Origin: Bifidobacterium lemurum
GTDB lineage: Bacteria > Actinomycetota > Actinomycetes > Actinomycetales > Bifidobacteriaceae
Reading direction: 5' to 3'
Assembly: GCF_014898175.1 (NCBI RefSeq)
Contig: NZ_CP062948.1
Span: 1 to 64,000, forward strand
DNA length: 64,000 nucleotides
Shown: piece after piece, positions 1-64,000 of the stretch
Layout: each line of letters begins with the position of its first letter
Numbering within the stretch: position 1 is the stretch's first letter
Notes under the pieces: generated by a model
Database searches by the model: none
Seen by the model: the letters and a program-made list of their open reading frames with translations, nothing else
Told to the model about the DNA's origin: nothing
Program-made: the position numbers and the translations under genes

Positions 1-1422
1 GAACTCGGGGTTCTTGTAGTCGCCGTCGTTCGAGCCCAGACCGTCGGCCGCGGACGTGGTGTACAGCGGCTTGAGGTAGTTTTCGGCGGACGGGTAGTCG
101 GGCTGCCAACCGGTGCGGAAGGCGGATTCCATGGTGCGGTTGGAGATGGACTCACGGAACTCGGAGAAGGTGGCGATCGGGTTGGTCTCGCACTGGATGC
201 CCAGAGCGTTGGTGATGGAGTTCACGATCGCGTCGTAGATCGGCTTGGCACCACCATCGGCGTTGTAGGCGATGGTGAGCTTGTCGTTGTCGTTGTCCCA
301 CGCGTTGATGGCGTTGGCCTGCTCCCACAGCTCCTTGGCGGCGTCGGCGTCGTAGGTGAGCACCTCGCTGCCTTCGAGGGAATCGGAGTAGCCCGGCATC
401 GCCGGAGCGGTGAAGTCGGTGGCGGGGGTGCCGACGCCGTTGAGCACCTTGTCGACGATGTTCTGACGGTCGATGGCGCGGGAGATGGCCTGGCGACGCA
501 GGTGGCCTTCCTCGTCGTCGGCGAAGTGTTCCAGATCGGACGGGAAGGTGAAGGTCTGGATCACGGAGCCGGCCTCGTTGTAGGCCTGGACGGTCTCATC
601 GGTTTCGAAGGTGGCGGTGGCGGAGGACGGCACGGTCTCCATCACGTCGAGGTTGCCGGCCTGCACGTCGGCGTAGCCGGCCTCGACGTCGGTGTAGACC
701 TTGAAGGTCACGCCGTCGTTCTGAGCGGGCTGCGTACCCTTGTAGTCGTCGTTCTTGACGAGGGCGATTTCGGAGTCGTGCGTCCAGTGGTCCAGCTTGT
801 ACTGGCCGTTGCCCACCGGGTTCTCGCCGAAGGCCTCCGGGTCGTCGTAGAACTCGGGCAGCGGGGCGAAGGCGGTGTAGCCCACCTGAATCGGGAAGGT
901 GGAGCTCGGCTCGGTGAGCTTGACGGTGAAGGTGGTGTCGTCCACCACGGTCAGGCCGGAGAGCTGCTCGTCGCCGGTGAGGTTCGCGGTGTCCTGCAGG
1001 GCCTCATAGCCTTCGATGATGTTGAAGAAGCCGGAGTTGACCAGGCCGTTGGCGGCGTTGGCCACGTAGCTCCAGGCCTTGGTGAAGGACTCGGCGGTGA
1101 CGGGAGTGCCGTCGGTGAAGGTCCAGCCCGTCCTCGAGGGTGATGGTGTATTCGGTGTTGTCCTCGTTGGCCTCGATGGACTCGGCGACCTCGTTCTCGG
1201 CGTTGCCTTCGGCATCGAAGGCAACGAGCTTGGCGAACAGCAGATCGATCGGTTGGCCGCCGCAGTCTCGTTGGTGTTGCCCGGGATCAGCGGGTTCTGC
1301 GGCTCGCAGCCGTAGCGGATGATGCGTCGGAGGCGGCGTCGCCGGAGTTGCTGCGCCGCAGCGCTCAGCAGCAGCCGGTGGCGCAGACCGCGGCGGCGAA
1401 AGCGAGAGCTTTCTTCTTCCAT
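1..1422 (-). pseudogene. Oligopeptide ABC transporter substrate-binding lipoprotein (OppA/SBP_bac_5 type), frameshifted, C-terminus off the left edge
   Basis: Reading leftwards from ATG at 1422 (AGGAG six bases upstream) gives an OppA-like precursor only if the frame is changed several times. The start resembles MKKKALAFAAA but carries one extra G. A lipobox-like LLLSAC follows, then EPQNPLIPGNTNET, DLLFAKLVAFDAEGN and TITLEDG. From about 1127 down to base 1 one frame stays open: GWTFTDGTPVTAESF, NVVNSGFF-like and GSVIQTFTFPSDLEHF segments, RRQAISRAIDR, and FRTGWQPDYPSAENY. These are landmarks of bifidobacterial peptide-binding proteins that deliver peptides to an ABC importer at the outer face of the membrane. 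Frame changes fall near 1127, 1262, 1370 and 1418, each explained by one gained or lost base. Because the encoded residues between breaks stay family-like, base-calling or assembly error is as likely as real decay. Permease and ATPase genes are not in the window. Confidence 0.75.
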
Positions 1423-1442
1423 ATGGTTTCTCCTATTCATTG

Positions 1443-1794
1443 GGTTGCGGGGATTCGCACCCCGCTTCACGCAAAATGGGGCTCCGCCGGTTGTGCCAGC
1501 GCCACCCCTTTGCTTGATTGATTGTCATTGTGCCGCACAAGCGCGACAGGCACAATCGCCATCTCGAAATATGCCCGTTTCATTGCGTCACTTCGGTTTT
1601 TGCGCAAGGCTCATAACGAATTCACGCGGAAAACCCACGAATTCCACAGGTTGATATGGCACCTTTGCCGGAGACATCCCGGCGCTGCCGCCGAGACGAG
1701 CCTCCACCAATGTTACTGTTATGTTAATTCTCTTCCATAGAACGTCGCCTTTCGCGCTCCGCGTAGGCCAATCGCTCACGAAAGGTGCCGCACG
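1443..1794. other. Divergent intergenic region between the OppA-like and transglutaminase-like genes
   Basis: About 350 bases without a convincing gene. It must carry the promoters of both flanking genes. It is more A+T-rich than the neighbourhood (for example 1700-1740 with TGTTACTGTTATGTTAATTC). No RNA gene or strong terminator hairpin was seen. Confidence 0.5.
1527..1555 (-). promoter_or_regulatory. Possible sigma70-type promoter for the OppA-like gene
   Basis: On the minus strand TTGTGC (1555-1550) and CACAAT (1532-1527) are separated by 17 bases, about 105 bases upstream of the ATG at 1422. Fair match, not proven. Confidence 0.3.
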
Positions 1795-4392
1795 ATGAAC
1801 GTCAACGCCTCGAACAATCCCTTACGCCCATACGCGATAACCGACATGCTGTTGCGCATGTTCGCCGACGCGCTGGCCCTTCGACCTGCGCGACGGGCGC
1901 GCGGCTCTGGAGGAGTGCGCGCGCCAGCGGCGATGCTGCGGCGTGAGATGGGCTGGACACGCGCGTTGCCCGATGACGTGTTCGGCATTATGGCATGGCC
2001 GCGGGTCAACAACGAGCGTTCGTCCCCTGCCGCGAACGGATCTGGACGGAGCTGTGCGGGCGCGTCCAAGGCTTGATATGGAGCATGCCGCCATCGAGGC
2101 GAACTATTGGTGCGCTGAGCATGTGACCTACGCTCCCACCGACGGGCGGACCATCTCGCCGGCCGGCGCATTGGAACCGCGGCGTCGGCCGGTGCGGCGA
2201 GGAGTCGACGCTGCTGGTCACGGCGCTGCGCTCGATCGGCATCCCCGCCCGGCAGATCTACACGCCGCGCTGGGCGCACTGCGACGACAACCACGCCTGG
2301 GTCGAGCGCGCATCGACGGCGTATGGCGGTTCATGGGCGCCTGCGAGCCGGAGGAGCGGCTCGACCGCGGCTGGTTCGACCGCGCCGCACCCGCGCGATG
2401 CTGGTGCATACGCGCGTGTCAGCGACTATTCGTGCGGCAACGTGAACGTCTCGCGTTCGGCCGGCGGCGACGGATACGAACTGTTGGAGAACGTGACCGA
2501 CCATTACGCGCCCGTCACACGGCTTACGGTGCGCGTGACGAAACATGACGGAACGACGCCGGCGCGCGGGGCGACCGTGTCGTTCCAACTGCTCAATATG
2601 GCCGAATACTCGACGATCGCAGCCCTCGACACGGATGATTCGGGGACGGCGTCGCTGACGTTGGGCAAAGGCTCCGTGCGCGTGCACGCCGCGTATGGCG
2701 ACAGCTTCGCCGAAACGACGCTGGACACGGCACAGGTCTCTTCGGTGATGCTCACATTGGACGACGAGTCCCCAGCCCGGACGGATGGCGGCTGACCGAT
2801 CTGACCGCGCCTCCCTCGAACGCCTCGCGCGCCCAACGGTTGACCGCCGACGAACGCGCCTGCGGTGCGGCGCGCGCCGCGCGGGCGGAGGCCATGCGCG
2901 TGGCCCGATTGGAGGATTTCGCGCGGCTTTCGAGCACCGGCGACGCCCGTATGGACGGGCTTCTGTCCGAGCCGGCGGCAACTGGCCGACGGTAAGCGCT
3001 TCCTGATCGCCGACGATGACGCCGACCGTCTCGAACTGGTGCGGGCCTTGCGAGCCAAGGATCTGGCCGATGTGACCGGCATGCAGTTGCGTGACGCCTA
3101 CGAATGCGCCAAGGTCGTGAGATCCGGCACGTTCTCGCGTTGGCTGGCCGACATGGATGACGACGAGGCGCGCGAAATCTGGCGCGAATACGTGCTCAAC
3201 GCCCGGTGGACGACGAGGAGCTGACCGAACACCGACTCATGCTGCACAACCGCCTCACGGCCGACGAGCGGAAGCGCCTGCGGACCGACCCGCAATCGTT
3301 GTACCGGATGTTGGCCGATTTGGACGAGTCGATGGCCGGCCCGGCACGGCACCGCCCGATCCGGACGCGGCCGCGTCAGCGCATAACGCGCTTGAGCCCG
3401 CGCTGCCGTTGGATATCCGGGACACGCCTTTGCGTCGCGCCATCGCCTTCGTACGCGCGTGCCGCGCGCTGGGAGTGCCCGCCAGACTCGACCCCCAGAA
3501 CCGACTGCCGCAATGCTTCGACGGGTCGGATTGGCGAACCGTTCCGCACACCCCGCCCAACCGCAAGGATGGAGCCATGTCGCAGGCAATCCCATCACCA
3601 ACGGCCGCCCCGCCTGCGGTCCTGCGGCTGCGCGCCGGCGAGCGTACCTCGCCCCGCTACGCCGCGGATTGGACTCTGGGCAGGCTGTGCCAGACCGACC
3701 ATGGATTGGATTACACATCGCTGGACCTCACCGACCATCCGTGGCATGACGGATGCATGACGGTGACGTTGGACGCCGGACGGTATCGCCTCATCACCAC
3801 CACCCGTCTGCCCAACGGCAACCAGCTGGCCGCTGAGCGCGTGTTCGACGTCGTCGAAGGCGACGAGGCGGATATCGAACTGCTGTGGCGCGAGCCGCGC
3901 GAGGACGAGCTGGTGAACCGCATCGAACTGGAGGAGGTCGCGCTCACCGCGGACGATGGCGCGAAACGCACCCTGCGCGGTCTTATGGACGAGCATGGGC
4001 GGGCCGGATCGCCGGCGGTGCTGTGCGTGCTCGACGCGAACGGCTCCGAACCCAGCATCCATGTGCTCGACGAGCTGCGCGCGTATCAGGAGCGCGTCGG
4101 GCAGGCGGGCGAGGAGCACGGCCCCACGCTGATCGTCGCGACCTGTCCGGAAGACACTCCGCCGGCGAAGGCGATCGTCGACCAGCTGGACCGTCTCCTC
4201 TTGCCGGTCACGCGCTACGGCTGCGAGGCGGCGATCGCCGAACGGCTGGCGCGCATCACCTTCGTCGATCCGGAGAAGCTGCCGCTGCTGGTCGTGGCGC
4301 ATGGCGAGCATGCGAAAACGGTCGCCACCTACGCGTGCAGCGGATACAGCGTGGGATCCGTGGAGCTGGCCGTCCGCTTGGCCTCTCGGTAA
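1795..4392 (+). pseudogene. Transglutaminase-like domain protein, about 860 residues, broken by about ten frameshifts
   Basis: Following the coding sense across frames from ATG 1795 to the stop at 4392 rebuilds one long protein. The papain-like transglutaminase core is complete. The nucleophile lies in GRCGEEST (Cys codon at 2193), followed by LLVTALRSIGIPARQIYTPRW. The His lies in CDDNHAWVE and the acidic region is WRFMGACEPEE. An Ig-like segment (TRLTVRVTKHDGTTPARGATV, around 2520-2760) and a helical middle follow. The intact 3' part (about 3350-4392) ends in a thioredoxin-like region (PAVLCVLDANGSEPS) and contains PLPLLVVAHGEHA-like strands. No signal peptide is seen, so the protein is probably cytoplasmic. 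Frame changes occur near 1877, 1930, 2050, 2185, 2292, 2425, 2775, 2985, 3205 and 3345, none with an in-frame nonsense mutation. The dense single-base indels suggest poor sequence quality as much as pseudogenisation. The substrate is unknown. Confidence 0.7.
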
Positions 4393-4455
4393 GCCGTGCG
4401 AACGACGCGCGGGGGCGTTTGATGCGCCCCGTCGCTTCGACTGGCCGAACGCGTC

Positions 4456-5426
4456 TTACGCGCGGGGGAAGGCCTGTCCGTAGCGGGCTTTGAGCTGTTC
4501 GATGGACACATGCGTATACCGTTGCGTGGTGCGCAGCGAGGAGTGGCCGAGCATCTCCTGCACCTCGCGCAGATCGGCGCCGCCGTCCAGCAGATGGGTG
4601 GCGGCGCTGTGCCGCAGGGCGTGCGGGCTGATGTCGGGCACGCCGGCCTCGCGCGCGGCCCGGTGCACAACCTCGCGCGCGACGCGTTGGTCGAGCCGTC
4701 CTCCACGCTGCCCCACGAACAGCGCGTCGCCGGCATCATCCGGTTTCCGCGCGCCATGCGAGGAAGCGAGCGCCGCACGGGTCATGGCGCACCGACCGTG
4801 CTCCACCCAATCCTGCAGGGCGTGCGAGGCGGGCACGCCGAAGGGCACCACCCGCTGTTTGTTGCCTTTGCCCATCACCTTCAACGTATGGTTGGCGAAA
4901 TCCACGTCGGCGACGTTCAATCCACCAGCTCGGCCACGCGGATGCCGGTGGCGTACAGCAGTTCGAGAATCGCCGCGTCGCGTAGGGCGACCGGCGCGGT
5001 TCCGCGCACGGCTTGCTGCGGCGAAGCCGTGGCGCGCCGCTCGGATGTCGCCGCGGGAGCGCCCAGCAGTTGTTCGGCCTGCGATTCGGTGAGCACCGTG
5101 GGCAGCGTGTCGGGGATTTTCGGCGTCATCAGCGTGGCGGCCGGGTCGGCGGCGGTGACGCCGTGGTCATGCGCCCATGCGAAGAACCCTCGGACCGCCA
5201 CCGTTTTGCGTGCCATGCTGCTGCGCGCGTGCGAGCGAGACTCGTGGGCCATCCAGCCGCGCAGATCCTCCAATGTGATCTCCGACAGGTTTTCGATGCC
5301 CCGCGATTCCAACAATTGCAGGCATTCCCCCACATCGGAACCGTACGCCTTGCGCGTGTTCTCGCTCAAGCCACGATTCGCTTTGAGATAGGAGAGATAC
5401 TCGTGCAGCTGTTCATCGAAACGCAT
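4456..5426 (-). pseudogene. xerC: Tyrosine recombinase XerC-type, one frameshift
   Basis: The N-terminal part (5426 to about 4921) has the SAM-like core-binding domain, starting MRFDEQLHEYLSYL and ending [22 protein letters not shown] with the catalytic Arg region (GIRVAEL). After one missing base near 4920, where GTGGGA is expected but GTGGA is read, the frame continues [23 protein letters not shown]. It then runs through [20 protein letters not shown] and [15 protein letters not shown], giving HxLR, the GH box and the nucleophile Tyr. The joined length, about 320 residues, is normal for XerC/XerD, which act at dif to resolve chromosome dimers. A second member at 15948-16892 is the better XerD candidate, so this would be its XerC partner. 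A broken xerC would be unusual, and the frameshift sits in a stretch with many other indels, so it may be a sequence error. Confidence 0.8.
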
Positions 5427-5525
5427 GGCATCGTCTCCCCTCCCCTGATGTTCACGGTATCCGCCAGCTTACCCGAGTATTCTGATGAATAGTCGGACAT
5501 CGTCGTTTCACGAAAGGGGCTTATC

Positions 5526-5776
5526 ATGGCGCTGCCACAGGAGATACCGGCTGGATCGCGCATTGTGGTGCGGGTGATCGACGGGGTCGACCCGACCGAC
5601 CATCGCACCAAATTCCGTGATTTCGTGGGGCACGTGCGCGCATGGACGGCCGCACGCTCGAGCTGACGCGCGACGCGGCGGCCAACGGATCACGCCCGGC
5701 CCAGCGCGTGTCCATCGAAGCCGATGTCATCGCCACCATCAAACCCGTTCCCGAACGCCCCGACATCCGCCCGTGA
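5526..5776 (+). pseudogene. Small conserved actinobacterial protein (about 84 aa), one frameshift
   Basis: ATG at 5526 follows GAAAGGGGC. The frame reads MALPQEIPAGSRIVVRVIDG, then DPTDHRTKFRDFVGHVRA. One base is missing near 5640, after which the expected sense continues GRTLELTRDAAANGSRPAQ and then IKPVPERPDIRP to the stop at 5774-5776. The span is 251 nt, one short of a multiple of three. The overall pattern resembles short conserved bifidobacterial proteins of unknown function found beside tyrA (possibly the DUF6725 group, a tentative recollection). No catalytic motif is visible. The frameshift is in the same indel-rich stretch as the upstream genes. Confidence 0.55.
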
Positions 5777-5799
5777 GGTGATGGTCGGTCCCGCAAGTC

Positions 5800-6882
5800 T
5801 CACACGCGCGAGCGCACGGACACGCGCATCTCACGGTCGTCCACGACGGCGACGATATGCTCGCCGCGCAGGGCCGACTCCAACAGCGCTCGCTGCCATC
5901 CGTCATGGGGAATCGCCAGCGGTTGCGTCGCAGCGGATTCCGCCTGCCCTGCGGCGGCATCGGAGATATCCTTTCGCGTGTTCGCCGCCGCCTTGTAGTC
6001 CCTGAACGGCTGGCCCGCGGCGAAGAACTCCGTCAATGCGTCCGCGTCCCCATCATGCAGCTGGTCGGCCACGGCGTTGAGTCGCGTGGCCATATGACGC
6101 AGCAGGGTTTCGACGTTGGCCGCGTCCTCTTCGATCATCGCGCGCGTGCGATCGGGATCGGTGAGCGCCACGCGCGTCATATCGCGCCATGAGCCGGCGG
6201 CCAGCGCGGCGGCGATGTTGCGGATGGGGTCATCCACCAGTTCGTTGATCAGCGCGGTGGCGACCGCATGCGGCATGTGGGAGATCAGCGCGGCGGCGCG
6301 GTCATGGGTGTCGTCGTCGAGGACGATCGCCCTGTCTCCCACCGCGTCGACGACGAACCGGGCCACGGCGAGGAAACGATCATACGCCGTGTCCGCGTCG
6401 ACGGTAATCGCCCACAGGGCATCGTCGTAGAGATGCGGGTCGGCCGCGCTCCAGCCGGAACGCTCGTTGCCGGCCATCGGATGAGCGCCCACATACCGAC
6501 TCCCCAAGCCGGCGGCCTCGACCTGTTCGCGCACCATGCCCTTGACGCTGCCCACATCGGTGAGCGTGACGTTCGGGCATGCGTCCAACAACGGTTTGAG
6601 TTCGGCGAGGATGGCGGGCATGGCTTTGAGCGGATTGCACAGCACCAGCACGTCGGGGTTCGCGGCCACGAGCCCGGCGAGCGAATCCTCACAGATGATG
6701 CCGTCGCGGCGCGCCTGCTCGTACGGATGCGGGCGGTGGTTCCATGCCACCACCGTCCGTCCGCGGTCGACCAGTCTGCGGGCGAGCGATCCGCCGATCA
6801 GTCCGAGTCCGACCACGCCGATGACGGACGGATCGCCGCCTGATGGCGCTCGATGTTCGATGGCGTTCGTCTTCTCTACCAC
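5800..6882 (-). CDS. tyrA: Prephenate dehydrogenase
   Basis: Oxidises prephenate to 4-hydroxyphenylpyruvate with NAD(P)+, the committed step to tyrosine, in the cytosol. The Rossmann dinucleotide site GVVGLGLIGGSLARR is at about residues 22-36. LVLCNPLKAMPAIL and TDVGSVKG follow, then GAHPMAGNERSGW with the substrate-binding His, and the all-helical dimerisation domain with SHMPHAVATAL. Length 360 aa is typical. The start is GTG at 6882, preceded by GAAGGGAG at good spacing. It begins 13 bases after the pheA stop and is co-transcribed with it, so the two aromatic branches from prephenate are encoded together. The last about 60 residues (DAAAGQAESAATQPL onwards) form a less conserved tail. No ACT domain is seen here; the one in PheA may take the feedback role for that branch. 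Confidence 0.93.
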   Translation of the reverse strand: MVEKTNAIEHRAPSGGDPSVIGVVGLGLIGGSLARRLVDRGRTVVAWNHRPHPYEQARRDGIICEDSLAGLVAANPDVLVLCNPLKAMPAILAELKPLLDACPNVTLTDVGSVKGMVREQVEAAGLGSRYVGAHPMAGNERSGWSAADPHLYDDALWAITVDADTAYDRFLAVARFVVDAVGDRAIVLDDDTHDRAAALISHMPHAVATALINELVDDPIRNIAAALAAGSWRDMTRVALTDPDRTRAMIEEDAANVETLLRHMATRLNAVADQLHDGDADALTEFFAAGQPFRDYKAAANTRKDISDAAAGQAESAATQPLAIPHDGWQRALLESALRGEHIVAVVDDREMRVSVRSRV

Positions 6883-6895
6883 AGCAACTCCCTTC

Positions 6896-7945
6896 TCACC
6901 GCGTCGTCATGGTCGAATCCTTCGGGCAGACGCGCGTCGTCGAGATGCACGCCGCTTGGGGCAGCATCCAATCGTCGACCGGCGGGTTCGGCCGCTCCCG
7001 GCGCGGATACACGGCGAGGGTTTTCACCCAGTCGCCATGCTCGGCCACTTCGGTGAGCACGCTCTGGAAACGCTGCTGCCATGGCGCGGCGTCGATGGTG
7101 ACGATGAAGCTGTAGGTGCCGTCATGGCCTTTGATCGGGCGGGAGATGAAGCTGGTCATGTTCAGGCCGGCGTCGCGCAGCACGTCGAGCAGGTCGGCCA
7201 GCACGCCGGGTCCGGTGCTTAGGGGAATGAAGGTGATGATGGTCTCATATTCGGCCACCTCGTCCTCGCGCGCGTGGGCGAGCAGCTCCATCACCGTCAC
7301 GCGGGGGGCGAGCACCAGGAACTCGGTGTGGGCGCCCTGGTAGTCCTGCACGCCCTTGGCGACGGTGCGCAGACCGTACAGCGGGCCGCAGATGCTTGGG
7401 CCGAACGCCATCTGTCCGGGTTCGAGGTCGCGGCAGGCGGCGGCGTTGGAGCTGGCCGGCTCGGGGACCAGACCGTATTCGGCGATGAAGCGCTTGCATT
7501 GGGCGAGGCCGTGCGAGTGCGCGCTGACGGTGGCGCCGCGCAGGGCGCGGAGAGCGGCGGCGTCGAGTGGTTCGGAGGGTGGGATTCCTCGACTGCGCTC
7601 GGAATGACGGGAGGGGGACTCGTCGGAGGGACGGTCGGAACGGTCACGCACGAAGGCGTCGAAAGTGATGTCGACGCCGACGCGGGCGAAGCCGGCGATG
7701 TCGCGCGAGTCGATCAGAGCGTCGAGATTCGGCACCACATAGCCTTCGACGTTGTTCTCCCACGCGATCACACCCCAGGACTCCCCCGATTCCACGGCCC
7801 GCATAATCGACGGCACATCGGGCGCGGCAATCAGTTCGGGGCGCGTTCCCTCACAGAGCGGCGCGAGCATGTCGGCCGCCGTCATGGCGGCCTGATGCGT
7901 GAAGGTGCCTTCCGGACCCAAATAGGTCAGCGTTATTCCAGTCAT
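6896..7945 (-). CDS. pheA: Prephenate dehydratase, with an in-frame palindromic-element insertion
   Basis: Converts prephenate to phenylpyruvate in phenylalanine synthesis. The start at 7945 (MTGITLTYLGPEGTFTHQA) has the family's N-terminal motif. GVIAWENNVEGYV is the active-site region, VSAHSHGLAQC the second domain, and ISRPIKGHDGTYSFIVTID the C-terminal ACT domain that binds phenylalanine. An upstream ATG (7954) is less likely because it lies outside the conserved start. Length is 349 aa. Residues about 108-125 (ESPSRHSERSRGIPPSEP) are not part of the family. They are translated from a copy of the palindromic repeat seen in intergenic regions of this window (7581-7608), lying in a linker before the second substrate-binding lobe. 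It is the first gene of a pheA-tyrA operon. Confidence 0.92.
   Translation of the reverse strand: MTGITLTYLGPEGTFTHQAAMTAADMLAPLCEGTRPELIAAPDVPSIMRAVESGESWGVIAWENNVEGYVVPNLDALIDSRDIAGFARVGVDITFDAFVRDRSDRPSDESPSRHSERSRGIPPSEPLDAAALRALRGATVSAHSHGLAQCKRFIAEYGLVPEPASSNAAACRDLEPGQMAFGPSICGPLYGLRTVAKGVQDYQGAHTEFLVLAPRVTVMELLAHAREDEVAEYETIITFIPLSTGPGVLADLLDVLRDAGLNMTSFISRPIKGHDGTYSFIVTIDAAPWQQRFQSVLTEVAEHGDWVKTLAVYPRRERPNPPVDDWMLPQAACISTTRVCPKDSTMTTR
7581..7608 (-). repeat. Palindromic-element copy inside pheA
   Basis: One arm of the dispersed element is read on the minus strand as GTCATTCCGAGCG, then CAGTCGAGGAATCCC. It is in frame and translated as RHSERSRGIP. The same core occurs in intergenic positions 8657-8737 and 36364-36455 and in smc. 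Confidence 0.8.
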
Positions 7946-8030
7946 AGGCCTCACTGTACCCGTTCACGTCCGCGCCCCGCATCCGGACACCCGCATCCGC
8001 GGACATCACCGTCGAGACGTGCGGGCCGGG

Positions 8031-8531
8031 CTATTGATCGTCGTTGGCCGGCTGAGCATCGTCACGGTGTTCCGCGTCCCGGTCGATGACGGTTCTGGGA
8101 GGGACCACGAACCACCGGTCGGGCATCAGCGCCATCGCCACCTGAATCGCGATCAGACCGTACAGCCAGATGTTTCCCGCGTGTTCGCTGAAGAACGGCA
8201 GTTCGGCACTGAATCTGATCACGATCAGCGCGTTGGAGCTGGTGGTGCTCAGCGCCACACCCCACGCGGTGGCCGACGAGGCAATCAGATGCAGCGCCAG
8301 CCCGCTGACGTCGAGCCGGGCCCGCGCGCACCATGCCGACAGTCCCATGACCGCGAACGCCAGCGCAAGACCGTAGGGAATATTGGACGACGCGCCCATG
8401 CGGTGGGCCAAGGTGCCGATCAGAGCCGAACCCGCGCCCGCAAGCAGGGTGACGGCGATGCGCACCGCGGCGTTCTGGCGGTGGCTCCATGGCAGCAGGG
8501 CGTTCTCGGAGGCGATGTCGGATTGAGTCAT
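8031..8531 (-). CDS. Small integral membrane protein, unknown function
   Basis: 166 aa with four likely membrane segments: IAVTLLAGAGSALIGTLAH, YGLALAFAVMGLSAWCA, GLALHLIASSATAWGVAL and IWLYGLIAIQVAMALM. A polar, acidic C-terminal tail (DRDAEHRDDAQPANDDQ) follows. The start at 8531 (MTQSDIASEN) is preferred over a GTG-type start further out. The topology resembles conserved actinobacterial small membrane proteins located near translation genes, but I do not recognise the family with certainty and no catalytic motif is visible. It lies between pheA and typA, all on the minus strand, about 200 bases downstream of typA with a terminator between, so it is likely transcribed on its own. Confidence 0.7.
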   Translation of the reverse strand: MTQSDIASENALLPWSHRQNAAVRIAVTLLAGAGSALIGTLAHRMGASSNIPYGLALAFAVMGLSAWCARARLDVSGLALHLIASSATAWGVALSTTSSNALIVIRFSAELPFFSEHAGNIWLYGLIAIQVAMALMPDRWFVVPPRTVIDRDAEHRDDAQPANDDQ

Positions 8532-8554
8532 ACCCGTCAGTGTAGCGCCCCATA

Positions 8555-8590
8555 ACAAAACATCCTCTCTTTTCCAAGAGAGGATGCTGG
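8555..8590 (-). terminator. Rho-independent terminator (typA direction)
   Basis: CATCCTCTCTT (8561-8571) pairs with AAGAGAGGATG (8576-8586). On the minus strand the stem is followed by TTTTGTTATGG. It ends typA transcription before the membrane-protein gene. Confidence 0.8.
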
Positions 8591-8621
8591 AAACCTATTC
8601 ACGTCATTCCGGATCACAGAC

Positions 8622-8737
8622 CCGTCATTCTGAGCGGAGCAGCCGTGCCAACCCGCGTCATCCCGAGCGAAGTCGAGGGATCTCATACTGATATCCGAAG
8701 AGATTCCTCGACTCCGCTGCGCTCCGCTCGGAATGAC
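8622..8737. repeat. Cluster of dispersed palindromic elements, one inverted pair plus a fragment
   Basis: A fragment GTCATTCTGAGCGGAGC (8624-8640) is followed by a left arm 8657-8684 (GTCATCCCGAGCG...GTCGAGGGATCTC). A facing right arm follows at 8700-8737 (GAGATTCCTCGACTCCG...CTCGGAATGAC). The two arms pair to form a long stem. Lies between the typA terminator and the typA stop codon's flank. Confidence 0.8.
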
Positions 8738-8764
8738 GAAGAAGAACGACGGTCGTCAGAATGC

Positions 8765-10690
8765 TCAGCCCTGCTGAGCGTTCTGCCTGCGCTGCTTGGC
8801 GCGCCACTTGTACCAGTCCTCGCGGTTGAGGATGATCTTACGCACGCGGATCGCCTCGGGGGTCACCTCAACGCATTCGTCCTCGTTGGCGAAGTCCAAC
8901 GACTCCTCGAGGCTCATGCGGATCGGCGGGGTGAGGGTTTCGAGCACGTCGGCGGTGGAGGAGCGCATGTTGGTCATATGCTTGGCCAGCGTGATGTTCA
9001 CGTCGAGCTCGTCGGGCTTGTTGTTCACGCCCACGACCTGGCCTTCGTAGACCGGGGACTGCGGGTCGACGAAGAAGTTGCCTCGCGCCTGCAGACGCTG
9101 CATGGCGTACGGGGTGGCGATGCCCTTGCGGTCGCACACCATGGAGCCGTTCTGGCGGATGGTGATCTTGCCGGCCCACGGCGCGTATCCGGCGGAGATC
9201 GACGAGGCGATGCCGGTGCCGCGCGTGGATGAGAGCAGGGCGGTGCGGAAGCCGATCAGACCGCGGCTCGGCACGGTGAACTGCAGACGCACCCAGCCGG
9301 AGCCGTGGTTGGTCATGGAGTCCATGCGGCCCTTGCGGTCGGCCATGAGCTGGGTGACGGTGCCCATGTACTCCTCGGGCACGTCGATGGTGGTGTTCTC
9401 CATCGGCTCGTTGATCACGCCGTCGATGGTTTTAGTGACCACCTGCGGACGGCCGACGGTGAGCTCGTAGCCTTCGCGGCGCATCTGCTCGGCGAGCACG
9501 GCCAGGGCGAGTTCGCCGCGGCCCTGCACCTCCCAGGCGTCGGGACGGTCGGTGGGCAGCACCTTGATGGACACGTTGCCGATGAGCTCGCGGTCGAGGC
9601 GGTCCTTGATCATGCGGGCGGTGAGCTTGTGGTCCTTGCCTTCGGTGCCGGCCAGCGGGGAGTCGTTGATGCCGAAGGTCATGGAGATGGCCGGATCGTC
9701 CACATGGATGAGCGGCAGGGGCTTCGGATCGGACGGATCGACGATGGTCTCGCCGATCATGATGTCGTTCACGCCGGCGACGGCGACGATGTCGCCGGGG
9801 CCCGCGGAGGTGACGGGGATGCGCTCCAGGCCCTGCGTGCGCAGCAGCTCGGAGACGCGGAAGTTCGCGACGGATCCGTCCACACGGCTCAGACCGTAGG
9901 TTTTGCCCTTCTCCAGCGTGCCGTTGTAGATGCGCACGAGGCCGAGTCGTCCGAGGAAGTCGGAAGAGTCGATGTTGGCGACATGGGCCTGCAGCGGCTC
10001 GCCCTCCTCGTATTCGGGGGCGGGAATGTTGGAGATGATCGCCTCGAACAGCGGCTCGAGGTCCTCGTTGTCGGGCAGTCCGCCGTCGGCGGGCTGGTTC
10101 ACGGAGGCGTAGCCGGCCTTGGCGGCGCAGTAGATCACCGGCAGTTCGAGCAGCGCGTCGAGGTCGAGGTCGACGCCTTCGTGCTGCACGTCGTCGGCCA
10201 GGCCGAGCAGCAGGTCGGAGGCCTCGCCCACGACCTCTTCGATGCGCGCGTCGGGACGGTCCACCTTGTTGACGCACAGAATCACCGGCAGCTTGGCCTC
10301 GAGGGCCTTGCGCAGCACGAAGCGGGTCTGCGGCAGCGGGCCTTCGGAAGCGTCGACGAGCAGCACCACGCCGTCGACCATGGAGATGCCGCGTTCCACC
10401 TCGCCGCCGAAGTCGGCGTGGCCGGGGGTGTCGATGATGTTGAGGGTGATGCCCTCGGGGTGGCCGTACTTCTCGGCCAGCGGGCCGGTGTACTGCACGG
10501 CCGTGTTCTTGGCGAGGATGGTGATGCCCTTCTCGCGTTCCAGATCGTTGGAGTCCATCACGCGGTCGGGGACCTCCTCACGCTCGGAGAAGACGTGGGA
10601 CTGCTGGAGCATGGCATTGACCAGCGTGGTCTTGCCGTGGTCGACGTGAGCCACGATCGCCACATTACGGATATCACCGCGAACCGCCAT
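8765..10690 (-). CDS. typA: Ribosome-associated GTPase TypA/BipA
   Basis: 641 aa translational GTPase of the EF-G/LepA class, acting on 50S assembly and stress adaptation. G1 is [18 protein letters not shown]2 includes [13 protein letters not shown]3 [12 protein letters not shown], and G4 [13 protein letters not shown]. The BipA-specific C-terminal domain follows, with [49 protein letters not shown] and [11 protein letters not shown]. The C-terminus [18 protein letters not shown] leads to the basic tail [16 protein letters not shown]. The start at 10690 ([13 protein letters not shown]) has AGAGAGG upstream. Length and domain order are complete. It is monocistronic, with a terminator downstream and the MFS gene's terminator upstream. 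Confidence 0.97.
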
Positions 10691-10810
10691 GAAATACCTC
10701 TCTTAATTCCTGTTGATTCCTGGGTTCCAGATTGCGCCGGCGAATCGCCGGCCCCTTACACACAAACCGACACAATGCTACGCGCATTGCGCGACAGCCC
10801 TCGAAAACGA

Positions 10811-10870
10811 AAAAAACCGCGCACGCCGCGAGGGGCGGCCATCGAACGGCGGACCCCACGGCGTGCGCGG
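10811..10870 (-). terminator. Strong terminator downstream of the MFS transporter gene
   Basis: CCGCGCACGCCG (10817-10828) pairs with CGGCGTGCGCGG (10859-10870). On the minus strand the stem is followed by a run of T (complement of 10811-10816). Confidence 0.8.
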
Positions 10871-10889
10871 GAGACGACAGGAGAACGGG

Positions 10890-12269
10890 CTAATCCTCCA
10901 GATCGAGGCCCTTGCGTTCGGGCAGGCACAGGGCCGCGACGCAGGCCAACACGAACGCGGCGGCGAAGATGACGAAGGCGACCGTCTTGTCGCCGCCCGA
11001 CATGGTCAGGAACCACGGCACCAGCAGCGGCGCGATGATGGCGGCCACACGGCCGCAGGCGGCGGCCGCTCCGGCTGCGGCGCCGCGCAGACGGGTCGGG
11101 TAGATCTCCGGCGTCACGGCGTAGAGCACGCCCCACGCGCCGAGGTTCGAGGCGGACAGCAGCATGCCGAACACCAGCACCAGAGCCACGGAACCGGCCT
11201 GCGAGAACAGGAAGGCTGCCACGGCGGAGACGGCGAGGAACACACTCAGGGTTTTGCGGCGGCCCCAGACCTCCACCAGCCACGCGGCGAGGAAATAGCC
11301 GGGAAGCTGGGCGATGGAGATCGCCAGGGTGTAGCCGAAGGATTTGGTCAGAGAACCGAACTGGTCGGCCAGCAGGCTCGGCATCCAGGTGAACGCGCCA
11401 TAGTAGGAGAAGTTCACGAAGAACCAGGTGGCCCAGATGGCCGCGGTGCGGGCGATGTACTTGGATCCGAAGAGCTCGCGCGTCCTGATCTTCGGCAGCG
11501 GATGCCCCTTGGGGGAATCGACCGGAGCGACGCCCGAGGCCGCTTCGAAATACCGCACGGCCTTCTCGGCCTCGTCCTCGCGGCCCTGCGCCTCGAGGAA
11601 TCGCACGGATTCGGGGATGTGCGCGCGGGTGACGATGGCGTACAGCAACGGCAGCGCGCCGATGAGCAGCGCCCAGCGCCAACCCCAGTCGCCGGTGTTC
11701 GGAATCACGAAGTAGCCGATCATCGCCGCGATGATCCAGCCGACGGCCCAGAAGGACTCCAACAGCACGGTCATGCGCCCGCGCTGCGCGGTCGGCGAGA
11801 ACTCGGACACCAAGGTGGAGGCCACCGGCAGTTCCGCGCCCAATCCCAAGCCGATGACGAAGCGGGCGATGAGCAGCGCGGCCAGGGTCCAGCTGAAGGC
11901 CATGCCGGCGTTGGCCAGGCCGAAGATCACCAGCGTGGCGGCGAACACGGTTTTGCGGCCCACCCGGTCGGCCACGAAACCGCCCAGGGCGGCGCCGATG
12001 GCCATGCCGACGAATCCGATGGAGAGCACCCACGATTTCTCCGTGGCGCTGAGGTTGAAATGCGGGTCGGCGGCGATGGCGGCGACGACGAACGACACCA
12101 GGCCGACGTCCATGGCGTCGAACGCCCAGCCGATGCCGGAGGCGACCAGAAGTTTGCGATGCGCTTTGTTGAACGGCAGCCGGTCGAGACGCTCGTTGCG
12201 GGTGAGCATACCGTCCGCGCGCGCCGCCGCGGGCCGCGCCGATGGCGATGTCTGTGCTGTGGTCATCAT
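10890..12269 (-). CDS. niaP: MFS transporter, probably niacin uptake (NiaP-like)
   Basis: 459 aa with twelve predicted membrane segments and the MFS signature GGFVADRVGRKTVFAATLVIFG after TM2. The opening motif NERLDRLPFNKAHRKLL, then ASGIGWAFDAMDVGLVSF, is typical of the sugar-porter/NiaP/aromatic-acid subgroup. A mid-loop holds PESVRFLEAQGREDEAEKAV and the second half has WLVEVWGRRKTLSVF. The start at 12269 (ATGATGACC after GAGAAGGA) is favoured over distal starts. The gene follows the NrtR-like regulator by 67 bases on the same strand and probably shares its promoter and operator. NrtR repressors elsewhere control NAD-precursor genes, and bifidobacteria generally depend on niacin uptake, so niacin or a related carboxylate is the likely substrate. 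The substrate call is by context, not by a diagnostic residue. Confidence 0.65.
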   Translation of the reverse strand: MMTTAQTSPSARPAAARADGMLTRNERLDRLPFNKAHRKLLVASGIGWAFDAMDVGLVSFVVAAIAADPHFNLSATEKSWVLSIGFVGMAIGAALGGFVADRVGRKTVFAATLVIFGLANAGMAFSWTLAALLIARFVIGLGLGAELPVASTLVSEFSPTAQRGRMTVLLESFWAVGWIIAAMIGYFVIPNTGDWGWRWALLIGALPLLYAIVTRAHIPESVRFLEAQGREDEAEKAVRYFEAASGVAPVDSPKGHPLPKIRTRELFGSKYIARTAAIWATWFFVNFSYYGAFTWMPSLLADQFGSLTKSFGYTLAISIAQLPGYFLAAWLVEVWGRRKTLSVFLAVSAVAAFLFSQAGSVALVLVFGMLLSASNLGAWGVLYAVTPEIYPTRLRGAAAGAAAACGRVAAIIAPLLVPWFLTMSGGDKTVAFVIFAAAFVLACVAALCLPERKGLDLED

Positions 12270-12336
12270 TCCTTCTCTCATGGTGGTGTGATATCGATGG
12301 GCGGCGTGCCGATGGCGCGCCACGAATGCGGGGCGC

Positions 12337-13227
12337 CTATCCGCGGTGCGGGACCAGCGCCGAAAGCGGGTCGTCGAAGGCGCGCGCGTCCGATTCGCGC
12401 CTGAGCCGCAGTTCCTGATTGATGCGATGGAGCTCGTCGCCGAACAGTCCGCGCGTCCATGAGGCGGCGTCGCGCTCGGCGCGAGGCACATAGCGGTAGA
12501 CGGCGGCGGGACGTTGCCGGCCTTCGCGGATCTTCTCCCCCGTGTCCTCCAGTTCGCCCGAGGCGAGGATCCTGCGGCGGAAGTTGGCCAGATCGACCGT
12601 CTGTCCGGCGATGGCCTCGACCACGCCGTGCAACTGGCGCAGGGTGAAGGTGGGGCCGATGAGACGAGCGACGACGTCGGGATATTCGATGGTCGTACGC
12701 AGGCGACGCAGCGCGTAGTCGACGATCTGCCGGTGGTCGAACGCCAGTTCGGGAAGCTCGTCTTCGGCGAACCACCGCATATCGTCGATGGAATCGGGTG
12801 TCCAGGTCTCCGTCCGCCCCACCATCGCCCAGTAGACGACGGTGACCATGGGCAGGCCGCCTTGCGAGCGGTCGGGCCCGCCGAAGGCGCGCAGCTGCTC
12901 GAGATAGCGCGGAGTCAACGCGGTGGTGGATTCCAACGCCTTGCACGCGGCGTGTTCCAAGGTCTCATCGGCGCTGACGTCTTCGCCGGGCAGCGCCCAC
13001 ATGCCGAGATACGGCTGTCGGGTGCGGCGCACCAACGGCATCCAGAGTCGGCGGTGCGGGACGGCCTGCCGCGGAACCGGCGATGTGGTTTTCGACGAGG
13101 CGCCGTCATCGGTATCGACGGACGCGGACGAGGCGTCATCGGAGCCCGGGCCCAGCGCCAGAATGACGACGGAGACGCCGACGTGCGGCGATTGCAGCCG
13201 TCTCTCCGAAACATTGCCGATGCCCAT
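12337..13227 (-). CDS. nrtR: NrtR-like transcriptional regulator (Nudix domain plus winged helix)
   Basis: 296 aa. An N-terminal Nudix-fold domain (VGVSVVILALG, then LWMPLVRRTRQPYLGMWALP and EDVSADETLEHAACKALEST) lacks a clean REUxEE Nudix box, as expected for a regulator that binds ADP-ribose rather than hydrolysing it. The C-terminal region from about residue 195 (FTLRQLHGVVEAIAGQ and NFRRRILASGELEDTGEK, then RQRPAAVYRYV) is the winged helix-turn-helix typical of NrtR. A low-complexity insert (DDASSASVDTDDGASSK) follows strand one. The gene begins just downstream of a 25-bp palindrome and is followed by a NiaP-like transporter. This supports autoregulated control of niacin/NAD supply. A plain Nudix hydrolase is the alternative. 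Confidence 0.75.
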   Translation of the reverse strand: MGIGNVSERRLQSPHVGVSVVILALGPGSDDASSASVDTDDGASSKTTSPVPRQAVPHRRLWMPLVRRTRQPYLGMWALPGEDVSADETLEHAACKALESTTALTPRYLEQLRAFGGPDRSQGGLPMVTVVYWAMVGRTETWTPDSIDDMRWFAEDELPELAFDHRQIVDYALRRLRTTIEYPDVVARLIGPTFTLRQLHGVVEAIAGQTVDLANFRRRILASGELEDTGEKIREGRQRPAAVYRYVPRAERDAASWTRGLFGDELHRINQELRLRRESDARAFDDPLSALVPHRG

Positions 13228-13264
13228 GCTCGCGCCTTTCTATACGGTCGCGCATGAGCATATC

Positions 13265-13289
13265 ACTTATAGTCATAATGACCATAAGT
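13265..13289. promoter_or_regulatory. 25-bp near-perfect palindrome, candidate NrtR operator
   Basis: The left half ACTTATAGTCAT (13265-13276) and right half ATGACCATAAGT (13278-13289) pair around A13277 with a single mismatch. The centre lies 50 bases upstream of the nrtR start codon, a usual position for an autoregulatory operator. It falls in an A+T-rich patch in otherwise G+C-rich DNA. Confidence 0.75.
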
Positions 13290-13324
13290 AGTGGGCGTGT
13301 TGCGAACCCACCGTGAAATCGGCC

Positions 13325-13936
13325 CTATTCCTCGGATTGCGCCTCACGCAACGCGGATTCCGGACTCGGCATGAACGGTGCCAGCGACGGCAGCTGATCC
13401 AAGGATTCCAATCCCATCTTCTCCAAAAACAGACCCGAGGTGACCAGCAGCGCCGCACGCGAATCGGGATCCGTACCCTCCTCGCGCACCAGCCCGCGCA
13501 CGGTGAGCGAACGGACCACGCCATCGGAATTCACGCCGCGGATGGCGGCGATCTGCGCGCGGGTCACCGGCTGCTTGTAGGCCACGATGGCCAGCGCCTC
13601 CAACGCGGCCTGGCTGAGGCGGGCGGTCTGCCCGTCGGTCACGAAGGCGGACACCACCGGCTCGAATTCCAAACGGTTGGCGAACTGCCAGCCACGCGCG
13701 GTATGACGCAGTTCGAATCCGCGATGTTCCGCCTCATAGGATTCGCGCAGCGTCTCCAACGCCCCTTCGACCGCATCCTCGTCCACGGCGAGCACGCGCG
13801 CGAGATCCTCCGCCTGCTGCGGCTGGTCAGCGACCATCAGAATCGCCTCCACACAGGCGTTCAGGCCTCCGGGAAAATCATCCACGGTGAAATCCACGTA
13901 TTCGGGGCGGCTGGAAGAGGCGTTCTCGCTGTTCAT
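13325..13936 (-). CDS. scpB: Segregation and condensation protein B
   Basis: 203 aa partner of ScpA and SMC. It has tandem winged-helix domains: ACVEAILMVADQPQQAEDLA, VEGALETLRESY, FELRHTARGWQFANRLEFEP, then ALEALAIVAYKQPVTRAQIA with IRGVNSDGVVRSL. The C-terminus is acidic and variable. The ATG at 13936 follows the scpA stop by one base, so translation is coupled. Together with ScpA it bridges the SMC head domains for chromosome compaction. Confidence 0.93.
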   Translation of the reverse strand: MNSENASSSRPEYVDFTVDDFPGGLNACVEAILMVADQPQQAEDLARVLAVDEDAVEGALETLRESYEAEHRGFELRHTARGWQFANRLEFEPVVSAFVTDGQTARLSQAALEALAIVAYKQPVTRAQIAAIRGVNSDGVVRSLTVRGLVREEGTDPDSRAALLVTSGLFLEKMGLESLDQLPSLAPFMPSPESALREAQSEE

Positions 13937-13937
13937 C

Positions 13938-14795
13938 TTATGCAAAATCCCTTTCGCTGATATTCACATCGGACATCTCGTCGTCCACGCCGGGCATCCA
14001 TCTCAGGTGCAGCGGAGCATACGGCCCGTCCTGCCTGAACTGGACGGCGCCTTGTTTGAAGAAGGCGAGAACGGCCAGGAACCGGGCCACGATTTCGATG
14101 CGATGCTCCGCATCCTCGGTGAGCTGGGCGAAGGTGATCGACTCCCCCGCCGGCAACGCGCGCAGCCGGTCGCGCACCAGAGCTGATTGGGCGCGCAGGT
14201 CGACCAGCGGCACATGCAGCTGGTGGACGCTGACCTGCGAGACGGGCGCGTTGGCGAACACCTGGGCCGCCAGCCTGGCCAGATCCTCCGCGCCCAAAGT
14301 CCAGGCGAGTTCGGGCAGCATGGCCGCCACGGTGTCGTCCACCACGCCGGGATGGGGGAACCGGCCGGAATTCGCGGCGAAGCGCGCGCGGAAATCATTG
14401 GACGCCTGTTTGAACGCGCGGTACTGCAACAGCCTCGCGAACAGCAGATCGCGTTCGCGCAGGGCTTCGAGACTCTGCTCGTCGCGGCGCTCGTCCTCGC
14501 CGCCCGGCAGCAAGGCGACGCTTTTCGCCTCCACCAGAATCGAGGCGACGTCGAGGAATGCGCTGGCCTCGTCCATATCGCGCGCGAAATCCAACGTGCG
14601 CGCGTAGGCGAGGAACTCCTCGGTGATGGTGGACAACGACACCTCGGTGAGCTCCAGCCGATTGTTGGCGATCATGCCGAGCAACGCGTCGAAGGGACCG
14701 GAATACACCTCCAGATCCACATGGAATCCGGAAGCCGACTCCGTCTCGGACGGGACGTCCGTCTGGTCGGCGATCAGCCGTTCGATCTCATCCAT
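13938..14795 (-). CDS. scpA: Segregation and condensation protein A (kleisin)
   Basis: 285 aa. The kleisin N-terminus FHVDLEVYSGPFDALLGMI is followed by ELTEVSLSTITEEFLAYA and LDVASILVEAKSVALLP, the region that contacts the SMC neck. The C-terminal winged helix contains SITFAQLTEDAEHRIEIVA and FLAVLAFFKQGAVQFRQ. ATG 14795 (MDEIERLIAD) is chosen because GGGAG lies 11 bases upstream; ATG 14813 has no ribosome-binding site. It is the upstream member of the scpA-scpB pair, itself downstream of parA. Confidence 0.93.
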   Translation of the reverse strand: MDEIERLIADQTDVPSETESASGFHVDLEVYSGPFDALLGMIANNRLELTEVSLSTITEEFLAYARTLDFARDMDEASAFLDVASILVEAKSVALLPGGEDERRDEQSLEALRERDLLFARLLQYRAFKQASNDFRARFAANSGRFPHPGVVDDTVAAMLPELAWTLGAEDLARLAAQVFANAPVSQVSVHQLHVPLVDLRAQSALVRDRLRALPAGESITFAQLTEDAEHRIEIVARFLAVLAFFKQGAVQFRQDGPYAPLHLRWMPGVDDEMSDVNISERDFA

Positions 14796-14894
14796 GGCGC
14801 GCCACGCTCCCATACGTCATACGCGCAACCCGCGCGGAAGGCGCGGACGCGACGCGACGGGCCCTCGGGGACGCCGAGCATGCCAGGCGACGCA

Positions 14895-15812
14895 TCAGGC
14901 GATGATGCCCCGCGACACCAGCTCGCGCGCCACCTCGCGGTATTCCTTGCTGGTTTTGTGCCCGGGCGCGAAGATGGTGATCGGAGCGGCGGCCACGGTG
15001 GAATCCGGCAGTTTGATGGAACGTGAGATCACCGTGTGGAACACCTTGTCGTCGAACGCCTCGTAGATGCGCTGCAGCACCTCCTCGCAGTGCAGGGTCT
15101 TGGTGAACATCGTCACCAGCACGCCGTACACCTGCAGATCGGGATTGATGCGGCTGCGCACCTTGTCGATGGACTGCATGAGTAGGGCCACGCCGCGCAG
15201 GGCGAAGAACTCGGCGGCCACGGGGATGATCACTCCATCCGCCGCGGTGAGCGCGTTGACGGTGAGCAGGCCGAGCGAGGGCTGGCAGTCGATGATGATC
15301 ACGTCGTATTCGGCCTTGAGCCTGCGCAGCACGCCGGCCAGCACCTGTTCGCGCCCGACCTCGGTGACCAGCTGCACCTCGGCCGCGGACAGGTCGATGT
15401 TCGCGGGGATGATGTCGATGTCCTCGAAGGCGGTGTGGTGCACCACCTCATGCGGGTCCATGGACGGGTTGAACAACGCCGTGTAGATGGTGTTCTCCAC
15501 CGTGTTCGCGTTGATGCCCAATCCCACCGTGGCCGCGCCCTGCGGGTCGAAATCGACGATCAGCACACGGCGGCCGTACTGGCTGAGCGCGCCGGCGATA
15601 TTGATGGAGCTGGTGGTTTTGCCCACGCCGCCCTTCTGGTTGCACATGGCGATGACCCGCGCCGGACCGTGCTGACGCAGCGGTTCGGGGGCGGGGAAGG
15701 TTTCGTAGACGCGTCCAAGCAAATCCGTAGGCATAGTGTTCACCTTAGCAATATCCTTCGCCGCCACATCGCCCAAATCGAGCGATCCCTGCGCAAACGT
15801 TCCGTCTTCCAC
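14895..15812 (-). CDS. parA: ParA-family ATPase (Soj-like)
   Basis: 305 aa from GTG 15812, or 279 aa from ATG 15734 (MPTDLLGRVYETFPAP), which may be the true start. The deviant Walker A CNQKGGVGKTTSSINIAGAL has the signature lysine, followed by VLIVDFDPQGAATVGLG and the Walker B region DVIIIDCQPSLGLLTVNAL. The C-terminal part PDSTVAAAPITIFAPGHKTS is characteristic of Soj-type proteins. ParA ATPases form DNA-bound dimers that move ParB-parS complexes. No parB is adjacent. Its location beside scpA-scpB and xerD suggests a role in chromosome segregation, distinct from the parAB pair usually near the origin. Confidence 0.88.
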   Translation of the reverse strand: MEDGTFAQGSLDLGDVAAKDIAKVNTMPTDLLGRVYETFPAPEPLRQHGPARVIAMCNQKGGVGKTTSSINIAGALSQYGRRVLIVDFDPQGAATVGLGINANTVENTIYTALFNPSMDPHEVVHHTAFEDIDIIPANIDLSAAEVQLVTEVGREQVLAGVLRRLKAEYDVIIIDCQPSLGLLTVNALTAADGVIIPVAAEFFALRGVALLMQSIDKVRSRINPDLQVYGVLVTMFTKTLHCEEVLQRIYEAFDDKVFHTVISRSIKLPDSTVAAAPITIFAPGHKTSKEYREVARELVSRGIIA

Positions 15813-15910
15813 CCCATCAGCCTATCGTGTCGTCCGGTCCGGCGGCAGACTGCCACGCCGAGAACCCCGACTTCGCCCGGCATCGCCGCGGCGATGTCGT
15901 GCCGCGCGCG

Positions 15911-15935
15911 GTCTCGAGCGAAGTCGAGGCATCTC
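15911..15935 (+). repeat. Degenerate fragment of the dispersed palindromic element
   Basis: CGAGCGAAGTCGAGGCATCTC matches the core arm seen at 8657-8684 with one change. It lies between parA and xerD with no facing arm. Confidence 0.5.
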
Positions 15936-15947
15936 CTGTCGGCGGCG

Positions 15948-16892
15948 TCACCTCGCGCGCGGATGGGCGGTCAGATACGCCTCGATGAGGTTCTCCGGCG
16001 CGACATGCGTGTAGATCTGCGTGGTGGTGACGCTGGCGTGTCCCAGCAGCTCCTGCACGGTGCGCACGTCAGCGCCTCCCTGGATCAGATGCGTGGCGAA
16101 GGAATGCCGCAGGGTGTGGGGGTGCAGCGGTTTGGCGATATGGGCGCGCTCCCCCGCGCCGCGCACGATCTCCCACACCGATTGGCGGGACAGCCGACGG
16201 CCCCGCTTGTTGAGGAACAACGCGCGCCGTTCGACGTTCGGTGCGTGCGCCCGGCGTTCGAGTTCGGGACGAGACCGTTCGAGATAGCGGCGCAGGGCCG
16301 CGCACGCGTAGCCTCCGACCGGCACCAGACGCTGTTTGGATCCTTTGCCCATCAGACGGGCGACCCGCTCGTCAAGGTCGACGTCCTCCAGATTCGCGCC
16401 GGTGGCCTCGGAGACACGGCATCCGGTGGCGTACATGAATTCGAGCAGCGCCTTGTCGCGCAGCTCCACCGGATCGAGGGCGCCGTCTTCGGCGTTCGGA
16501 ACGACCGGGGCGACCGCGTCGAGCAAGCGCGACACCTCGTCCACCGTCAGCACGTCCGGCAGGGTGGACGCGCCTTTGGGCGCCTTCACCGAAGCCGATA
16601 CGTCATCGGACACGACATGCTGGGTCAGGGCGAATTTGTGGAACTCATGCACGCTGGCAAGACGACGGGCCTTGCTGCGCGCGCTTTCGCCGGCGTCGTC
16701 GAGCGAGGCGACGTAGCGTTCCACGTCATGGCGGGTGATGCGGGAAAGGTCGTCGATGCCTTGGGTGTCCAGCCAGTCGAAGTATTTGCCGAGATCGGAT
16801 TCGTACGCCTTCACCGTGGACGGGGCCAATCCGCGTTCCACATCGATATGGGCGAGGAACTGCTCGAGCAGCGGCGCGAATCCGTAAGTCAT
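15948..16892 (-). CDS. xerD: Tyrosine recombinase XerD
   Basis: 314 aa from ATG 16892 (MTYGFAPLLEQFLAHIDVER). The N-terminal core-binding domain has APSTVKAYESDLGKYFDWL. The catalytic domain has the first Arg in ATGCRVSEATGAN, a Lys in MGKGSKQRLVPVGG, HTLRHSFATHLIQGGAD, LGHASVTTTQIYTHV and the nucleophile Tyr in IYTHV. With XerC it resolves chromosome dimers at dif. Unlike the frameshifted XerC-type gene at 4456-5426 it is intact. It lies immediately downstream of the infC-rpmI-rplT terminator and upstream of parA-scpAB, a common actinobacterial neighbourhood. Confidence 0.93.
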   Translation of the reverse strand: MTYGFAPLLEQFLAHIDVERGLAPSTVKAYESDLGKYFDWLDTQGIDDLSRITRHDVERYVASLDDAGESARSKARRLASVHEFHKFALTQHVVSDDVSASVKAPKGASTLPDVLTVDEVSRLLDAVAPVVPNAEDGALDPVELRDKALLEFMYATGCRVSEATGANLEDVDLDERVARLMGKGSKQRLVPVGGYACAALRRYLERSRPELERRAHAPNVERRALFLNKRGRRLSRQSVWEIVRGAGERAHIAKPLHPHTLRHSFATHLIQGGADVRTVQELLGHASVTTTQIYTHVAPENLIEAYLTAHPRAR

Positions 16893-16959
16893 AGGCTCCA
16901 GTGTATTACGGCGGGTTCGACCCGCGATGCCGGGCGATACCACGATGCCGTCGGATACG

Positions 16960-16996
16960 ATGATGCCCCGCTCGCCACGGACGAGCGGGGCATCAT
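16960..16996 (-). terminator. Terminator of the infC-rpmI-rplT operon
   Basis: GATGCCCCGCTCG (16962-16974) pairs perfectly with CGAGCGGGGCATC (16982-16994), loop 7 bases, extendable by two pairs. It lies 15 bases past the rplT stop. Confidence 0.8.
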
Positions 16997-17010
16997 GCCA
17001 GAAGAATCGA

Positions 17011-17394
17011 TCAGACCTCGACCGGGGCGTTCACATCCTCGGGCAGGGCGGCCTTGGCGGCGTCCACGATGGCCTTGAAGGTCTCGGGATCGGACACGGC
17101 CAGCTCGGCGAGGGCGCGGCGGTCCAGCTCGATGCCGGCCAGCTTCAGACCCTGGATGAAGCGGTTGTAGGTGATGCCCTCGGCGCGGACCGCGGCGTTG
17201 ATGCGCTGGATCCACAGCTTGCGGAAGTCGCCCTTGCGGGCCTTGCGGTCGCGGAAGTTGTAGTTAAAGGAGTGAAGCAGCTGCTCCTTGGCCTTGCGGT
17301 ACAGACGGGAGCGCTGGCCGCGGTAGCCGGAAGCCCTCTCGAGAACGACGCGACGCTTCTTGTGGGCGTTCACTGCGCGCTTGACACGTGCCAT
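17011..17394 (-). CDS. rplT: 50S ribosomal protein L20
   Basis: 127 aa. The start [20 protein letters not shown] matches L20, with [40 protein letters not shown] and [17 protein letters not shown]. The C-terminus carries a short acidic extension ([10 protein letters not shown]). It binds 23S rRNA early in 50S assembly and in many bacteria represses its own operon. It is last in infC-rpmI-rplT, 45 bases after rpmI. Confidence 0.98.
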
Positions 17395-17439
17395 ATTCTA
17401 TTCCTCAGCTTTCTTAAAAGTCGTAAATTCCGGTGGGGC

Positions 17440-17634
17440 TCACTTGTTGAGCATGCGCTTGAGCTTCTTGGCCTGCGGGGCGGCGATCACGGTGTCGGTG
17501 GACAGCGCGCGACGCTTGCGGGACGACTTGTGCTCAAGGTTGTGGCGCATGGCGCTGCCGACCTGCATCAGCTTGCCCTTGCCGGTGACACGGACGCGCT
17601 TGGAAGCGGCGGAATTACTTTTCATCTTCGGCAT
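17440..17634 (-). CDS. rpmI: 50S ribosomal protein L35
   Basis: 64 aa, highly basic: [20 protein letters not shown], then [15 protein letters not shown] and [12 protein letters not shown] 17634 matches the family N-terminus; longer readings into infC are not family-like. The start lies inside the 3' end of infC (overlap 20 bases), so translation is coupled to IF3. Confidence 0.97.
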
Positions 17635-18343
17635 TGCTGCCCTCCTTGGTGTTGTTCTTCTGTTCGGAAGTCTGGGGTGCGATCTTGGCGTTCGCCTCGG
17701 CCATGGCCTGGGCTTGGGCCTCCTGCTTGGCGGCAAGACGCGCGGCCTGCCGGGCCTGGCGTTCGGCGCGGGACTGGTCGCCGCGACGACGCTGCTCGGA
17801 CTGGGTGTGCACCTTCTTGCCCTTGGGCGCCAACGTCATGATGATGTTGCGGCCCTCCTGCTTCGGCTGGGATTCCACCGTGCCGAATTCCTCGACGTCG
17901 GCGGCCAAGCGCTGCAGCAGCTCGACGCCACCGATCGGACGGGACTGTTCGCGGCCGCGCAGCATGATCGTGACCTTGACCTTGTCTCCGCCGTTGAGGA
18001 AGCGGGTCACATGGCCCTTCTTCACCTCGAAATCGTGGTCGTCGATCTTCAGGCGGAAACGGATCTCCTTGATCTCCGCCGTGCTCTGGTTACGGCGGGC
18101 CTCACGGGCCTTGATCTTCTCGTTGTACTTGAACTTGCCGTAGTCGATGAGCTTCGCAACCGGAGGCTTCGCGTTGGGCGCCACCTCGACGAGATCGAGG
18201 TTCGCTTCCTTCGCCAGGTTGAGGGCGACCGCGGTCGCGATGACTCCCACCTGCTCACCCTTCGGGCCGATCAGGCGTACCTGCGGGACGCGAATCTCGT
18301 CGTTAATGCGTGGTTCGTCGCTGATGATGACTCCAATCCTCAT
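17615..18343 (-). CDS. infC: Translation initiation factor IF-3 with a long C-terminal tail
   Basis: 242 aa; the IF3 core ends near residue 180. The N-domain has [20 protein letters not shown] and [20 protein letters not shown] with KFKYNEK. The C-domain has [37 protein letters not shown] and [20 protein letters not shown] further about 60 residues rich in Ala, Gln, Glu and Arg ([18 protein letters not shown]) form a charged, probably helical or disordered tail. This is common in high-G+C actinobacteria. The ATG at 18343 is used; no atypical AUU start is evident at that site. First gene of the operon. Confidence 0.96.
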
Positions 18344-18622
18344 GTTCCTTCAGCGGTGTTCCGGACCGGATCGTCTTCTAAGCTCCGTGTTCATGGCAAG
18401 CCGCGACCATCGCGCGTCGCGCGCTCGATCGCATACGGACACCTTGCGTGCCGTCAGCCGTTCTTCTATCGCGCGCCAAACGCGCCGGAACGGCGAGGCC
18501 ATTGCCTTGAACCCGAAGCCCTGAAAGGCTTCCAGGTGGGGAATTCCCGCTTTCTTGATTTCTCAAGCCTTGTCGATATTACCATATGGCCGGACAACCG
18601 CGACACACCGCCGGCCCGCGCG
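18344..18622 (-). other. Leader region of the infC operon
   Basis: About 280 bases between the spermidine-synthase-like gene and infC. On the minus strand a short stem GAAGCC/GGGCTTC is present around 18517-18533, and further G+C-rich stems are possible. A ribosomal-protein autoregulatory leader would fit, but no consensus structure was confirmed. Confidence 0.35.
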
Positions 18623-20293
18623 TCAACTCAGCGCGTCGATCAGACCGGCGATGCCCTCCTCGCGCAGGATCTCGCGATACGGTTCCGCCTCCCGTTCGAT
18701 CAGCTGGTCGATGGCGCGCATGCCCAGCACCTCGACCGGCGCCTGGTCGTCGGTGAGAATGGTCGAATCCGCGTCCGGCTCGTCGACCTCCTCGAACCGC
18801 GCGGCCACCTCGTCCATCTCCCATTTGAGTTCGTCGCTGTGCGTGCGCATATAGGTGGTGGAGCGCAGCGGAATCGCCTTGGCGTCGCGTTTGATGTCGC
18901 TCGCGCCTTTGGTGGACTTGTCCTCGCCGATGGTTTTGGCGAACAACTCGCGGTTGGTGGTGTTCGGCACGTCGGCGGTGAGCATGTTGCGTTCCCCGAA
19001 CACGCTGGCGATGGTGTCGGTGAGAGCCTCGTTGATCGAGCCTTCGCCGTCGGAGATCATGTTCATGTTCACCACCATCACGCCGCCGGGGTTCAGATGC
19101 TCCTTGACCATCTCGAAGAACTCGACCGAGCTCATCTGGAAAGGTATGGTGATGTCCTGATACGCGTCGACCATGATCACGTCGTAGGTCTCGTCGCTGG
19201 CGGCGAGCCATGCGCGCCCGTCGTAGGTGGAGACGGGCACGTCGGCCGGCTCGTCGAAGTACTCCCCGGCCAGTTCGGTGATCTTCTCGTCGATCTCCAC
19301 GCCGGTGATCTCCATATCAGGGTAATACTGCCTGAGCTGGCGCGCGTAGGTGCCGGTGCCCATGCCGAGGATCAGGGCGGAGTCGGCGTTGTCGGCGAGC
19401 GCGGGGGCGGCGAGGGCCGTGTCGTAGTACATGCCGGTGAGGCCCTCGTCCTTCATGGTGACGGACTGCACGCCGAACAGCACGTTGGTGGACAGGATCG
19501 TGCGGTCGGAGAGGTTCTTGACCTGCAGATAGTTGTAGATCGACTCGCCCTCGTAGGCGAGGTTCGTCTCCCAGAACGCGAATCCGCTCAGGGGCGAGAC
19601 GCAGGAGGTGGCCACGAAGACGACCGTGGAGACGACGCAGGCGACGCGGCGGGCCTTGATCGAGATGAAATAGACCAGGGGGATCAGCAGCAGCACGCCC
19701 GAGAAGATCAGGAAGGTCACGAAGGTGCCCACGGCGGGGATGGTCACGAAGGTGGGCAGGAAGGTGCCGAGGATCGAGCCGATGGTGTTGCATGCGGAAA
19801 GACGGCCGACCACGGAGGCGTTGTCCTCGAGCGAGTCGGTGGCGAATTTGTTCAGGCCCGCGGTCACGGTGCCGAGCAGGAACAGCGGCGGCACGAAGAT
19901 GACCATGCAGCTGACGAAGGCCGCGACGATGAGGAAGTTGGTCGACACGCTTACGATCAGAAGTCCGGAGATGGCCAGGATCACGTATTTGCCGACCAGC
20001 GGGATCAGCGCGATCCATACGGCCGCGATCATGATGCGGAAATACAGCTTGTCGGGATTCGGGTCCTTGTCGGCCCATTTGCCGCCGAACACCGCGCCGA
20101 GCGCCAGCGCGATCATGATGGTGCCGATGATGATGGTCCATACGATCTGGGAGCTGGAGAAGTAGGGGGCGAGCAGACGCGAGGCGCCCAGCTCGGCCGC
20201 CATGACGGCCATGCCCGAGAAGAACTCCGTGATGTACAGGAAGATCTTCGATTTGAGGATCGGCCGTTCGCTGTCCTGCGTCTTCACCGCCAT
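18623..20293 (-). CDS. Membrane-anchored spermidine-synthase-like protein
   Basis: 556 aa. The N-terminal half has about eight hydrophobic segments, opening KIFLYITEFFSGMAVMAAEL and ASRLLAPYFSSSQIVW. The motif NTIGSILGTFLPTF is typical of the SpeE-related transporter-like domain. The cytosolic C-terminal half is a Rossmann methyltransferase fold: ALILGMGTGTYARQLRQYYP, ITGVEIDEKI, VSTYDGRAWLAASDETYDVI and DAYQDITIPFQMSSVEFFE. These correspond to the aminopropyltransferase core, with the DA.QD motif near the polyamine site. Such fused proteins are widespread in actinobacteria and their substrate is usually unknown; true spermidine synthesis is not established. It is divergent from thiN. The C-terminal extension after about residue 480 is acidic and charged. 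Confidence 0.8.
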   Translation of the reverse strand: MAVKTQDSERPILKSKIFLYITEFFSGMAVMAAELGASRLLAPYFSSSQIVWTIIIGTIMIALALGAVFGGKWADKDPNPDKLYFRIMIAAVWIALIPLVGKYVILAISGLLIVSVSTNFLIVAAFVSCMVIFVPPLFLLGTVTAGLNKFATDSLEDNASVVGRLSACNTIGSILGTFLPTFVTIPAVGTFVTFLIFSGVLLLIPLVYFISIKARRVACVVSTVVFVATSCVSPLSGFAFWETNLAYEGESIYNYLQVKNLSDRTILSTNVLFGVQSVTMKDEGLTGMYYDTALAAPALADNADSALILGMGTGTYARQLRQYYPDMEITGVEIDEKITELAGEYFDEPADVPVSTYDGRAWLAASDETYDVIMVDAYQDITIPFQMSSVEFFEMVKEHLNPGGVMVVNMNMISDGEGSINEALTDTIASVFGERNMLTADVPNTTNRELFAKTIGEDKSTKGASDIKRDAKAIPLRSTTYMRTHSDELKWEMDEVAARFEEVDEPDADSTILTDDQAPVEVLGMRAIDQLIEREAEPYREILREEGIAGLIDALS

Positions 20294-20478
20294 GCTGGTT
20301 CCCTCTCGTATCGTTCGCTATGTGGACTGCGCCCAGATTATCAGCCCCGCACGCCGGCGCATAGGCGTTGTCTGCACGGCGAACCGGGCGGGTCGGACGA
20401 AAAACCGCCTCGGGCATGATGCGTCCCGCTTGTCCGGGATCGTCTCGCGATCCGCCTCGGACGCGTACACTGGCCGGT

Positions 20479-21249
20479 ATGAGCGATATGGGCAAGGTCT
20501 GCGTGGTGTTCGGGGCGGGAAGCTACTACGACGAGATTCCGGTCATTCCCCAAGGCGCGCTCGTCGTGGCCGCGGACGGCGGTTACGACCATGCGCTTTC
20601 GTTGGGCGTCACGCCCGATGTGGCGATCGGCGATTTCGATTCGATCAGCGGGATGCCGGATTCCCGTCCGGATGGCGGCATGTCGGGCGGCGGGCGCGTG
20701 CGCACCATCGCGTTGCCCGCGCAGAAGGACGAGACCGACATGCCGCAGGCGGTGAAGGTCGGCTGGAACCAGGGCATTCGCGTGTTCCATATCTTCGGCG
20801 GTCTCGGAGGCCGGCTCGACCATGCGTTGGCGAATCTGCAGATGCTGGCCGACATCGCGAGGCACGGCGGCATCGGATTCCTGCATGGCGACGGCAGCGT
20901 CGCCACGGCCGTCACGGATGGGGAGATCCGTTTTCCCGCGAACCAGGTGGCCGCGCGGCGCATGGTCTCCGTGTTCGCGCATTCCGACAAGGCGTTGGGC
21001 GTGACGATTCGGGGGCTGAAATACGAGACGGATCCGGTCGATTGGACGAACAGCCACGCGCTGGGAGTCAGCAACGAGTTCCTGCCCGGCATCCCCTCCT
21101 CCATCAGCGTGCGCGAAGGCACGCTGATCGTCACCTATCCCGTGGAGGCTCCGCAACCTCAATGGCGCAGCGGTGTGGAACAGGACGCGTCCTTCGGAGA
21201 GATCGACGACCGCCGGTCCGAACTGCTCTCCCCGCTCTTCCATGGCTGA
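20479..21249 (+). CDS. thiN: Thiamine pyrophosphokinase
   Basis: 256 aa; makes thiamine diphosphate from thiamine and ATP. ALVVAADGGYDHAL and VAIGDFDSISG hold the catalytic Asp residues. DETDMPQAVKVGWNQGIRVF and GGLGGRLDHALANLQML form the family core. The C-terminal beta region includes WTNSHALGVSNEFL, the motif with N and S contacting thiamine. The start at 20479 follows CCGGT. It is transcribed away from the spermidine-synthase-like gene, and a hairpin follows at 21310. Confidence 0.9.
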   Translation: MSDMGKVCVVFGAGSYYDEIPVIPQGALVVAADGGYDHALSLGVTPDVAIGDFDSISGMPDSRPDGGMSGGGRVRTIALPAQKDETDMPQAVKVGWNQGIRVFHIFGGLGGRLDHALANLQMLADIARHGGIGFLHGDGSVATAVTDGEIRFPANQVAARRMVSVFAHSDKALGVTIRGLKYETDPVDWTNSHALGVSNEFLPGIPSSISVREGTLIVTYPVEAPQPQWRSGVEQDASFGEIDDRRSELLSPLFHG

Positions 21250-21309
21250 CGTCGCCGCCCGTGCGGCATTGCCGGCATGACATGGGAGATCCGGCCCGAT
21301 CGATGCCGC

Positions 21310-21340
21310 ACGACTGCGCAGAGGACGACCGCGCAGTCGT
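21310..21340 (+). terminator. Hairpin downstream of thiN
   Basis: ACGACTGCGC (21310-21319) pairs with GCGCAGTCGT (21331-21340), followed by TGTGAACG. The T tract is weak. Confidence 0.5.
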
Positions 21341-21392
21341 TGTGAACGCTCACGGAAGTTGCGCCTTGAGACTGAAAACACGCGCCAAAACG

Positions 21393-21422
21393 TTGCCGTA
21401 AGTACAGGCGACGCATTAGAGT
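21393..21422 (+). promoter_or_regulatory. Promoter of gap
   Basis: TTGCCG (21393-21398) and TAGAGT (21417-21422) with an 18-base spacer, about 70 bases upstream of the gap start codon. The leader ends CAAAGGGAGAAATAC before the ATG. Confidence 0.5.
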
Positions 21423-21490
21423 AAGGAACGTTGGTAAACAATGGCCGCCGCGCCACCGTGCGCCAAGGCCTATCCCAAAGGGAGAAATAC

Positions 21491-22549
21491 ATGACAGTTA
21501 AGATTGGTATCAACGGCTTCGGTCGTATCGGTCGTCTCGCCTTCCGCCGCATCTTCGAGCTTCAGGCTCGCGGTGGCCAGGCTGGTGACATCGAAGTTGC
21601 CGCCATCAACGATCTGACCTCGCCGGCCGCCCTCGCCTACCTGCTGAAGTACGACAGCACCCACGGCACCTTCAAGCACGACGACGGCACCCTGGTCGAC
21701 GTGAAGGCCACCGAGGACTCCATCATCGTCGACGGCAAGGAATACAAGGTCTACGCCGAGAAGGACGCCAACAACATCCCGTGGGTCAAGAACGACGGCG
21801 TCGAGTTCGTGCTCGAGTGCACCGGCTTCTACACCTCCGCCGAGAAGTCCCAGGCCCACCTCAACGCAGGCGCCAAGAAGGTCCTGATCTCCGCCCCGGC
21901 CAAGGACGCCGACACCCCGACCGTCGTGTTCGGTGTGAACCACGACATCCTCAAGGCCGACGACGTGATCGTCTCCGCCGGTTCCTGCACCACCAACTCC
22001 ATGGCCGCCATGGTCAAGCTGCTCAACGACAAGTGGGGCATCAAGGCCGGCTTCATGACCACCATCCACGCCTACACCGGCACCCAGATGATCCTGGACG
22101 GCCCGCGTGGCACCAAGTCCGGCCGCGACCTGCGCGCCGCCGCGGTGAACACCATCGCCCACTCCACCGGTGCCGCCAAGGCCATCGGCAAGGTCGTCCC
22201 GGAGGTCAACGGCAAGCTGCAGGGCCACGCCCAGCGCGTGCAGGTTCCGGACGGATCCGTCACCGAGCTGACCACCGTGCTGAACGTCGAGACCACCGCC
22301 GACGAGATCAACGAGGCCTTCAAGGCCGCGTTCTCCGACACGGACTACTACGGCTACAACGATGAGGGCATCGTCTCCGGCGACATCATCGGCGACACCC
22401 ACGGCGGCGTGTTCGACCCGACCCAGACCGACGTCAACACCGTCGACGGCGTGACCCTGGCCCGCACCGTGTCCTTCTACGACAACGAGTACGGCTTCAC
22501 CTGCAACATGGTGCGCACCCTGCTGTACTTCGCCGAGATCTCCGAGTGA
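21491..22549 (+). CDS. gap: Glyceraldehyde-3-phosphate dehydrogenase
   Basis: 352 aa; oxidises glyceraldehyde-3-phosphate to 1,3-bisphosphoglycerate with NAD+. The NAD site is [19 protein letters not shown]. The active site [13 protein letters not shown] holds the catalytic Cys; the His lies in [11 protein letters not shown]. The phosphate-binding region is [19 protein letters not shown]. The C-terminus [20 protein letters not shown] is typical. The ATG at 21491 has AAAGGGAG at ideal spacing. Codon use is strongly biased to C-ending codons, as expected of a highly expressed gene. It has its own promoter and a strong terminator. Confidence 0.98.
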
Positions 22550-22594
22550 CCCGACGCGGTCTGACGACCGCAACGGTTCCCATGGAACTCATCA

Positions 22595-22630
22595 GGAAGC
22601 CCTCGCCCCACGGCGAGGGCTTCCTCGTTA
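22595..22630 (+). terminator. Strong terminator of gap
   Basis: GGAAGCCCTCGCC (22595-22607), loop CCAC, and GGCGAGGGCTTCC (22612-22624) followed by TCGTTATT. A perfect 13-bp stem. Confidence 0.9.
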
Positions 22631-22650
22631 TTACGGTGTTTCCCGGTAAA

Positions 22651-22752
22651 GAGATCCTTCGACTTCGGGCTTCGCCCTCCGCTCAGGATGACGAATAACC
22701 ATTATCAACGTCATCCTGAGCGCAGGCCGTTAGGCCGGAGTCGAAGGATCTC
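22651..22752. repeat. Facing pair of dispersed palindromic elements
   Basis: The left arm 22651-22692 (GAGATCCTTCGAC...CTCAGGATGAC) and right arm 22710-22752 (GTCATCCTGAGCG...GTCGAAGGATCTC) form an inverted pair with a 17-base spacer. Each arm has a small internal stem (GGGCTTCGCCC; GGCCGTTAGGCC). It lies between convergent gap and ispH. Confidence 0.85.
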
Positions 22753-22774
22753 AACACGGATAGCCACGCGAAGG

Positions 22775-23758
22775 CTACCGGCGGAGCTCAGATGGTAATA
22801 CGAAGTGCATATTCTCCTTGATGGTCTCCACCGAGGAGATATCGTCATAGCCCATGTCCTGCAGGGCCGAGACCACGCCTTCGACGTATTCCTCGGGCAC
22901 CGACGCGCCCGAGGAGACGCCCACGGCCTCGACGCCTTCGAACCAGGCCGGATCAAGCTCGCCCGCGTCGTCGACGCGATGCGCGTCGCCGCGTCCGGCC
23001 AAGGCCTCCTGCGCGACCTCCATCAGACGCACGGAATTCGAGGAGTTCGCCGATCCGACGATCACCACGGCATCGGACCGCTCGGCCACCAATTTCACCG
23101 CGGCCTGCCGGTTGCTGGTGGCATAGCAGATATCGGAGCTCGGCGGCTCCTCGATCCAGGGGAACCGGGCTTTCAAGGCGGCTATCGTCTCGGCCGTCTC
23201 GTCGATGCTCAATGTGGTCTGGCTGAGCAGCACCAATTTGGTCATCGGTTCGAACCGCAGATCAGCGACATCGCCGGCGCGTTCGATCAGATGCACGTGT
23301 TCGGGACTCTCCCCCACCACGCCGACCGCCTCGTCGTGGCCCTTATGCCCGATGTAGACGATTTCGTATCCCTCGCGCACGAAGCGCAGCACCTCGCGAT
23401 GCACCTTGCCCACCAGCGGGCAGGTCGCGTCCACGATATGCAATCCCCGCTCCTCGGCCTCGCGCTTCACCGCGGGCGACACGCCGTGCGCGGAGAACAC
23501 CACCGGAACGCCGGCCGGGCCGGCATCGTCCGGAATCTCATCCAATTCCTCGACGAACACCGCGCCCTGCGCGGCCAAGTCCTCGACCACATGGCGGTTA
23601 TGAACGATCTGCCGGCGCACATACACGGGAGGCAAGCCGTCGCCAAGCCCTCCCCCACGGGCCGAACTGGCCTTGAGTATCGTCTGCACGGTCAGAATCG
23701 CACGATCCACTCCAGCGCAGAATCCGCGTGGATCCGCCAATACGATACGTTTGCCCAT
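22775..23758 (-). CDS. ispH: 4-hydroxy-3-methylbut-2-enyl diphosphate reductase
   Basis: 327 aa [4Fe-4S] enzyme of the methylerythritol phosphate pathway, making IPP and DMAPP. The cluster cysteines lie in DPRGFCAGVDRAI, IVDATCPLVGKVHRE and SSDICYATSNRQ. The His residues lie in RQIVHNRHVV and VFSAHGVSP, and VIVGSANSSNSVRLMEVA completes the active site. GSSGAS-type VGVSSGASVPEEYVE is near the C-terminus. Complete length. An A+T-poor about 310-base region separates it from divergent galM. Confidence 0.96.
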   Translation of the reverse strand: MGKRIVLADPRGFCAGVDRAILTVQTILKASSARGGGLGDGLPPVYVRRQIVHNRHVVEDLAAQGAVFVEELDEIPDDAGPAGVPVVFSAHGVSPAVKREAEERGLHIVDATCPLVGKVHREVLRFVREGYEIVYIGHKGHDEAVGVVGESPEHVHLIERAGDVADLRFEPMTKLVLLSQTTLSIDETAETIAALKARFPWIEEPPSSDICYATSNRQAAVKLVAERSDAVVIVGSANSSNSVRLMEVAQEALAGRGDAHRVDDAGELDPAWFEGVEAVGVSSGASVPEEYVEGVVSALQDMGYDDISSVETIKENMHFVLPSELRR

Positions 23759-24069
23759 CTTGCGTTCGCCTCCTTATCGGTCAGTCCACCAGTGTATCCG
23801 CCAAACGCAACCTTCGTACGATATCGAACGCAGTCCTATGTTCCGCGCGCCACCGGTATCCGCACGAGCGAATGCCGGCACGCTCGCGCCGCATCCTCCA
23901 TGGCGATCGGGGACGGAACGCCCAGCCGGTCCTTCCGTCCTCCACTCGTGGCGTGTCGCGACACCGCCATATGCACGAGCGACGAAACCACGCATAAGGT
24001 ACTAGACTGTTGCGTTAGCGATAACAATCGTTATCGGACAACGACACCAGCACTATGGGAGTGATCATA
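23759..24069. promoter_or_regulatory. Divergent ispH/galM intergenic region
   Basis: About 310 bases without a credible gene. It must hold the ispH promoter and the galM promoter with its operator palindrome (24019-24036). Confidence 0.5.
24019..24036. promoter_or_regulatory. Candidate operator upstream of galM
   Basis: CGATAAC (24019-24025) and GTTATCG (24030-24036) are perfect inverted half-sites around AATC, ending 33 bases before the galM ATG. Length and symmetry suit a LacI-family site; the regulator is unknown. Confidence 0.6.
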
Positions 24070-25023
24070 ATGGCATGCACGAACCTGCCTCCGCGCACCG
24101 GACAGCAGTACGCGATTTCCTACGGCGACTACCAGGCCGTCGTCACCCAGCTCGGCGCCACGCTGCGCAAGCTCACCTACCAGGGCAAGAACGTGATCGT
24201 GCCGCTCGGCGCCGACGATCCGGTGACCTGCTGCCACGGCCAGATCCTCATCCCCTTCCCCAACCGCATCGAAGCCGGCACCTACACCTTCGAGGGCACG
24301 ACCTACACGCTGCCCATCGACGAGCACGACCGCAACACCGCCATCCACGGCTACGGATACCGCTCCTACTGGACTCTGGTGAGCCTCGAGGAGGCCAAGG
24401 TCACGCTGTCGTGGCGTTCGCCCCATATGAACGGCTACCCCTTCGACATCGTCGTCACCGCCACCTATGAGCTGAGCGACAAGGGCCTGTCCATCACCGT
24501 CGCCGCCACCAACCACGGCGACGCGAACGCCCCGTGGGCCCTGGCGATCCACCCGTGGCTCGACAACGGCTTCAACGGCTATGGCGACGAGATCGACGGA
24601 CACAACGCCCAATGCTCCCTGACCGTGCCGGCCGACACGCACGTCACCGTCGACGAGAACCTCATCCCCACGGGCACCGAGCCGGTGGATGGCACCAAGT
24701 ACGATCTGCGGACGGCCACCCTCCTCACCGAACAGCCCTTCGACGACGCGTGGACCGACCTGCATCACAACGCCGACGGCACCGTGACCGCCACGTTCAC
24801 CCGCCCCGACGGCCTGACCATCAAGGTGGGCGGCGACGAGACCATCACCTCGTTCCAAGTGTGCACCGGCACCGGATTCCCCGCCTTCCAGCATCCGGCC
24901 GGCACCGCGGTCGAGCCGCAGACCGCCTACGCCAACGCCTTCAACACCGGCGAGGACCTGATCGTCATCGAGCCGGGCGCCACCAGCGCCACCACGCTGT
25001 TCCTCAGCGCGCAGCAGGCCTGA
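24070..25023 (+). CDS. galM: Aldose 1-epimerase family protein
   Basis: 317 aa. A galactose-mutarotase-like fold: VVTQLGATLRKLTYQGKNVI, GQILIPFPNRIEAGTYTFEG, then NTAIHGYGYRSYWTL with the acid His. WALAIHPWLDNGF carries the second His and GTGFPAFQHPAGTAVEPQTA the base Glu. It interconverts alpha and beta anomers of hexoses such as galactose or glucose in the cytosol. ATG 24070 has GGGAG nine bases upstream; the in-frame ATG at 24055 has no such site. It stands alone behind a candidate sugar-responsive operator. Confidence 0.88.
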   Translation: MACTNLPPRTGQQYAISYGDYQAVVTQLGATLRKLTYQGKNVIVPLGADDPVTCCHGQILIPFPNRIEAGTYTFEGTTYTLPIDEHDRNTAIHGYGYRSYWTLVSLEEAKVTLSWRSPHMNGYPFDIVVTATYELSDKGLSITVAATNHGDANAPWALAIHPWLDNGFNGYGDEIDGHNAQCSLTVPADTHVTVDENLIPTGTEPVDGTKYDLRTATLLTEQPFDDAWTDLHHNADGTVTATFTRPDGLTIKVGGDETITSFQVCTGTGFPAFQHPAGTAVEPQTAYANAFNTGEDLIVIEPGATSATTLFLSAQQA

Positions 25024-25045
25024 CGAAGCGTCGCACAGGGCTTCG

Positions 25046-25076
25046 GGCAAACCGCCGAACGGACGTCCGGTTTGCC
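25046..25076 (+). terminator. Hairpin downstream of galM
   Basis: GGCAAACCG (25046-25054) pairs with CGGTTTGCC (25068-25076). No clear T tract follows, and the right arm overlaps the -35 element of the next gene. Confidence 0.45.
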
Positions 25077-25101
25077 TGAAGTCGCGTCTGTGTGCGATAA
25101 T
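25072..25101 (+). promoter_or_regulatory. Promoter of the bL37-type gene
   Basis: TTGCCT (25072-25077), spacer 18, GATAAT (25096-25101), 37 bases upstream of the ATG. AAAGGAG precedes the start. Confidence 0.65.
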
Positions 25102-25138
25102 CCCGTAGGCTTATTCATCATAAGTAAAGGAGTCCATC

Positions 25139-25213
25139 ATGGGCATGCGCGGACGCAAGCGCAAGGATCGTCGTAAGAAGGCCGCCAACCACGGCAAGCG
25201 CCCAAACGCCTGA
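25139..25213 (+). CDS. 24-residue ribosomal protein of the bL37 / AURKAIP1-COX24 type
   Basis: ATG 25139 after AAAGGAGTCCATC. The product is MGMRGRKRKDRRKKAANHGK followed by RPNA. The strongly basic composition and the end NHGKRPNA match the short actinobacterial 50S protein first noticed in mycobacterial ribosome structures, where it sits in an rRNA pocket. It has its own promoter and a terminator directly after. It is too short for most gene finders and often missed. Confidence 0.85.
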   Translation: MGMRGRKRKDRRKKAANHGKRPNA

Positions 25214-25236
25214 TCTTCACGCGTCAAGAAACGTGG

Positions 25237-25269
25237 AAACCCGCCTGAGCGAAAGCCGGGCGGGTTTTT
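25237..25269 (+). terminator. Terminator of the bL37-type gene
   Basis: AAACCCGCC (25237-25245) pairs with GGCGGGTTT (25259-25267), followed by TTCG. A compact intrinsic terminator. Confidence 0.8.
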
Positions 25270-25358
25270 CGTATTTCATGTCTCCCGGAACAGCGGAACC
25301 AACGAGCCTTCGCGCCGCCTCTTCGACACACGGCCAGGCTATTTTGCACATGGCCAGG

Positions 25359-25700
25359 CTATTCCTTGCAGCAGTGGTCGAGCGCGTCGCGCAGACGCGC
25401 CATCAGGCACTCGGGTGCCTGTTCGGGGCGCAGATAGGACCGCAGCGCCGCGATCAGGGCCTGTTCGCGCTCGTCGCAGCATGTGGTCGGGTCGAAACAG
25501 TCGCCTGCCCCATCCACGCGGGTGGCTTTGATCACGGTCCGCGACGCGACGCCCGCACCATCCATACGGGCGGAGTCGTCCGTCTGGTCGTCGTGAATCG
25601 TGGTCACGGCGGTGATGCGCACGTCCGTATGGGTCACCGTGCCGTCCGCGTCGGTATGGGTGATGGAGATATGACGATGACGTTCGATGGGATCGTTCAT
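25359..25700 (-). CDS. Cys-rich partner of the ECF sigma factor (possible anti-sigma factor)
   Basis: 113 aa starting MNDPIERHRHISITHTDADG. The C-terminal half contains CFDPTTCCDEREQAL, SYLRPEQAPECLMARL and ends DALDHCCKE. The Cys/His content and its position, overlapping the sigma gene by ATGA (25697-25700), suggest an RsrA-like redox-sensing anti-sigma factor. The canonical HxxxCxxC motif is not present in the usual spacing, and the N-terminal beta-rich stretch is unlike RsrA. It is therefore either a divergent anti-sigma or a different protein made with the sigma factor. Confidence in function is low, in the gene high. Confidence 0.6.
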   Translation of the reverse strand: MNDPIERHRHISITHTDADGTVTHTDVRITAVTTIHDDQTDDSARMDGAGVASRTVIKATRVDGAGDCFDPTTCCDEREQALIAALRSYLRPEQAPECLMARLRDALDHCCKE

Positions 25701-26374
25701 GCCCGCTCCCTTCCGCCGATGGCCGCATTGCTGCTTTCATTATCGCGGCTGCGTTCCGATTGCGCGGATAGTGAACCGCGTGGGGTCCGCGTGTCGTATC
25801 CGCGCTCTTTGGCGTAGGCGGCGAGCTCGCGTTTGAGCTGCGTGCGGGCGCGGTTGAGGCGGCTCATCACCGTGCCGATCTTGACGCCCTGCTCGTCGGC
25901 CACCTGCTGATAGGACTTGCCGTCGATCGCCGCGTCGATGAACACCTGACGGCGTTCCGGACTGAGTTTGGAGAGCGCGGCCATGATCTCCTCGGGGGCG
26001 AAGGCGTCGAGATACTCCTGCTCGGCTGATTTCAATCCCTCCGAGGAGTGCTCGGATGCGGCGTAGATGTCCCAGTCGTCGTATTCGCCGCTGGAATCGT
26101 TGGCTCGCTGCGGACGCCGCTTCGCCTTGGCGTATTGGTTGAAATACGCGTTGCGTTCGATGGTGGTCATCCACGCCTCGAAGTTCGTGCCCGGCTCGAA
26201 GGAGTCGAAGGCCTTGAACCCCCTCTCGAAGGTGTCCTGCACCAAATCCTGCGCGTCCTCGGGGTTGTTGGTCAGCCGCATCGCCTGCCGGTAAAGCACG
26301 TCGACGGCGGGCATGGCAAGCTCCTCGAAACGCGCGCGGCGTTCGGCCATGGTCTCCGTCCGTTCTTCGGTCAC
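25697..26374 (-). CDS. sigH: ECF RNA polymerase sigma factor (SigH/SigR-like)
   Basis: About 225 aa. Region 2 has AVDVLYRQAMRLTNNPEDAQ, DLVQDTFERGFKAF and FEAWMTTIERNAYFNQY. Region 4 has LSPERRQVFIDAAIDGKSYQ, QVADEQGVKIGTVMSRLNRA and RTQLKRELAAYA. This is the actinobacterial SigH/SigR class that controls thiol-oxidative and heat stress genes. The GTG at 26374 is preferred: it gives an N-terminus VTEERTETMAERRARFEEL like relatives and lies eight bases after TACAAT, so the mRNA may be leaderless. ATG 26350 is the alternative. Further upstream the frame stays open but is not family-like. The stop overlaps the start of the Cys-rich partner, giving translational coupling. Confidence 0.88.
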   Translation of the reverse strand: MTEERTETMAERRARFEELAMPAVDVLYRQAMRLTNNPEDAQDLVQDTFERGFKAFDSFEPGTNFEAWMTTIERNAYFNQYAKAKRRPQRANDSSGEYDDWDIYAASEHSSEGLKSAEQEYLDAFAPEEIMAALSKLSPERRQVFIDAAIDGKSYQQVADEQGVKIGTVMSRLNRARTQLKRELAAYAKERGYDTRTPRGSLSAQSERSRDNESSNAAIGGRERA

Positions 26375-26509
26375 AATGCACCATTGTAACCCGTCGAGCG
26401 GAGGCTTCTGCCCCTTCGTCGACTCCGAATCCCCACTACCACCAAAAACGCACATGCCGGCGGGTAGAATGGCTCTTCGATATAACCGGTAAGGGAGAAA
26501 AAGAACACC

Positions 26510-28111
26510 ATGGCTTTGACACTGGCTACGGCCACCGAACTGCTCAAGCGTCACCACCTGCTCCGTGAGATCGTTCAGGGCGATATCTGGACGATGGACG
26601 CCAGCCGGATACCTCACTCCGATCGGTCTTTCGACTCCGTCACCTACGACACCCGGCAGGTCGCGCCCGGCTCGTTGCTGTTCTGCAAGGGACGGTTCAA
26701 AGCCGAATATCTCGAAGGCATCGATGATAGGGGTTTGGCCGCCTATGTGGCGCAAACCGACTATTCCGCCGTCACCGCAGTCCCCGGTCTGGTCGTCAAC
26801 GACGTGCGCAAAGCCATGAGTCTGCTGTCCTCGGAGTTCTACGGCCGCCCGCAGGACGAGCTGACGGTGGTCGGCATCACCGGAACCAAAGGCAAAACCA
26901 CCACCACGTACTTCACCCAGGCCGTGCTGAACGCCGCATCGCATGGCAAGGCGGCCCTGTTCTCGTCGGTCGACAACTGTTTGGACGGACGCACCTATGA
27001 GGAATCCGATCTGACCACCCCCGAGTCGATGGACGCGTTCCGCATGATGCGCACGGCCGTCGACAACGGCATGCGCTATCTGGTAATGGAGGTCTCTTCG
27101 CAGGCGTACAAGGTCGACCGCGTCTATGGACTCACTTTCGACGTCGGCGCGTTTCTCAACTTCTCCCCCGACCATATCAGCGAGATCGAGCATCCCACAT
27201 TCGAGGACTACTTCTATTGCAAGCGGCAAATCGTCGCCAACTCGCGCGCGGTGGTGTTGGGCGAGGAGATCGATCATGCCGACATCGTGGTTGAGGACGC
27301 GGCCACGGCCGGCGTGCCCGTCAGCCGGTTCGTCTTGGGTGATGCGACCGATGCCGACCATGCCGCGGTCATCGCCTTGCCGGTCGACGAAAGCCACGGC
27401 ACCTACCGCATGGCGTCACGCGACACGGAAGGTGCCGTCACTGATCTGGGCGAATACCATCTGGCTCTGGACGGCGACTTCAACTACCGCAATGCGGCCG
27501 CCGCCGTGGCGATCTCCCTCGCCGCGGGAGTCGGCGCGGACGATGCCGCCGCCCTGCACGCCATGGAACCGGTGCGCGTCGCCGGACGCATGGAGCAGTT
27601 CCACGACACCCAGTCGAATACGCTGGCCATCGTGGACTACGCGCACAACCACGCATCGGTGACCGCGCTGCTGGATTTCGTCGAGGACCGCTTCGCCGAC
27701 CGTGATCCGCGCATCACGCTGGTGACGGGCTCGGCAGGCAACAAAGCCTACGATCGCCGCCAGGAGATCGTCGAAGCAGCCCAGCATCGCATCAGCAATT
27801 TCGTGTTCACCGCCGAAGACACCGACACCGAACCGTTCATCGACATCTGCATGGAGATGAAAGGCTATGTGACCGACCCCGAGGTGCGTTCCACGGTGAT
27901 CGACGACCGCCCCTCGGCCATCGCCAACGCGGTGTACGACGCACGCGCGCACGCCGACAGGTTCAATGTGCTGCTGCTGATCGGCAAGGGCGACGAGCGC
28001 TGGATCAAAGACCACCACAAGCATGTGCCCTTCGAAGGCGACGACCGCGTCATCCAACGTCTGTTCGGCCTCGCGGACGGCGATGCCGATTCACGCGCTG
28101 CGGAACTGTAG
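26510..28111 (+). CDS. murE: UDP-N-acetylmuramyl-tripeptide synthetase, MurE-type (not mDAP type)
   Basis: 533 aa Mur ligase. The N-domain has SVTYDTRQVAPGSLLFCKGR. The ATP P-loop is VVGITGTKGKTTTTYFTQAV; the UDP-substrate region is TTPESMDAFRMM with MEVSSQAYKVDRVYG. The carbamylated-Lys region is HPTFEDYFYCKRQIV. The C-domain has VAGRMEQF, IVDYAHNHASV and LVTGSAGNKAYDRRQEI. The DNPR motif of meso-diaminopimelate enzymes is absent; the corresponding stretch reads AEDTDTEPFI. This fits L-Lys/L-Orn peptidoglycan of bifidobacteria. It is followed by a FemAB-type bridge-forming gene 43 bases on, and lies away from the main division cluster at 54.8-64 kb. Confidence 0.88.
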   Translation: MALTLATATELLKRHHLLREIVQGDIWTMDASRIPHSDRSFDSVTYDTRQVAPGSLLFCKGRFKAEYLEGIDDRGLAAYVAQTDYSAVTAVPGLVVNDVRKAMSLLSSEFYGRPQDELTVVGITGTKGKTTTTYFTQAVLNAASHGKAALFSSVDNCLDGRTYEESDLTTPESMDAFRMMRTAVDNGMRYLVMEVSSQAYKVDRVYGLTFDVGAFLNFSPDHISEIEHPTFEDYFYCKRQIVANSRAVVLGEEIDHADIVVEDAATAGVPVSRFVLGDATDADHAAVIALPVDESHGTYRMASRDTEGAVTDLGEYHLALDGDFNYRNAAAAVAISLAAGVGADDAAALHAMEPVRVAGRMEQFHDTQSNTLAIVDYAHNHASVTALLDFVEDRFADRDPRITLVTGSAGNKAYDRRQEIVEAAQHRISNFVFTAEDTDTEPFIDICMEMKGYVTDPEVRSTVIDDRPSAIANAVYDARAHADRFNVLLLIGKGDERWIKDHHKHVPFEGDDRVIQRLFGLADGDADSRAAEL

Positions 28112-28154
28112 AATAGCTATCCATCACCGAACAACCGAGGAGTGAAACGCATCC

Positions 28155-29150
28155 ATGCTCGCTGTTGAAGAAATCCATGAGATCCGCCAATGGAATGACC
28201 TTGTCGAACGATGGCATGGGCATCCGCTCCAAAGCTGGCAGTGGGGCGAGCTGAAAGCGCAGACCGGCCCGTGGACGGCCCGCCGCATCGTCGTGTCGGA
28301 GGACGGCACACCCGTGGGCGGCATGCAGGTGTTGATCCGTGACATGCCGTGGCCGTTCAACGCCATCTGCTATGCGCCGCGCGGACCGGTATGCGACGAT
28401 GCCCGTCTCGTCGAAATCGCGAACGCATGCGCCCAATGGTGCAAAACCAACGTCAAGGCGGCGAGTCTGAAGATCGATCCCGCGGTGGAGGGAATCGATC
28501 TTGGCGATGGCTGGAAGCCCAGCGAGCACGTGCTGCTCGACAAAACCGCGATCATCGACCTCACCGATGACGAGGAGACCATCTTCAAGAATCTGCATTC
28601 GAAAAAAGCCCGCCAGTACATCCGCAAGGCGGGCCGTGACGGAGTGGTCTGCCGTCCCGCGACACGGGAGGACCTCGAACCGCTGCTGAAGATCTACCAT
28701 GAGACCGCCGCCAAGGACGGGTTCCCCCTGCATGCGGACGAGTTCTATCATGCCGCGTTCGATGCGCTCGATGGAATCAACCAGGTGTTCGTCGCGGAAC
28801 ATGACGGCGCCATGCTCTCGTTCCTGTGGAACGCCACCACCAGCGGAACCGCGTTCGAGCTCTGGGGCGGCGTGAACGACGAAGGCAAGCGGCTGCGCGC
28901 GAACTATCTGCTCAAATGGACCGCCATCCAAGCCGCCAAACAGCGGGGAGCCCGGATCTACGATCTCAACGGTCTGCTCAACGACGGCATCAGCGATTTC
29001 AAACTGATGTTCGTCAACGGCCCCACTGTGTGGATCGGTTCGTTCGATTATCCGCTCAACGTCAAATACGCCGCGATGAACGCCCTGATCGCGCTACGTC
29101 GCGCTCTGCGCGCGTTACGTGCCGGCAAAAGCGCTTCCGGCCGCCATTAG
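28155..29150 (+). CDS. FemAB/FemX-family peptidoglycan interpeptide-bridge aminoacyltransferase
   Basis: 331 aa, two GNAT-like subdomains. The first has NDLVERWHGHPLQSWQWGEL and PFNAICYAPRGPV. Then come SLKIDPAVEG, IFKNLHSKKARQYIRKAGR, a second subdomain with PLLKIYHETAAKDGFPLH, and ANYLLKWTAIQAAKQRGARI followed by YDLNGLL and GISDFKLMF. These motifs are typical of Fem ligases that use aminoacyl-tRNA to add a bridge residue to the lysine or ornithine of the stem peptide. The stem peptide is made by MurE upstream, with which it is co-transcribed. GAGTGAAACGC precedes the ATG. The amino acid added cannot be told. Confidence 0.88.
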   Translation: MLAVEEIHEIRQWNDLVERWHGHPLQSWQWGELKAQTGPWTARRIVVSEDGTPVGGMQVLIRDMPWPFNAICYAPRGPVCDDARLVEIANACAQWCKTNVKAASLKIDPAVEGIDLGDGWKPSEHVLLDKTAIIDLTDDEETIFKNLHSKKARQYIRKAGRDGVVCRPATREDLEPLLKIYHETAAKDGFPLHADEFYHAAFDALDGINQVFVAEHDGAMLSFLWNATTSGTAFELWGGVNDEGKRLRANYLLKWTAIQAAKQRGARIYDLNGLLNDGISDFKLMFVNGPTVWIGSFDYPLNVKYAAMNALIALRRALRALRAGKSASGRH

Positions 29151-29179
29151 TCCGACGAAACACAAGCCGCCGATCCCCA

Positions 29180-29220
29180 AGAGACCCTCCGCTGCCGTCG
29201 GCGCGGAGGGTCTCTCGTTC
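29180..29220. terminator. Bidirectional terminator between the fem-like gene and smc
   Basis: GAGACCCTCCGC (29181-29192) pairs with GCGGAGGGTCTC (29203-29214), followed by TCGTT. It lies between convergent genes. Confidence 0.85.
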
Positions 29221-29222
29221 CG

Positions 29223-32200
29223 TCATGCGTCGCGGTCGAGTTTCTGGCTGACCACGGCGGTGACGCCGTCCGCGCGCATGGTCACGCCGTACAGGGCGTC
29301 GGCGATGCTCATCGTACGCTGCTGGTGCGTGATGATGATGAGCTGGGCATGCTCGCGCAACTCGTTGAACGCGTTGATCAGTCGGGTGAGATTCACGTCG
29401 TCCAACGCGGCCTCCACCTCGTCCATCACATAGAACGGGCTGGGTCGCGCGGTGAAGATCGCGAACAGCAGCGCCAGCGCGGTCAGCGAACGTTCGCCGC
29501 CCGACAGCAGGCTCAGCTGCTTGACGCGCTTGCCCGCCGGACTGGCCTCGACCAGCACGCCGGTGGTGAGCATGTCGTCGGGATTCTCCAAACGCAGTCT
29601 GCCCTGGCCTCCCGGAAACAGCGTGGAGAACATCTGCTCGAAGGCCTTGGCCGTGTCCTCGAAGGCGCTGGCGAACACGTCGACCATCGTGGCGTCGAGG
29701 TCTTTGATCAGACGCATCAGGTCGTCGCGGCTGTTCGCCACGTCGGCGCGCTGGTCGTTGAGGTACTTGTTGCGCTCCTGCAGCGCGTCGTATTCCTCCG
29801 TGGCCAGCGGATTGATCTTGCCCAATGCGGCCAGGTCTCGTTTGGCCTTCTCAAGCCGTTTCTGTTGCTCGGCGCGGTTGTAGGGCACGGTCCGATACGC
29901 GGGAGATCCTTCGACTTCGGCTTCGCCTCCGCTCAGGATGACGGGGGAACCTGTCTCACCCATGACGGAGGAACCCGCCTCCGCCCCGCTCACCACGACG
30001 GAATCCGTCACTCCACCGTCATTCCGAGCGGAGCGAAGCGGAGTCGAGGAATCCCCGTCGTCGAGCGGGACTGGATTGCCGTTGTCGTCCAAGACCGGCA
30101 CAGGCTGGTCGGGGCCGTATCCGGCGATCAGCTCCTCCAGGGTCATGCCCAGCTCATCGGAGACTTTCTGGGTGAGCTGTCCATGTTCGGCGGCCAGACG
30201 TTCACGATTGACATCAAGCACATGCTCGCGACCGGTCAGGTCAGTGACCTTCGGTTCGATCTCGTTGCGACGCGCGCGCAACGCCTTCAGCTCCTCGTCA
30301 TGGCTGGAGGCGGCCGCCTGCAGCTCCTCGCGCCTGGCGACGACTCCTGCGACGGCTCCGGACACCAGCCGCGCCGCCTCGGCGGCCTGGTCGGCGATGG
30401 TCTCCATGCGTTCGGACTGCGCCGCGCGGCGTTCGTTCAACGCCTCGATACGCGCCCGCCGCTCGACCGCCTCTTTGGCGTTGTCGCGCAGCAGACCCGC
30501 CTGTCTCGCCAACGATTCGGCTTTTCGGCTGGCTTCGGCCCATGCGATTTTGGCGGCGACCTCATGCTCCCGGGCCGTGTTCAACGCCGATTCGAGTTGC
30601 CGCTCACGCTCGGACAGTTCATCCGAATCGGTATGCTCGTCCGCCGAGCTCTGGGCCGCGTGCAAGGCCCTGTTCAGATCGTCGAGCTTGAGCTGATGCG
30701 CCTCGCGGCTTTCGGTGTTGTCGGCGATTTTGACGTCCAGCGCGGCGAGTTGCCGTTCGACGTTGGCCACACGGTCATCGGCGGCCTTCAACGACTTGGC
30801 GGCCTGTTCGGCCTTCAGCCTCATCTCGGTGCGCTTGGCCGTCTCCGCGTCGACCACACGGCCGGCCTCATCACGTCGGGCCGTGGCCTCGGCCACCTGC
30901 TCGGCAAGCGATTCCCCCTGCCGTGTCAACTCTTCGACCTGGCGCAAAGCCTTGTCTCGACGAGCGGCCAACGACAGATCGCTTTGCGACAACGACGAAC
31001 CGCCGATCGCGCCGACGGCGTTCACCAATTCGCCATCCTTGGTCACAGCCTGACGCCAGGGGCCGCCGTTCACCGCACTGTCGCGCACCAGCGTGACGGC
31101 GTCGTCGAGCGTCTCCACCGCGGCGATATCAGCCAGCAGCCGGCGCACGGCGGCCACAATGGCCGCGTTCCTCCCATCGGCGGTGCCATGCGTGTTCTCG
31201 GATACCAGCCGGGCCGCGCACAGCACGCTCGACGAGGCATCGGCTCCCACGGCGTCATCATCGAGGGGATGCAACAGTACAGCCTTGCCGAGGCGGTCCT
31301 CATGCGCGCGCCGCAGCGCGTGCAGCATATGCTCCTCCCCCGGCACGATGATGGCGCTGGCGAACTGGTCCAACGCGTGGGCGACGGCCTCCTCCCAGCC
31401 TTCGGTCACGACGATGGCGTCCGTCAATCGGCCCAACGCGCCGACCTTCTCGTCCTTCTCCAAGGCACCGGAGGCGTTGCGGCTTTCCAACGTGTCATGC
31501 AACGCATCGGCTTTGGCCTGCGACGAGATCGCTTTGGCGTTCACATCACGCTGTCGGTCCAACAGTTCGTTCAGGGCGTCGCGGCATTGGGCGAGCGCGG
31601 CGCGCGCCTCGTCCAAAGCCTTGCCGTCGTCGGCCACGGAGGCTTCGGATTCGCGTTCCAAGGTCTGCCGCTGCGCCGCGGCCTCGTCGCGCTGTTTGCT
31701 CAGCGAATCGCGCTGCGTGGAGAAGTCCTTCGCCCGCGTTTCGGCCAGCTGCACCGCCGACTCCTCTCGGGCGATCATCTCGCGCAGACGGGCGATCTGG
31801 GTGTCGCGTTCCTGCGCGGTTTTGCGCAGTTCGGTCAGGGTCTGCCGCACGGAGGCGAGCTTCTTCTCGCCGTCGGCGCGTTCCTCGGTGGTTTTGTCCA
31901 AGGCGAGCCGCGCGTCGTCGACCATGGCGGCGTGCGCCGCGGCCTGCTCCTCAAGTTCCTTGGCGCGATGCTCCAACAGTTCGGGATCCTCGCCCAGATT
32001 GGTCACCATCTGCCCTTGCAGGGAGCGCACGCGTTCCCTGGCCACGTCACAGAGCGACGTGAACCGTTCCTCAAGCCGCGACAGCTCGCGCCACTGCCGG
32101 TTCACCTCGTCGATGGCGGGATTGGACTGGGAGCTCAGCGCCTCCACCTGTTCGATGCGCACTTTGACTTCGGCCAGCTCACGCTGCGCCTCGGCGAGTT

Positions 32201-32960
32201 TTCCTCGCACCTCGGCCAGTTCGCCGCGCACCGACTCACGTCGGGCCAGCGAGCGTTGCGCGTCCTCGGCGTACAGACGTGCTTGCGCGTCGCGCAGACT
32301 CACCTGGATCGATTCGGCCCGACGGGAGATGCGCGCCTGCCGTCCAAGAGGACCCAGCTGGCGGTGGATTTCGCCCAGTAGGTCGTCCAGACGGGACAGG
32401 TTGGCTTCGGTGTTCGCCAGTTTGCGCAGCGCGCGTTCCTTGCGTTTACGGTGTTTGAGGATGCCGGCGGCCTCTTCGATGAACGCGCGGTGGCCGCTTG
32501 GGTCGGCGCGCAGAATCGCATCCAGGCGGCCCTGTCCGACGATCACATGCATCTGCTGGCCCAAACCGGTGTCGCTGAGCAGTTCCTGGATGTCGAGCAG
32601 ACGGCATTGCGAGCCGTTGATCGCGTATTCCGAGCCGCCGTTGCGGAAGATGGTGCGCGAGATGGTGACTTCGGTGTAGTCGATGTCGAGCGTGTGGTCG
32701 GAGTTGTCGATGGTCAGGCTCACCTGCGCGCGGCCCAGAGGCGGGCGTGACGAGGTGCCGGCGAAGATCACGTCCTCCATGGAGGTGCCGCGCAGGTTCT
32801 TCGCCCCCTGCTCGCCCATCACCCAGGTCAACGCGTCGACGATATTCGATTTGCCGGAGCCGTTGGGTCCCACGACGGCGGTGATGCCGGGCTCAAAGCG
32901 CAGCGTGGTCGCCGAGGCGAAGGATTTGAATCCCCGAAGAGTGAGTTCCTTAAGGTACAT
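29223..32960 (-). CDS. smc: Chromosome partition protein SMC, with an in-frame palindromic-element pair
   Basis: 1245 aa from ATG 32960 (MYLKELTLRGFKSFASATTL). Walker A is VVGPNGSGKSNIVDALTWV. A long coiled coil follows to the hinge (around residues 480-640, for example VGALGRLTDAIVVTEGWEEA), with a returning coil. The C-terminal head has the signature LSLLSGGERSLTALALLFAI and Walker B FYVMDEVEAALDDVN. With ScpA/ScpB (13.3-14.8 kb) it forms the condensin that organises the nucleoid. Residues about 969-1019 come from two facing copies of the dispersed repeat (29903-30055), translated as DSSTPLRSARNDG and VILSGGEAEVEGSP. They interrupt the returning coiled coil just before the head (NRAEQQKRLEKAKRDLAALG). 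It starts 20 bases after folC and is probably co-transcribed with it. Confidence 0.96.
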   Translation of the reverse strand: MYLKELTLRGFKSFASATTLRFEPGITAVVGPNGSGKSNIVDALTWVMGEQGAKNLRGTSMEDVIFAGTSSRPPLGRAQVSLTIDNSDHTLDIDYTEVTISRTIFRNGGSEYAINGSQCRLLDIQELLSDTGLGQQMHVIVGQGRLDAILRADPSGHRAFIEEAAGILKHRKRKERALRKLANTEANLSRLDDLLGEIHRQLGPLGRQARISRRAESIQVSLRDAQARLYAEDAQRSLARRESVRGELAEVRGKLAEAQRELAEVKVRIEQVEALSSQSNPAIDEVNRQWRELSRLEERFTSLCDVARERVRSLQGQMVTNLGEDPELLEHRAKELEEQAAAHAAMVDDARLALDKTTEERADGEKKLASVRQTLTELRKTAQERDTQIARLREMIAREESAVQLAETRAKDFSTQRDSLSKQRDEAAAQRQTLERESEASVADDGKALDEARAALAQCRDALNELLDRQRDVNAKAISSQAKADALHDTLESRNASGALEKDEKVGALGRLTDAIVVTEGWEEAVAHALDQFASAIIVPGEEHMLHALRRAHEDRLGKAVLLHPLDDDAVGADASSSVLCAARLVSENTHGTADGRNAAIVAAVRRLLADIAAVETLDDAVTLVRDSAVNGGPWRQAVTKDGELVNAVGAIGGSSLSQSDLSLAARRDKALRQVEELTRQGESLAEQVAEATARRDEAGRVVDAETAKRTEMRLKAEQAAKSLKAADDRVANVERQLAALDVKIADNTESREAHQLKLDDLNRALHAAQSSADEHTDSDELSERERQLESALNTAREHEVAAKIAWAEASRKAESLARQAGLLRDNAKEAVERRARIEALNERRAAQSERMETIADQAAEAARLVSGAVAGVVARREELQAAASSHDEELKALRARRNEIEPKVTDLTGREHVLDVNRERLAAEHGQLTQKVSDELGMTLEELIAGYGPDQPVPVLDDNGNPVPLDDGDSSTPLRSARNDGGVTDSVVVSGAEAGSSVMGETGSPVILSGGEAEVEGSPAYRTVPYNRAEQQKRLEKAKRDLAALGKINPLATEEYDALQERNKYLNDQRADVANSRDDLMRLIKDLDATMVDVFASAFEDTAKAFEQMFSTLFPGGQGRLRLENPDDMLTTGVLVEASPAGKRVKQLSLLSGGERSLTALALLFAIFTARPSPFYVMDEVEAALDDVNLTRLINAFNELREHAQLIIITHQQRTMSIADALYGVTMRADGVTAVVSQKLDRDA
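29903..30055. repeat. Facing pair of palindromic elements inside smc
   Basis: One arm at 29903-29942 (GAGATCCTTCGACTTCGG...CTCAGGATGAC) and the opposite arm at 30018-30055 (GTCATTCCGAGCG...GTCGAGGAATCCC). The 75 bases between are also non-conserved coding sequence. The reading frame stays open through both arms. Confidence 0.85.
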
Positions 32961-32980
32961 GGTCTGTTCTGCGTCAGTCT

Positions 32981-34486
32981 CTAGGCGGCGTCGGTGTCCG
33001 GGGTCATATCCCAATCGTCGGAGTCGGGTTCATCCGATTGCGTGTTCTCGTCATAGGGGTCGACGGCCGGCTGGTGGATGCTCATCGCTTTTTGCAGCAC
33101 CGGACTGGCGTGTTCCTTGAGCATCGCGCGCGCGTCGCCGGCGGTGACGAAGCTGCCGCAGATCAGCACGCCGTAACCGTAGCCCACACCCACCTCGTCT
33201 TCGGCGTCGACCATGTTCACCGCCTCCTGGATGGCGTCGGGCAGGTCGGCCTGTTTGAACACGCGGTCGCGGCCGAACACCTCCACGGCGACCTGTTCGA
33301 GCTCGTCGGCGGGCATGACGCGCTCGCGCCAGGAGTTCTCCGTGACCACCACGGCGGACAGCAGCGGTTCGAGCACGCCGAGATACTCCTCGACCTGCTT
33401 GTCGCGCATCATGGCGACCACGCCGACCAACTGCTTGAAGTCGTAGTTCTCCTCCAACGCCCCACGCAGGGCTTCGGCGGCGTTCACGTTGTGGCCGCCG
33501 TCGAGGATGATCGTCGGCGAATTGCGGATCTGTTCGATGCGTCCGGGCACCTTGACCTGGCTGAGCGCCTCGGCCACCACATCGCCGTCCAAAGGTCCGG
33601 CGACAGGAATCACGACCTCGGCGGCGGCCAGGGCCGCCAGCGCGTTATGCGCCTGATGTTCGCCGAATTTGGCGATCGGCACGCCCTCGTAGGTGCCGTT
33701 CGGAGTGCGCAGGGTGGCGACCTGTCCGCCGACCGCGGGCATGCGTTCGAGCACCTCCATCTCGTAGCCGTCGCGCACCAGCGTGGCTTGGTTGGCCTGC
33801 GCGGCCTGTTCGATGATCGGCATCACGATGTCCTCATGCGGCTGCGGGCCGATCACGGCGGTGCAGCCGGGTTTGATGATGCCGACCTTCTCGCCGGCGA
33901 TCCGCTCGACCGTGCCGCCCAGCCACTGCATATGGTCCATATCGATCGGTCCGATGATCGCCGCGTCGGCGTCGAGCACATTGGTGGCGTCCCAGCGCCC
34001 GCCCATGCCGACCTCGACGACGGCCACATCCACCGGTGCGTCGGCGAACTTCCAGACGGCCATGGCGGTGAGCACCTCGAAGAAGCTCATGCGCGGCTTG
34101 CCCAGCTCCTCCATTTTGGCATCGACCAGCGCCACCAGATCCTTGGTCTGATCCCACACGTCGATGAAGTCGTCGTCGGAGAGGGACTGTCCGTCGACGG
34201 CGATGCGCTCGTTGACCTTCTCCAGATGCGGCGAGGTGTACAGGCCGGTGCGCATGCCGTAGGCGCGGCAAATCGCCTCGGCCATGCGGGCGGTGGAGCC
34301 TTTGCCGTTGGTGCCGGTCACATGGATCACGCGGAACGACTCCTGGGGGTTGCCCATGATGTCGAGGATCAGGCTCATGCGGTCGAGGTCGAGATTCGTG
34401 GTGTTGTGTTCCGTCGGACGGCTCATGATGTCCAGTTCGACGTCGCGGATGGTCTCGTTGTTCCGGTTCGGATGCTCGAATGACAT
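32981..34486 (-). CDS. folC: Dihydrofolate/folylpolyglutamate synthase
   Basis: 501 aa Mur-ligase relative that adds glutamate to folates (and dihydropteroate in bifunctional forms). The P-loop is VIHVTGTNGKGSTARMAEAI. RTGLYTSPHLEKVNERI is the FolC signature. VVEVGMGGRWDATNVL, IGPIDMDHMQWLGGTVERIA with GEKVGIIKPG, and TIILDGGHNVNAAEAL complete the core. A C-terminal acidic extension (DPYDENTQSDEPDSDDWDMT) is unusual. It is followed by smc with a 20-base gap. Confidence 0.93.
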   Translation of the reverse strand: MSFEHPNRNNETIRDVELDIMSRPTEHNTTNLDLDRMSLILDIMGNPQESFRVIHVTGTNGKGSTARMAEAICRAYGMRTGLYTSPHLEKVNERIAVDGQSLSDDDFIDVWDQTKDLVALVDAKMEELGKPRMSFFEVLTAMAVWKFADAPVDVAVVEVGMGGRWDATNVLDADAAIIGPIDMDHMQWLGGTVERIAGEKVGIIKPGCTAVIGPQPHEDIVMPIIEQAAQANQATLVRDGYEMEVLERMPAVGGQVATLRTPNGTYEGVPIAKFGEHQAHNALAALAAAEVVIPVAGPLDGDVVAEALSQVKVPGRIEQIRNSPTIILDGGHNVNAAEALRGALEENYDFKQLVGVVAMMRDKQVEEYLGVLEPLLSAVVVTENSWRERVMPADELEQVAVEVFGRDRVFKQADLPDAIQEAVNMVDAEDEVGVGYGYGVLICGSFVTAGDARAMLKEHASPVLQKAMSIHQPAVDPYDENTQSDEPDSDDWDMTPDTDAA

Positions 34487-34540
34487 GGGTTCCTCTCATA
34501 GTGTGCAAACTTCCCCCATTCTAGTCGCTGCCTTCAACCT

Positions 34541-34672
34541 CGAGTTGGCACTTCATGCCTCCAGTTGGCACCCGGTTGCCGGAGCCTCGTTCGCGCATCG
34601 GCGAGATACCGCGGATCGCCTCCGACGGGTTCGCGGCACGGCTGCCAACTCGACGCTCGAAGTGCCAACTCG
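34541..34672. repeat. 132-nt nested inverted repeat (large hairpin)
   Basis: CGAGTTGGCACTTC (34541-34554) is perfectly complementary to GAAGTGCCAACTCG (34659-34672). An inner pair AGTTGGCA (34563-34570) and TGCCAACT (34643-34650) is nested, so the GTTGGCA motif occurs as four half-sites. Lies between divergent folC and the aminopeptidase gene. Confidence 0.75.
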
Positions 34673-34741
34673 TTATCAGGGTTCGGACTACGATGGGTGC
34701 GGTATTCATATCGCGAGCGAACACGCAAAGGAGTGTTGAGC

Positions 34742-36334
34742 ATGGGTGAGGTCATCACCGACAAAGACAAGGAATACGAGGCCGCAGAACAGGCCGCCGC
34801 GGCCGAGGGCGAGCAGGCGGTCGCCGACCGTGTGAACAACCGTTCGCTGCGCCCGCAGTCGAGCGCCTTCGAGGAGTTCATGCGTTCCGGTTGGGCCGAT
34901 GGCGACCCCGATATCGCGCCGCTCGAGGCCGCGAAGTACACGCCGGCCCGTCTTGAGGCGCTGGGCAAGGCGTTCCCGGGCGAGCGCATCGTGATTCCCG
35001 CGGGGCAGCCCAAGGTGCGCAGCAACGACTGCGACTACATGTTCCGCCCCGACACCTCGTTCGCCTATTACACAGGTCTTGGGGTGGACTATGAGGCCGG
35101 CGCGGTGCTGGTGCTCAATCCGCTCGACCCCGACTCGCCTCAGGCGCGGGCCGGCGCGACCCATACGCCGGAATTGTTCGTCGCCCCGCGCGCCGATAAC
35201 AGCACCACCGACTTCTTCCGCAACGCCCACTACGGCGAGTATTGGGTTGGCCCGCGCGCGGGACTGAAGGAGATGGCCGCGATGACGGGCATCGAAACCC
35301 ATGACATCGCGCAGCTGGCCGACGCCTTGGGCAAGGATGTGGGTGCCGAGGCCGGCGCGGTGCGCGTGCGCGTGGTGCGCGAGACGGACCCCGAGATCAC
35401 CGCCATGGTGGAGGATATCCGCAAGGCCAACGGTTTCGACGACCCCGATCGGAACACAGCCGACGACGACAAGCTGCATGAGTTCGCCGCCGAGGCGCGC
35501 ATGTCCAAGGACGCCTATGAGGTGGGCGAGATGCGCAAGGCCGTGGACGCCACCAAGGCGGGCTTCGACCGTCTGCTCACCGCCCTGCCCGCCGCGCTCG
35601 ACCAGCCGCGTTCCGAGCGCGTGCTCGAAGGCGCGTTCAATTCCGTTTCCCGCGAGTTGGGCAACGCCGTGGGCTACGATTCGATCATCGCCTCCGGCCC
35701 GCACGCGCCGATCCTGCATTGGATGCGCAACACCGGCGTGGTGAGGAACGGCGACCTGCTGCTTGTGGACGCCGGCGTGGAGGTCGATTCGCTGTACACG
35801 GCCGACATCACCCGCACCTTCCCCACCAACGGCAAGTTCACCGACTTCCAGAAGACCTTGTATCAGGCGGTGTTGGACTCCCAGCAGGCCGGCTTCGAAG
35901 CGGCCAAGATCGGTGCCACGTATTCCGACATCCACCATGCCTGCATGCGCGTGATCGCGGAGCGTCTGCACGAGTGGGGTCTGCTGCCGGTGAGCGTGGA
36001 GGAGTCGCTCTCCCCCGAAGGCCAGCATCACCGCCGTTGGCTCGCCTGCGGCGTGGCGCACCATCTCGGTCTCGACGTGCACGATTGCGCGCAGGCCCGC
36101 TTCGAGGCGTATCAGGGAGCACCGCTGCGTGAGGGCATGATCTTCACCATCGAGCCGGGCCTGTACTTCCGCGAGGACGATCTGCTGATTCCGCCGGAAT
36201 ACCGCGGCATCGGCATCCGCATCGAGGACGACGTGCTGATGACGGCCGACGGCCCCGAATGGATCTCCGCCGGCATCCCGAAGGAGATCGACGAGGTCGA
36301 AGCCTGGATGCGCGACCAGGCCGCCAAGGCCTGA
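34742..36334 (+). CDS. pepP: Xaa-Pro aminopeptidase (aminopeptidase P)
   Basis: 530 aa. Cleaves the N-terminal residue preceding proline. The N-domain has FPGERIVIPAGQPKVRSNDC and DYMFRPDTSFAYYTGLGVDY. The pita-bread catalytic domain has HAPILHWMRNTGVVRNGDLL and LVDAGVEVDSLYTADITRTF with the metal Asp pair. GVAHHLGLDVHDC carries metal and proton-shuttle His. MIFTIEPGLYFRED and GIGIRIEDDVLMT carry the two metal Glu residues. All five metal ligands are present. ATG 34742 follows AAAGGAGTGTTGAGC. It is monocistronic and bounded by repeats. It probably helps use Pro-rich (for example milk) peptides. Confidence 0.93.
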   Translation: MGEVITDKDKEYEAAEQAAAAEGEQAVADRVNNRSLRPQSSAFEEFMRSGWADGDPDIAPLEAAKYTPARLEALGKAFPGERIVIPAGQPKVRSNDCDYMFRPDTSFAYYTGLGVDYEAGAVLVLNPLDPDSPQARAGATHTPELFVAPRADNSTTDFFRNAHYGEYWVGPRAGLKEMAAMTGIETHDIAQLADALGKDVGAEAGAVRVRVVRETDPEITAMVEDIRKANGFDDPDRNTADDDKLHEFAAEARMSKDAYEVGEMRKAVDATKAGFDRLLTALPAALDQPRSERVLEGAFNSVSRELGNAVGYDSIIASGPHAPILHWMRNTGVVRNGDLLLVDAGVEVDSLYTADITRTFPTNGKFTDFQKTLYQAVLDSQQAGFEAAKIGATYSDIHHACMRVIAERLHEWGLLPVSVEESLSPEGQHHRRWLACGVAHHLGLDVHDCAQARFEAYQGAPLREGMIFTIEPGLYFREDDLLIPPEYRGIGIRIEDDVLMTADGPEWISAGIPKEIDEVEAWMRDQAAKA

Positions 36335-36363
36335 CGACATTCACCACTCCCGACAAACGCCCT

Positions 36364-36455
36364 GTCATTCTGAGCGGAACGCAGTGGAGTCGAAGAATCT
36401 CCCGATTACCGTGATGAAATCCTTCGACTCCGGCTTCGCCTCCGCTCAGGATGAC
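36364..36455. repeat. Facing pair of dispersed palindromic elements
   Basis: Left arm 36364-36401 (GTCATTCTGAGCG...GTCGAAGAATCTC) and right arm 36418-36455 (AATCCTTCGACTCCGG...CTCAGGATGAC). It fills most of the space between pepP and the duplicated Nudix gene start. Confidence 0.85.
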
Positions 36456-36484
36456 AGCATTGACATCGACAATGGAGTATCAGC

Positions 36485-36684
36485 AAGGAGACCACTATGG
36501 CAACGCCGCAATTCGTACTCGATCTACGTAAGAAAATTGGTCATGCTGAGCCGTCAAACGGAAAGCCCAGTGGGCTTTACGTAGGCGAAGTGAGCGGCCA
36601 TGCCGCGAAGGATCATGACCGGTAAGGAGACCACTATGGCAACGCCGCAATTCGTACTCGATCTACGTAAGAAAATTGGTCATG
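36485..36684 (+). repeat. 61-bp direct duplication of the Nudix gene start
   Basis: The 61 bases 36485-36545 recur exactly at 36624-36684, 139 bases apart. The unit holds the ribosome-binding site (AAGGAG), ATG and first 16 codons (MATPQFVLDLRKKIGH). Between the copies are 78 bases not found elsewhere in the window, bounded by GGTCATG and CATGACC in inverted orientation. Confidence 0.9.
36497..36625 (+). pseudogene. Truncated duplicate of the Nudix gene start (42 codons)
   Basis: The first copy of the duplicated start reads MATPQFVLDLRKKIGH, then runs into AEPSNGKPSGLYVGEVSGHA and stops at 36623-36625. It keeps a good ribosome-binding site, so it may be translated as a leader peptide upstream of the intact gene. 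It has no Nudix domain. Confidence 0.7.
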
Positions 36685-37157
36685 ATCTCTTGTGGATGAT
36701 GGGCGTGACCGGTCTGGTGCGCGACGGGCAGGGCCGCATCCTGCTCGGCCGCCGCTCCGACACCGGCGAATGGGCTCTGGTCTACGGCATCAACGAGCCG
36801 GGCGAGCAGCCCGCCGACACGGTGGTGCGCGAGATCAAAGAGGAGACGGGTGTGGACGCGGTTGTGACCGACTTGGTGTCCGTCACTTCCGATCCGAATC
36901 CCATGACCTATGCGAACGGCGACATTGTGCAGTATATGGATCATTCGTTCCTGTGCGAGGTGGCGCCGGGCGGCAACGCCGAATCGTTCGTGGGCGACGA
37001 CGAGAGTCTTTCCGTCGGCTGGTTCGCCATGGACGACTTGCCCGAGCCGTTGGCCGCGAGTACCGTGGAACGTCTGGCCCTGTTCCGCACGTTCATCGAG
37101 AACAAGGAGCGAGGCGACGCCCACGCCCTGTTCCGTTACGACGGCACGCAACACTGA
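36636..37157 (+). CDS. Nudix hydrolase
   Basis: 173 aa. The Nudix box is GINEPGEQPADTVVREIKEE followed by TGV, with the metal-binding Glu pair intact. Before it, MGVTGLVRDGQGRILLGRRS and WALVYG lead into the fold, and VGWFAMDDLPEP follows. Such enzymes hydrolyse nucleoside diphosphates linked to other groups; the substrate is not evident. The start at 36636 has AAGGAG seven bases upstream, identical to that of the truncated duplicate just before it. It is transcribed with no downstream partner and is followed by the 112-nt palindrome. Confidence 0.87.
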   Translation: MATPQFVLDLRKKIGHDLLWMMGVTGLVRDGQGRILLGRRSDTGEWALVYGINEPGEQPADTVVREIKEETGVDAVVTDLVSVTSDPNPMTYANGDIVQYMDHSFLCEVAPGGNAESFVGDDESLSVGWFAMDDLPEPLAASTVERLALFRTFIENKERGDAHALFRYDGTQH

Positions 37158-37313
37158 CGTCCGGCATCGAGACCTAGGCGCACCCAACGGAAAGAGTTCC
37201 AGTACGGCGGCGTGCAGCGCTGTCCTCCCCGTGTCCGCGACCGAGGCTTCGACACATGCGATTATGTCGAGGCCGCGGTCGCGGACACCGCGCGTCGTTC
37301 AGCGTCTATACCG

Positions 37314-37425
37314 ACGTCGTGGATTTCGCACTTCAACGAAGGGTGTGCGAAAAGCACGACGTTTTCATTCGTCCAAACGTCGTCGTTTTCGCACATGGTT
37401 CGTTGAAGTGCGAAATCCACGACGT
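37314..37425. repeat. 112-nt near-perfect palindrome (hairpin)
   Basis: The outer arms 37314-37340 and 37399-37425 are 27-base perfect complements (ACGTCGTGGATTTCGC...; ...GCGAAATCCACGACGT). The inner arms TGTGCGAAAAG...CGACGTTT and AAACGTCG...TTTTCGCACA pair with two mismatches, leaving an about 10-base loop (around 37368-37377). Lies between convergent Nudix and GH20 genes. Confidence 0.9.
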
Positions 37426-37436
37426 TCTCCGCCAGG

Positions 37437-39494
37437 TCAATCCGTGACGGACGCGCCACGCAGCAGGTCGGCGGTTCGCCAGACGACGTCCGCGACGCGG
37501 TGCAGCTCCGACTCCTCGCTGATCGAACGCCACACACGGCAATAGGCTTCGAACCATGTCTCCCAGCGCGCGGCAAGGAGATTCCCGCACCGAACCGATT
37601 CGGCATCATCCGCCTCGCCATCGCGCCAGACGCGGGCGAGATGCGCGCCGATGTCGTTGAGCAACAGCTGGCCCTCGCAGGCGAGCAGCAGCGGCTGGGC
37701 CAGCGCGGCGCGATCGCCGGAGGAGGCCGCGATCGCTTCGGCGATGGTCTGGCGGTCTTCGACCAGCGCGGCGTTCATCGCTTCGGCCGCGTCGAGACGG
37801 TCCTCCAGCGCCGCCATCGACGCCTCACACGCTTGGCGCACTGTGGAGGCGGCGGCGACGCGCTCGCGATACTCGCCTTCGCATCGGGAGGCCATGACGG
37901 CCTGCACATCCTCGTTGAGTCCGCCGCGTCCATCGTCCAATTCCACGATGCCGACCAGCTCATGCCAGCCGAAGGCGACCTGCCGGGCGGCGTCGCTCCA
38001 CGCTTCGACCAGCCGGCCGCCGGCGTCGCCGTAGACCGCGAGCGCGATGCGCCGGTTGAGCTCGGCCTCCATACGGGAGGCGACCTCGGAGTCGTCCGCG
38101 TCGCCGAGCGTCTCGGGATCCCACGCGTATTGAGCGCCGACCATCATGGACGGGATCGACATGCGCGGATCGTTGATATGCCCGAAATCACCCCAGTCGG
38201 TGACCAGCATGCCGTCGGCGCCGTGACGCCAGCCATACCGTGCCATGCGGGAGATGTTGCGCCATGCGTCGTGAGGGCGGGCCAGCAGCGAATTCCATCC
38301 CCACACGGCGGGGCAGACGATCTGCCGGGCGCCGGATCGCGCGACCAGCCGCACCTTCTCGTCTTCGGCTTCCGGCTCGTAGATCCAGTTGAGCAGCGTG
38401 ACGTCGTCGGGCAGGGAGTCGAGGATCTGCGGCATCTCCACGGCGATGTCTCCCCAGAACTGCGGCTCGTACCCCCGCTCGCTCAAGTGGCGGCACAGGC
38501 GGGTCACATAGTCGGCGTACATCGCGGCGACCCCGCGGCGTTCGGCCTCGCCGCGTCCGCGTCCTTTGCCGAGGTCGAAGGTCTCGTCGGCGCAGATGTT
38601 GAATTTCCTCGAGCGGAACAGTTCCACATAGGAGTCCACCAGCGAGCAGGAGAAGTCGAAGGCGCGCTCGTCGGTGATGTTGAGCGTGTGGTGTTCCATG
38701 CGTTCGATGAAACTGTAGGCGCGGTCGGCCTGTTCGGGGAACTCCCCCAAGTCGCGCAGCTCCCGTGTGCGCAGGGCCATGTAGTGGTGTCCGAAGGTCG
38801 AGACGGAGGGCACCAGTTCGATGCCGCGCTCGGCGCAGTAGGCGTCGAATTCGATGATCTGGGCCGGGGCCAGCGGGCAGACGCCGCGCCAGGTCTCGCT
38901 CATATGGTCGAAGGCGAAGCTGTGTTCGACGTAGAGCTGCAGCTGGTTGTATTTGGCCAGGCACAGCAGGTCGGCCCACTGTTTGAGCCAGTCGAGCGTG
39001 GGGACCCTGCCGCGCGTGGCGTCGAGATAGTATCCGCGCACCGCGAAGGCCGGCTCGTCCTCGATATGGACCGCCGGTAGGGCGGGCGCGGATTGGCGGA
39101 TGATCTGGCGCAGCGTCTGCACGCCGTCGCGCAGGCCGGGCAATCCGCCGCCTAGTACGGTGACGCCGTCTTCGGCGATGTCCAGCCGGTAGGCGCGTTC
39201 GCCCATAACTTGCGCGTCATCGCCGCCGCCAGTGGATTCGCGGACGACATCCAGCCGGATGAATCCTTGCCAAGGATCGCCCTTCGCCGTATCCCACCGC
39301 ATGCCGGTGGCCTGTTCGATGTCGTCGGCCAATTGCGCGGCCAGCACGCAGGTCGGGTCGAGCCGGCCCGCCTCCGTGGTTTCGACGATGCGTCCGATAT
39401 AGGGCATCGTGAGACGACGGCCGGAGTCCCGCACCAGTCGGGGCGTCGGCACCAGAGCCAGACCTCGCTGCGGCATGGCTGATGTTGCGGTCAT
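37437..39494 (-). CDS. GH20-family beta-N-acetylhexosaminidase, probably intracellular
   Basis: 685 aa from ATG 39494 (AAGGAACATC upstream). The N-terminal GH20b-like domain ends DGVQTLRQIIRQ. The TIM barrel starts AVRGYYLDATRGRVPTLDWL and includes CAERGIELVPSVSTFGHHY. FNICADETFDLGKGRG carries the catalytic Asp-Glu pair, followed by PQFWGDIAVEMPQIL, LLNWIYEPEAE and DGMLVTDWGDFGHIN. A helical C-terminal domain follows. It releases GlcNAc or GalNAc by substrate-assisted catalysis. No signal peptide is seen, so substrates must be imported, presumably by the adjacent ABC system. It is last in the minus-strand amino-sugar locus, 45 bases after the ROK repressor. Confidence 0.85.
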   Translation of the reverse strand: MTATSAMPQRGLALVPTPRLVRDSGRRLTMPYIGRIVETTEAGRLDPTCVLAAQLADDIEQATGMRWDTAKGDPWQGFIRLDVVRESTGGGDDAQVMGERAYRLDIAEDGVTVLGGGLPGLRDGVQTLRQIIRQSAPALPAVHIEDEPAFAVRGYYLDATRGRVPTLDWLKQWADLLCLAKYNQLQLYVEHSFAFDHMSETWRGVCPLAPAQIIEFDAYCAERGIELVPSVSTFGHHYMALRTRELRDLGEFPEQADRAYSFIERMEHHTLNITDERAFDFSCSLVDSYVELFRSRKFNICADETFDLGKGRGRGEAERRGVAAMYADYVTRLCRHLSERGYEPQFWGDIAVEMPQILDSLPDDVTLLNWIYEPEAEDEKVRLVARSGARQIVCPAVWGWNSLLARPHDAWRNISRMARYGWRHGADGMLVTDWGDFGHINDPRMSIPSMMVGAQYAWDPETLGDADDSEVASRMEAELNRRIALAVYGDAGGRLVEAWSDAARQVAFGWHELVGIVELDDGRGGLNEDVQAVMASRCEGEYRERVAAASTVRQACEASMAALEDRLDAAEAMNAALVEDRQTIAEAIAASSGDRAALAQPLLLACEGQLLLNDIGAHLARVWRDGEADDAESVRCGNLLAARWETWFEAYCRVWRSISEESELHRVADVVWRTADLLRGASVTD

Positions 39495-39539
39495 GATGTT
39501 CCTTTCCACGAATCGGGTCGGCGGCGTTCGTTCGAGCCG

Positions 39540-40667
39540 TCACAGAATGCGCAGCTGGTCGCGCATCACGAAGGCGACCGCCCCGAGTGCGGCGGCGTCG
39601 GCGCCGAGTTGGGACCGGCGCACGTTCACCGCGCCGATGAACCGGGAGCGGACCATATCGTTGATGGTGTCCCGGACCACGCGGGCCATTCCGTCGTCCA
39701 CCACATCCTCGGGACCGGCCACGATCACCTCGCTGATATTGGACATCGCCACGGGCATCGCCAACGCGCGCCCCAGAATGGCGCCGGCATCGGCCACGAC
39801 ATCGTCGCGATGGCCGGGTTCCTGGGCTATGCGGCGTTCCAGCACCGGCGTGGAGACCAGGGTCTCCAGACATCCTCGTTTGCCGCAGACGCATTGCGGT
39901 CCGTCGTCGTCCACGACGACATGGCCGATCTCGCCCGCGGCGTGGTCGGCGCCCTGCACCACGTTGCCGCCGATCAGCATGGCGGCGCCGAGGCCTTTGG
40001 CCACCTGCACGAGCATCATGTTCTCCGAGCCTTGGGCGAAGCAGCGCTCCGCGAACAGCGCGCAATCGGCGTCGTTCGCCACCGTGGCCTCCAGGCCGAG
40101 CCTGTCGCGCAGAAGCGCCGCCAGCTCCACGTCGGTCCATCCGAGGTTGGGCGCGGCCAGCACGACGCCTTCCCGCTCGTCCACGGTACCCGGCGTGGCG
40201 ACCGCGACTCCGAGCACCGGAGCGTGGGCGCGCGCGACCAGACGTTCGCAGAATTCCACCACCTGCGTGGTGCGCAGCGGCATATGCTCGACGATGGGCT
40301 CCTGGTCCCGTTCGAGCACGTCGCCCGCCAGATCCGTGACGATGCCCCGCATGCCGTCGGCCTCCGAGATGTCGACCGACGCCACGTTCATGGACCGGGC
40401 GTTGAATCCGACCAGCAGCGCGGGTTTGCCCGGCTTCGGGGAGTTCTGGTATCCGCCTTCGGTGACGAGGCCGTCCTGAATCAGTTCGGCCACCACGTCG
40501 GATGTGGAGACCTTGGACATGCCGGTGATTCGGGAGAGTTCGGCCCGTGAGCACCATACGTTCGGGTAGATGGCGCGCAGCACCGCGGTGCGGTTGCGCT
40601 GCCTGATGTCCGACGGCGCGGCGGCGGAGTAGTCGTCACGCGTATGGGACGTGCGGGTGAGGGCCAT
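39540..40667 (-). CDS. ROK-family transcriptional repressor (NagC-like)
   Basis: 375 aa. The N-terminal winged helix has DIRQRNRTAVLRAIYPNVWC and SRAELSRITGMSKVSTSDVV. The ROK sugar-binding domain has GVAVATPGTVDEREGVVLA, the ROK Zn site CVCGKRGCLE and ENMMLVQVAKGLGAAMLIGG. A strong ribosome-binding site AAGGAGGTTGGCGTA precedes ATG 40667. It lies between the permease and GH20 genes, so it is the likely GlcNAc/GlcNAc-6-P-responsive regulator of the locus. It is one of three ROK regulators in 12 kb. Confidence 0.88.
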   Translation of the reverse strand: MALTRTSHTRDDYSAAAPSDIRQRNRTAVLRAIYPNVWCSRAELSRITGMSKVSTSDVVAELIQDGLVTEGGYQNSPKPGKPALLVGFNARSMNVASVDISEADGMRGIVTDLAGDVLERDQEPIVEHMPLRTTQVVEFCERLVARAHAPVLGVAVATPGTVDEREGVVLAAPNLGWTDVELAALLRDRLGLEATVANDADCALFAERCFAQGSENMMLVQVAKGLGAAMLIGGNVVQGADHAAGEIGHVVVDDDGPQCVCGKRGCLETLVSTPVLERRIAQEPGHRDDVVADAGAILGRALAMPVAMSNISEVIVAGPEDVVDDGMARVVRDTINDMVRSRFIGAVNVRRSQLGADAAALGAVAFVMRDQLRIL

Positions 40668-40693
40668 TACGCCAACCTCCTTGGTATGCTGAC

Positions 40694-40728
40694 CGGCGCC
40701 GCCATGGCAATGCCTCGCGGCGGCGCCG
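40694..40728. terminator. G+C-rich hairpin between the permease and ROK genes
   Basis: CGGCGCCGCC (40694-40703) pairs perfectly with GGCGGCGCCG (40719-40728), loop 15. There is no T tract, so it may attenuate or stabilise mRNA rather than terminate. Confidence 0.5.
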
Positions 40729-40746
40729 ATCGGATGTGGCCCTTGC

Positions 40747-41622
40747 CTATTTCACCGCGCCGGTGGTGATTCCCTTGGCGATGTTGCGCTGCACGATCAT
40801 GAAGAACACCACGACCGGCAGGGAGAACAGCACGGATGCGGCCATCTGTCCGCCGAAATCGGTTCCGGCGGGGGTGGAGAAGCTGGACAGCCACACGGGC
40901 AGCGTGTACTTGGTCTGGTCCTTCATGAAGGTGTAGGCCATCAGGTAGTCGTTCCACGCGGTGATGAAGGCGAACACCGAAGTCGAGACCACGCCGGGCG
41001 CCACCAGCGGGAAGGTGATGCGGCGCAGGATCTGCCATTCGCTGGCGCCCTCCACGCGGGCCGATTCGAAGATGTCCTTCGGGATCGACAGGAAGAAGCC
41101 GCGCATGTTCCAGATCGAGAACGGCAGCACGGTGGCGATGTACGCCAGGATCAGGCCGATGTACTTGTTGAGCAGTCCGAACTGGTTGAACACGATGAAC
41201 TGCGGGATCAGCATGGCCGTGCCGGGGATCATCTGCATGGCCAGGATCATGACCATGATCGTGCGGCGTCCGCGGAAGCGGTACAGGGTCAGCGAGGCGC
41301 AGGCGAGGAAGGCGAAGAACACCGAGACGATGATGGCCACGAAGGTGACGATGACCGAGTTCTTCAGATTGACGAAGAAGTTGGTCTCGAACATCGCGGT
41401 CCGGAAGTTCTCCAGCGACCAGTGGGTGGGGATGAACACCGGCTGGGTGGTCATCACCTCGCTGCGCGGCTTGAACGCGGTGATGGTCATCCAGTAGACC
41501 GGGAACAGCCACACGACGCTGAACAGGATCGCCAGCACGTTGGTGCCGATTCTGCGCCAATTGAGCCTGCGGTTGGTTTTCACTCCGGCGCGGGCGCCGG
41601 CTTGCTTGGTCGCGGTCGTCAT
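40747..41622 (-). CDS. Carbohydrate ABC transporter permease (MalG/MsmG type)
   Basis: 291 aa, six membrane segments: VLAILFSVVWLFPVYWMTIT, SVIVTFVAIIVSVFFAFLAC, IMVMILAMQMIPGTAMLIPQ and others. The EAA loop reads ARVEGASEWQILRRITFPLV. TFMKDQTKYTLPVWL is typical of the CUT1 family. ATG 41622 overlaps the stop of the partner permease (TGATG). It forms the heterodimeric channel with the next gene and the lipoprotein receptor. No ATPase gene is in the locus, so a shared MsmK-like ATPase elsewhere probably powers it. Confidence 0.92.
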   Translation of the reverse strand: MTTATKQAGARAGVKTNRRLNWRRIGTNVLAILFSVVWLFPVYWMTITAFKPRSEVMTTQPVFIPTHWSLENFRTAMFETNFFVNLKNSVIVTFVAIIVSVFFAFLACASLTLYRFRGRRTIMVMILAMQMIPGTAMLIPQFIVFNQFGLLNKYIGLILAYIATVLPFSIWNMRGFFLSIPKDIFESARVEGASEWQILRRITFPLVAPGVVSTSVFAFITAWNDYLMAYTFMKDQTKYTLPVWLSSFSTPAGTDFGGQMAASVLFSLPVVVFFMIVQRNIAKGITTGAVK

Positions 41623-42602
41623 CACAGGTCCTCCCCCGTCTTGAGCAGATTGCGCACGTACACGCCGGTGAGCGCGAGCAGGATGATCACGGTGATCACC
41701 GAGATGGCGGCGCCCTGCGCGATGTCGAAGTTGACGAACGCCTGCTTGTAGGTGAACACGCCGATGGTGGAGGTGGATCCGGAGGGACCGCCCTGGGAGA
41801 CCAGCCAGATCTGGTTGAACACGTTGAAGTCCCAGATCACCGACAGCATGGCGATCACCATGATGCTGGGCTTGATCAGCGGCACGACGACCTGCCAGTA
41901 GGTGCGGATCGGGCCGGCGCCGTCGAGCTGCGCCGCCTCGATGCAGGAGTGGTCGATCTGCGTGGTCGCCGCGTACAGGGTGATGGCGATGTACGGCACG
42001 GCCTGCCAGACCACCAGCAGCCAGATGCACACGAACGCCAGCGTGGTGTCGTTCGACCAGGCGAGGTTGCTCACGTCGCCGAAGATGCGCAGTTTGGTGA
42101 GCAGATAGTTGATCACGCCATATCCGGGTTGGAACAGCCACTTCCACACCACGGAGGAGGCGACGTTCGGCATGGCCCATGCGAAGATCAGCGCGAAGGT
42201 GACGACGTAGCGCATCACCGTGCCGAGTTTGGTCATCATCTGCGCGACGGCCATGCCGATGAGCATGCTGCCGACCACCAGCGCGGCGGTGAACAGGAAG
42301 GTGCGCAACAGGGACTGCCAGAAGGCGGCGTCGGACAGCGCGGCGGCGTACTGCGCCAGGCCGACGAATTCGAATTCGCCGGTGAACAGCGAACGTTGGT
42401 TGAAGTCGGTGAATGAGGTGAACACCAGGAAGATGATCGGAACGATGACCAGCGCGGCGAGGATGATTCCGGTGGGAGTCAGCAGCAGCGCGGTGAATCC
42501 GGTCGTCGATTTCATCGTCTTGCGGGTGCGGGGGGTGGTGTGCGCTGACCGTGGAGTCTTGCCGTTGCGCCGCGCGGTCGGTGTCAGAGTTGAGGTTGTC
42601 AT
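41622..42602 (-). CDS. Carbohydrate ABC transporter permease (MalF/MsmF type)
   Basis: 326 aa with six core membrane segments. TALLLTPTGIILAALVIVPI is followed by FTSFTDFNQRSLFTGEF, VGLAQYAAALSDAAFWQSLL, the EAA loop EAAQLDGAGPIRTYWQVVVP and LIKPSIMVIAMLSVIWDFNV. It has a long basic cytoplasmic N-terminus (RRNGKTPRSAHTTPRTRK). It follows the binding-protein gene with a hairpin between, and its stop overlaps the partner's start, so the two permeases are made in equal amounts. Confidence 0.92.
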   Translation of the reverse strand: MTTSTLTPTARRNGKTPRSAHTTPRTRKTMKSTTGFTALLLTPTGIILAALVIVPIIFLVFTSFTDFNQRSLFTGEFEFVGLAQYAAALSDAAFWQSLLRTFLFTAALVVGSMLIGMAVAQMMTKLGTVMRYVVTFALIFAWAMPNVASSVVWKWLFQPGYGVINYLLTKLRIFGDVSNLAWSNDTTLAFVCIWLLVVWQAVPYIAITLYAATTQIDHSCIEAAQLDGAGPIRTYWQVVVPLIKPSIMVIAMLSVIWDFNVFNQIWLVSQGGPSGSTSTIGVFTYKQAFVNFDIAQGAAISVITVIILLALTGVYVRNLLKTGEDL

Positions 42603-42637
42603 TTGCGAATTCCCTGGTGACGGCTGATGGTGGAAGG

Positions 42638-42675
42638 GGCCCGGGCGCCGCGTCGGGCGGCGCGGATCCCGGGCC
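42638..42675 (-). promoter_or_regulatory. Intercistronic hairpin between binding-protein and permease genes
   Basis: GGCCCGGG (42638-42645) pairs with CCCGGGCC (42668-42675), with inner pairs GCGCCG/CGGCGC. Such stems often leave more receptor than permease mRNA. Confidence 0.55.
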
Positions 42676-42690
42676 TATGGGATGCGTCGG

Positions 42691-44004
42691 CTACTCGCCG
42701 AGCACTTCGTTCAGATGATCGTCGAAGGTCTTCGCGGCCTCCTCGACGGAGGTGCCGGTGGCGACGGACTGGGTGAACTCGTTGATGGACTTGTCGCCTT
42801 CGATGGTGGCCCAGTTCGGGGAGGCCGGGGTGGCCTTCGAATTCTTGGCCGCCTCGAAGAAGCCGCGCTGCACTTCGGGGAAGTCGCTGGAGTTCATGGC
42901 CTCCTCCAGGCCCTCCACGGAGTTCGGCATCCATCCGTCATGGGCGAAGATCCACTCCTGCTGGATTTCGGCGCTGGCGGCGATCTTGACCCATTCGATG
43001 GCCAGTTCCTGGTTCTGGCTCTTCGCGGCGATGGCCCAGTCGGAGCCGGCGACCATGGACGGCTGGTTCTCGCCGCTCTGGCCCGGCATCGCGAAGGTGC
43101 CCAGATCGTCGTCGGTCATGTCGGCGTTGAGCTCCTTGATGCCGGAGATCGCGTTGCTGTTGCCCAGGATGGCGGCGGTGTTGCCGTCGGCGAGGAACTG
43201 GTTCTGGTTCGGGTTCGCCGTGTCGACGGTGCGGGAGGCCTCGCTGGAGTACTTGTTCTGGAAGTCCTTCCAGTTGTTCATGCCTTCGATGGCTTCGGCG
43301 CTGGAGGCGGTGCCCTTCCAGGTGCCGTCCTCGTCGGAGGCCACGTCGCCGCCGGCGTCCCAGATGAACTGCAGGGCGGAGTACCAGTTCTGGCCGGGCA
43401 GGTAGAACGGGATGAAGTCGGGGTTGTCGGCGTTGGCGGCGGCGACCGTGTCCAGGTCGGCGATGAACTCGTCCCAGGTGGTCGGCGCTTCGGTGATGCC
43501 GGCCTCGGCCCACATCGTCTTGTTGTAGACGACGGCGCGGGCGGCGGCGAACGCCGGCACGGCGTACAGCTTGCCGTCGATGGTGGCGGGCTCCTCGAGG
43601 CCGCCGACCCATTCGTTGCCTTCGCTCAGCTCGTCCTTGTAGTCGGTCAGGTCCATCAGGGCGCCGCTGTCGGCGAAGCCCGACACCTGCGTGTTGTCCA
43701 GATCGACGATGTCGGGCGGAGTGGAGGTGGACAGCGCGGTGGTGAGCTTGGTGGTGATGCCGTCCCATTCCTGGATCTCGACGTTGGCCGTGGCGCCGGT
43801 CTTCTCCTCGAACGCCTTGTTGATGGCGTCGAGGGTCTCGTCGGTGAAGTCGTCCTTCATGGCCCAGACGGTGATCGTCTTGCCGGACGCGTCGTCGGAC
43901 GACGAGTCCCCACCGGACGAGGGGCTGCCCATCGAGCAGCCGCTCAGGGCCATCGCGGCTACCAACGCCATCGCCGTGGAGGCGACAATACGCTTCTTTT
44001 GCAT
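42691..44004 (-). CDS. Sugar-binding lipoprotein of the ABC importer (CUT1 SBP)
   Basis: 437 aa. Lipoprotein signal MQKKRIVASTAMALVAAMAL ends in the lipobox LSGCS, followed by a Ser/Asp-rich linker. The SBP_bac_1 core reads TITVWAMKDDFTDETLDAIN, DGITTKLTTALSTSTPPDIV and YAVPAFAAARAVVYNKTMWA, then NAISGIKELN and NQELAIEWVKIAASAE. ATG 44004 is chosen because AAGGAG lies eight bases upstream; ATG 44010 is only two bases from it. It binds an oligosaccharide outside the cell and delivers it to the two permeases downstream. Given nagA/nagB and GH20, an N-acetylhexosamine-containing glycan is likely. Confidence 0.9.
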   Translation of the reverse strand: MQKKRIVASTAMALVAAMALSGCSMGSPSSGGDSSSDDASGKTITVWAMKDDFTDETLDAINKAFEEKTGATANVEIQEWDGITTKLTTALSTSTPPDIVDLDNTQVSGFADSGALMDLTDYKDELSEGNEWVGGLEEPATIDGKLYAVPAFAAARAVVYNKTMWAEAGITEAPTTWDEFIADLDTVAAANADNPDFIPFYLPGQNWYSALQFIWDAGGDVASDEDGTWKGTASSAEAIEGMNNWKDFQNKYSSEASRTVDTANPNQNQFLADGNTAAILGNSNAISGIKELNADMTDDDLGTFAMPGQSGENQPSMVAGSDWAIAAKSQNQELAIEWVKIAASAEIQQEWIFAHDGWMPNSVEGLEEAMNSSDFPEVQRGFFEAAKNSKATPASPNWATIEGDKSINEFTQSVATGTSVEEAAKTFDDHLNEVLGE

Positions 44005-44297
44005 GTCCATTTCTCCTTGTGACCGTTTCTTGATCGGCGGCGTCTTCCCGCCTTGCAGTGAGGGTTGGTGTCGGTGTCGCGTCACTGCAACCACGCCGAC
44101 GTGTCAGGTGTCTGCGACGTTCGCAGGCACCATATGCGTGAGGCCTCAAGCAAGTTCGTATTCTTTTGGAGTGGTTATTCCTTTGATGTGAAATTCCCCA
44201 TCCCAATATTTTAGTTTAGTTTCCTTACTTACTTAGAGCATCAAAACATCTTTGTCGAAGTCAACAATAACCCCTCCTCAACGATGGCGCAAATCGC
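44005..44297 (-). promoter_or_regulatory. A+T-rich promoter/operator region of the ABC importer genes
   Basis: The about 290 bases upstream of the binding-protein gene become A+T-rich at 44160-44270. On the minus strand TTGTTGACTTCGACAAAG lies at the far end, then the short direct repeats AAGTAAGTAAGG and AAACTAAACTAAAATATT (about 44238-44207). These look like regulator half-sites or an extended promoter. No gene was found in it. Confidence 0.5.
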
Positions 44298-44338
44298 GAC
44301 ACGCCCCTTATCGCACGTATGGCGATAAGGGGCGTGTC
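44298..44338 (-). terminator. Strong hairpin downstream of nagA
   Basis: GACACGCCCCTTATCGC (44298-44314), loop ACGTATG, GCGATAAGGGGCGTGTC (44322-44338): a perfect 17-bp stem 23 bases past the nagA stop. It separates nagB-nagA from the importer genes. Confidence 0.8.
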
Positions 44339-44360
44339 AGGGGAAGAACGTGGGTCTGTC

Positions 44361-45620
44361 CTACTTCAGCCGACGTCCGGCGCACCAGACCTGTTCGACC
44401 GTCCAGGTGTCCGGATCGGTCAACAGCAGGTCGGCGGCGAATCCGGGCGCGACAAGGCCCAGCGGAGCTCCGGTGACCGGATTCGGCTTGTCGTAGCCGA
44501 AGGCCTTGGCGCCGGTGAGCGTCGCCGCCTCGACGGCCTCGACCGGCGAGATGCCCAGCTCGTTCACCGCACGCCGCACCGCCACCTCGAGCAGCAGCGT
44601 GGAGCCGGCGATCGCGCCGTTGGACACCAGACGCGCGTGGCCGTCGACCACGTTCACATCCAAGGCGCCGAGTTTGTACGGCCCGTCGGGGCAGTCGGTG
44701 GCGGCCATCGCGTCGGTGACGAACGCGGTGCGGTGGGGCGCGAACCTGAAGCTCAGCGACACCATCGGATCGTCCACATGGAATCCGTCGTTGATGAGCT
44801 CCACGGTGACGCGCGGATCCTCCACGGCGGCAGGAATCGGACCGGGTTCGCGGTGGTGCAGGCCGTTCATCGCGTTGAACATATGGGTCATGATGCCGGC
44901 ACCGGCGTCGAAGCCGCGTCGGGCCATCTCATAGTCGGCGTCGCAATGGCCCACCGCGGGCACGGTGCCGGCCGCGGCGAACTGGCGGATCGCCGAGATG
45001 CCATGCGGCAGTTCGGGCGCGATGGTGATCTGGCGGATGCAGCCATCGGCTGCCTCAAGCATCGTGTCGACGACCTGGGGCACCGGATCGATCAGACATT
45101 GCGGGTCATGCGCGCCCTTGCGGGCCATCGCCAGGAACGGGCCTTCGAGATGGCAGCCCAGGATATCGGGGCGTTCGTCCATTTTGGCGCGCACGTTGCG
45201 GATGTTCTCGCAGATCACCTCCACCGGGTTGGTGATCAGCGACAGCACCTGGCGGGTGGTGCCGTGCACGGCGTGCCCGGCGCGGGCGATGTCGATTCCT
45301 TCGGGGCCGTCGTCGAAGCTGTGCTCCCACGAGCCGTGGGCGTGGATGTCCACATAGCCCGGGGTGAGCACTCGTCCGGCCGCGTCGATGACGGCGTTCC
45401 CGTCGTCGGGATCGATGCCGACGAACCGGCACGCCGACTCGAACTCCCCGTCATCGGTGCCGACCGCCTCGATGACGCCGGAGGCGTCCGAAACGACCCA
45501 GAAATGAGACCGTTCGCCGCGCGCGTCCACCTTGCGCGCGCCGCGGACGGCGACCGGCGACGGATCGCCGGTGAGCGCGTCGGTGACGCGGGCGACGATC
45601 TGTTCGCGTGATTGAGCCAT
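44361..45620 (-). CDS. nagA: N-acetylglucosamine-6-phosphate deacetylase
   Basis: 419 aa amidohydrolase that removes acetate from GlcNAc-6-P. The metal and active-site motifs are VLTPGYVDIHAHGSWEHSFD, ILGCHLEGPFLAMARKGAHD, VPAVGHCDADYEMARRGFDA and MTHMFNAMNGLHHREPG. The catalytic Asp lies in FVTDAMAATDCPDG, and the end is PGFAADLLLTDPDTW. It is 31 bases downstream of nagB and feeds it in reverse order of the pathway. Complete length. Confidence 0.95.
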   Translation of the reverse strand: MAQSREQIVARVTDALTGDPSPVAVRGARKVDARGERSHFWVVSDASGVIEAVGTDDGEFESACRFVGIDPDDGNAVIDAAGRVLTPGYVDIHAHGSWEHSFDDGPEGIDIARAGHAVHGTTRQVLSLITNPVEVICENIRNVRAKMDERPDILGCHLEGPFLAMARKGAHDPQCLIDPVPQVVDTMLEAADGCIRQITIAPELPHGISAIRQFAAAGTVPAVGHCDADYEMARRGFDAGAGIMTHMFNAMNGLHHREPGPIPAAVEDPRVTVELINDGFHVDDPMVSLSFRFAPHRTAFVTDAMAATDCPDGPYKLGALDVNVVDGHARLVSNGAIAGSTLLLEVAVRRAVNELGISPVEAVEAATLTGAKAFGYDKPNPVTGAPLGLVAPGFAADLLLTDPDTWTVEQVWCAGRRLK

Positions 45621-45651
45621 GTCCTCTGCCCTCCTTATCCCGCGCGGCGGA

Positions 45652-46464
45652 TCAGATGCCCTGCCAGGCGGGCTTGTGCGTGTAGGCGTACTGGTAGTAC
45701 TCCTTGTGGCGCAGGCTCGAGGCGGCGGCCTCGTCCACGATGATCGTCGCGTGCGGATGCATCTGCAGGGCGGAGGCCGGGCAGAAGGCGCTCACGCCGC
45801 CCTCGCAGGTCTGCGCGACGGCCTCGGCCTTGCCCGCGCCGAAGGCGAGCAGCACCAGATGGCGGGCGCGCATGATCGTGCCGATGCCTTGGGTGATGCA
45901 GTGCGTGGGCACTTGGTCGATATCGTCGTCGAAGAAGCGGGCGTTGTCGACGCGGGTCTGCTCGACCAACGTCTTGATGCGCGTGCCGGAGGCCAGCGAC
46001 GAGCCGGGTTCGTTGAATCCCACATGGCCGTCGGTGCCGATGCCCAGGATCTGCACGTCGATGCCGCCGGCGGCTTCGATCGCCGCGTCGTAGTCGGCGC
46101 CGGCGTGGGCGAGCTTGTCGCCGTCCTCAAGCGGCGCGCCGTCCAGCACGTCGCCCGGCACATGCACCAGATCGGGGTTCATTCCCAACGGTTCGACCAC
46201 CGTGCGGTGGATGGTGCTGTGGTAGGACTCCGGGTGGCTCAGCGGCAGACCGATATACTCGTCGAGCGCGAAACCGCGCACGCGGCTCATATCGATGTCC
46301 TCGTCCTTCACCGTCTTGGCCAGCGCCTGATAGGCGGCCAGGGGGCTCGATCCGGTGGCCAGGCCCAGCACGGCGTCCGGCTTGGATTTGATGAGGTCGG
46401 CCACGGCCCGGGCGTAGATCTCGCCGGCTTCGGCCTCGTTCTTGACAATGATGACTTCTGGCAT
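45652..46464 (-). CDS. nagB: Glucosamine-6-phosphate deaminase
   Basis: 270 aa; converts GlcN-6-P to fructose-6-P and ammonia, feeding the bifid shunt. VLGLATGSSPLAAYQAL is the phosphate-binding loop. FALDEYIGLPLSHPESYHST and VQILGIGTDGHVGFNEPGSS carry the catalytic Asp and His residues, and LASGTRIKTLVEQTR and ARHLVLLAFGAGKAEAV follow. AAAGGGTAGAAC precedes ATG 46464. An about 128-base gap upstream contains GTTAAC (46508-46513) and a TATACT box, so it may have its own promoter. Confidence 0.96.
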   Translation of the reverse strand: MPEVIIVKNEAEAGEIYARAVADLIKSKPDAVLGLATGSSPLAAYQALAKTVKDEDIDMSRVRGFALDEYIGLPLSHPESYHSTIHRTVVEPLGMNPDLVHVPGDVLDGAPLEDGDKLAHAGADYDAAIEAAGGIDVQILGIGTDGHVGFNEPGSSLASGTRIKTLVEQTRVDNARFFDDDIDQVPTHCITQGIGTIMRARHLVLLAFGAGKAEAVAQTCEGGVSAFCPASALQMHPHATIIVDEAAASSLRHKEYYQYAYTHKPAWQGI

Positions 46465-46592
46465 GTTCTACCCTTTCAAGAGGCACCCGAACAGGAGTCT
46501 CTTTTTCGTTAACTTCCTTGTCATATTCGAGTATACGCCCACCATGGACCACCGCGCGCCGCCCGCGCGACGGTCCGCGCGACGCCGTGGCG

Positions 46593-48263
46593 CTACGGCA
46601 CGACGACGGCGCCGACGGCGTCGCCCCCGGCCGCCTCGTTGCCGAGGAAATCCTTGTCCGACGCGAAACCGTTGCGGTCGACGACCCGCTTCGCCACGCC
46701 CATGGCGGGCCCTTGCGCGACCGGTCGGTAGCCCTCGAACACGGTGGGGGCCTCGGAATCGTCGTGCGGGCGGACCAAGCCGCTCGGATCGGGGGACGTC
46801 GGCGCGCTGCCCGGGTCGCGCAGCACCGCCACGCCCTGCGGCACGGCGATGCCGTCCGGATCGTCCGGCATGTCGGCGAAATGGTAGTAGAGGTTGTTGG
46901 AATAGGTCACCAGCGAACCGCCCTGCGTCCAATTGCCCTCGACGGCATGGTCCTGCGCGTTGTAGAAGATGTTGTTCTCCACGACGGCGTGCCCGCCGAC
47001 GTGGTTGTCGCGGATGACCGTGCCGCCTTCGGGGATGACGAAGGTGTTCTGGTACACATGCGCGTCGGGGTTGCCCGGTATGTCGATGGCGCCTTTGAGG
47101 TCGCCCTGCGCGATGTTGTACCGGAAGGTGTTGTTCACGGATTTGCCCAGGCAGAACATCACCGTGCCGCCGGTGTTGCCGTGCGAATAGTTGTACTGGT
47201 ACAGCGTGCCGTCGCCGTAGTCGGCGTCCCACGCCTGGCCGTCGTCATTGCCGTGCGCGCCGTTGCGCATGCGGAACACCTCGTTGTATTGGAACAGGGC
47301 GTTCTTGCAGCGCCACGGCCAGATGCCGGCGGCCACCTTGCCGAAGTCGGTGGCGGCGTAGTCGACGTCGTTCACCTGCCTCGCCGCCCCTTGGGCCACG
47401 TTGCGCTGCACCAGCGGACGGTCGCAGTACATCACGGTGATGGCGTCGCCGCCGGCGTCCTTGACGTAGTTGTTCTCGACGAGCACGTTGGTATGGCCGT
47501 ACCGCGCGATCGCCGCGTCGTCGATGGTGCCGTCGCCGTAGTCGCCGGCGTCCAGCTCGTTGAGGTAGGCGGTGTATCCCACGGCGATGCCCCAGCGGCC
47601 CACGGTGTCCAGCCGGTTGCCGACGATGCGCACGTCGTCGAAGCGGGCGATGGACTCCTCCCTTCGCGAGGGATCCTTGGGATAGTGCGCGATGAAGTAC
47701 ACGCCGCCGTTGGCCAGGTGTTTGTCGTAGACGTTGCCGGTCACGTCGTGGATGTTCAGCCCGGTGAGCACGATATGCCGCGATGTTCCCGCGTTTTCGG
47801 CGATCACGGCCACGCCGGTGCGGTTCATGGCGTCGCGGTCGTTGTAGGCCAGACCGTCCGGATTGCCCAGCTCGCGGCTGTTGGTGATCTCCAGCCCCTC
47901 CACTTCGACGTATCGCACGTCTTTGAGCAGCAACGCCGTGGAGACGACGGCACGGTAGCGGTGTCCGCCGATTTCGGTGGTGTTGTAGTCCTCAAGCCAT
48001 TGCCCCTGCCCGTTGGCGTTGATGACGGGAGCCGCGCCCTCGCCGTAGGCGGCGATGCGGATCGGGGCGTCCTCGCTGCCCGAACTGCCCTCTTTGATGT
48101 GCAGCGCCTGGTCGTTGAATATCGATCCGCGTTTGAGCAACACCTGGTCTCCGGGACCGAGCTCGATGTCGCCGATGCGTTCGAGGCTGCCGAACGGGGC
48201 GTCTTCGCTCAGACCGTCGTTGGTCGTGTCGGGGGCGACATCGGACGAGACGTAATACAACAT
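46593..48263 (-). CDS. Right-handed parallel beta-helix protein, GH136-like (candidate intracellular lacto-N-biosidase type)
   Basis: 556 aa. The start LYYVSSDVAPDTTNDGLSED is typical of secreted beta-helix enzymes, but no signal peptide precedes it. Repeated coil motifs occur throughout: RYVEVEGLEITNSRELGNPD, HTNVLVENNYVKDAGGDAIT, CKNALFQYNEVFRMRNGAHG, YQYNYSHGNTGGTVMFCLGK and AVVENNIFYNAQDHAVEG. Between coils the run GNDDGQAWDADYGDG has Asp residues seven apart (DDGQAWDAD). That is the spacing of the two catalytic Asp of the GH136 lacto-N-biosidase LnbX. The ATG at 48263 (AGGAGAG upstream) follows the helical partner gene by eight bases, matching the chaperone-hydrolase order in two-domain GH136 enzymes. 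Alternative: another beta-helix glycosidase or lyase. The GH136 link rests on pattern memory, not a search. Confidence 0.55.
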   Translation of the reverse strand: MLYYVSSDVAPDTTNDGLSEDAPFGSLERIGDIELGPGDQVLLKRGSIFNDQALHIKEGSSGSEDAPIRIAAYGEGAAPVINANGQGQWLEDYNTTEIGGHRYRAVVSTALLLKDVRYVEVEGLEITNSRELGNPDGLAYNDRDAMNRTGVAVIAENAGTSRHIVLTGLNIHDVTGNVYDKHLANGGVYFIAHYPKDPSRREESIARFDDVRIVGNRLDTVGRWGIAVGYTAYLNELDAGDYGDGTIDDAAIARYGHTNVLVENNYVKDAGGDAITVMYCDRPLVQRNVAQGAARQVNDVDYAATDFGKVAAGIWPWRCKNALFQYNEVFRMRNGAHGNDDGQAWDADYGDGTLYQYNYSHGNTGGTVMFCLGKSVNNTFRYNIAQGDLKGAIDIPGNPDAHVYQNTFVIPEGGTVIRDNHVGGHAVVENNIFYNAQDHAVEGNWTQGGSLVTYSNNLYYHFADMPDDPDGIAVPQGVAVLRDPGSAPTSPDPSGLVRPHDDSEAPTVFEGYRPVAQGPAMGVAKRVVDRNGFASDKDFLGNEAAGGDAVGAVVVP

Positions 48264-48271
48264 GTGCTCTC

Positions 48272-49045
48272 CTACTTGGCTGGTTGGGATCGGCCTCCCC
48301 TCGCGGAGGCCATGGCGGTCTGTTCGACGAGCGCTCGCAGCGCGCGCCACGGGACGCCTTCGACGACGATGGCGTCCGCATAATTGTTAACTATATTCAC
48401 AAATTTATGTTTTCTCAATTCCGCCATGACATGCGCGCGCACTTCGACGAATTCCGCCCCACGCCCGTCGACCGTCCACGAGCCGCTCCGGAAGAAGCGC
48501 TCGGCCTCGTCATCGCCGACCGCCATGCCCGGCAGCGAAGGGTCGGAGCAATAGCGCTCCTCAAGAGCCGCCATCTCATGCATCAGGTATGTGCCGAAAT
48601 CATATCGGGACAATCCGTACACCGGCTCCCCCTCCCGCACCGCGCGTTCCAGCCGCGCGTTGCACTCCCTCCAGCGCCGCTCGACGGATTCGAAATCGGC
48701 CCCGTCCACCAAACCCGAGCCGGCGGCCACCTCATAGAACGCGTGCAGACGGCGCAAACGGTCCACGGCGCGACGGGCCGCATGCAGCGCGACCGACTCC
48801 CCGCCGAAGGACGCCCGCCAGAACCCATATCCCAGATCGGCGTCATACCGACGCCGGAAATACGCCTGCGTCGCATGCCGCTCGAGATCCACCGCGAAAA
48901 GGAACTCCCTCTCCCCCACCAGGCCCGCCCCCAAAGCGAACAGCGCCGCACGGCCGTCGCACGAACCCGGCCACCCGGCCGATTCGGCCATCGCATCCTC
49001 ATCAGCCACCGCATCCTCATCAGCCACCGCATCCTCCTTGACCAT
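48272..49045 (-). CDS. Alpha-helical protein paired with the beta-helix enzyme (candidate GH136 chaperone subunit, LnbY-like)
   Basis: 257 aa with no recognised domain. The body is mostly helical and charged: VDLERHATQAYFRRRYDADL, AARRAVDRLRRLHAFYEVAA, ESVERRWRECNARLERAVRE, GTYLMHEMAALEERYC and EVRAHVMAELRKHKFVNIVN. No signal peptide or membrane segment is seen. The first residues come from tandem 18-base units (VADEDA twice), and GTG 49027, preceded by AAGGAGG, may be the true start. The stop lies eight bases before the beta-helix gene, so the two are translationally linked. GH136 enzymes need a helical partner domain or protein to fold, encoded just before the beta-helix, and this gene fits that place. 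Its codons at 48378-48420 are unusually A+T-rich. Confidence 0.5.
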   Translation of the reverse strand: MVKEDAVADEDAVADEDAMAESAGWPGSCDGRAALFALGAGLVGEREFLFAVDLERHATQAYFRRRYDADLGYGFWRASFGGESVALHAARRAVDRLRRLHAFYEVAAGSGLVDGADFESVERRWRECNARLERAVREGEPVYGLSRYDFGTYLMHEMAALEERYCSDPSLPGMAVGDDEAERFFRSGSWTVDGRGAEFVEVRAHVMAELRKHKFVNIVNNYADAIVVEGVPWRALRALVEQTAMASARGGRSQPAK

Positions 49046-49221
49046 CGCGCGCCCCCATCTTCGACGAACATCACCATCCTAACCGGGCCGATATCCCGCA
49101 CGTCACGCCGCCGTCGGTATGCCGCGACGGTTTTGCCGGTAGACTTGAGCCACCGTCACCGACACGAGGAACGCTCGGGGCGCATCGCGGCGTCCAACAC
49201 AGCGGAGGGAGCGACGATTCC

Positions 49222-50355
49222 ATGCAGCGACCGACCACGGAGGCCAGCGGCTACGCTTTCGGCAAGCCGTCCAAAGCCGGACCCGCCGACGCGCGGCGCA
49301 ACAACCGCACGCTGATCTTCTCCCTGCTCTTCCCGAACAACAGGCTCTCCCGCGCCGAGCTCGGACGACGCACCGGGCTGAGCCGCGTGGCCGTTTCCGA
49401 CGTGGTCAGCGAGATGCTCGACGAAGGACTGATTCGCGAGAGCGGCCAGGCACCGAGCCGCTCCAAAGGCAAACGCGGCACGCTGCTCAGCATCGACGCC
49501 GACCGGCTGCGCGCGATCAGCGTCGACCTCTCCCAGGCGCATCTCATCCGCGCCGCCGTCACCGATCTGCTGGGCCGGCCATTGACCCACGCGGAGGCCG
49601 CCGTGCTGGACGGACAGCAGATCACCGTCGACACCATCTGCGGAGTCATCGAGGCGTTGCCGAAGCCCGACGGACGCATCATCGGCATCGGCATCGCGAC
49701 CCCGGGCATCGTGGACGACGACGGCGTGGTGCGCGCCTCGACCAATCTCGGATGGCGCGACCTCGACCTGAAAACCCCGATAGAACGTCGTTTCGACCTG
49801 CCGGTGACGGTCGACAACGACGCCATCGCCGCCATGATGGCGGAGCGGTTCTTCGGCCAGGGCGGCCCCAACCTTCTGTTCGTGCGCGTGCGCAGGGGCA
49901 TCGGATCCGCCATCCTGGTCGACGACACCGTCGTGATCGGCGAGAACCACGCGGCCGGCGAGATCGCCCACATCTCGCTCGAACCGCAGGGACCGCCCTG
50001 CCCATGCGGCAAACGAGGCTGTCTGGAACGGCTCACCTCGGCGCCGGTCATCTACTCGCAGCTGCACGACAGCGCGCCGGACGAGCACGCCGACATCCTG
50101 ACGGGGGCGGCGCGCCGGCTGGGGCAGGCGCTGGCGATGCCGATCGGCATGTTCGATCTGGGCGACGTATGCGTGTACGGCCCCGCCGACATCATCAACG
50201 ATGAATTCATCGACGCGCTCCAAAGCCACCTCGACCAAACCACCGATTCGGCATGGCGGGAGCGAACCCTGGTGCGGCGCGGACAATGCGGCGACGACAT
50301 CACCATACAAGGCGAGGCGGTCGCCGTGATCTACCGGCATATCAAACGCCTGTGA
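49222..50355 (+). CDS. ROK-family transcriptional regulator
   Basis: 377 aa. The winged helix has DARRNNRTLIFSLLFPNNRL and SRAELGRRTGLSRVAVSDVV. The ROK domain has IIGIGIATPGIVDDDGVVRA, NLLFVRVRRGIGSAILVDD, ENHAAGEIAHISLEPQGPPC and PCGKRGCLERL. ATG 49222 follows GGAGGGAGCGACGATTCC. It is divergent from the helical/beta-helix pair, sharing an about 180-base intergenic region, so it is the natural regulator of that pair. Strong similarity in layout to the ROK at 39540 suggests a duplicated family of glycan-responsive repressors. Confidence 0.88.
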   Translation: MQRPTTEASGYAFGKPSKAGPADARRNNRTLIFSLLFPNNRLSRAELGRRTGLSRVAVSDVVSEMLDEGLIRESGQAPSRSKGKRGTLLSIDADRLRAISVDLSQAHLIRAAVTDLLGRPLTHAEAAVLDGQQITVDTICGVIEALPKPDGRIIGIGIATPGIVDDDGVVRASTNLGWRDLDLKTPIERRFDLPVTVDNDAIAAMMAERFFGQGGPNLLFVRVRRGIGSAILVDDTVVIGENHAAGEIAHISLEPQGPPCPCGKRGCLERLTSAPVIYSQLHDSAPDEHADILTGAARRLGQALAMPIGMFDLGDVCVYGPADIINDEFIDALQSHLDQTTDSAWRERTLVRRGQCGDDITIQGEAVAVIYRHIKRL

Positions 50356-50422
50356 ACCCAAACGGCGCAGACCATGGCCTTGGCGGTGCCACGCATCCTT
50401 GGCGACACGCCGATTTTAAATC

Positions 50423-50453
50423 TTAATTGCGTTTATTGATTAACTGCGTTAAT
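50423..50453. promoter_or_regulatory. Two tandem operator-like sites upstream of the second plus-strand ROK gene
   Basis: ATTAACTGCGTTAAT (50439-50453) is a 15-bp palindrome around TGC. A related imperfect copy TTAATTGCGTTTA (50423-50435) precedes it by 17 bases. Both lie about 75-100 bases before the start at 50527, in a marked A+T-rich patch. Confidence 0.65.
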
Positions 50454-50526
50454 ATTCAAATCAAGTTCGGAGTCAAAGACGAACGGACAACACGAACGCA
50501 CCCGCGATGGAGCAAGGAGGTTCACG

Positions 50527-51744
50527 GTGAACGCCACAACACCCGCCAACACCACAGCCTCGCAAGCCACCATCTCCGAGTCCAACCGCTCCCGCATCCT
50601 GCAGCACCTCTACCATCACGGCGTCAGCTCCCGTGCGCAGATCGCCAAAGCGCTGGAGCTCACCCCCGCGGCCATCACGAAAATCACCGCGCGCCTGATC
50701 GAAGCCGGCGTGATCAAAGAGACCGGCGACATCGAAGGCAGCAAAAACCGCCGATCCATCGGGCTCAAACTCGACACCTCGCACTTCCGCGTCATCGGCG
50801 TCAAATTCGCACGCAGCCTGGTGCAGATCGGCGTGTTCGACCTCGCCGGCAACCGGCTCTCCCTCGACAACCTGCCCACCGTGTCCAACGACACCGTCTG
50901 GGACACCATCGCCACCATCCACACCAAAGTCAACGACCTGCTCGCCAACGACAAGCGCATCATGGCCGTCGGCATGGCCGTGCCCGGCCCCTACCTGCGC
51001 GGAATCGGACGCATCGCCGTCGTCTCCTCCATGCAGGAATGGCGCAAAGTCAACTTCCTGCGCGAATTCGCCGACGCCTTCCGCGTCCCCGTGTTCCTCG
51101 AACAGGACGCACGCGCCGGCGCGCTCGCCGAATACCTGTTCGACCCCGACATCACCGCGGACAACCTCGCCTACTATCTGGTGGGCGAAGGCGTCGGCCT
51201 CGGCGCGATCGACAACGGACATCTCATCAACGGCGCGCTCGGCGCCGCCACGGAAATCGGCCATGTCAGCATCGACGTCAACGGCAGGCCCTGCGACTGC
51301 GGCAACGTCGGATGTCTGGAGCGCTACTGCTCCGCCGGCGCCATCCACGAGCTCGTCAACGCCACTGACGGTCTGGTCCCCGGCTCGGCCGGCATGTCGC
51401 ACGCCGAGGCCTGTCGCGCGCTGTTCGCCCTATGCGAGGAAGGCGACGAGGAGGCCAACCATCTGCTCAGGCAGGTCGCGCGCTTCGTCGGATACGGCTG
51501 CGTGACCATCTTCAACGCGTTCAACCCCAGCCACATCGTCCTCGGCGACATCGTATCCGAGGCGGGCGCGCCCCTGCTGAACGAGGTGCGCCGTGTGGTG
51601 GACGAACGCGTGATCTCCGAACTCAACGACTCCACCACCATCACCCTGTCCGGACTGTCCACCGACGCCGCCGTGGCGGGCGCCGCGGCGGTGGCCATCA
51701 CCCAGTTTTTGGAACACCCCTCGGTGTTCTTCGACGTCACCTAA
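50527..51744 (+). CDS. ROK-family transcriptional regulator
   Basis: 405 aa. The winged helix has SESNRSRILQHLYHHGVSSR and AQIAKALELTPAAITKITAR. The ROK domain has IMAVGMAVPGPYLRGIGRIA, FLEQDARAGALAEYLFD, VGEGVGLGAIDNGHLINGAL and the Zn site CDCGNVGCLERYC. AAGGAGGTTCACG precedes the start (GTG at 50527, translated Met). It is followed 66 bases on by a PfkB kinase and probably controls it and itself through the tandem palindromes upstream. ROK regulators beside fructokinases often sense sugar or sugar phosphate. Confidence 0.88.
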   Translation: MNATTPANTTASQATISESNRSRILQHLYHHGVSSRAQIAKALELTPAAITKITARLIEAGVIKETGDIEGSKNRRSIGLKLDTSHFRVIGVKFARSLVQIGVFDLAGNRLSLDNLPTVSNDTVWDTIATIHTKVNDLLANDKRIMAVGMAVPGPYLRGIGRIAVVSSMQEWRKVNFLREFADAFRVPVFLEQDARAGALAEYLFDPDITADNLAYYLVGEGVGLGAIDNGHLINGALGAATEIGHVSIDVNGRPCDCGNVGCLERYCSAGAIHELVNATDGLVPGSAGMSHAEACRALFALCEEGDEEANHLLRQVARFVGYGCVTIFNAFNPSHIVLGDIVSEAGAPLLNEVRRVVDERVISELNDSTTITLSGLSTDAAVAGAAAVAITQFLEHPSVFFDVT

Positions 51745-51810
51745 TCCCGGGTGCCCGTCGGCAGCAACCTCACAACCCAACATCCTCCCCTCCACAGAAA
51801 GGAAACCACC

Positions 51811-52707
51811 ATGTCCACCCCCATCGTCCTGAGCCTCGGCGAACTCCTGTGGGACATGCTCCCCACCGGCAAGCGCGCGGGCGGTGCGCCGGTCAACTTC
51901 GCCTACCATGCCATGAAGAACGGCGCGGACGGCTACTCCATCAGCGCGGTCGGCGAGGATGAGCTCGGCGACGAGCTGCTCGAGGAGGCCAAGAAGGCCG
52001 GCATCCACACCATCATCCAGCGCAACGCCTGGCCGACCTCCACCGTCGAGGTGTCGCTCAAGAACGGCATCCCGGAGTACACCATCATCAAGGGAGTCGC
52101 CTGGGACCACATCCTCTACACCCGCGAGCTCATCGACGTGGTCGCCAAGGCCGACGCCGTGTGCTTCGGCACCCTGGCCCTGCGCTCCCCCGAATCGCAC
52201 GACACCATCACCGAGCTGCTCAAGCACACCAAGCCGGGCGCCATGAAGTTCTTCGACATCAACCTGCGCGGCGACCACTATTCCAAGGAGCTCATCGAGG
52301 AACTGCTCAACGCCGCCACCGTGCTCAAGATCAACGACGAGGAGCTGCTGCTGCTGCGCGACATGTTCGACATCCGCGGCACCTCCGGCGAGGACGCCGC
52401 GCGCTGGTTCATCGAGGAGTTCGACCTCGACTACGTGATCCTGACCGCAGGCAGCGCCTACAGCACCATCCTGTCCAAGAAGGGCGAGTCCTCCACCGTG
52501 GACACCCCGCACGTCACGGTCACCGACACGGTCGGCGCCGGCGATTCCTTCTCCGGAACCTTCACCGCGCACATCCTCGCGGGCGAAACCCTCGCCGAGG
52601 CCCACCGCCGCGCGGTCAACACCGCCGCCTACGTGTGCACCCAGGCCGGCGCCTGGCCGGAATATCCCGACACCATGCCCGACTACCTCGCCGAGATCGG
52701 CAAGTAA
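51811..52707 (+). CDS. PfkB-family carbohydrate kinase (fructokinase-like)
   Basis: 298 aa ribokinase fold. The N-terminus IVLSLGELLWDMLPTGKRAG leads to GGAPVNFAYHAMKNGADGY, then ISAVGEDELGDELLEEAKKA and FFDINLRGDHYS, and the C-terminal PfkB signature DTVGAGDSFSGTFTAHILAG with the catalytic Asp. The GGAPVNFA motif is typical of fructokinases (and some 2-keto-3-deoxygluconate kinases). AGAAAGGAAACCACC precedes ATG 51811. Co-transcribed with the ROK regulator upstream and closed by a terminator. Fructose is the likely substrate. Confidence 0.88.
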   Translation: MSTPIVLSLGELLWDMLPTGKRAGGAPVNFAYHAMKNGADGYSISAVGEDELGDELLEEAKKAGIHTIIQRNAWPTSTVEVSLKNGIPEYTIIKGVAWDHILYTRELIDVVAKADAVCFGTLALRSPESHDTITELLKHTKPGAMKFFDINLRGDHYSKELIEELLNAATVLKINDEELLLLRDMFDIRGTSGEDAARWFIEEFDLDYVILTAGSAYSTILSKKGESSTVDTPHVTVTDTVGAGDSFSGTFTAHILAGETLAEAHRRAVNTAAYVCTQAGAWPEYPDTMPDYLAEIGK

Positions 52708-52741
52708 GCCGGGCCCGTCCCTCCCCACCGTCCATCGTCAG

Positions 52742-52800
52742 GCGAATGCCGGCCGTGACCGCCACCCATACGGCGGTTCGCGCGCCGGCATTCGCTTTTG
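52742..52800 (+). terminator. Terminator downstream of the PfkB kinase gene
   Basis: GCGAATGCCGGC (52742-52753) pairs with GCCGGCATTCGC (52784-52795), with an inner stem ACCGCC/GGCGGT, followed by TTTTG. Confidence 0.8.
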
Positions 52801-52918
52801 CCGTAGGCGCGGGCTTACGCCTTCGGAGGAACACGCCCGTCTGGATTGGGGGAAACCGACCATCGGTGTATATTGAAATGTCCGGCCATTCGCGTCGGAG
52901 GCTTGATAACTCAAGATT

Positions 52919-53315
52919 GGGGCTGATCGGTTTCGACGGTGACCTGTTCGTCGCAGGGAAGCGTGCCGAGAACGCAGGGTCCGCTCGTGGATGTCCCCTG
53001 CAAAAGAATAAGTGCTAAATCTAACCGCACTGAGTTCGCTCTCGCTGCCTGAGCTTCGCGCCAGGACTAACCAGTGAGCAGCCGCTCCGTTCACTCTCCT
53101 TCGTCTTCGGGGAGAAGCTGAGCGTCGTTAAGAAGACTTGCTTTGATGGCTGAGCTTCAGGGCCATCAAGGGACTTTCACTGCAGATATGCCCGCCGTCC
53201 GTCGTCTGCGACATAGACGGGGGCAGAAAAACCGCCGCACGGCCAGCAGACTACGCACGTAGAAGACTGAGGGTACGGTCATCGGACCGGGGTTCAATTC
53301 CCCGCAGCTCCACCA
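52919..53315 (+). ncRNA. ssrA: tmRNA
   Basis: The 5' end GGGGCTGATCGGTTTCGACG and 3' end GGTTCAATTCCCCGCAGCTC followed by CACCA form the tRNA-like domain, with an encoded CCA. The tag reading frame at 53014-53052 is GCT AAA TCT AAC CGC ACT GAG TTC GCT CTC GCT GCC TGA. It encodes AKSNRTEFALAA, ending in the ALAA degradation signal. With SmpB it rescues stalled ribosomes and marks the product for proteolysis. Length 397 nt is normal. A perfect terminator follows six bases after. Confidence 0.97.
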
Positions 53316-53320
53316 ATATG

Positions 53321-53358
53321 AGAACGCCACTGCCGCAAGGCAGTGGCGTTCTTCGTTA
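53321..53358 (+). terminator. Terminator of ssrA
   Basis: AGAACGCCACTGCC (53321-53334), loop GCAA, GGCAGTGGCGTTCT (53339-53352) followed by TCGTTA. Perfect 14-bp stem with a GNRA-type tetraloop. Confidence 0.9.
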
Positions 53359-53404
53359 CGTTCACGGAAGGGAACCATCCGCGACCCGACCGCGCTATTT
53401 AAGG

Positions 53405-54082
53405 CTATTTAAGAAAGCGGTCGTAGTAGCCGTTGGTTTCGAAATAGTACGAATCGACCTTGCTCTTGAACGCCTGCTCCGGAATGAAGCAGAAGCAGAC
53501 GATGGCCGCCAGAATCAACGCGCAGACGCCCCAATCCGACGCTCCGATCGACATGTCCCGCAAACTGTAGAACATCAGGACGCCCAACACGCCGAATCCG
53601 AGATAGGCGGTGATGGATCCGGGCCCGTATATGGTCGTCTTCCCTTTGCCCCGGAACATGAAATACGCCCGCACACCGCAATACGTGTGGAACACCACCT
53701 CAAGCGCGGAGAACGCCATCGCGCTCATCAGCACGCCGGCATGCACCGCTCCGCCGCCGACCGCATATGCGGCGGCCACGACCGCGTACATGATCGTGAC
53801 GCCCAGCACCGTGATCATGTCGGACGCCCGGCACATGGGATATCGGTCCGGTCTCGCGGACCGATACAGGAAGGTGTTGTATTGGAAGTTGAACCCTCCC
53901 GGGAACACCCACTCCTCCGTGGCGTGGACGGGGATCAACGCCGCGATCGCCGCGACGAGTTTCAGCTCGGTCGACCACGTGCGCCAATTCAGCAGAATCA
54001 GCACGGTGATGACGGCGGTGACGCACCAGCCGAACCACAACCATGCGCGGTCGCTCCACCAGCTCAATCCGGTTTTATTCAT
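53405..54082 (-). CDS. HXXEE-motif membrane protein
   Basis: 225 aa with six or so membrane segments (WLWFGWCVTAVITVLILL; YAVVAAAYAVGGGAVHAGVL; YLGFGVLGVLMFYSL; VCALILAAIVCFCFI). The first loop has PVHATEEWVFPGGFNFQYNT, the His-x-x-Glu-Glu motif that names a family of uncharacterised membrane proteins. A second conserved His lies in EVVFHTYCGVRAYF. It may bind metal; no activity is known. It is divergent from a TetR-family regulator with a palindrome between, so it is probably its target. A+T content is slightly higher than in neighbours. Confidence 0.8.
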   Translation of the reverse strand: MNKTGLSWWSDRAWLWFGWCVTAVITVLILLNWRTWSTELKLVAAIAALIPVHATEEWVFPGGFNFQYNTFLYRSARPDRYPMCRASDMITVLGVTIMYAVVAAAYAVGGGAVHAGVLMSAMAFSALEVVFHTYCGVRAYFMFRGKGKTTIYGPGSITAYLGFGVLGVLMFYSLRDMSIGASDWGVCALILAAIVCFCFIPEQAFKSKVDSYYFETNGYYDRFLK

Positions 54083-54128
54083 TACAGTACCTCCTTTTTC
54101 GAGACAAACGTATCAAAACTTTGCGTTG

Positions 54129-54144
54129 TGACACACCTGTCTCA
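54129..54144. promoter_or_regulatory. Candidate TetR-type operator between divergent genes
   Basis: TGACACACCTGTCTCA fits the palindrome TGAnACAnnTGTnTCA (six symmetric pairs). It is 46 bases upstream of the HXXEE gene start and 52 bases upstream of the regulator start (54196). Confidence 0.6.
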
Positions 54145-54195
54145 GAGATGTTGTACAAAACTCGTATGGATGTCTCAGAACAGGAGATGACGGCC

Positions 54196-54756
54196 ATGTA
54201 CCACGTGTCGAACGACAAACGAGCCAGACAATCCGCGGATCTGATATGGAAAGGCCTCGAACGATGTCTGAGGGAAAAGGAGTATCGGAAAATCCACGTC
54301 AACGACATCAACGAGAAATCCTATGTCAGCCGCGCAACCTTCTATAGGCTTTTCGATTCGATCGACGACGTGCTGTCCTACCGATGCGACCTCATCTTCA
54401 GGGAACTTGAGGAGAAACTGGTCCAGCGGCAGTTTGCGACGAACCACGATCTGTTTCTTGTCTTCGTCGAGGAGTGGCTCAGTCAGGAGACGCTGGTGAA
54501 AGCCCTTGTCGAGAATAATCTGACGGGCATCATCTACGACACGCATATGAAGAACAGCGACCTTATGAAAAGGGTTTTCACCGACGTGTCGGCGATGACC
54601 GACGCCGAATCCGATTATCTGGTCTCCATCCTGACGAATATCCTTCCGGCCGTGGTGAACACCTGGTATCGGCACGGGCAAACGGAAAGCCCCGAGGAGA
54701 TATACGCACACGCCAAGGCAAGCATCACGACCATCGCGGACACGCTCAATCGATAG
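54196..54756 (+). CDS. TetR/AcrR-family transcriptional regulator
   Basis: About 186 aa from ATG 54196 (AGGAG nine bases upstream); in-frame starts at 54148, 54166 and 54187 are possible. The HTH region has KRARQSADLIWKGLERCLRE, YRKIHVNDINEKSYVSRATF and YRLFDSIDDVLSYRCD, the TetR signature. The ligand-binding half is helical: EEWLSQETLVKALVENNLTG and LVSILTNILPAVVNTWY. It lacks a recognisable ligand clue. It faces the HXXEE membrane gene and probably represses both. Confidence 0.88.
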   Translation: MYHVSNDKRARQSADLIWKGLERCLREKEYRKIHVNDINEKSYVSRATFYRLFDSIDDVLSYRCDLIFRELEEKLVQRQFATNHDLFLVFVEEWLSQETLVKALVENNLTGIIYDTHMKNSDLMKRVFTDVSAMTDAESDYLVSILTNILPAVVNTWYRHGQTESPEEIYAHAKASITTIADTLNR

Positions 54757-54799
54757 TCGAAGGACCGCGCGGCCCGTCGCGGCGCATGTCAGATGCAGG

Positions 54800-54841
54800 A
54801 CGTCTCCCGCCATCCGACATGCGACTGATGGCGGGGGACGT
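54800..54841. terminator. Convergent terminator between the TetR gene and ftsQ
   Basis: ACGTCTCCCGCCATC (54800-54814) pairs with GATGGCGGGGGACGT (54827-54841) with one mismatch; TTATTTG follows on the plus strand. Confidence 0.7.
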
Positions 54842-56025
54842 TATTTGATGATGGGTTTGAGGGGGGCGGAGACGTCGACCTGCTGCTTGTCGCCGATCAC
54901 GTTGGGATCGTTGATGATTTTGTCGACCACCGCTTTTTTGAGTTCGAGATCCGAGGAGTCGCCCCATACGATGATCCGCTCGCCGTCGTTCAACGTCGTG
55001 GTGATGGAGTCCCGGGTCTCGGCGGTCACCGACGTGACCGACTGGCGCATCGATTCGGACATGGAGGCCAGGATCTTCAACGCCTCCTTGATCGCCTGCG
55101 TGTCCAGACTCGACTCCACATCATCCACTTCGATCACGGGAATGCCGTCGACGCTCACGTCCTCGACCGAATTGAGCACACGCCCCTGGCTGTCCACCGC
55201 GGTCATCGACTCGTCCGACGTCTTGAGCATGGCGGCGGGTTTCTGAGCCTCGATTTCGACGAGCAGCCCATGGGGGAAGCGTTTCGTCGCCGTGGCGGAT
55301 GTGACGCCGGGAATCTCCTTGATTTGGGAGACGACCTCATCGGACGACACCAACAGCAGCGATTTGCCGGATTGCCCACCGGCGATGTCCAGCACCTGGG
55401 ATTCGCTGACCCATTCGTTGGCGCCTTCGACCGTGATGTCGGAGGTCCGCAACTGCAGCAGCGACGAGAAGAACAGCAGCCAGATCAATCCGGCCGCCGC
55501 GCACGCCACCGCCACCGCGATCAGCGCCCGCACCACGACCACACGGCGGGACGCCTTGCGGCGCTCCTTGGAACGCTGGACGAAATCCACGACTTTGGGA
55601 CGTGAGGACACGCCAAGCGGTCCGGCGCTCTCCCCAAGCGTCGAGGCGACATAATCCTTGCTGGACAACGCGCGCGCGTCGACGAACGCGCCCGACGCGC
55701 TGCGACTCGGCTTCCCCTCGTCCGCGGAGTCGTTCCGTCTCGGCTCGGACGACGCGGAACGGGCCGAGCGGAGACGGGACGGCGCGGCACGCTTCCCGAC
55801 GATATGCGAACGCTTGCCGTCGGATTGGGATCGGGTGGAACGCGAGCGACGAGGGCCGTCGGTTCCGCTGGTTCCGGTGGTTCCGCCGGAACCAGCGGAA
55901 CCGACCATGCGCCGCGATGCGCGCTCCTCCCGCGCGTCCTTCTCCGCGCCATTCTGGGATCGCGAGTCGCCGCGGGACGCCCCGGACGCGGACGCATCCG
56001 ACGAGCTGATCCTCCGTCCCGCCAT
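54841..56025 (-). CDS. ftsQ: Cell division protein FtsQ
   Basis: 394 aa. A long cytoplasmic N-terminal region (about 170 residues) is Ser/Arg/Gly-rich and probably disordered, with GSAGSGGTTGTSGTDG from short GGT-type repeats. One membrane segment RALIAVAVACAAAGLIWLLF is followed by the POTRA domain LRTSDITVEGANEWVSESQV with SLLLVSSDEVVSQIKEIPGV and FPHGLLVEIEAQKPAAMLK. The FtsQ domain follows (DGERIIVWGDSSDLELKKAV). It bridges early and late divisome proteins. The ATG shares one base with the murC stop (TGATG); GTG at 56028 is an alternative. Last gene of the cluster before the terminator. Confidence 0.9.
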   Translation of the reverse strand: MAGRRISSSDASASGASRGDSRSQNGAEKDAREERASRRMVGSAGSGGTTGTSGTDGPRRSRSTRSQSDGKRSHIVGKRAAPSRLRSARSASSEPRRNDSADEGKPSRSASGAFVDARALSSKDYVASTLGESAGPLGVSSRPKVVDFVQRSKERRKASRRVVVVRALIAVAVACAAAGLIWLLFFSSLLQLRTSDITVEGANEWVSESQVLDIAGGQSGKSLLLVSSDEVVSQIKEIPGVTSATATKRFPHGLLVEIEAQKPAAMLKTSDESMTAVDSQGRVLNSVEDVSVDGIPVIEVDDVESSLDTQAIKEALKILASMSESMRQSVTSVTAETRDSITTTLNDGERIIVWGDSSDLELKKAVVDKIINDPNVIGDKQQVDVSAPLKPIIK

Positions 56026-57575
56026 CACACGCAGCTTTCGCGGTGCGCCTCAAGCGCGTGCATCAGCACCGGCCCCATATCGGTGATGTCGCCGGCGCCC
56101 ACGGTGAAGATCACATCGCCGTGATGCGCGCGCATCACCATCATCGTCGCCGCGGTATGCATATCCTCGACCGCCTGGATCCAATGCTCCTGAGGATCGT
56201 GCGCGAGCCCCGCGGCCGCGTCGACGATGGTCCTGGCACCCACGTCGGGGAAATCCTCCTGCCGTTCGCGGGCGGGGAACACGCCGGAGACGATCACATC
56301 GTCGGCCTTCGCCAACGCCTCGGCGAACTGCGTGGCGAAGAACTTCGTGCGGGAGAACAGATGCGGCTGGAAGATCACACGAATCGCGGAGTTCGGATAA
56401 CGCCGGCGCGCGGCGTCCAGCAACGCCTCGATTTCGGTGGGATGGTGCGCGTAGTCGTCGACGACGGTGACCTGTTTGACGGTGCCGCGAATCTGGAAGC
56501 GGCGCGCGGCGCCGAGGAACGAGCCCACGGCCTCGGCGGCGGCCTGCGGCTCCATGCCCAACAGCACCGCGGCGATGATGGCGGCGGTGGCGTTGCGCGC
56601 GTTGTGCACGCCCGGCACGAGCAGCGACACCGGCAGCTCGACGGGCGCATCCCCCGCCATGCCGGCCGGCAAGGTTATGGTGAACCGTTCCATGCCGCTG
56701 TCGGAGTCCTCCCGCTCCGCCGTGATGCCCACATAACGCGCGCCGTGCAGGTCGGGCAGATCTCCGGCGTCGGCGGTCGCATAGACCACGGCCTGGGCGG
56801 CGGCCTGCGGACTGAGGTCGGCGAGCAGGGACAAGGCGTCCGCATCGTCGGCGCATAGCACCACATGCCCCCTCGCCGCCGAGGCGTGGTGAGCGAAGGC
56901 GGCGTGGTAGCGTTCGGCGTCGCCGTAATGGTCGAGATGGTCCGGTTCGGCGTTCGTGATGACGGCGATATAGGGGCGGTATTTGGCGAAGCTGCCGTCG
57001 GATTCGTCGGCTTCGGCCACCAAGGCCTCCCCCGTTCCCGCATGTCCGCCGTCGAGCGGACGCCCGTCCGCGCTTTGGATGGAGCCGCCGATCGCATAGC
57101 TGGGATCGGACAACGCGCCGACGCCAGCGTGCAGCAGGATATGGGCGAGCATCGAGCTGGTGGTGGTTTTGCCGTGCGCGCCGGCGACGGTCACCGCCTT
57201 GCGCCCGTTCATCAGCAGAGCAAGGATGTCGCTGCGGTGCACCACGCGCGCGCCGGCCTCGAAGGCGGCGACGATCTCCGGATTGTCGGGTTTGATCGCG
57301 CTGGAATACACCACCGTGCTCGCCCCTTCGACGTTCTCGGCGCGCTGGCCGATGCGCACGGTGATGCCCAACGCCTCCAGACGTTCGGTTTTGGCGTTGG
57401 CCTCGCGGTCGGAGCCGGACACCGCGACGCCCTGCTCATGCAGCATTTCGGCGAGCACGCTCATGCCCGCGCCGCCGATGCCGATGAAATGGGTCCGCCC
57501 CAAATCGGCGATCCTCTGATCGGCGGTGAACGCGGCTTGTGTGGGGTCGAGGATGATGGGTTGCGTCTGCGACAC
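56025..57575 (-). CDS. murC: UDP-N-acetylmuramate--L-alanine ligase
   Basis: 516 aa Mur ligase adding L-Ala to UDP-MurNAc. The N-domain has THFIGIGGAGMSVLAEMLHE and VSGSDREANAKTERLEALGI; the ATP loop is AVTVAGAHGKTTTSSMLAHI. VAEADESDGSFAKYRPYIAV and ITNAEPDHLDHYGD carry the MurC-specific DESD and HLD. FQIRGTVKQVTVVDDYAHHP and FQPHLFSRTKFFATQFAEAL complete the C-domain. GTG 57575 is chosen: AAGGAG lies six bases upstream, and the longer reading adds a non-family segment. Overlaps ftsQ. Confidence 0.95.
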   Translation of the reverse strand: MSQTQPIILDPTQAAFTADQRIADLGRTHFIGIGGAGMSVLAEMLHEQGVAVSGSDREANAKTERLEALGITVRIGQRAENVEGASTVVYSSAIKPDNPEIVAAFEAGARVVHRSDILALLMNGRKAVTVAGAHGKTTTSSMLAHILLHAGVGALSDPSYAIGGSIQSADGRPLDGGHAGTGEALVAEADESDGSFAKYRPYIAVITNAEPDHLDHYGDAERYHAAFAHHASAARGHVVLCADDADALSLLADLSPQAAAQAVVYATADAGDLPDLHGARYVGITAEREDSDSGMERFTITLPAGMAGDAPVELPVSLLVPGVHNARNATAAIIAAVLLGMEPQAAAEAVGSFLGAARRFQIRGTVKQVTVVDDYAHHPTEIEALLDAARRRYPNSAIRVIFQPHLFSRTKFFATQFAEALAKADDVIVSGVFPARERQEDFPDVGARTIVDAAAGLAHDPQEHWIQAVEDMHTAATMMVMRAHHGDVIFTVGAGDITDMGPVLMHALEAHRESCV

Positions 57576-57664
57576 GAATGGCTCCTTCAGATGTCTGGGC
57601 ATTGTTCATTATGGCCGATGCCGCCCCCAAACCGGGCGGCGTCTCCTTGGGATTCCCGCGACGG

Positions 57665-58852
57665 TTATTCGACGAGGTCGAGCACACGCCGCGCCATGGT
57701 CCCGGCGGCGTCGCGGATGCCGTATTCCCACGCCTTACGGCCGAACTCCCGCAGGCGTTCGGGTTGAGCGAGCAGCCCGGGCACCGTGTTTCGCACCCAC
57801 TCCTCGGTGAAGTCGCGGTCGTCCACCAGCAGTCCGCCACCGGCCTTCACGACGGGTTCGGCGTTGAACCGCTGCTCGCCGTTGCCGATCGGCAGCGGCA
57901 CGTATACGGCGGGCAGTCCCAACGCGGCCAATTCCGACACCGATCCCGCGCCGGAGCGGCAGACCACCAGATCGGCGCAGGCGAAGGCGAGATCGATGCG
58001 TTCCAGGTATTCGGTCACGTGATAGTCCGCGCCGGACGCGTCCCGGACCGTCAGATCGTCGACGTGCAGTTGGCCGATCGCATCCCGACCGGCGGAGCGT
58101 TCGGCCAGCGCGCGCACCTCGTCGATTTTGCCGCGGCCCGTCAGGTGGATGACCTGGGCATGCTCCAACAGATCGCCGGCGCAGGCCGCCACGGAACGAT
58201 TCAAGCTGACCGCTCCCAGAGATCCTCCCGTCACCAGCACCAGCGGACGGTCTGGATCCACACCCAGACGTTCGGCGGCGGCGACGCGAGCCGCGTACGG
58301 ATCGGTTTCCAACCGCGTGGCCAGGGTGGCGATGGCGGGGCGCAAAGGCAGCCCCACGCGTTCCATGCGCGCGTCACGACGAGGTTTGAGGCCCGTATCG
58401 TCGTAGACGGTGCCGATGAAGTCGGCCCAACGCGCGCCCAGCTTGTTGGCCATGCCGGCGCGGGCGTTCTGCTCGTGCACGACGACCGGAATGCCCATGC
58501 GGTGGGCCACGGCGTAGACGGGCGCCGAGGCGTAGCCTCCGAATCCGACGACGACCTGCGCCTCACGCCTTTCGAGGATCGCACGCACCTTGGCGCTTTC
58601 CCTGCGCCACGCGGCGGGGAACCGCAGCGCCGCCATATTGGGACGCCTGGGAAACGGCACCTTGGCGATGGCGTCCAGCTCGTAACCGGCCTGCGGCACG
58701 AGGTCGTGTTCCAATCCGACCGATGTGCCGATCACGCTCACTTGGGCTTCGGGACGAATCTCGCGGATGGCGTCGGCCACGGCGAGCAACGGGTTGACGT
58801 GGCCGGCTGTACCGCCGCCGGCGAGCACGATATGGGGTTTGCCTTGGGTCAT
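57665..58852 (-). CDS. murG: Undecaprenyl-PP-MurNAc-pentapeptide GlcNAc transferase
   Basis: 395 aa GT28 transferase that makes lipid II from lipid I at the inner membrane surface. [20 protein letters not shown] is the acceptor loop. [20 protein letters not shown] and [20 protein letters not shown] follow, then [40 protein letters not shown] and [20 protein letters not shown], the UDP-GlcNAc site. ATG 58852 matches the conserved N-terminus. The gap to murC is 89 bases, the only sizeable one in the cluster. Confidence 0.95.
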
Positions 58853-58916
58853 GTCTATCGAGTGTAGTTCAGCGCCGCGCCGACATCGGAAGCGACGCGA
58901 TATCCGCAAAGCAACT

Positions 58917-60155
58917 TCACGCGCGCTGGGACGCGCTTTTGATCTGCGGCTGCGACCGCATCAGCCCGCATACCAGCCCGGCCGCGCCCAAACACATCAC
59001 CATGGACGAGCCTCCCGAGGAGATGAACGGCATGGGCACGCCCAATACGGGGAACACGCCGACGACCACGCCGATGTTCACCAAAGCCTGGCCGACCAGC
59101 CACATGGTCACGCACATGAGCACAATCGACACATACCGGTTGCGGATCTGCAACGCCACCACGATCATGCACCAGCCGATGATCACGAACAGCAGGATGA
59201 CGATGGCGCATCCCACGAAACCGGTTTCCTCGCCGATGATGGCGAAGATGAAGTCGTTGTGCGCGGCGGGCAGATAATTCCATTTCTCACGCGAATTGCC
59301 GATGCCCACACCCAGCAGTCCGCCGGAGGCGATGGCGTACCGCGCGTGCGTGGACTGGTAGCAGACGGTCTGCGCGTCCGCGGCGCTGCAGTCACCGTAC
59401 GCGGCGAAGATGCGACGCATGCGATTGGGACTGGAGATGACCAGCGCCAACACCAGCGCCGACACCGCGGCGCCGAAGACGGCCATCCATTTGAGGGGAA
59501 AGCCGGACACCAGAAACGCCGCCACACCGATGAACACGATGATCATGGCGGTGCCGAGGTCCTTGCCGCCCAGGACCAGCGCCAATCCCAGACCGTAGAG
59601 CGCTATCGGCATCACATATGCCTTCAGGCCCTCCTTCGCATAGCGTTTGCCGCAGGTCAGCAACGCCGAGGGCAGCCAGACGCAGATCGCGAATTTCATG
59701 AACTCGGCGGGCTGTATATTCACCGGCCCCAGTTTGATCCAACCGACGTTGCCGTACGCGTCGACGCCCAACGGGGTGAAGGTGAGGGCCTGCAGCACCA
59801 GCGCCGCCAGCATCACCAACACATTGAAGCGACGCCATATCCTCAGCGGAATCATCATCGTCACGAAGCCGAACGCCAGTCCGATGACGCAGTACAGCCC
59901 CTGGCTGACCAGCTCGGCGAACGGGGACTCGCCGGCCGAGGTCGAAGTGACCGTCGAGCTGGAGAACACCATGATCAGACCAAAGCAGGTCAACGCCGCC
60001 ACGGCGACGCGGAAGCCGTTATAGCACCACAGCGGGTTGAGCAGGGCGCGCCAACCCGTATAGGCCGCATCGGCGGACGAGCCGCGTTTCGACGTGTTCG
60101 CCGCAGTGCCGGCGCTGGACGCGCGGCGCGGCGCCGACGGCTTACCCGACGCCAT
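58917..60155 (-). CDS. ftsW: Peptidoglycan polymerase FtsW
   Basis: 412 aa SEDS-family protein with about ten membrane segments. [20 protein letters not shown] is followed by [20 protein letters not shown] (the SEDS loop with conserved Lys, Gln, Pro and Glu), [60 protein letters not shown] and [20 protein letters not shown]. It polymerises septal glycan together with a class B PBP. A loop of [13 protein letters not shown] contains two Cys outside the membrane. The start overlaps the murD stop by 14 bases. Confidence 0.95.
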
Positions 60156-61584
60156 TGGCCCGAACCCACCGCCGCGCCGCTTCGGCGAAGCGGTCGCCGC
60201 GGTCCGCGTAGGAGACGAACTGGTCCATGGAGGCGCAGGCCGGCGCCATCAGCACCACATCGCCCGCCTGGGCATAGGCGCCGCAGGCCTCGATGGCGCG
60301 GTCCATCACCGTGTCGTTGTCGGACGGGTCGACCACCGTCAGGGGAATGTCCGGCGCCTGGGTGCGGAAGGCCTCCAGCATCGCCTGCTGGTCCACGCCG
60401 ATGACCACCGCGGCTTTGATGGTATGGGCCTGGTCGCGCACCAAATCCTCGAACCGCCCGCCTTTGGCCAATCCTCCGGCGATCCACACCACCGACTTGT
60501 CCGCGAAGCTCGACAGCGAGGCTTTGGCCGCGTGGGCGTTGGTGGCTTTGGAATCGTCGACGAAGCGAATGTCGCCGCCCTCCACATGCGCGGTGGCGAC
60601 CGTGGCGATGCGGTGGCCGCCCGGGGAGAAGGATTCCAGCGCCTCCAGGCAGCGCTCCGCGTCGGCGCCCAGACCGAGGGCCAAAGCCAACGCGGCCAAC
60701 GCGTCCGCCAGCAGATGCGGGTAGATGGTACCGTCCGGCTCGCACAGATGGGTGAATCGGCTCACCTCCGACAGCCGAACCGGCTCGCCGTTCCCCGACA
60801 CCAGACCGCTGCGATCCTCGATCCAACCGTCGCGCACGCCCAACTCCCCCTCAAGCGGCGCATCCAACGTGAAACCGACCCTGCGGCACCCCTCGGCCAC
60901 GGGGGCCTGCGCGGCCAACGCGCTCACCACCGCGTCCTGCGCGTTGTAGACGATCGCGCGCCGTGCGCCACGGAACACCTTGGCCTTGTCGGCGGCGTAC
61001 CGTTCGCGCCCGCCATGCCAGTCGAGGTGGTCGTCGGCGATATTGGTGATGGCCGCGCATTCCAACGCGACGCTTTCGGTGAAATGCATCTGGAACGAGC
61101 TGAGCTCCACGCACAGCACGTCGTTGTCGGGGTTGAGCGCCGCATGCGAAAGCGTGCGCGAGATGTCGCCCGCCGCGATATTGCCCGCCACGGGAGCGTT
61201 CAGCCCACAGGCGGTCAGCATGGCCGAGACCATCTCGGTGGTGGAGGTTTTGCCGTTGGTGCCGGTGATGCCGATCCATGGGGCGGGCCTGCCGGTGCGC
61301 GCGTTGTCCGCCCGCAGCATCCACGCGAACTCGACCTCGCTGTAGACGGGGATGCCGCGGCGTTCGGCCTCACGCACGAACGGCGTGGCCGGGCTGAACG
61401 CCGGCGAGCTCATCACCATGTCGACACGGTCCCACTCCACCGCGTCGAAGGAACGCAGATCGGCGTCCTCGCAACGCTCGTCGACGGTGATGACACCGCC
61501 GGCGCGGGAGGCGAGCACGGAGGCGAGATTGCGCCCCGATACACCCAGACCCGCGATCAGCACGGTCGCGTTCGCCAATTCCAT
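60142..61584 (-). CDS. murD: UDP-N-acetylmuramoylalanine--D-glutamate ligase
   Basis: 480 aa. The N-domain has [20 protein letters not shown] and [16 protein letters not shown]. The ATP loop is [40 protein letters not shown] and [20 protein letters not shown] follow, and the C-domain has [20 protein letters not shown] and [20 protein letters not shown] with the MurD-specific end. Adds D-Glu to UDP-MurNAc-L-Ala. Complete, and overlaps ftsW. Confidence 0.95.
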
Positions 61585-61642
61585 ACGTTCCTCCTTGCGC
61601 CGCCCGGGCGGCTGTCCTCAACGGCCGACTTGCGTGTTTCCG

Positions 61643-62746
61643 TCAGCCGAGCAGATTGGAGCGGGCCACCCAGTCGCCGTAGAAGATCACCACGCCGACG
61701 AGCACGAACATCAGCTCGATCATCCAAAAACGGACCACGACCTTGGTTTCGGTCCATCCTTTGAGTTCGAAATGATGGTGCACCGGCGCCATCTTGAACA
61801 CACGGCGGTGCGTCATCTTGAAATAGCCCACTTGGATGACGTCGCTCATCGCCTCGATCACGTACAGGCCGCCCACGATCACCGCGAGGAACTCGGTGTG
61901 GGTGGCGATGGACAGGGCCGCGAACAGTCCGCCCAAGGCCAGCGATCCGGTGTCTCCCATGAAGATGGACGCGGGATTGGAGTTGTACCACAGGAATCCG
62001 AAGCAGGCCACGGCGGCGCATACCGCGATGATGGTCAGATCGAGCGGATCGGAGACGGCATAGGAGTACCCTTCGTGCCCGCTGCCCTTGAGATGGTAGC
62101 TTTCCCAGAACGCGATGACCGCGTATCCGGCGAAGGCGATCATCGACGAGCCCGCGGCCAGACCGTCGAGGCCGTCGGTGAGGTTCACCGCGTTCGTCCA
62201 CGCGGTCATCAGGAAGTTCACCCAGATGACGAACAGAACCGTGGCCACCAACTCGCCGGCGAATTCAAAGCTGAAGAACGGCTGCTCGATGAAGCTCATG
62301 CCGGCCTGAGCGCTGGGGAAACCCGATTTGGTGGGCACGACCAGAGCCAGCACCGCGTAGATGGTGCCGAGGATGAACTGGCCCGCGAACTTGCCCGCCA
62401 CGGACAATCCCTCGTTCTGCTTCTTGCGCACCTTGGCGAAATCGTCGATGAAACCGAGCACGCCCATCGACAGCATGGCGAACAGCACCAGCACGGCGGA
62501 CCATGACAGCTGCTCGCCGCGCGCCAGGCACCGGTAGAGCGCCGAGGAGCCCCATCCCGCGACGATGGCGATGTTGATGACCACGCCGCCGAGCGTCGGC
62601 GTGCCACGCTTGACCTGGTGGGATTGCGGTCCGTCCTGGCGAATGTACTGGCCGTAATGCAGACGGTTCACCAGACGAATCAGCAGCGGCGTGCCGACGA
62701 TGGTGACGACCAGCGACACCAGCATTCCAATGATCAGCGCAATCAC
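61643..62746 (-). CDS. mraY: Phospho-N-acetylmuramoyl-pentapeptide transferase
   Basis: 367 aa with ten membrane segments; makes lipid I. The first loop has DGPQSHQVKRGTPTLGGVVI; GVLGFIDDFAKVRKKQNEGL is the Asp-Asp signature. NAVNLTDGLDGLAAGSSMIA is the catalytic NLTDGLDGLA motif, NPASIFMGDTGSLALGGLFA the third, and HRRVFKMAPVHHHFELKGWT the His loop. The start is GTG at 62746. Lies between murF and murD in the standard order. Confidence 0.95.
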   Translation of the reverse strand: MIALIIGMLVSLVVTIVGTPLLIRLVNRLHYGQYIRQDGPQSHQVKRGTPTLGGVVINIAIVAGWGSSALYRCLARGEQLSWSAVLVLFAMLSMGVLGFIDDFAKVRKKQNEGLSVAGKFAGQFILGTIYAVLALVVPTKSGFPSAQAGMSFIEQPFFSFEFAGELVATVLFVIWVNFLMTAWTNAVNLTDGLDGLAAGSSMIAFAGYAVIAFWESYHLKGSGHEGYSYAVSDPLDLTIIAVCAAVACFGFLWYNSNPASIFMGDTGSLALGGLFAALSIATHTEFLAVIVGGLYVIEAMSDVIQVGYFKMTHRRVFKMAPVHHHFELKGWTETKVVVRFWMIELMFVLVGVVIFYGDWVARSNLLG

Positions 62747-62765
62747 GTGAGGCTCTCCATCTCTT

Positions 62766-64000
62766 CTATCGGTTGTTCGTCCCGGCGGCCCACCGCTCGG
62801 CGAGGGCGCTCAATCCCGACGCGTGCGATCCCTTGAGCAGCACCACGGCATCCGGATGAGAGGCGGCCATATCCATCACCAGACGGTCCGCCTGATCGAT
62901 ATCCGAAACCAAGTCTATCGACACCTTGTCATCGCCCGCGTCGACGCGCTCTTTTTTTGCCCCTTCGGCCAACGCTTCGGCCAGAGCGTCGAGGCTCGCG
63001 TCGCCCGATCCGCCGACCGCGACGATGGCGTCCACCCCCAACGAGGCGGCGTACGCACCCACCTGGGCGTGCAGCTCCGCGCCGTCGCCGCCGAGCTCGA
63101 GCATGGCGCCGAGCACGGCCACGCGATACAGCGGTTTGTCCGCTCCCCAGGCCGCCAACCCGTCCAATCCGGCCTTCATCGAATCGGGATTGGCGTTGAA
63201 GGAATCATCGATCAGCGTGAACCCGGCCGCGCCGCGCGTCACCTGGCTGACGGCCATGCGATGCGGGCTGATGCGCTGCTGCGCGCCCAACGTTTCGGCG
63301 ATGTCGGTCGGGCTCATGCCGAAATGCAGGGCGACGCCCGCGGCCGCCAACGCGTTCATCACGTTGTGCCGGCCGGAGATGCCCAGACGCACCGGCGCCT
63401 CGCCCTCCGGCGTGCGCATGACGAAGCCGGCGCGGTCGCGCTCGTCCATCACGATATCGGCGGCGCTCACCGTATGGTCCGCGTCGGTGTGGTCGACGCC
63501 GAACCAAAGGACCCCTCCCTCGGCGAGATCCGCCATGGCGGCGGCGTGGTCGTCGTCGGCGTTGAGCACGGCGAGGCCTCCCGGCACCAGACCGCGCACG
63601 ATTTCGCTTTTCGCCTGTGCGACATGTTCCCGCGAGCCGAATTCACCCAGATGCGCGACGCCGACTTTGAGCACGATGGCCACGTCGGGCGGGGCGATGC
63701 GGGTCAGGCTGGCGATTTCGCCGAGATGGCTGGCTCCCATCTCCGCCACGAAGAAACGTGTGTCGCGATCGACCTTCAGCGCCGTCAACGGCAGGCCGAT
63801 CTCGTTGTTGAAGGAGCCGACCGGCGCGACGGTGTCGCCCAAACGGCCCAGCAGCGCGGACAACAGGTCCTTGGTGGTGGTTTTGCCCACCGATCCGGTC
63901 AGGCCGATGATGTCGAACGGTTCGTCCATGGCCTTGCGCAACGCGATATTGCGCGCGGCGAGCGCCCCCAACGCGGCGACCGTGTCGTCGACGACGATCT
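62766..64000 (-). CDS. murF: UDP-N-acetylmuramoyl-tripeptide--D-alanyl-D-alanine ligase, N-terminus off the right edge
   Basis: The visible 411 residues begin inside the N-domain (IVVDDTVAALGALAARNIAL). The ATP loop is IIGLTGSVGKTTTKDLLSAL, then FNNEIGLPLTALKVDRDTRF and VAEMGASHLGEIASLTRIAP. GRHNVMNALAAAGVALHF, FTLIDDSFNANPDSMKAGLD and VAVLGAMLELGGDGAELHAQ complete the MurF pattern. Adds D-Ala-D-Ala to the muramyl tripeptide. The frame stays open to base 64000; roughly the first 70-80 residues are missing. It precedes mraY by 19 bases. Confidence 0.94.
   Translation of the reverse strand, partial: IVVDDTVAALGALAARNIALRKAMDEPFDIIGLTGSVGKTTTKDLLSALLGRLGDTVAPVGSFNNEIGLPLTALKVDRDTRFFVAEMGASHLGEIASLTRIAPPDVAIVLKVGVAHLGEFGSREHVAQAKSEIVRGLVPGGLAVLNADDDHAAAMADLAEGGVLWFGVDHTDADHTVSAADIVMDERDRAGFVMRTPEGEAPVRLGISGRHNVMNALAAAGVALHFGMSPTDIAETLGAQQRISPHRMAVSQVTRGAAGFTLIDDSFNANPDSMKAGLDGLAAWGADKPLYRVAVLGAMLELGGDGAELHAQVGAYAASLGVDAIVAVGGSGDASLDALAEALAEGAKKERVDAGDDKVSIDLVSDIDQADRLVMDMAASHPDAVVLLKGSHASGLSALAERWAAGTNNR

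What the first reader, a model, noticed from the sequence alone, without database searches (positions are those of the whole stretch)
46593..49045. Candidate intracellular two-protein GH136-like glycosidase (beta-helix enzyme plus helical partner) in an amino-sugar locus
A parallel beta-helix protein with Asp residues seven apart in DDGQAWDAD (the spacing of the known LnbX catalytic pair) follows by eight bases a helical protein of unknown family. Known GH136 lacto-N-biosidases act outside the cell and need a helical chaperone protein or domain. Here neither partner has a visible signal or anchor, and both sit with an ABC importer, GH20, NagA and NagB. If right, this is a cytosolic branch of the GH136 system acting on imported oligosaccharides.
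Basis: partly seen in the sequence, partly recalled or inferred. Interest (0 to 1): 0.78.

Follow-up and report, generated by a model that had tools for sequence, protein, structure and literature searches.

The report
Cytosolic two-protein GH136 in Bifidobacterium
A gut bifidobacterium carries a milk-sugar-cutting enzyme and its helper protein that both appear to stay inside the cell; this way of working is already reported for another gut bacterium, but relatives seem to have kept the enzyme inside the cell without any recognisable helper, which is worth testing.

The parts
48272..49045 (-). GH136_I / LnbY-like partner, 257 aa (likely 251 aa from GTG at 49027); no strong transmembrane segment
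   Evidence: NCBIfam LnbY E 2.5e-46; fold match to ErLnb136 residues 7-179; hydropathy; dN/dS 0.37 against G031
46593..48263 (-). GH136_II beta-helix enzyme, 556 aa; D341 acid/base and D348 nucleophile by homology; W317 aligned with ErLnb136 W548; the only strong GH136 copy in this genome
   Evidence: dN/dS 0.15
45652..46464 (-). nagB, glucosamine-6-phosphate deaminase
   Evidence: NCBIfam NF001684 416.7 bits over cut-off 326
44361..45620 (-). nagA, N-acetylglucosamine-6-phosphate deacetylase
   Evidence: TIGR00221 E 6.2e-65, 219.6 bits, just under cut-off 225.65
44298..44338 (.). perfect 17-bp inverted repeat with 7-base loop just after nagA; possible end of the partner-GH136-nagB-nagA unit (inference; no run of T follows)
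   Evidence: not scored as a terminator
49222..50355 (+). divergent ROK regulator, called NagR-like because a 54-61% identical gene faces nagB in 13 other loci
42691..44094 (-). sugar-binding protein (SBP) of an ABC importer
   Evidence: PF01547 E 1.6e-34; best NCBIfam TIGR03850 58.4 bits, below cut-off 299
41622..42602 (-). ABC permease 1
   Evidence: PF00528
40747..41583 (-). ABC permease 2
   Evidence: PF00528
39540..40667 (-). second ROK regulator
   Evidence: PF00480 E 1.5e-39
37437..39509 (-). GH20 protein, 690 aa, no close solved relative
   Evidence: PF00728 E 1.1e-11, PF02838 E 2e-12; best PDB 2epk E 7.8e-12

Best explanation
A cytosolic GH136 lacto-N-biosidase with a separate GH136_I-type partner, of the RhLnb136 kind. 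Step 1 (inferred): a type-1 chain oligosaccharide such as lacto-N-tetraose is imported by an ABC transporter, either GltABC encoded elsewhere in the genome or the importer beside the pair. Step 2 (inferred): the LnbY-like partner is needed to make the beta-helix active, either as a lasting subunit at its side that adds to the active site (as in ErLnb136) or as a folding helper (as proposed for LnbY); D341 acts as acid/base and D348 as nucleophile in a retaining cleavage that releases lacto-N-biose. Step 3 (genes shown, flux inferred): lacto-N-biose is phosphorolysed by the GH112 LnpA of the genome's gltABC-lnpA-nahK-galT-galE cluster; amino sugar made on the way goes through NagA and NagB, whose genes follow the pair on the same strand. 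Shown here: family membership of both proteins, catalytic residues, no export signal by hydropathy, conserved gene order with nagB-nagA, purifying selection, presence of LnpA. Not shown: activity, substrate, need for the partner, localisation, co-transcription.
Confidence: 0.68

Rival explanations
1. Same cytosolic GH136 pair, but with another substrate: a galacto-N-biose or GlcNAc-containing glycan taken up by the adjacent SBP-permease importer and shared with the adjacent GH20, for example from host O-glycans rather than milk.
For: The importer and GH20 lie in the same run of minus-strand genes. GH136 specificity is known to vary: RiLea/b136 releases Lewis a/b sugars (passage). The genome has a separate GH42 of the 8ibr type.
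Against: The importer-GH20 module is found without the window-form pair in 25 of the 30 other genomes that carry the SBP (read from the coordinates), so it has its own job. Active-site loops and the sugar-stacking Trp look like the lacto-N-tetraose type.
Confidence: 0.2
2. Decaying remnant of an extracellular LnbX-LnbY system that lost its signals and works no longer, as a 2024 paper reports for B. bifidum (PMC11206791, passages read).
For: Signals and the C-terminal domains of LnbX are absent; the partner evolves faster than its neighbours (dN/dS 0.37 against 0.02-0.15 for five other genes of the locus); the precedent in B. bifidum.
Against: Both frames intact; dN/dS well below 1; catalytic residues kept; relatives at 92 and 82% identity with nearly the same length and start; the form is a separate clade (support 1.0 for P0001, P0003, P0004), not a degraded neighbour of full-length LnbX.
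Confidence: 0.05
3. Exported by a route without a classical signal, acting at the cell surface like LnbX.
For: LnbX itself works outside the cell.
Against: No strongly hydrophobic segment in either protein, no anchor domain found, and the partner lacks the N-terminal membrane helix of its bifidobacterial relatives.
Confidence: 0.05

Closest known systems
RhLnb136 (RhLnb136I + RhLnb136II) of Roseburia hominis, GH136
   Same: two separate proteins without predicted signal peptide or transmembrane domain, active only when co-expressed, ABC transporter and GH112 in the same HMO locus, intracellular route (paper passages)
   Different: here in an actinobacterium; pair stands beside nagB-nagA, GH112 lies elsewhere in the genome
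LnbX + LnbY of Bifidobacterium longum, GH136
   Same: beta-helix domain 50% identical over 541 residues, same catalytic residues, partner gene adjacent
   Different: full-length LnbX-type frames in the genus are 1,652-1,854 aa and LnbY has an N-terminal membrane helix; here both are short and unsignalled
ErLnb136 of Eubacterium ramulus, GH136
   Same: 48% identity and rmsd 1.4 over 418 residues in the beta-helix domain; helical domain matches the partner
   Different: there one fused polypeptide, here two genes; the partner's residues 31-95 are not aligned with ErLnb136
Short unsignalled GH136_II proteins beside gltA-lnpA in 11 other Bifidobacterium genomes (described here)
   Same: no signal in the database proteins tested, catalytic residues kept, probably cytosolic
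   Different: mostly 50-80 residues shorter at the C-terminus and without any detectable partner gene

Membership tests
GH136 | beta-helix GH136_II catalytic domain | tested here: met
   [not shown]
GH136 | Asp acid/base and Asp nucleophile seven residues apart | tested here: met
   D341 and D348 align with D568/D575 of ErLnb136; invariant in 20 of 20 rows of A4
GH136 | Trp that stacks on the galactose of lacto-N-biose (ErLnb136 W548) | tested here: met
   W317, by sequence alignment only, allowing for the two-residue shift of chain numbers; invariant in 20 of 20 rows of A4
GH136 | GH136_I partner subunit or domain | tested here: met
   [not shown]
GH136 | lacto-N-biosidase activity that needs the partner | not testable with these tools
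   needs expression and assay
RhLnb136-type intracellular GH136 | no signal peptide or transmembrane segment on either protein | tested here: met
   hydropathy scan with positive controls; no trained predictor available
LnbX/LnbY equivalogs (NCBIfam NF047897, NF047894) | score over the curated equivalog cut-off | tested here: not met
   573.9 of 2500 bits and 158.6 of 400 bits; so not filed as LnbX and LnbY proper
LnbX/LnbY equivalogs (NCBIfam NF047897, NF047894) | exported enzyme and membrane-anchored partner | tested here: not met

The most novel reading that the evidence does not exclude
Bifidobacterium has evolved two separate cytosolic GH136 lineages, and one of them, the short form found beside gltA-lnpA, has dispensed with the GH136_I partner that the GH136 enzymes in the papers read here depend on. 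The signature is complete in the 112 genomes searched: 11 of 11 short-form genes lie beside an LNB/GNB import and phosphorolysis cluster, 0 of 11 of those genomes has a detectable LnbY, while all 9 genomes with the window form or an intact full-length LnbX do.
Probability: 0.45. Interest if true: 0.66.

Novelty: new member of a known kind. Interest (0 to 1): 0.42.

Why it matters
The window pair widens the intracellular GH136 strategy from Clostridiales to bifidobacteria; [quoted passage not shown] longum against B. breve and B. infantis, though its own table gives B. bifidum one GH136 (PMC10629584, passages read). It would add a route for type-1 chains: import first, then split off lacto-N-biose in the cytosol. 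The relatives matter more. Why a glycosidase should need a dedicated helper is open; a natural clade without a recognisable helper, 44-58% identical to the window enzyme, makes that question testable by domain swaps and by mutating 14 positions that change together.

Tried and rejected
Partner homologs by single-sequence search: only 4 proteins, one of them the window's own, so a profile was used (18 proteins, some of them fragments or partly out of frame). Three such rows were left out of the alignment that was folded (A2 to A3: P0133, P0134, P0141; P0129, a partial B. longum LnbY, was also left out). Sequence search of the partner profile against PDB chains found nothing at E 10; the match to ErLnb136 came only by fold. 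ErLnb136 Tyr145 could not be placed on the partner with confidence, so no claim is made. A shared operator near the pair was sought by palindrome scan: no common motif seen, so control by the NagR-like regulator stays an inference. Promoter- and terminator-like sites were no more than in shuffles. The idea that the short GH136 form simply replaces the GH42 lacto-N-tetraose galactosidase is only partly borne out: of the 11 short-form genomes, 3 (G053, G056, G103) carry a GH42 at 69-79% identity to the window genome's enzyme, 3 (G018, G022, G039) at 63-64%, 2 (G023, G044) at 49-50%, 1 (G027) only a weak one at E 6e-111 whose row was not printed, and 2 (G029, G061) none at E 1e-100. That the 14 changed positions mark a lost partner surface is a lead only: ErLnb136, which has its partner domain fused, also departs at some of them (301, 325, 404, 405 in the alignment), and partner presence was not checked for each of the 43 comparison rows.

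Full report
Observation. The enzyme starts directly at the beta-helix after an AGGAG ribosome site; the partner most likely starts at GTG 49027, six codons after the ATG, because AAGGAGG stands just before it and the G031 gene starts at the matching GTG. The motif DDGQAWDAD is residues 340-348.

The locus. On the minus strand follow partner, GH136, nagB, nagA, SBP, two permeases, a ROK regulator and a GH20 gene; a second ROK gene diverges upstream. A perfect 17-bp inverted repeat lies just after nagA, so the first four genes may form a unit of their own; this is inference. NagB has a match in 82 of 112 genus genomes; of the 30 loci returned, two have GH136 beside nagB (the window and G031), and of the other 28, 13 have a ROK gene 54-61% identical to the window's divergent one directly facing nagB. 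B. infantis has nagK-nagR-nagB-nagA in consecutive locus tags (Table 1 passage of PMC9599254). So the simplest reading is that the pair was inserted between nagR and nagB. The SBP is found in 32 of 112 genomes and the GH20 in 54 of 112, both at E 1e-60; read from the printed coordinates, 25 of the 30 other SBP genomes have the GH20 within about 6 kb, and none of these has the window-form pair. The importer-GH20 module is therefore an independent neighbour.

The rest of the pathway. The same genome holds gltABC-lnpA-nahK-galT-galE at about 1.743-1.753 Mb (GH112 match E 1.4e-206; neighbours by similarity), with no GH136 called beside it, and a GH42 whose best PDB matches are the 8ibr/8ibs/8ibt beta-galactosidase chains, up to 1351.7 bits. 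The steps from lacto-N-biose to central metabolism thus appear to be encoded.

Selection. Between the window and G031, dN/dS is 0.15 for the enzyme and 0.37 for the partner, compared with 0.02-0.13 for nagB, nagA, SBP and the divergent ROK gene. The partner is the fastest of the six, but both are under purifying selection.

Distribution. In 112 Bifidobacterium genomes, 27 have a GH136-like match at E 1e-20: 2 of the window form, 7 with an intact full-length LnbX-type gene, 11 of a short form and 7 with only distant matches. One short-form genome (G053) also has a full-length gene with a TAG in it. LnbY is found in 9 of 112 genomes, 6 of them over the curated cut-off: exactly the 2 window-form and 7 full-length genomes. 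A profile search for LnbY at E up to 10 in the 11 short-form genomes gave 2 matches, E 0.03 and 0.17; four positive controls gave E 6e-94 or better, but these or close relatives are members of the profile. In a draw of 396 genomes of the order, 4 had a match at E 1e-80, all Bifidobacterium; genomes with split or weaker matches, such as G029, fall below that threshold.

The short form. All 11 short-form genes lie beside gltA on the opposite strand, with gltB, lnpA and nahK in 11 of 11 and gltC called in 8 of 11; lnpA was confirmed as TIGR02336 in the 4 loci tested, at 1194-1277 bits. All 11 keep IWPW and GQAWDAD. Eight of 9 database proteins of this form start at the beta-helix with no strongly hydrophobic start (0.47-1.37); the ninth, P0044, has a longer called start and was not tested. 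The database proteins are 477-526 aa. The form is one clade with support 1.0 (20 rows of 63). At 14 positions that are at least 90% one residue in the 43 other rows it is changed (30% or less keep that residue), for example Q325 to E in 20 of 20, and N430 kept in 0 of 20. Whether these positions mark a lost docking face could not be tested. A GH136_I too divergent for these searches remains possible.

Literature. Pichler et al. 2020 (passages and section 8) already describe two-subunit RhLnb136 without signals. A 2024 paper (passages) reports LnbX/LnbY homologs in B. bifidum thought non-functional because signals are missing. [quoted passage not shown] Seven searches of the paper library (the lists of the last five were capped at 25 of 82, 20 of 73, 15 of 232, 20 of 24 and 15 of 21) showed no title, abstract start or read passage on a cytosolic active GH136 in Bifidobacterium or on a GH136 without partner. 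Most subscription papers are not held, so this is not proof of absence.

Verdict. Observation confirmed, interpretation partly supported. The window pair is a new member of a known kind; the relatives without a recognisable partner are the part that could surprise a specialist.

Noticed in passing
L052-L062 (20 kb each): Eleven Bifidobacterium genomes carry a short GH136 gene divergent from gltA-gltB-lnpA-nahK, with no detectable LnbY in the genome.
   Followed up: partly
L020 (G042:C34:68865-69197) and G042:C34:70010-71419: A distant LnbY-like protein with a hydrophobic start (E 1.5e-5) lies next to a distant GH136-like beta-helix protein (E 1.2e-26, 29% identity): perhaps a wider family of partner-dependent beta-helix enzymes.
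   Followed up: no
P0005, P0006, P0009: Metagenomic GH136 proteins of 568-656 aa without hydrophobic start group weakly (support 0.59) with the window form; P0006 stands for 369 member sequences, organism unknown.
   Followed up: no
[not shown]
   Followed up: partly
G053:C8:267638-269377: Full-length LnbX-type gene with an internal TAG in a genome that has the short form and no LnbY.
   Followed up: no
G031:C1:2798266-2800332: The GH20 gene of the matching locus in G031 (95% identical to the window's) has one TGA within the matched stretch.
   Followed up: no
L066, about 7056-11992 (G000 1671-1676 kb): Distant LnbX-like beta-helix relative in the window's own genome (24-29% identity), in two overlapping frames by the script's gene calls.
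   Followed up: no
window 37437-39509: GH20 of 690 aa, matched in 54 of 112 genus genomes but with no solved relative better than E 7.8e-12; substrate unknown.
   Followed up: partly
window 52919-53315 (+): tmRNA gene, Rfam RF00023, 154.8 bits.
   Followed up: no
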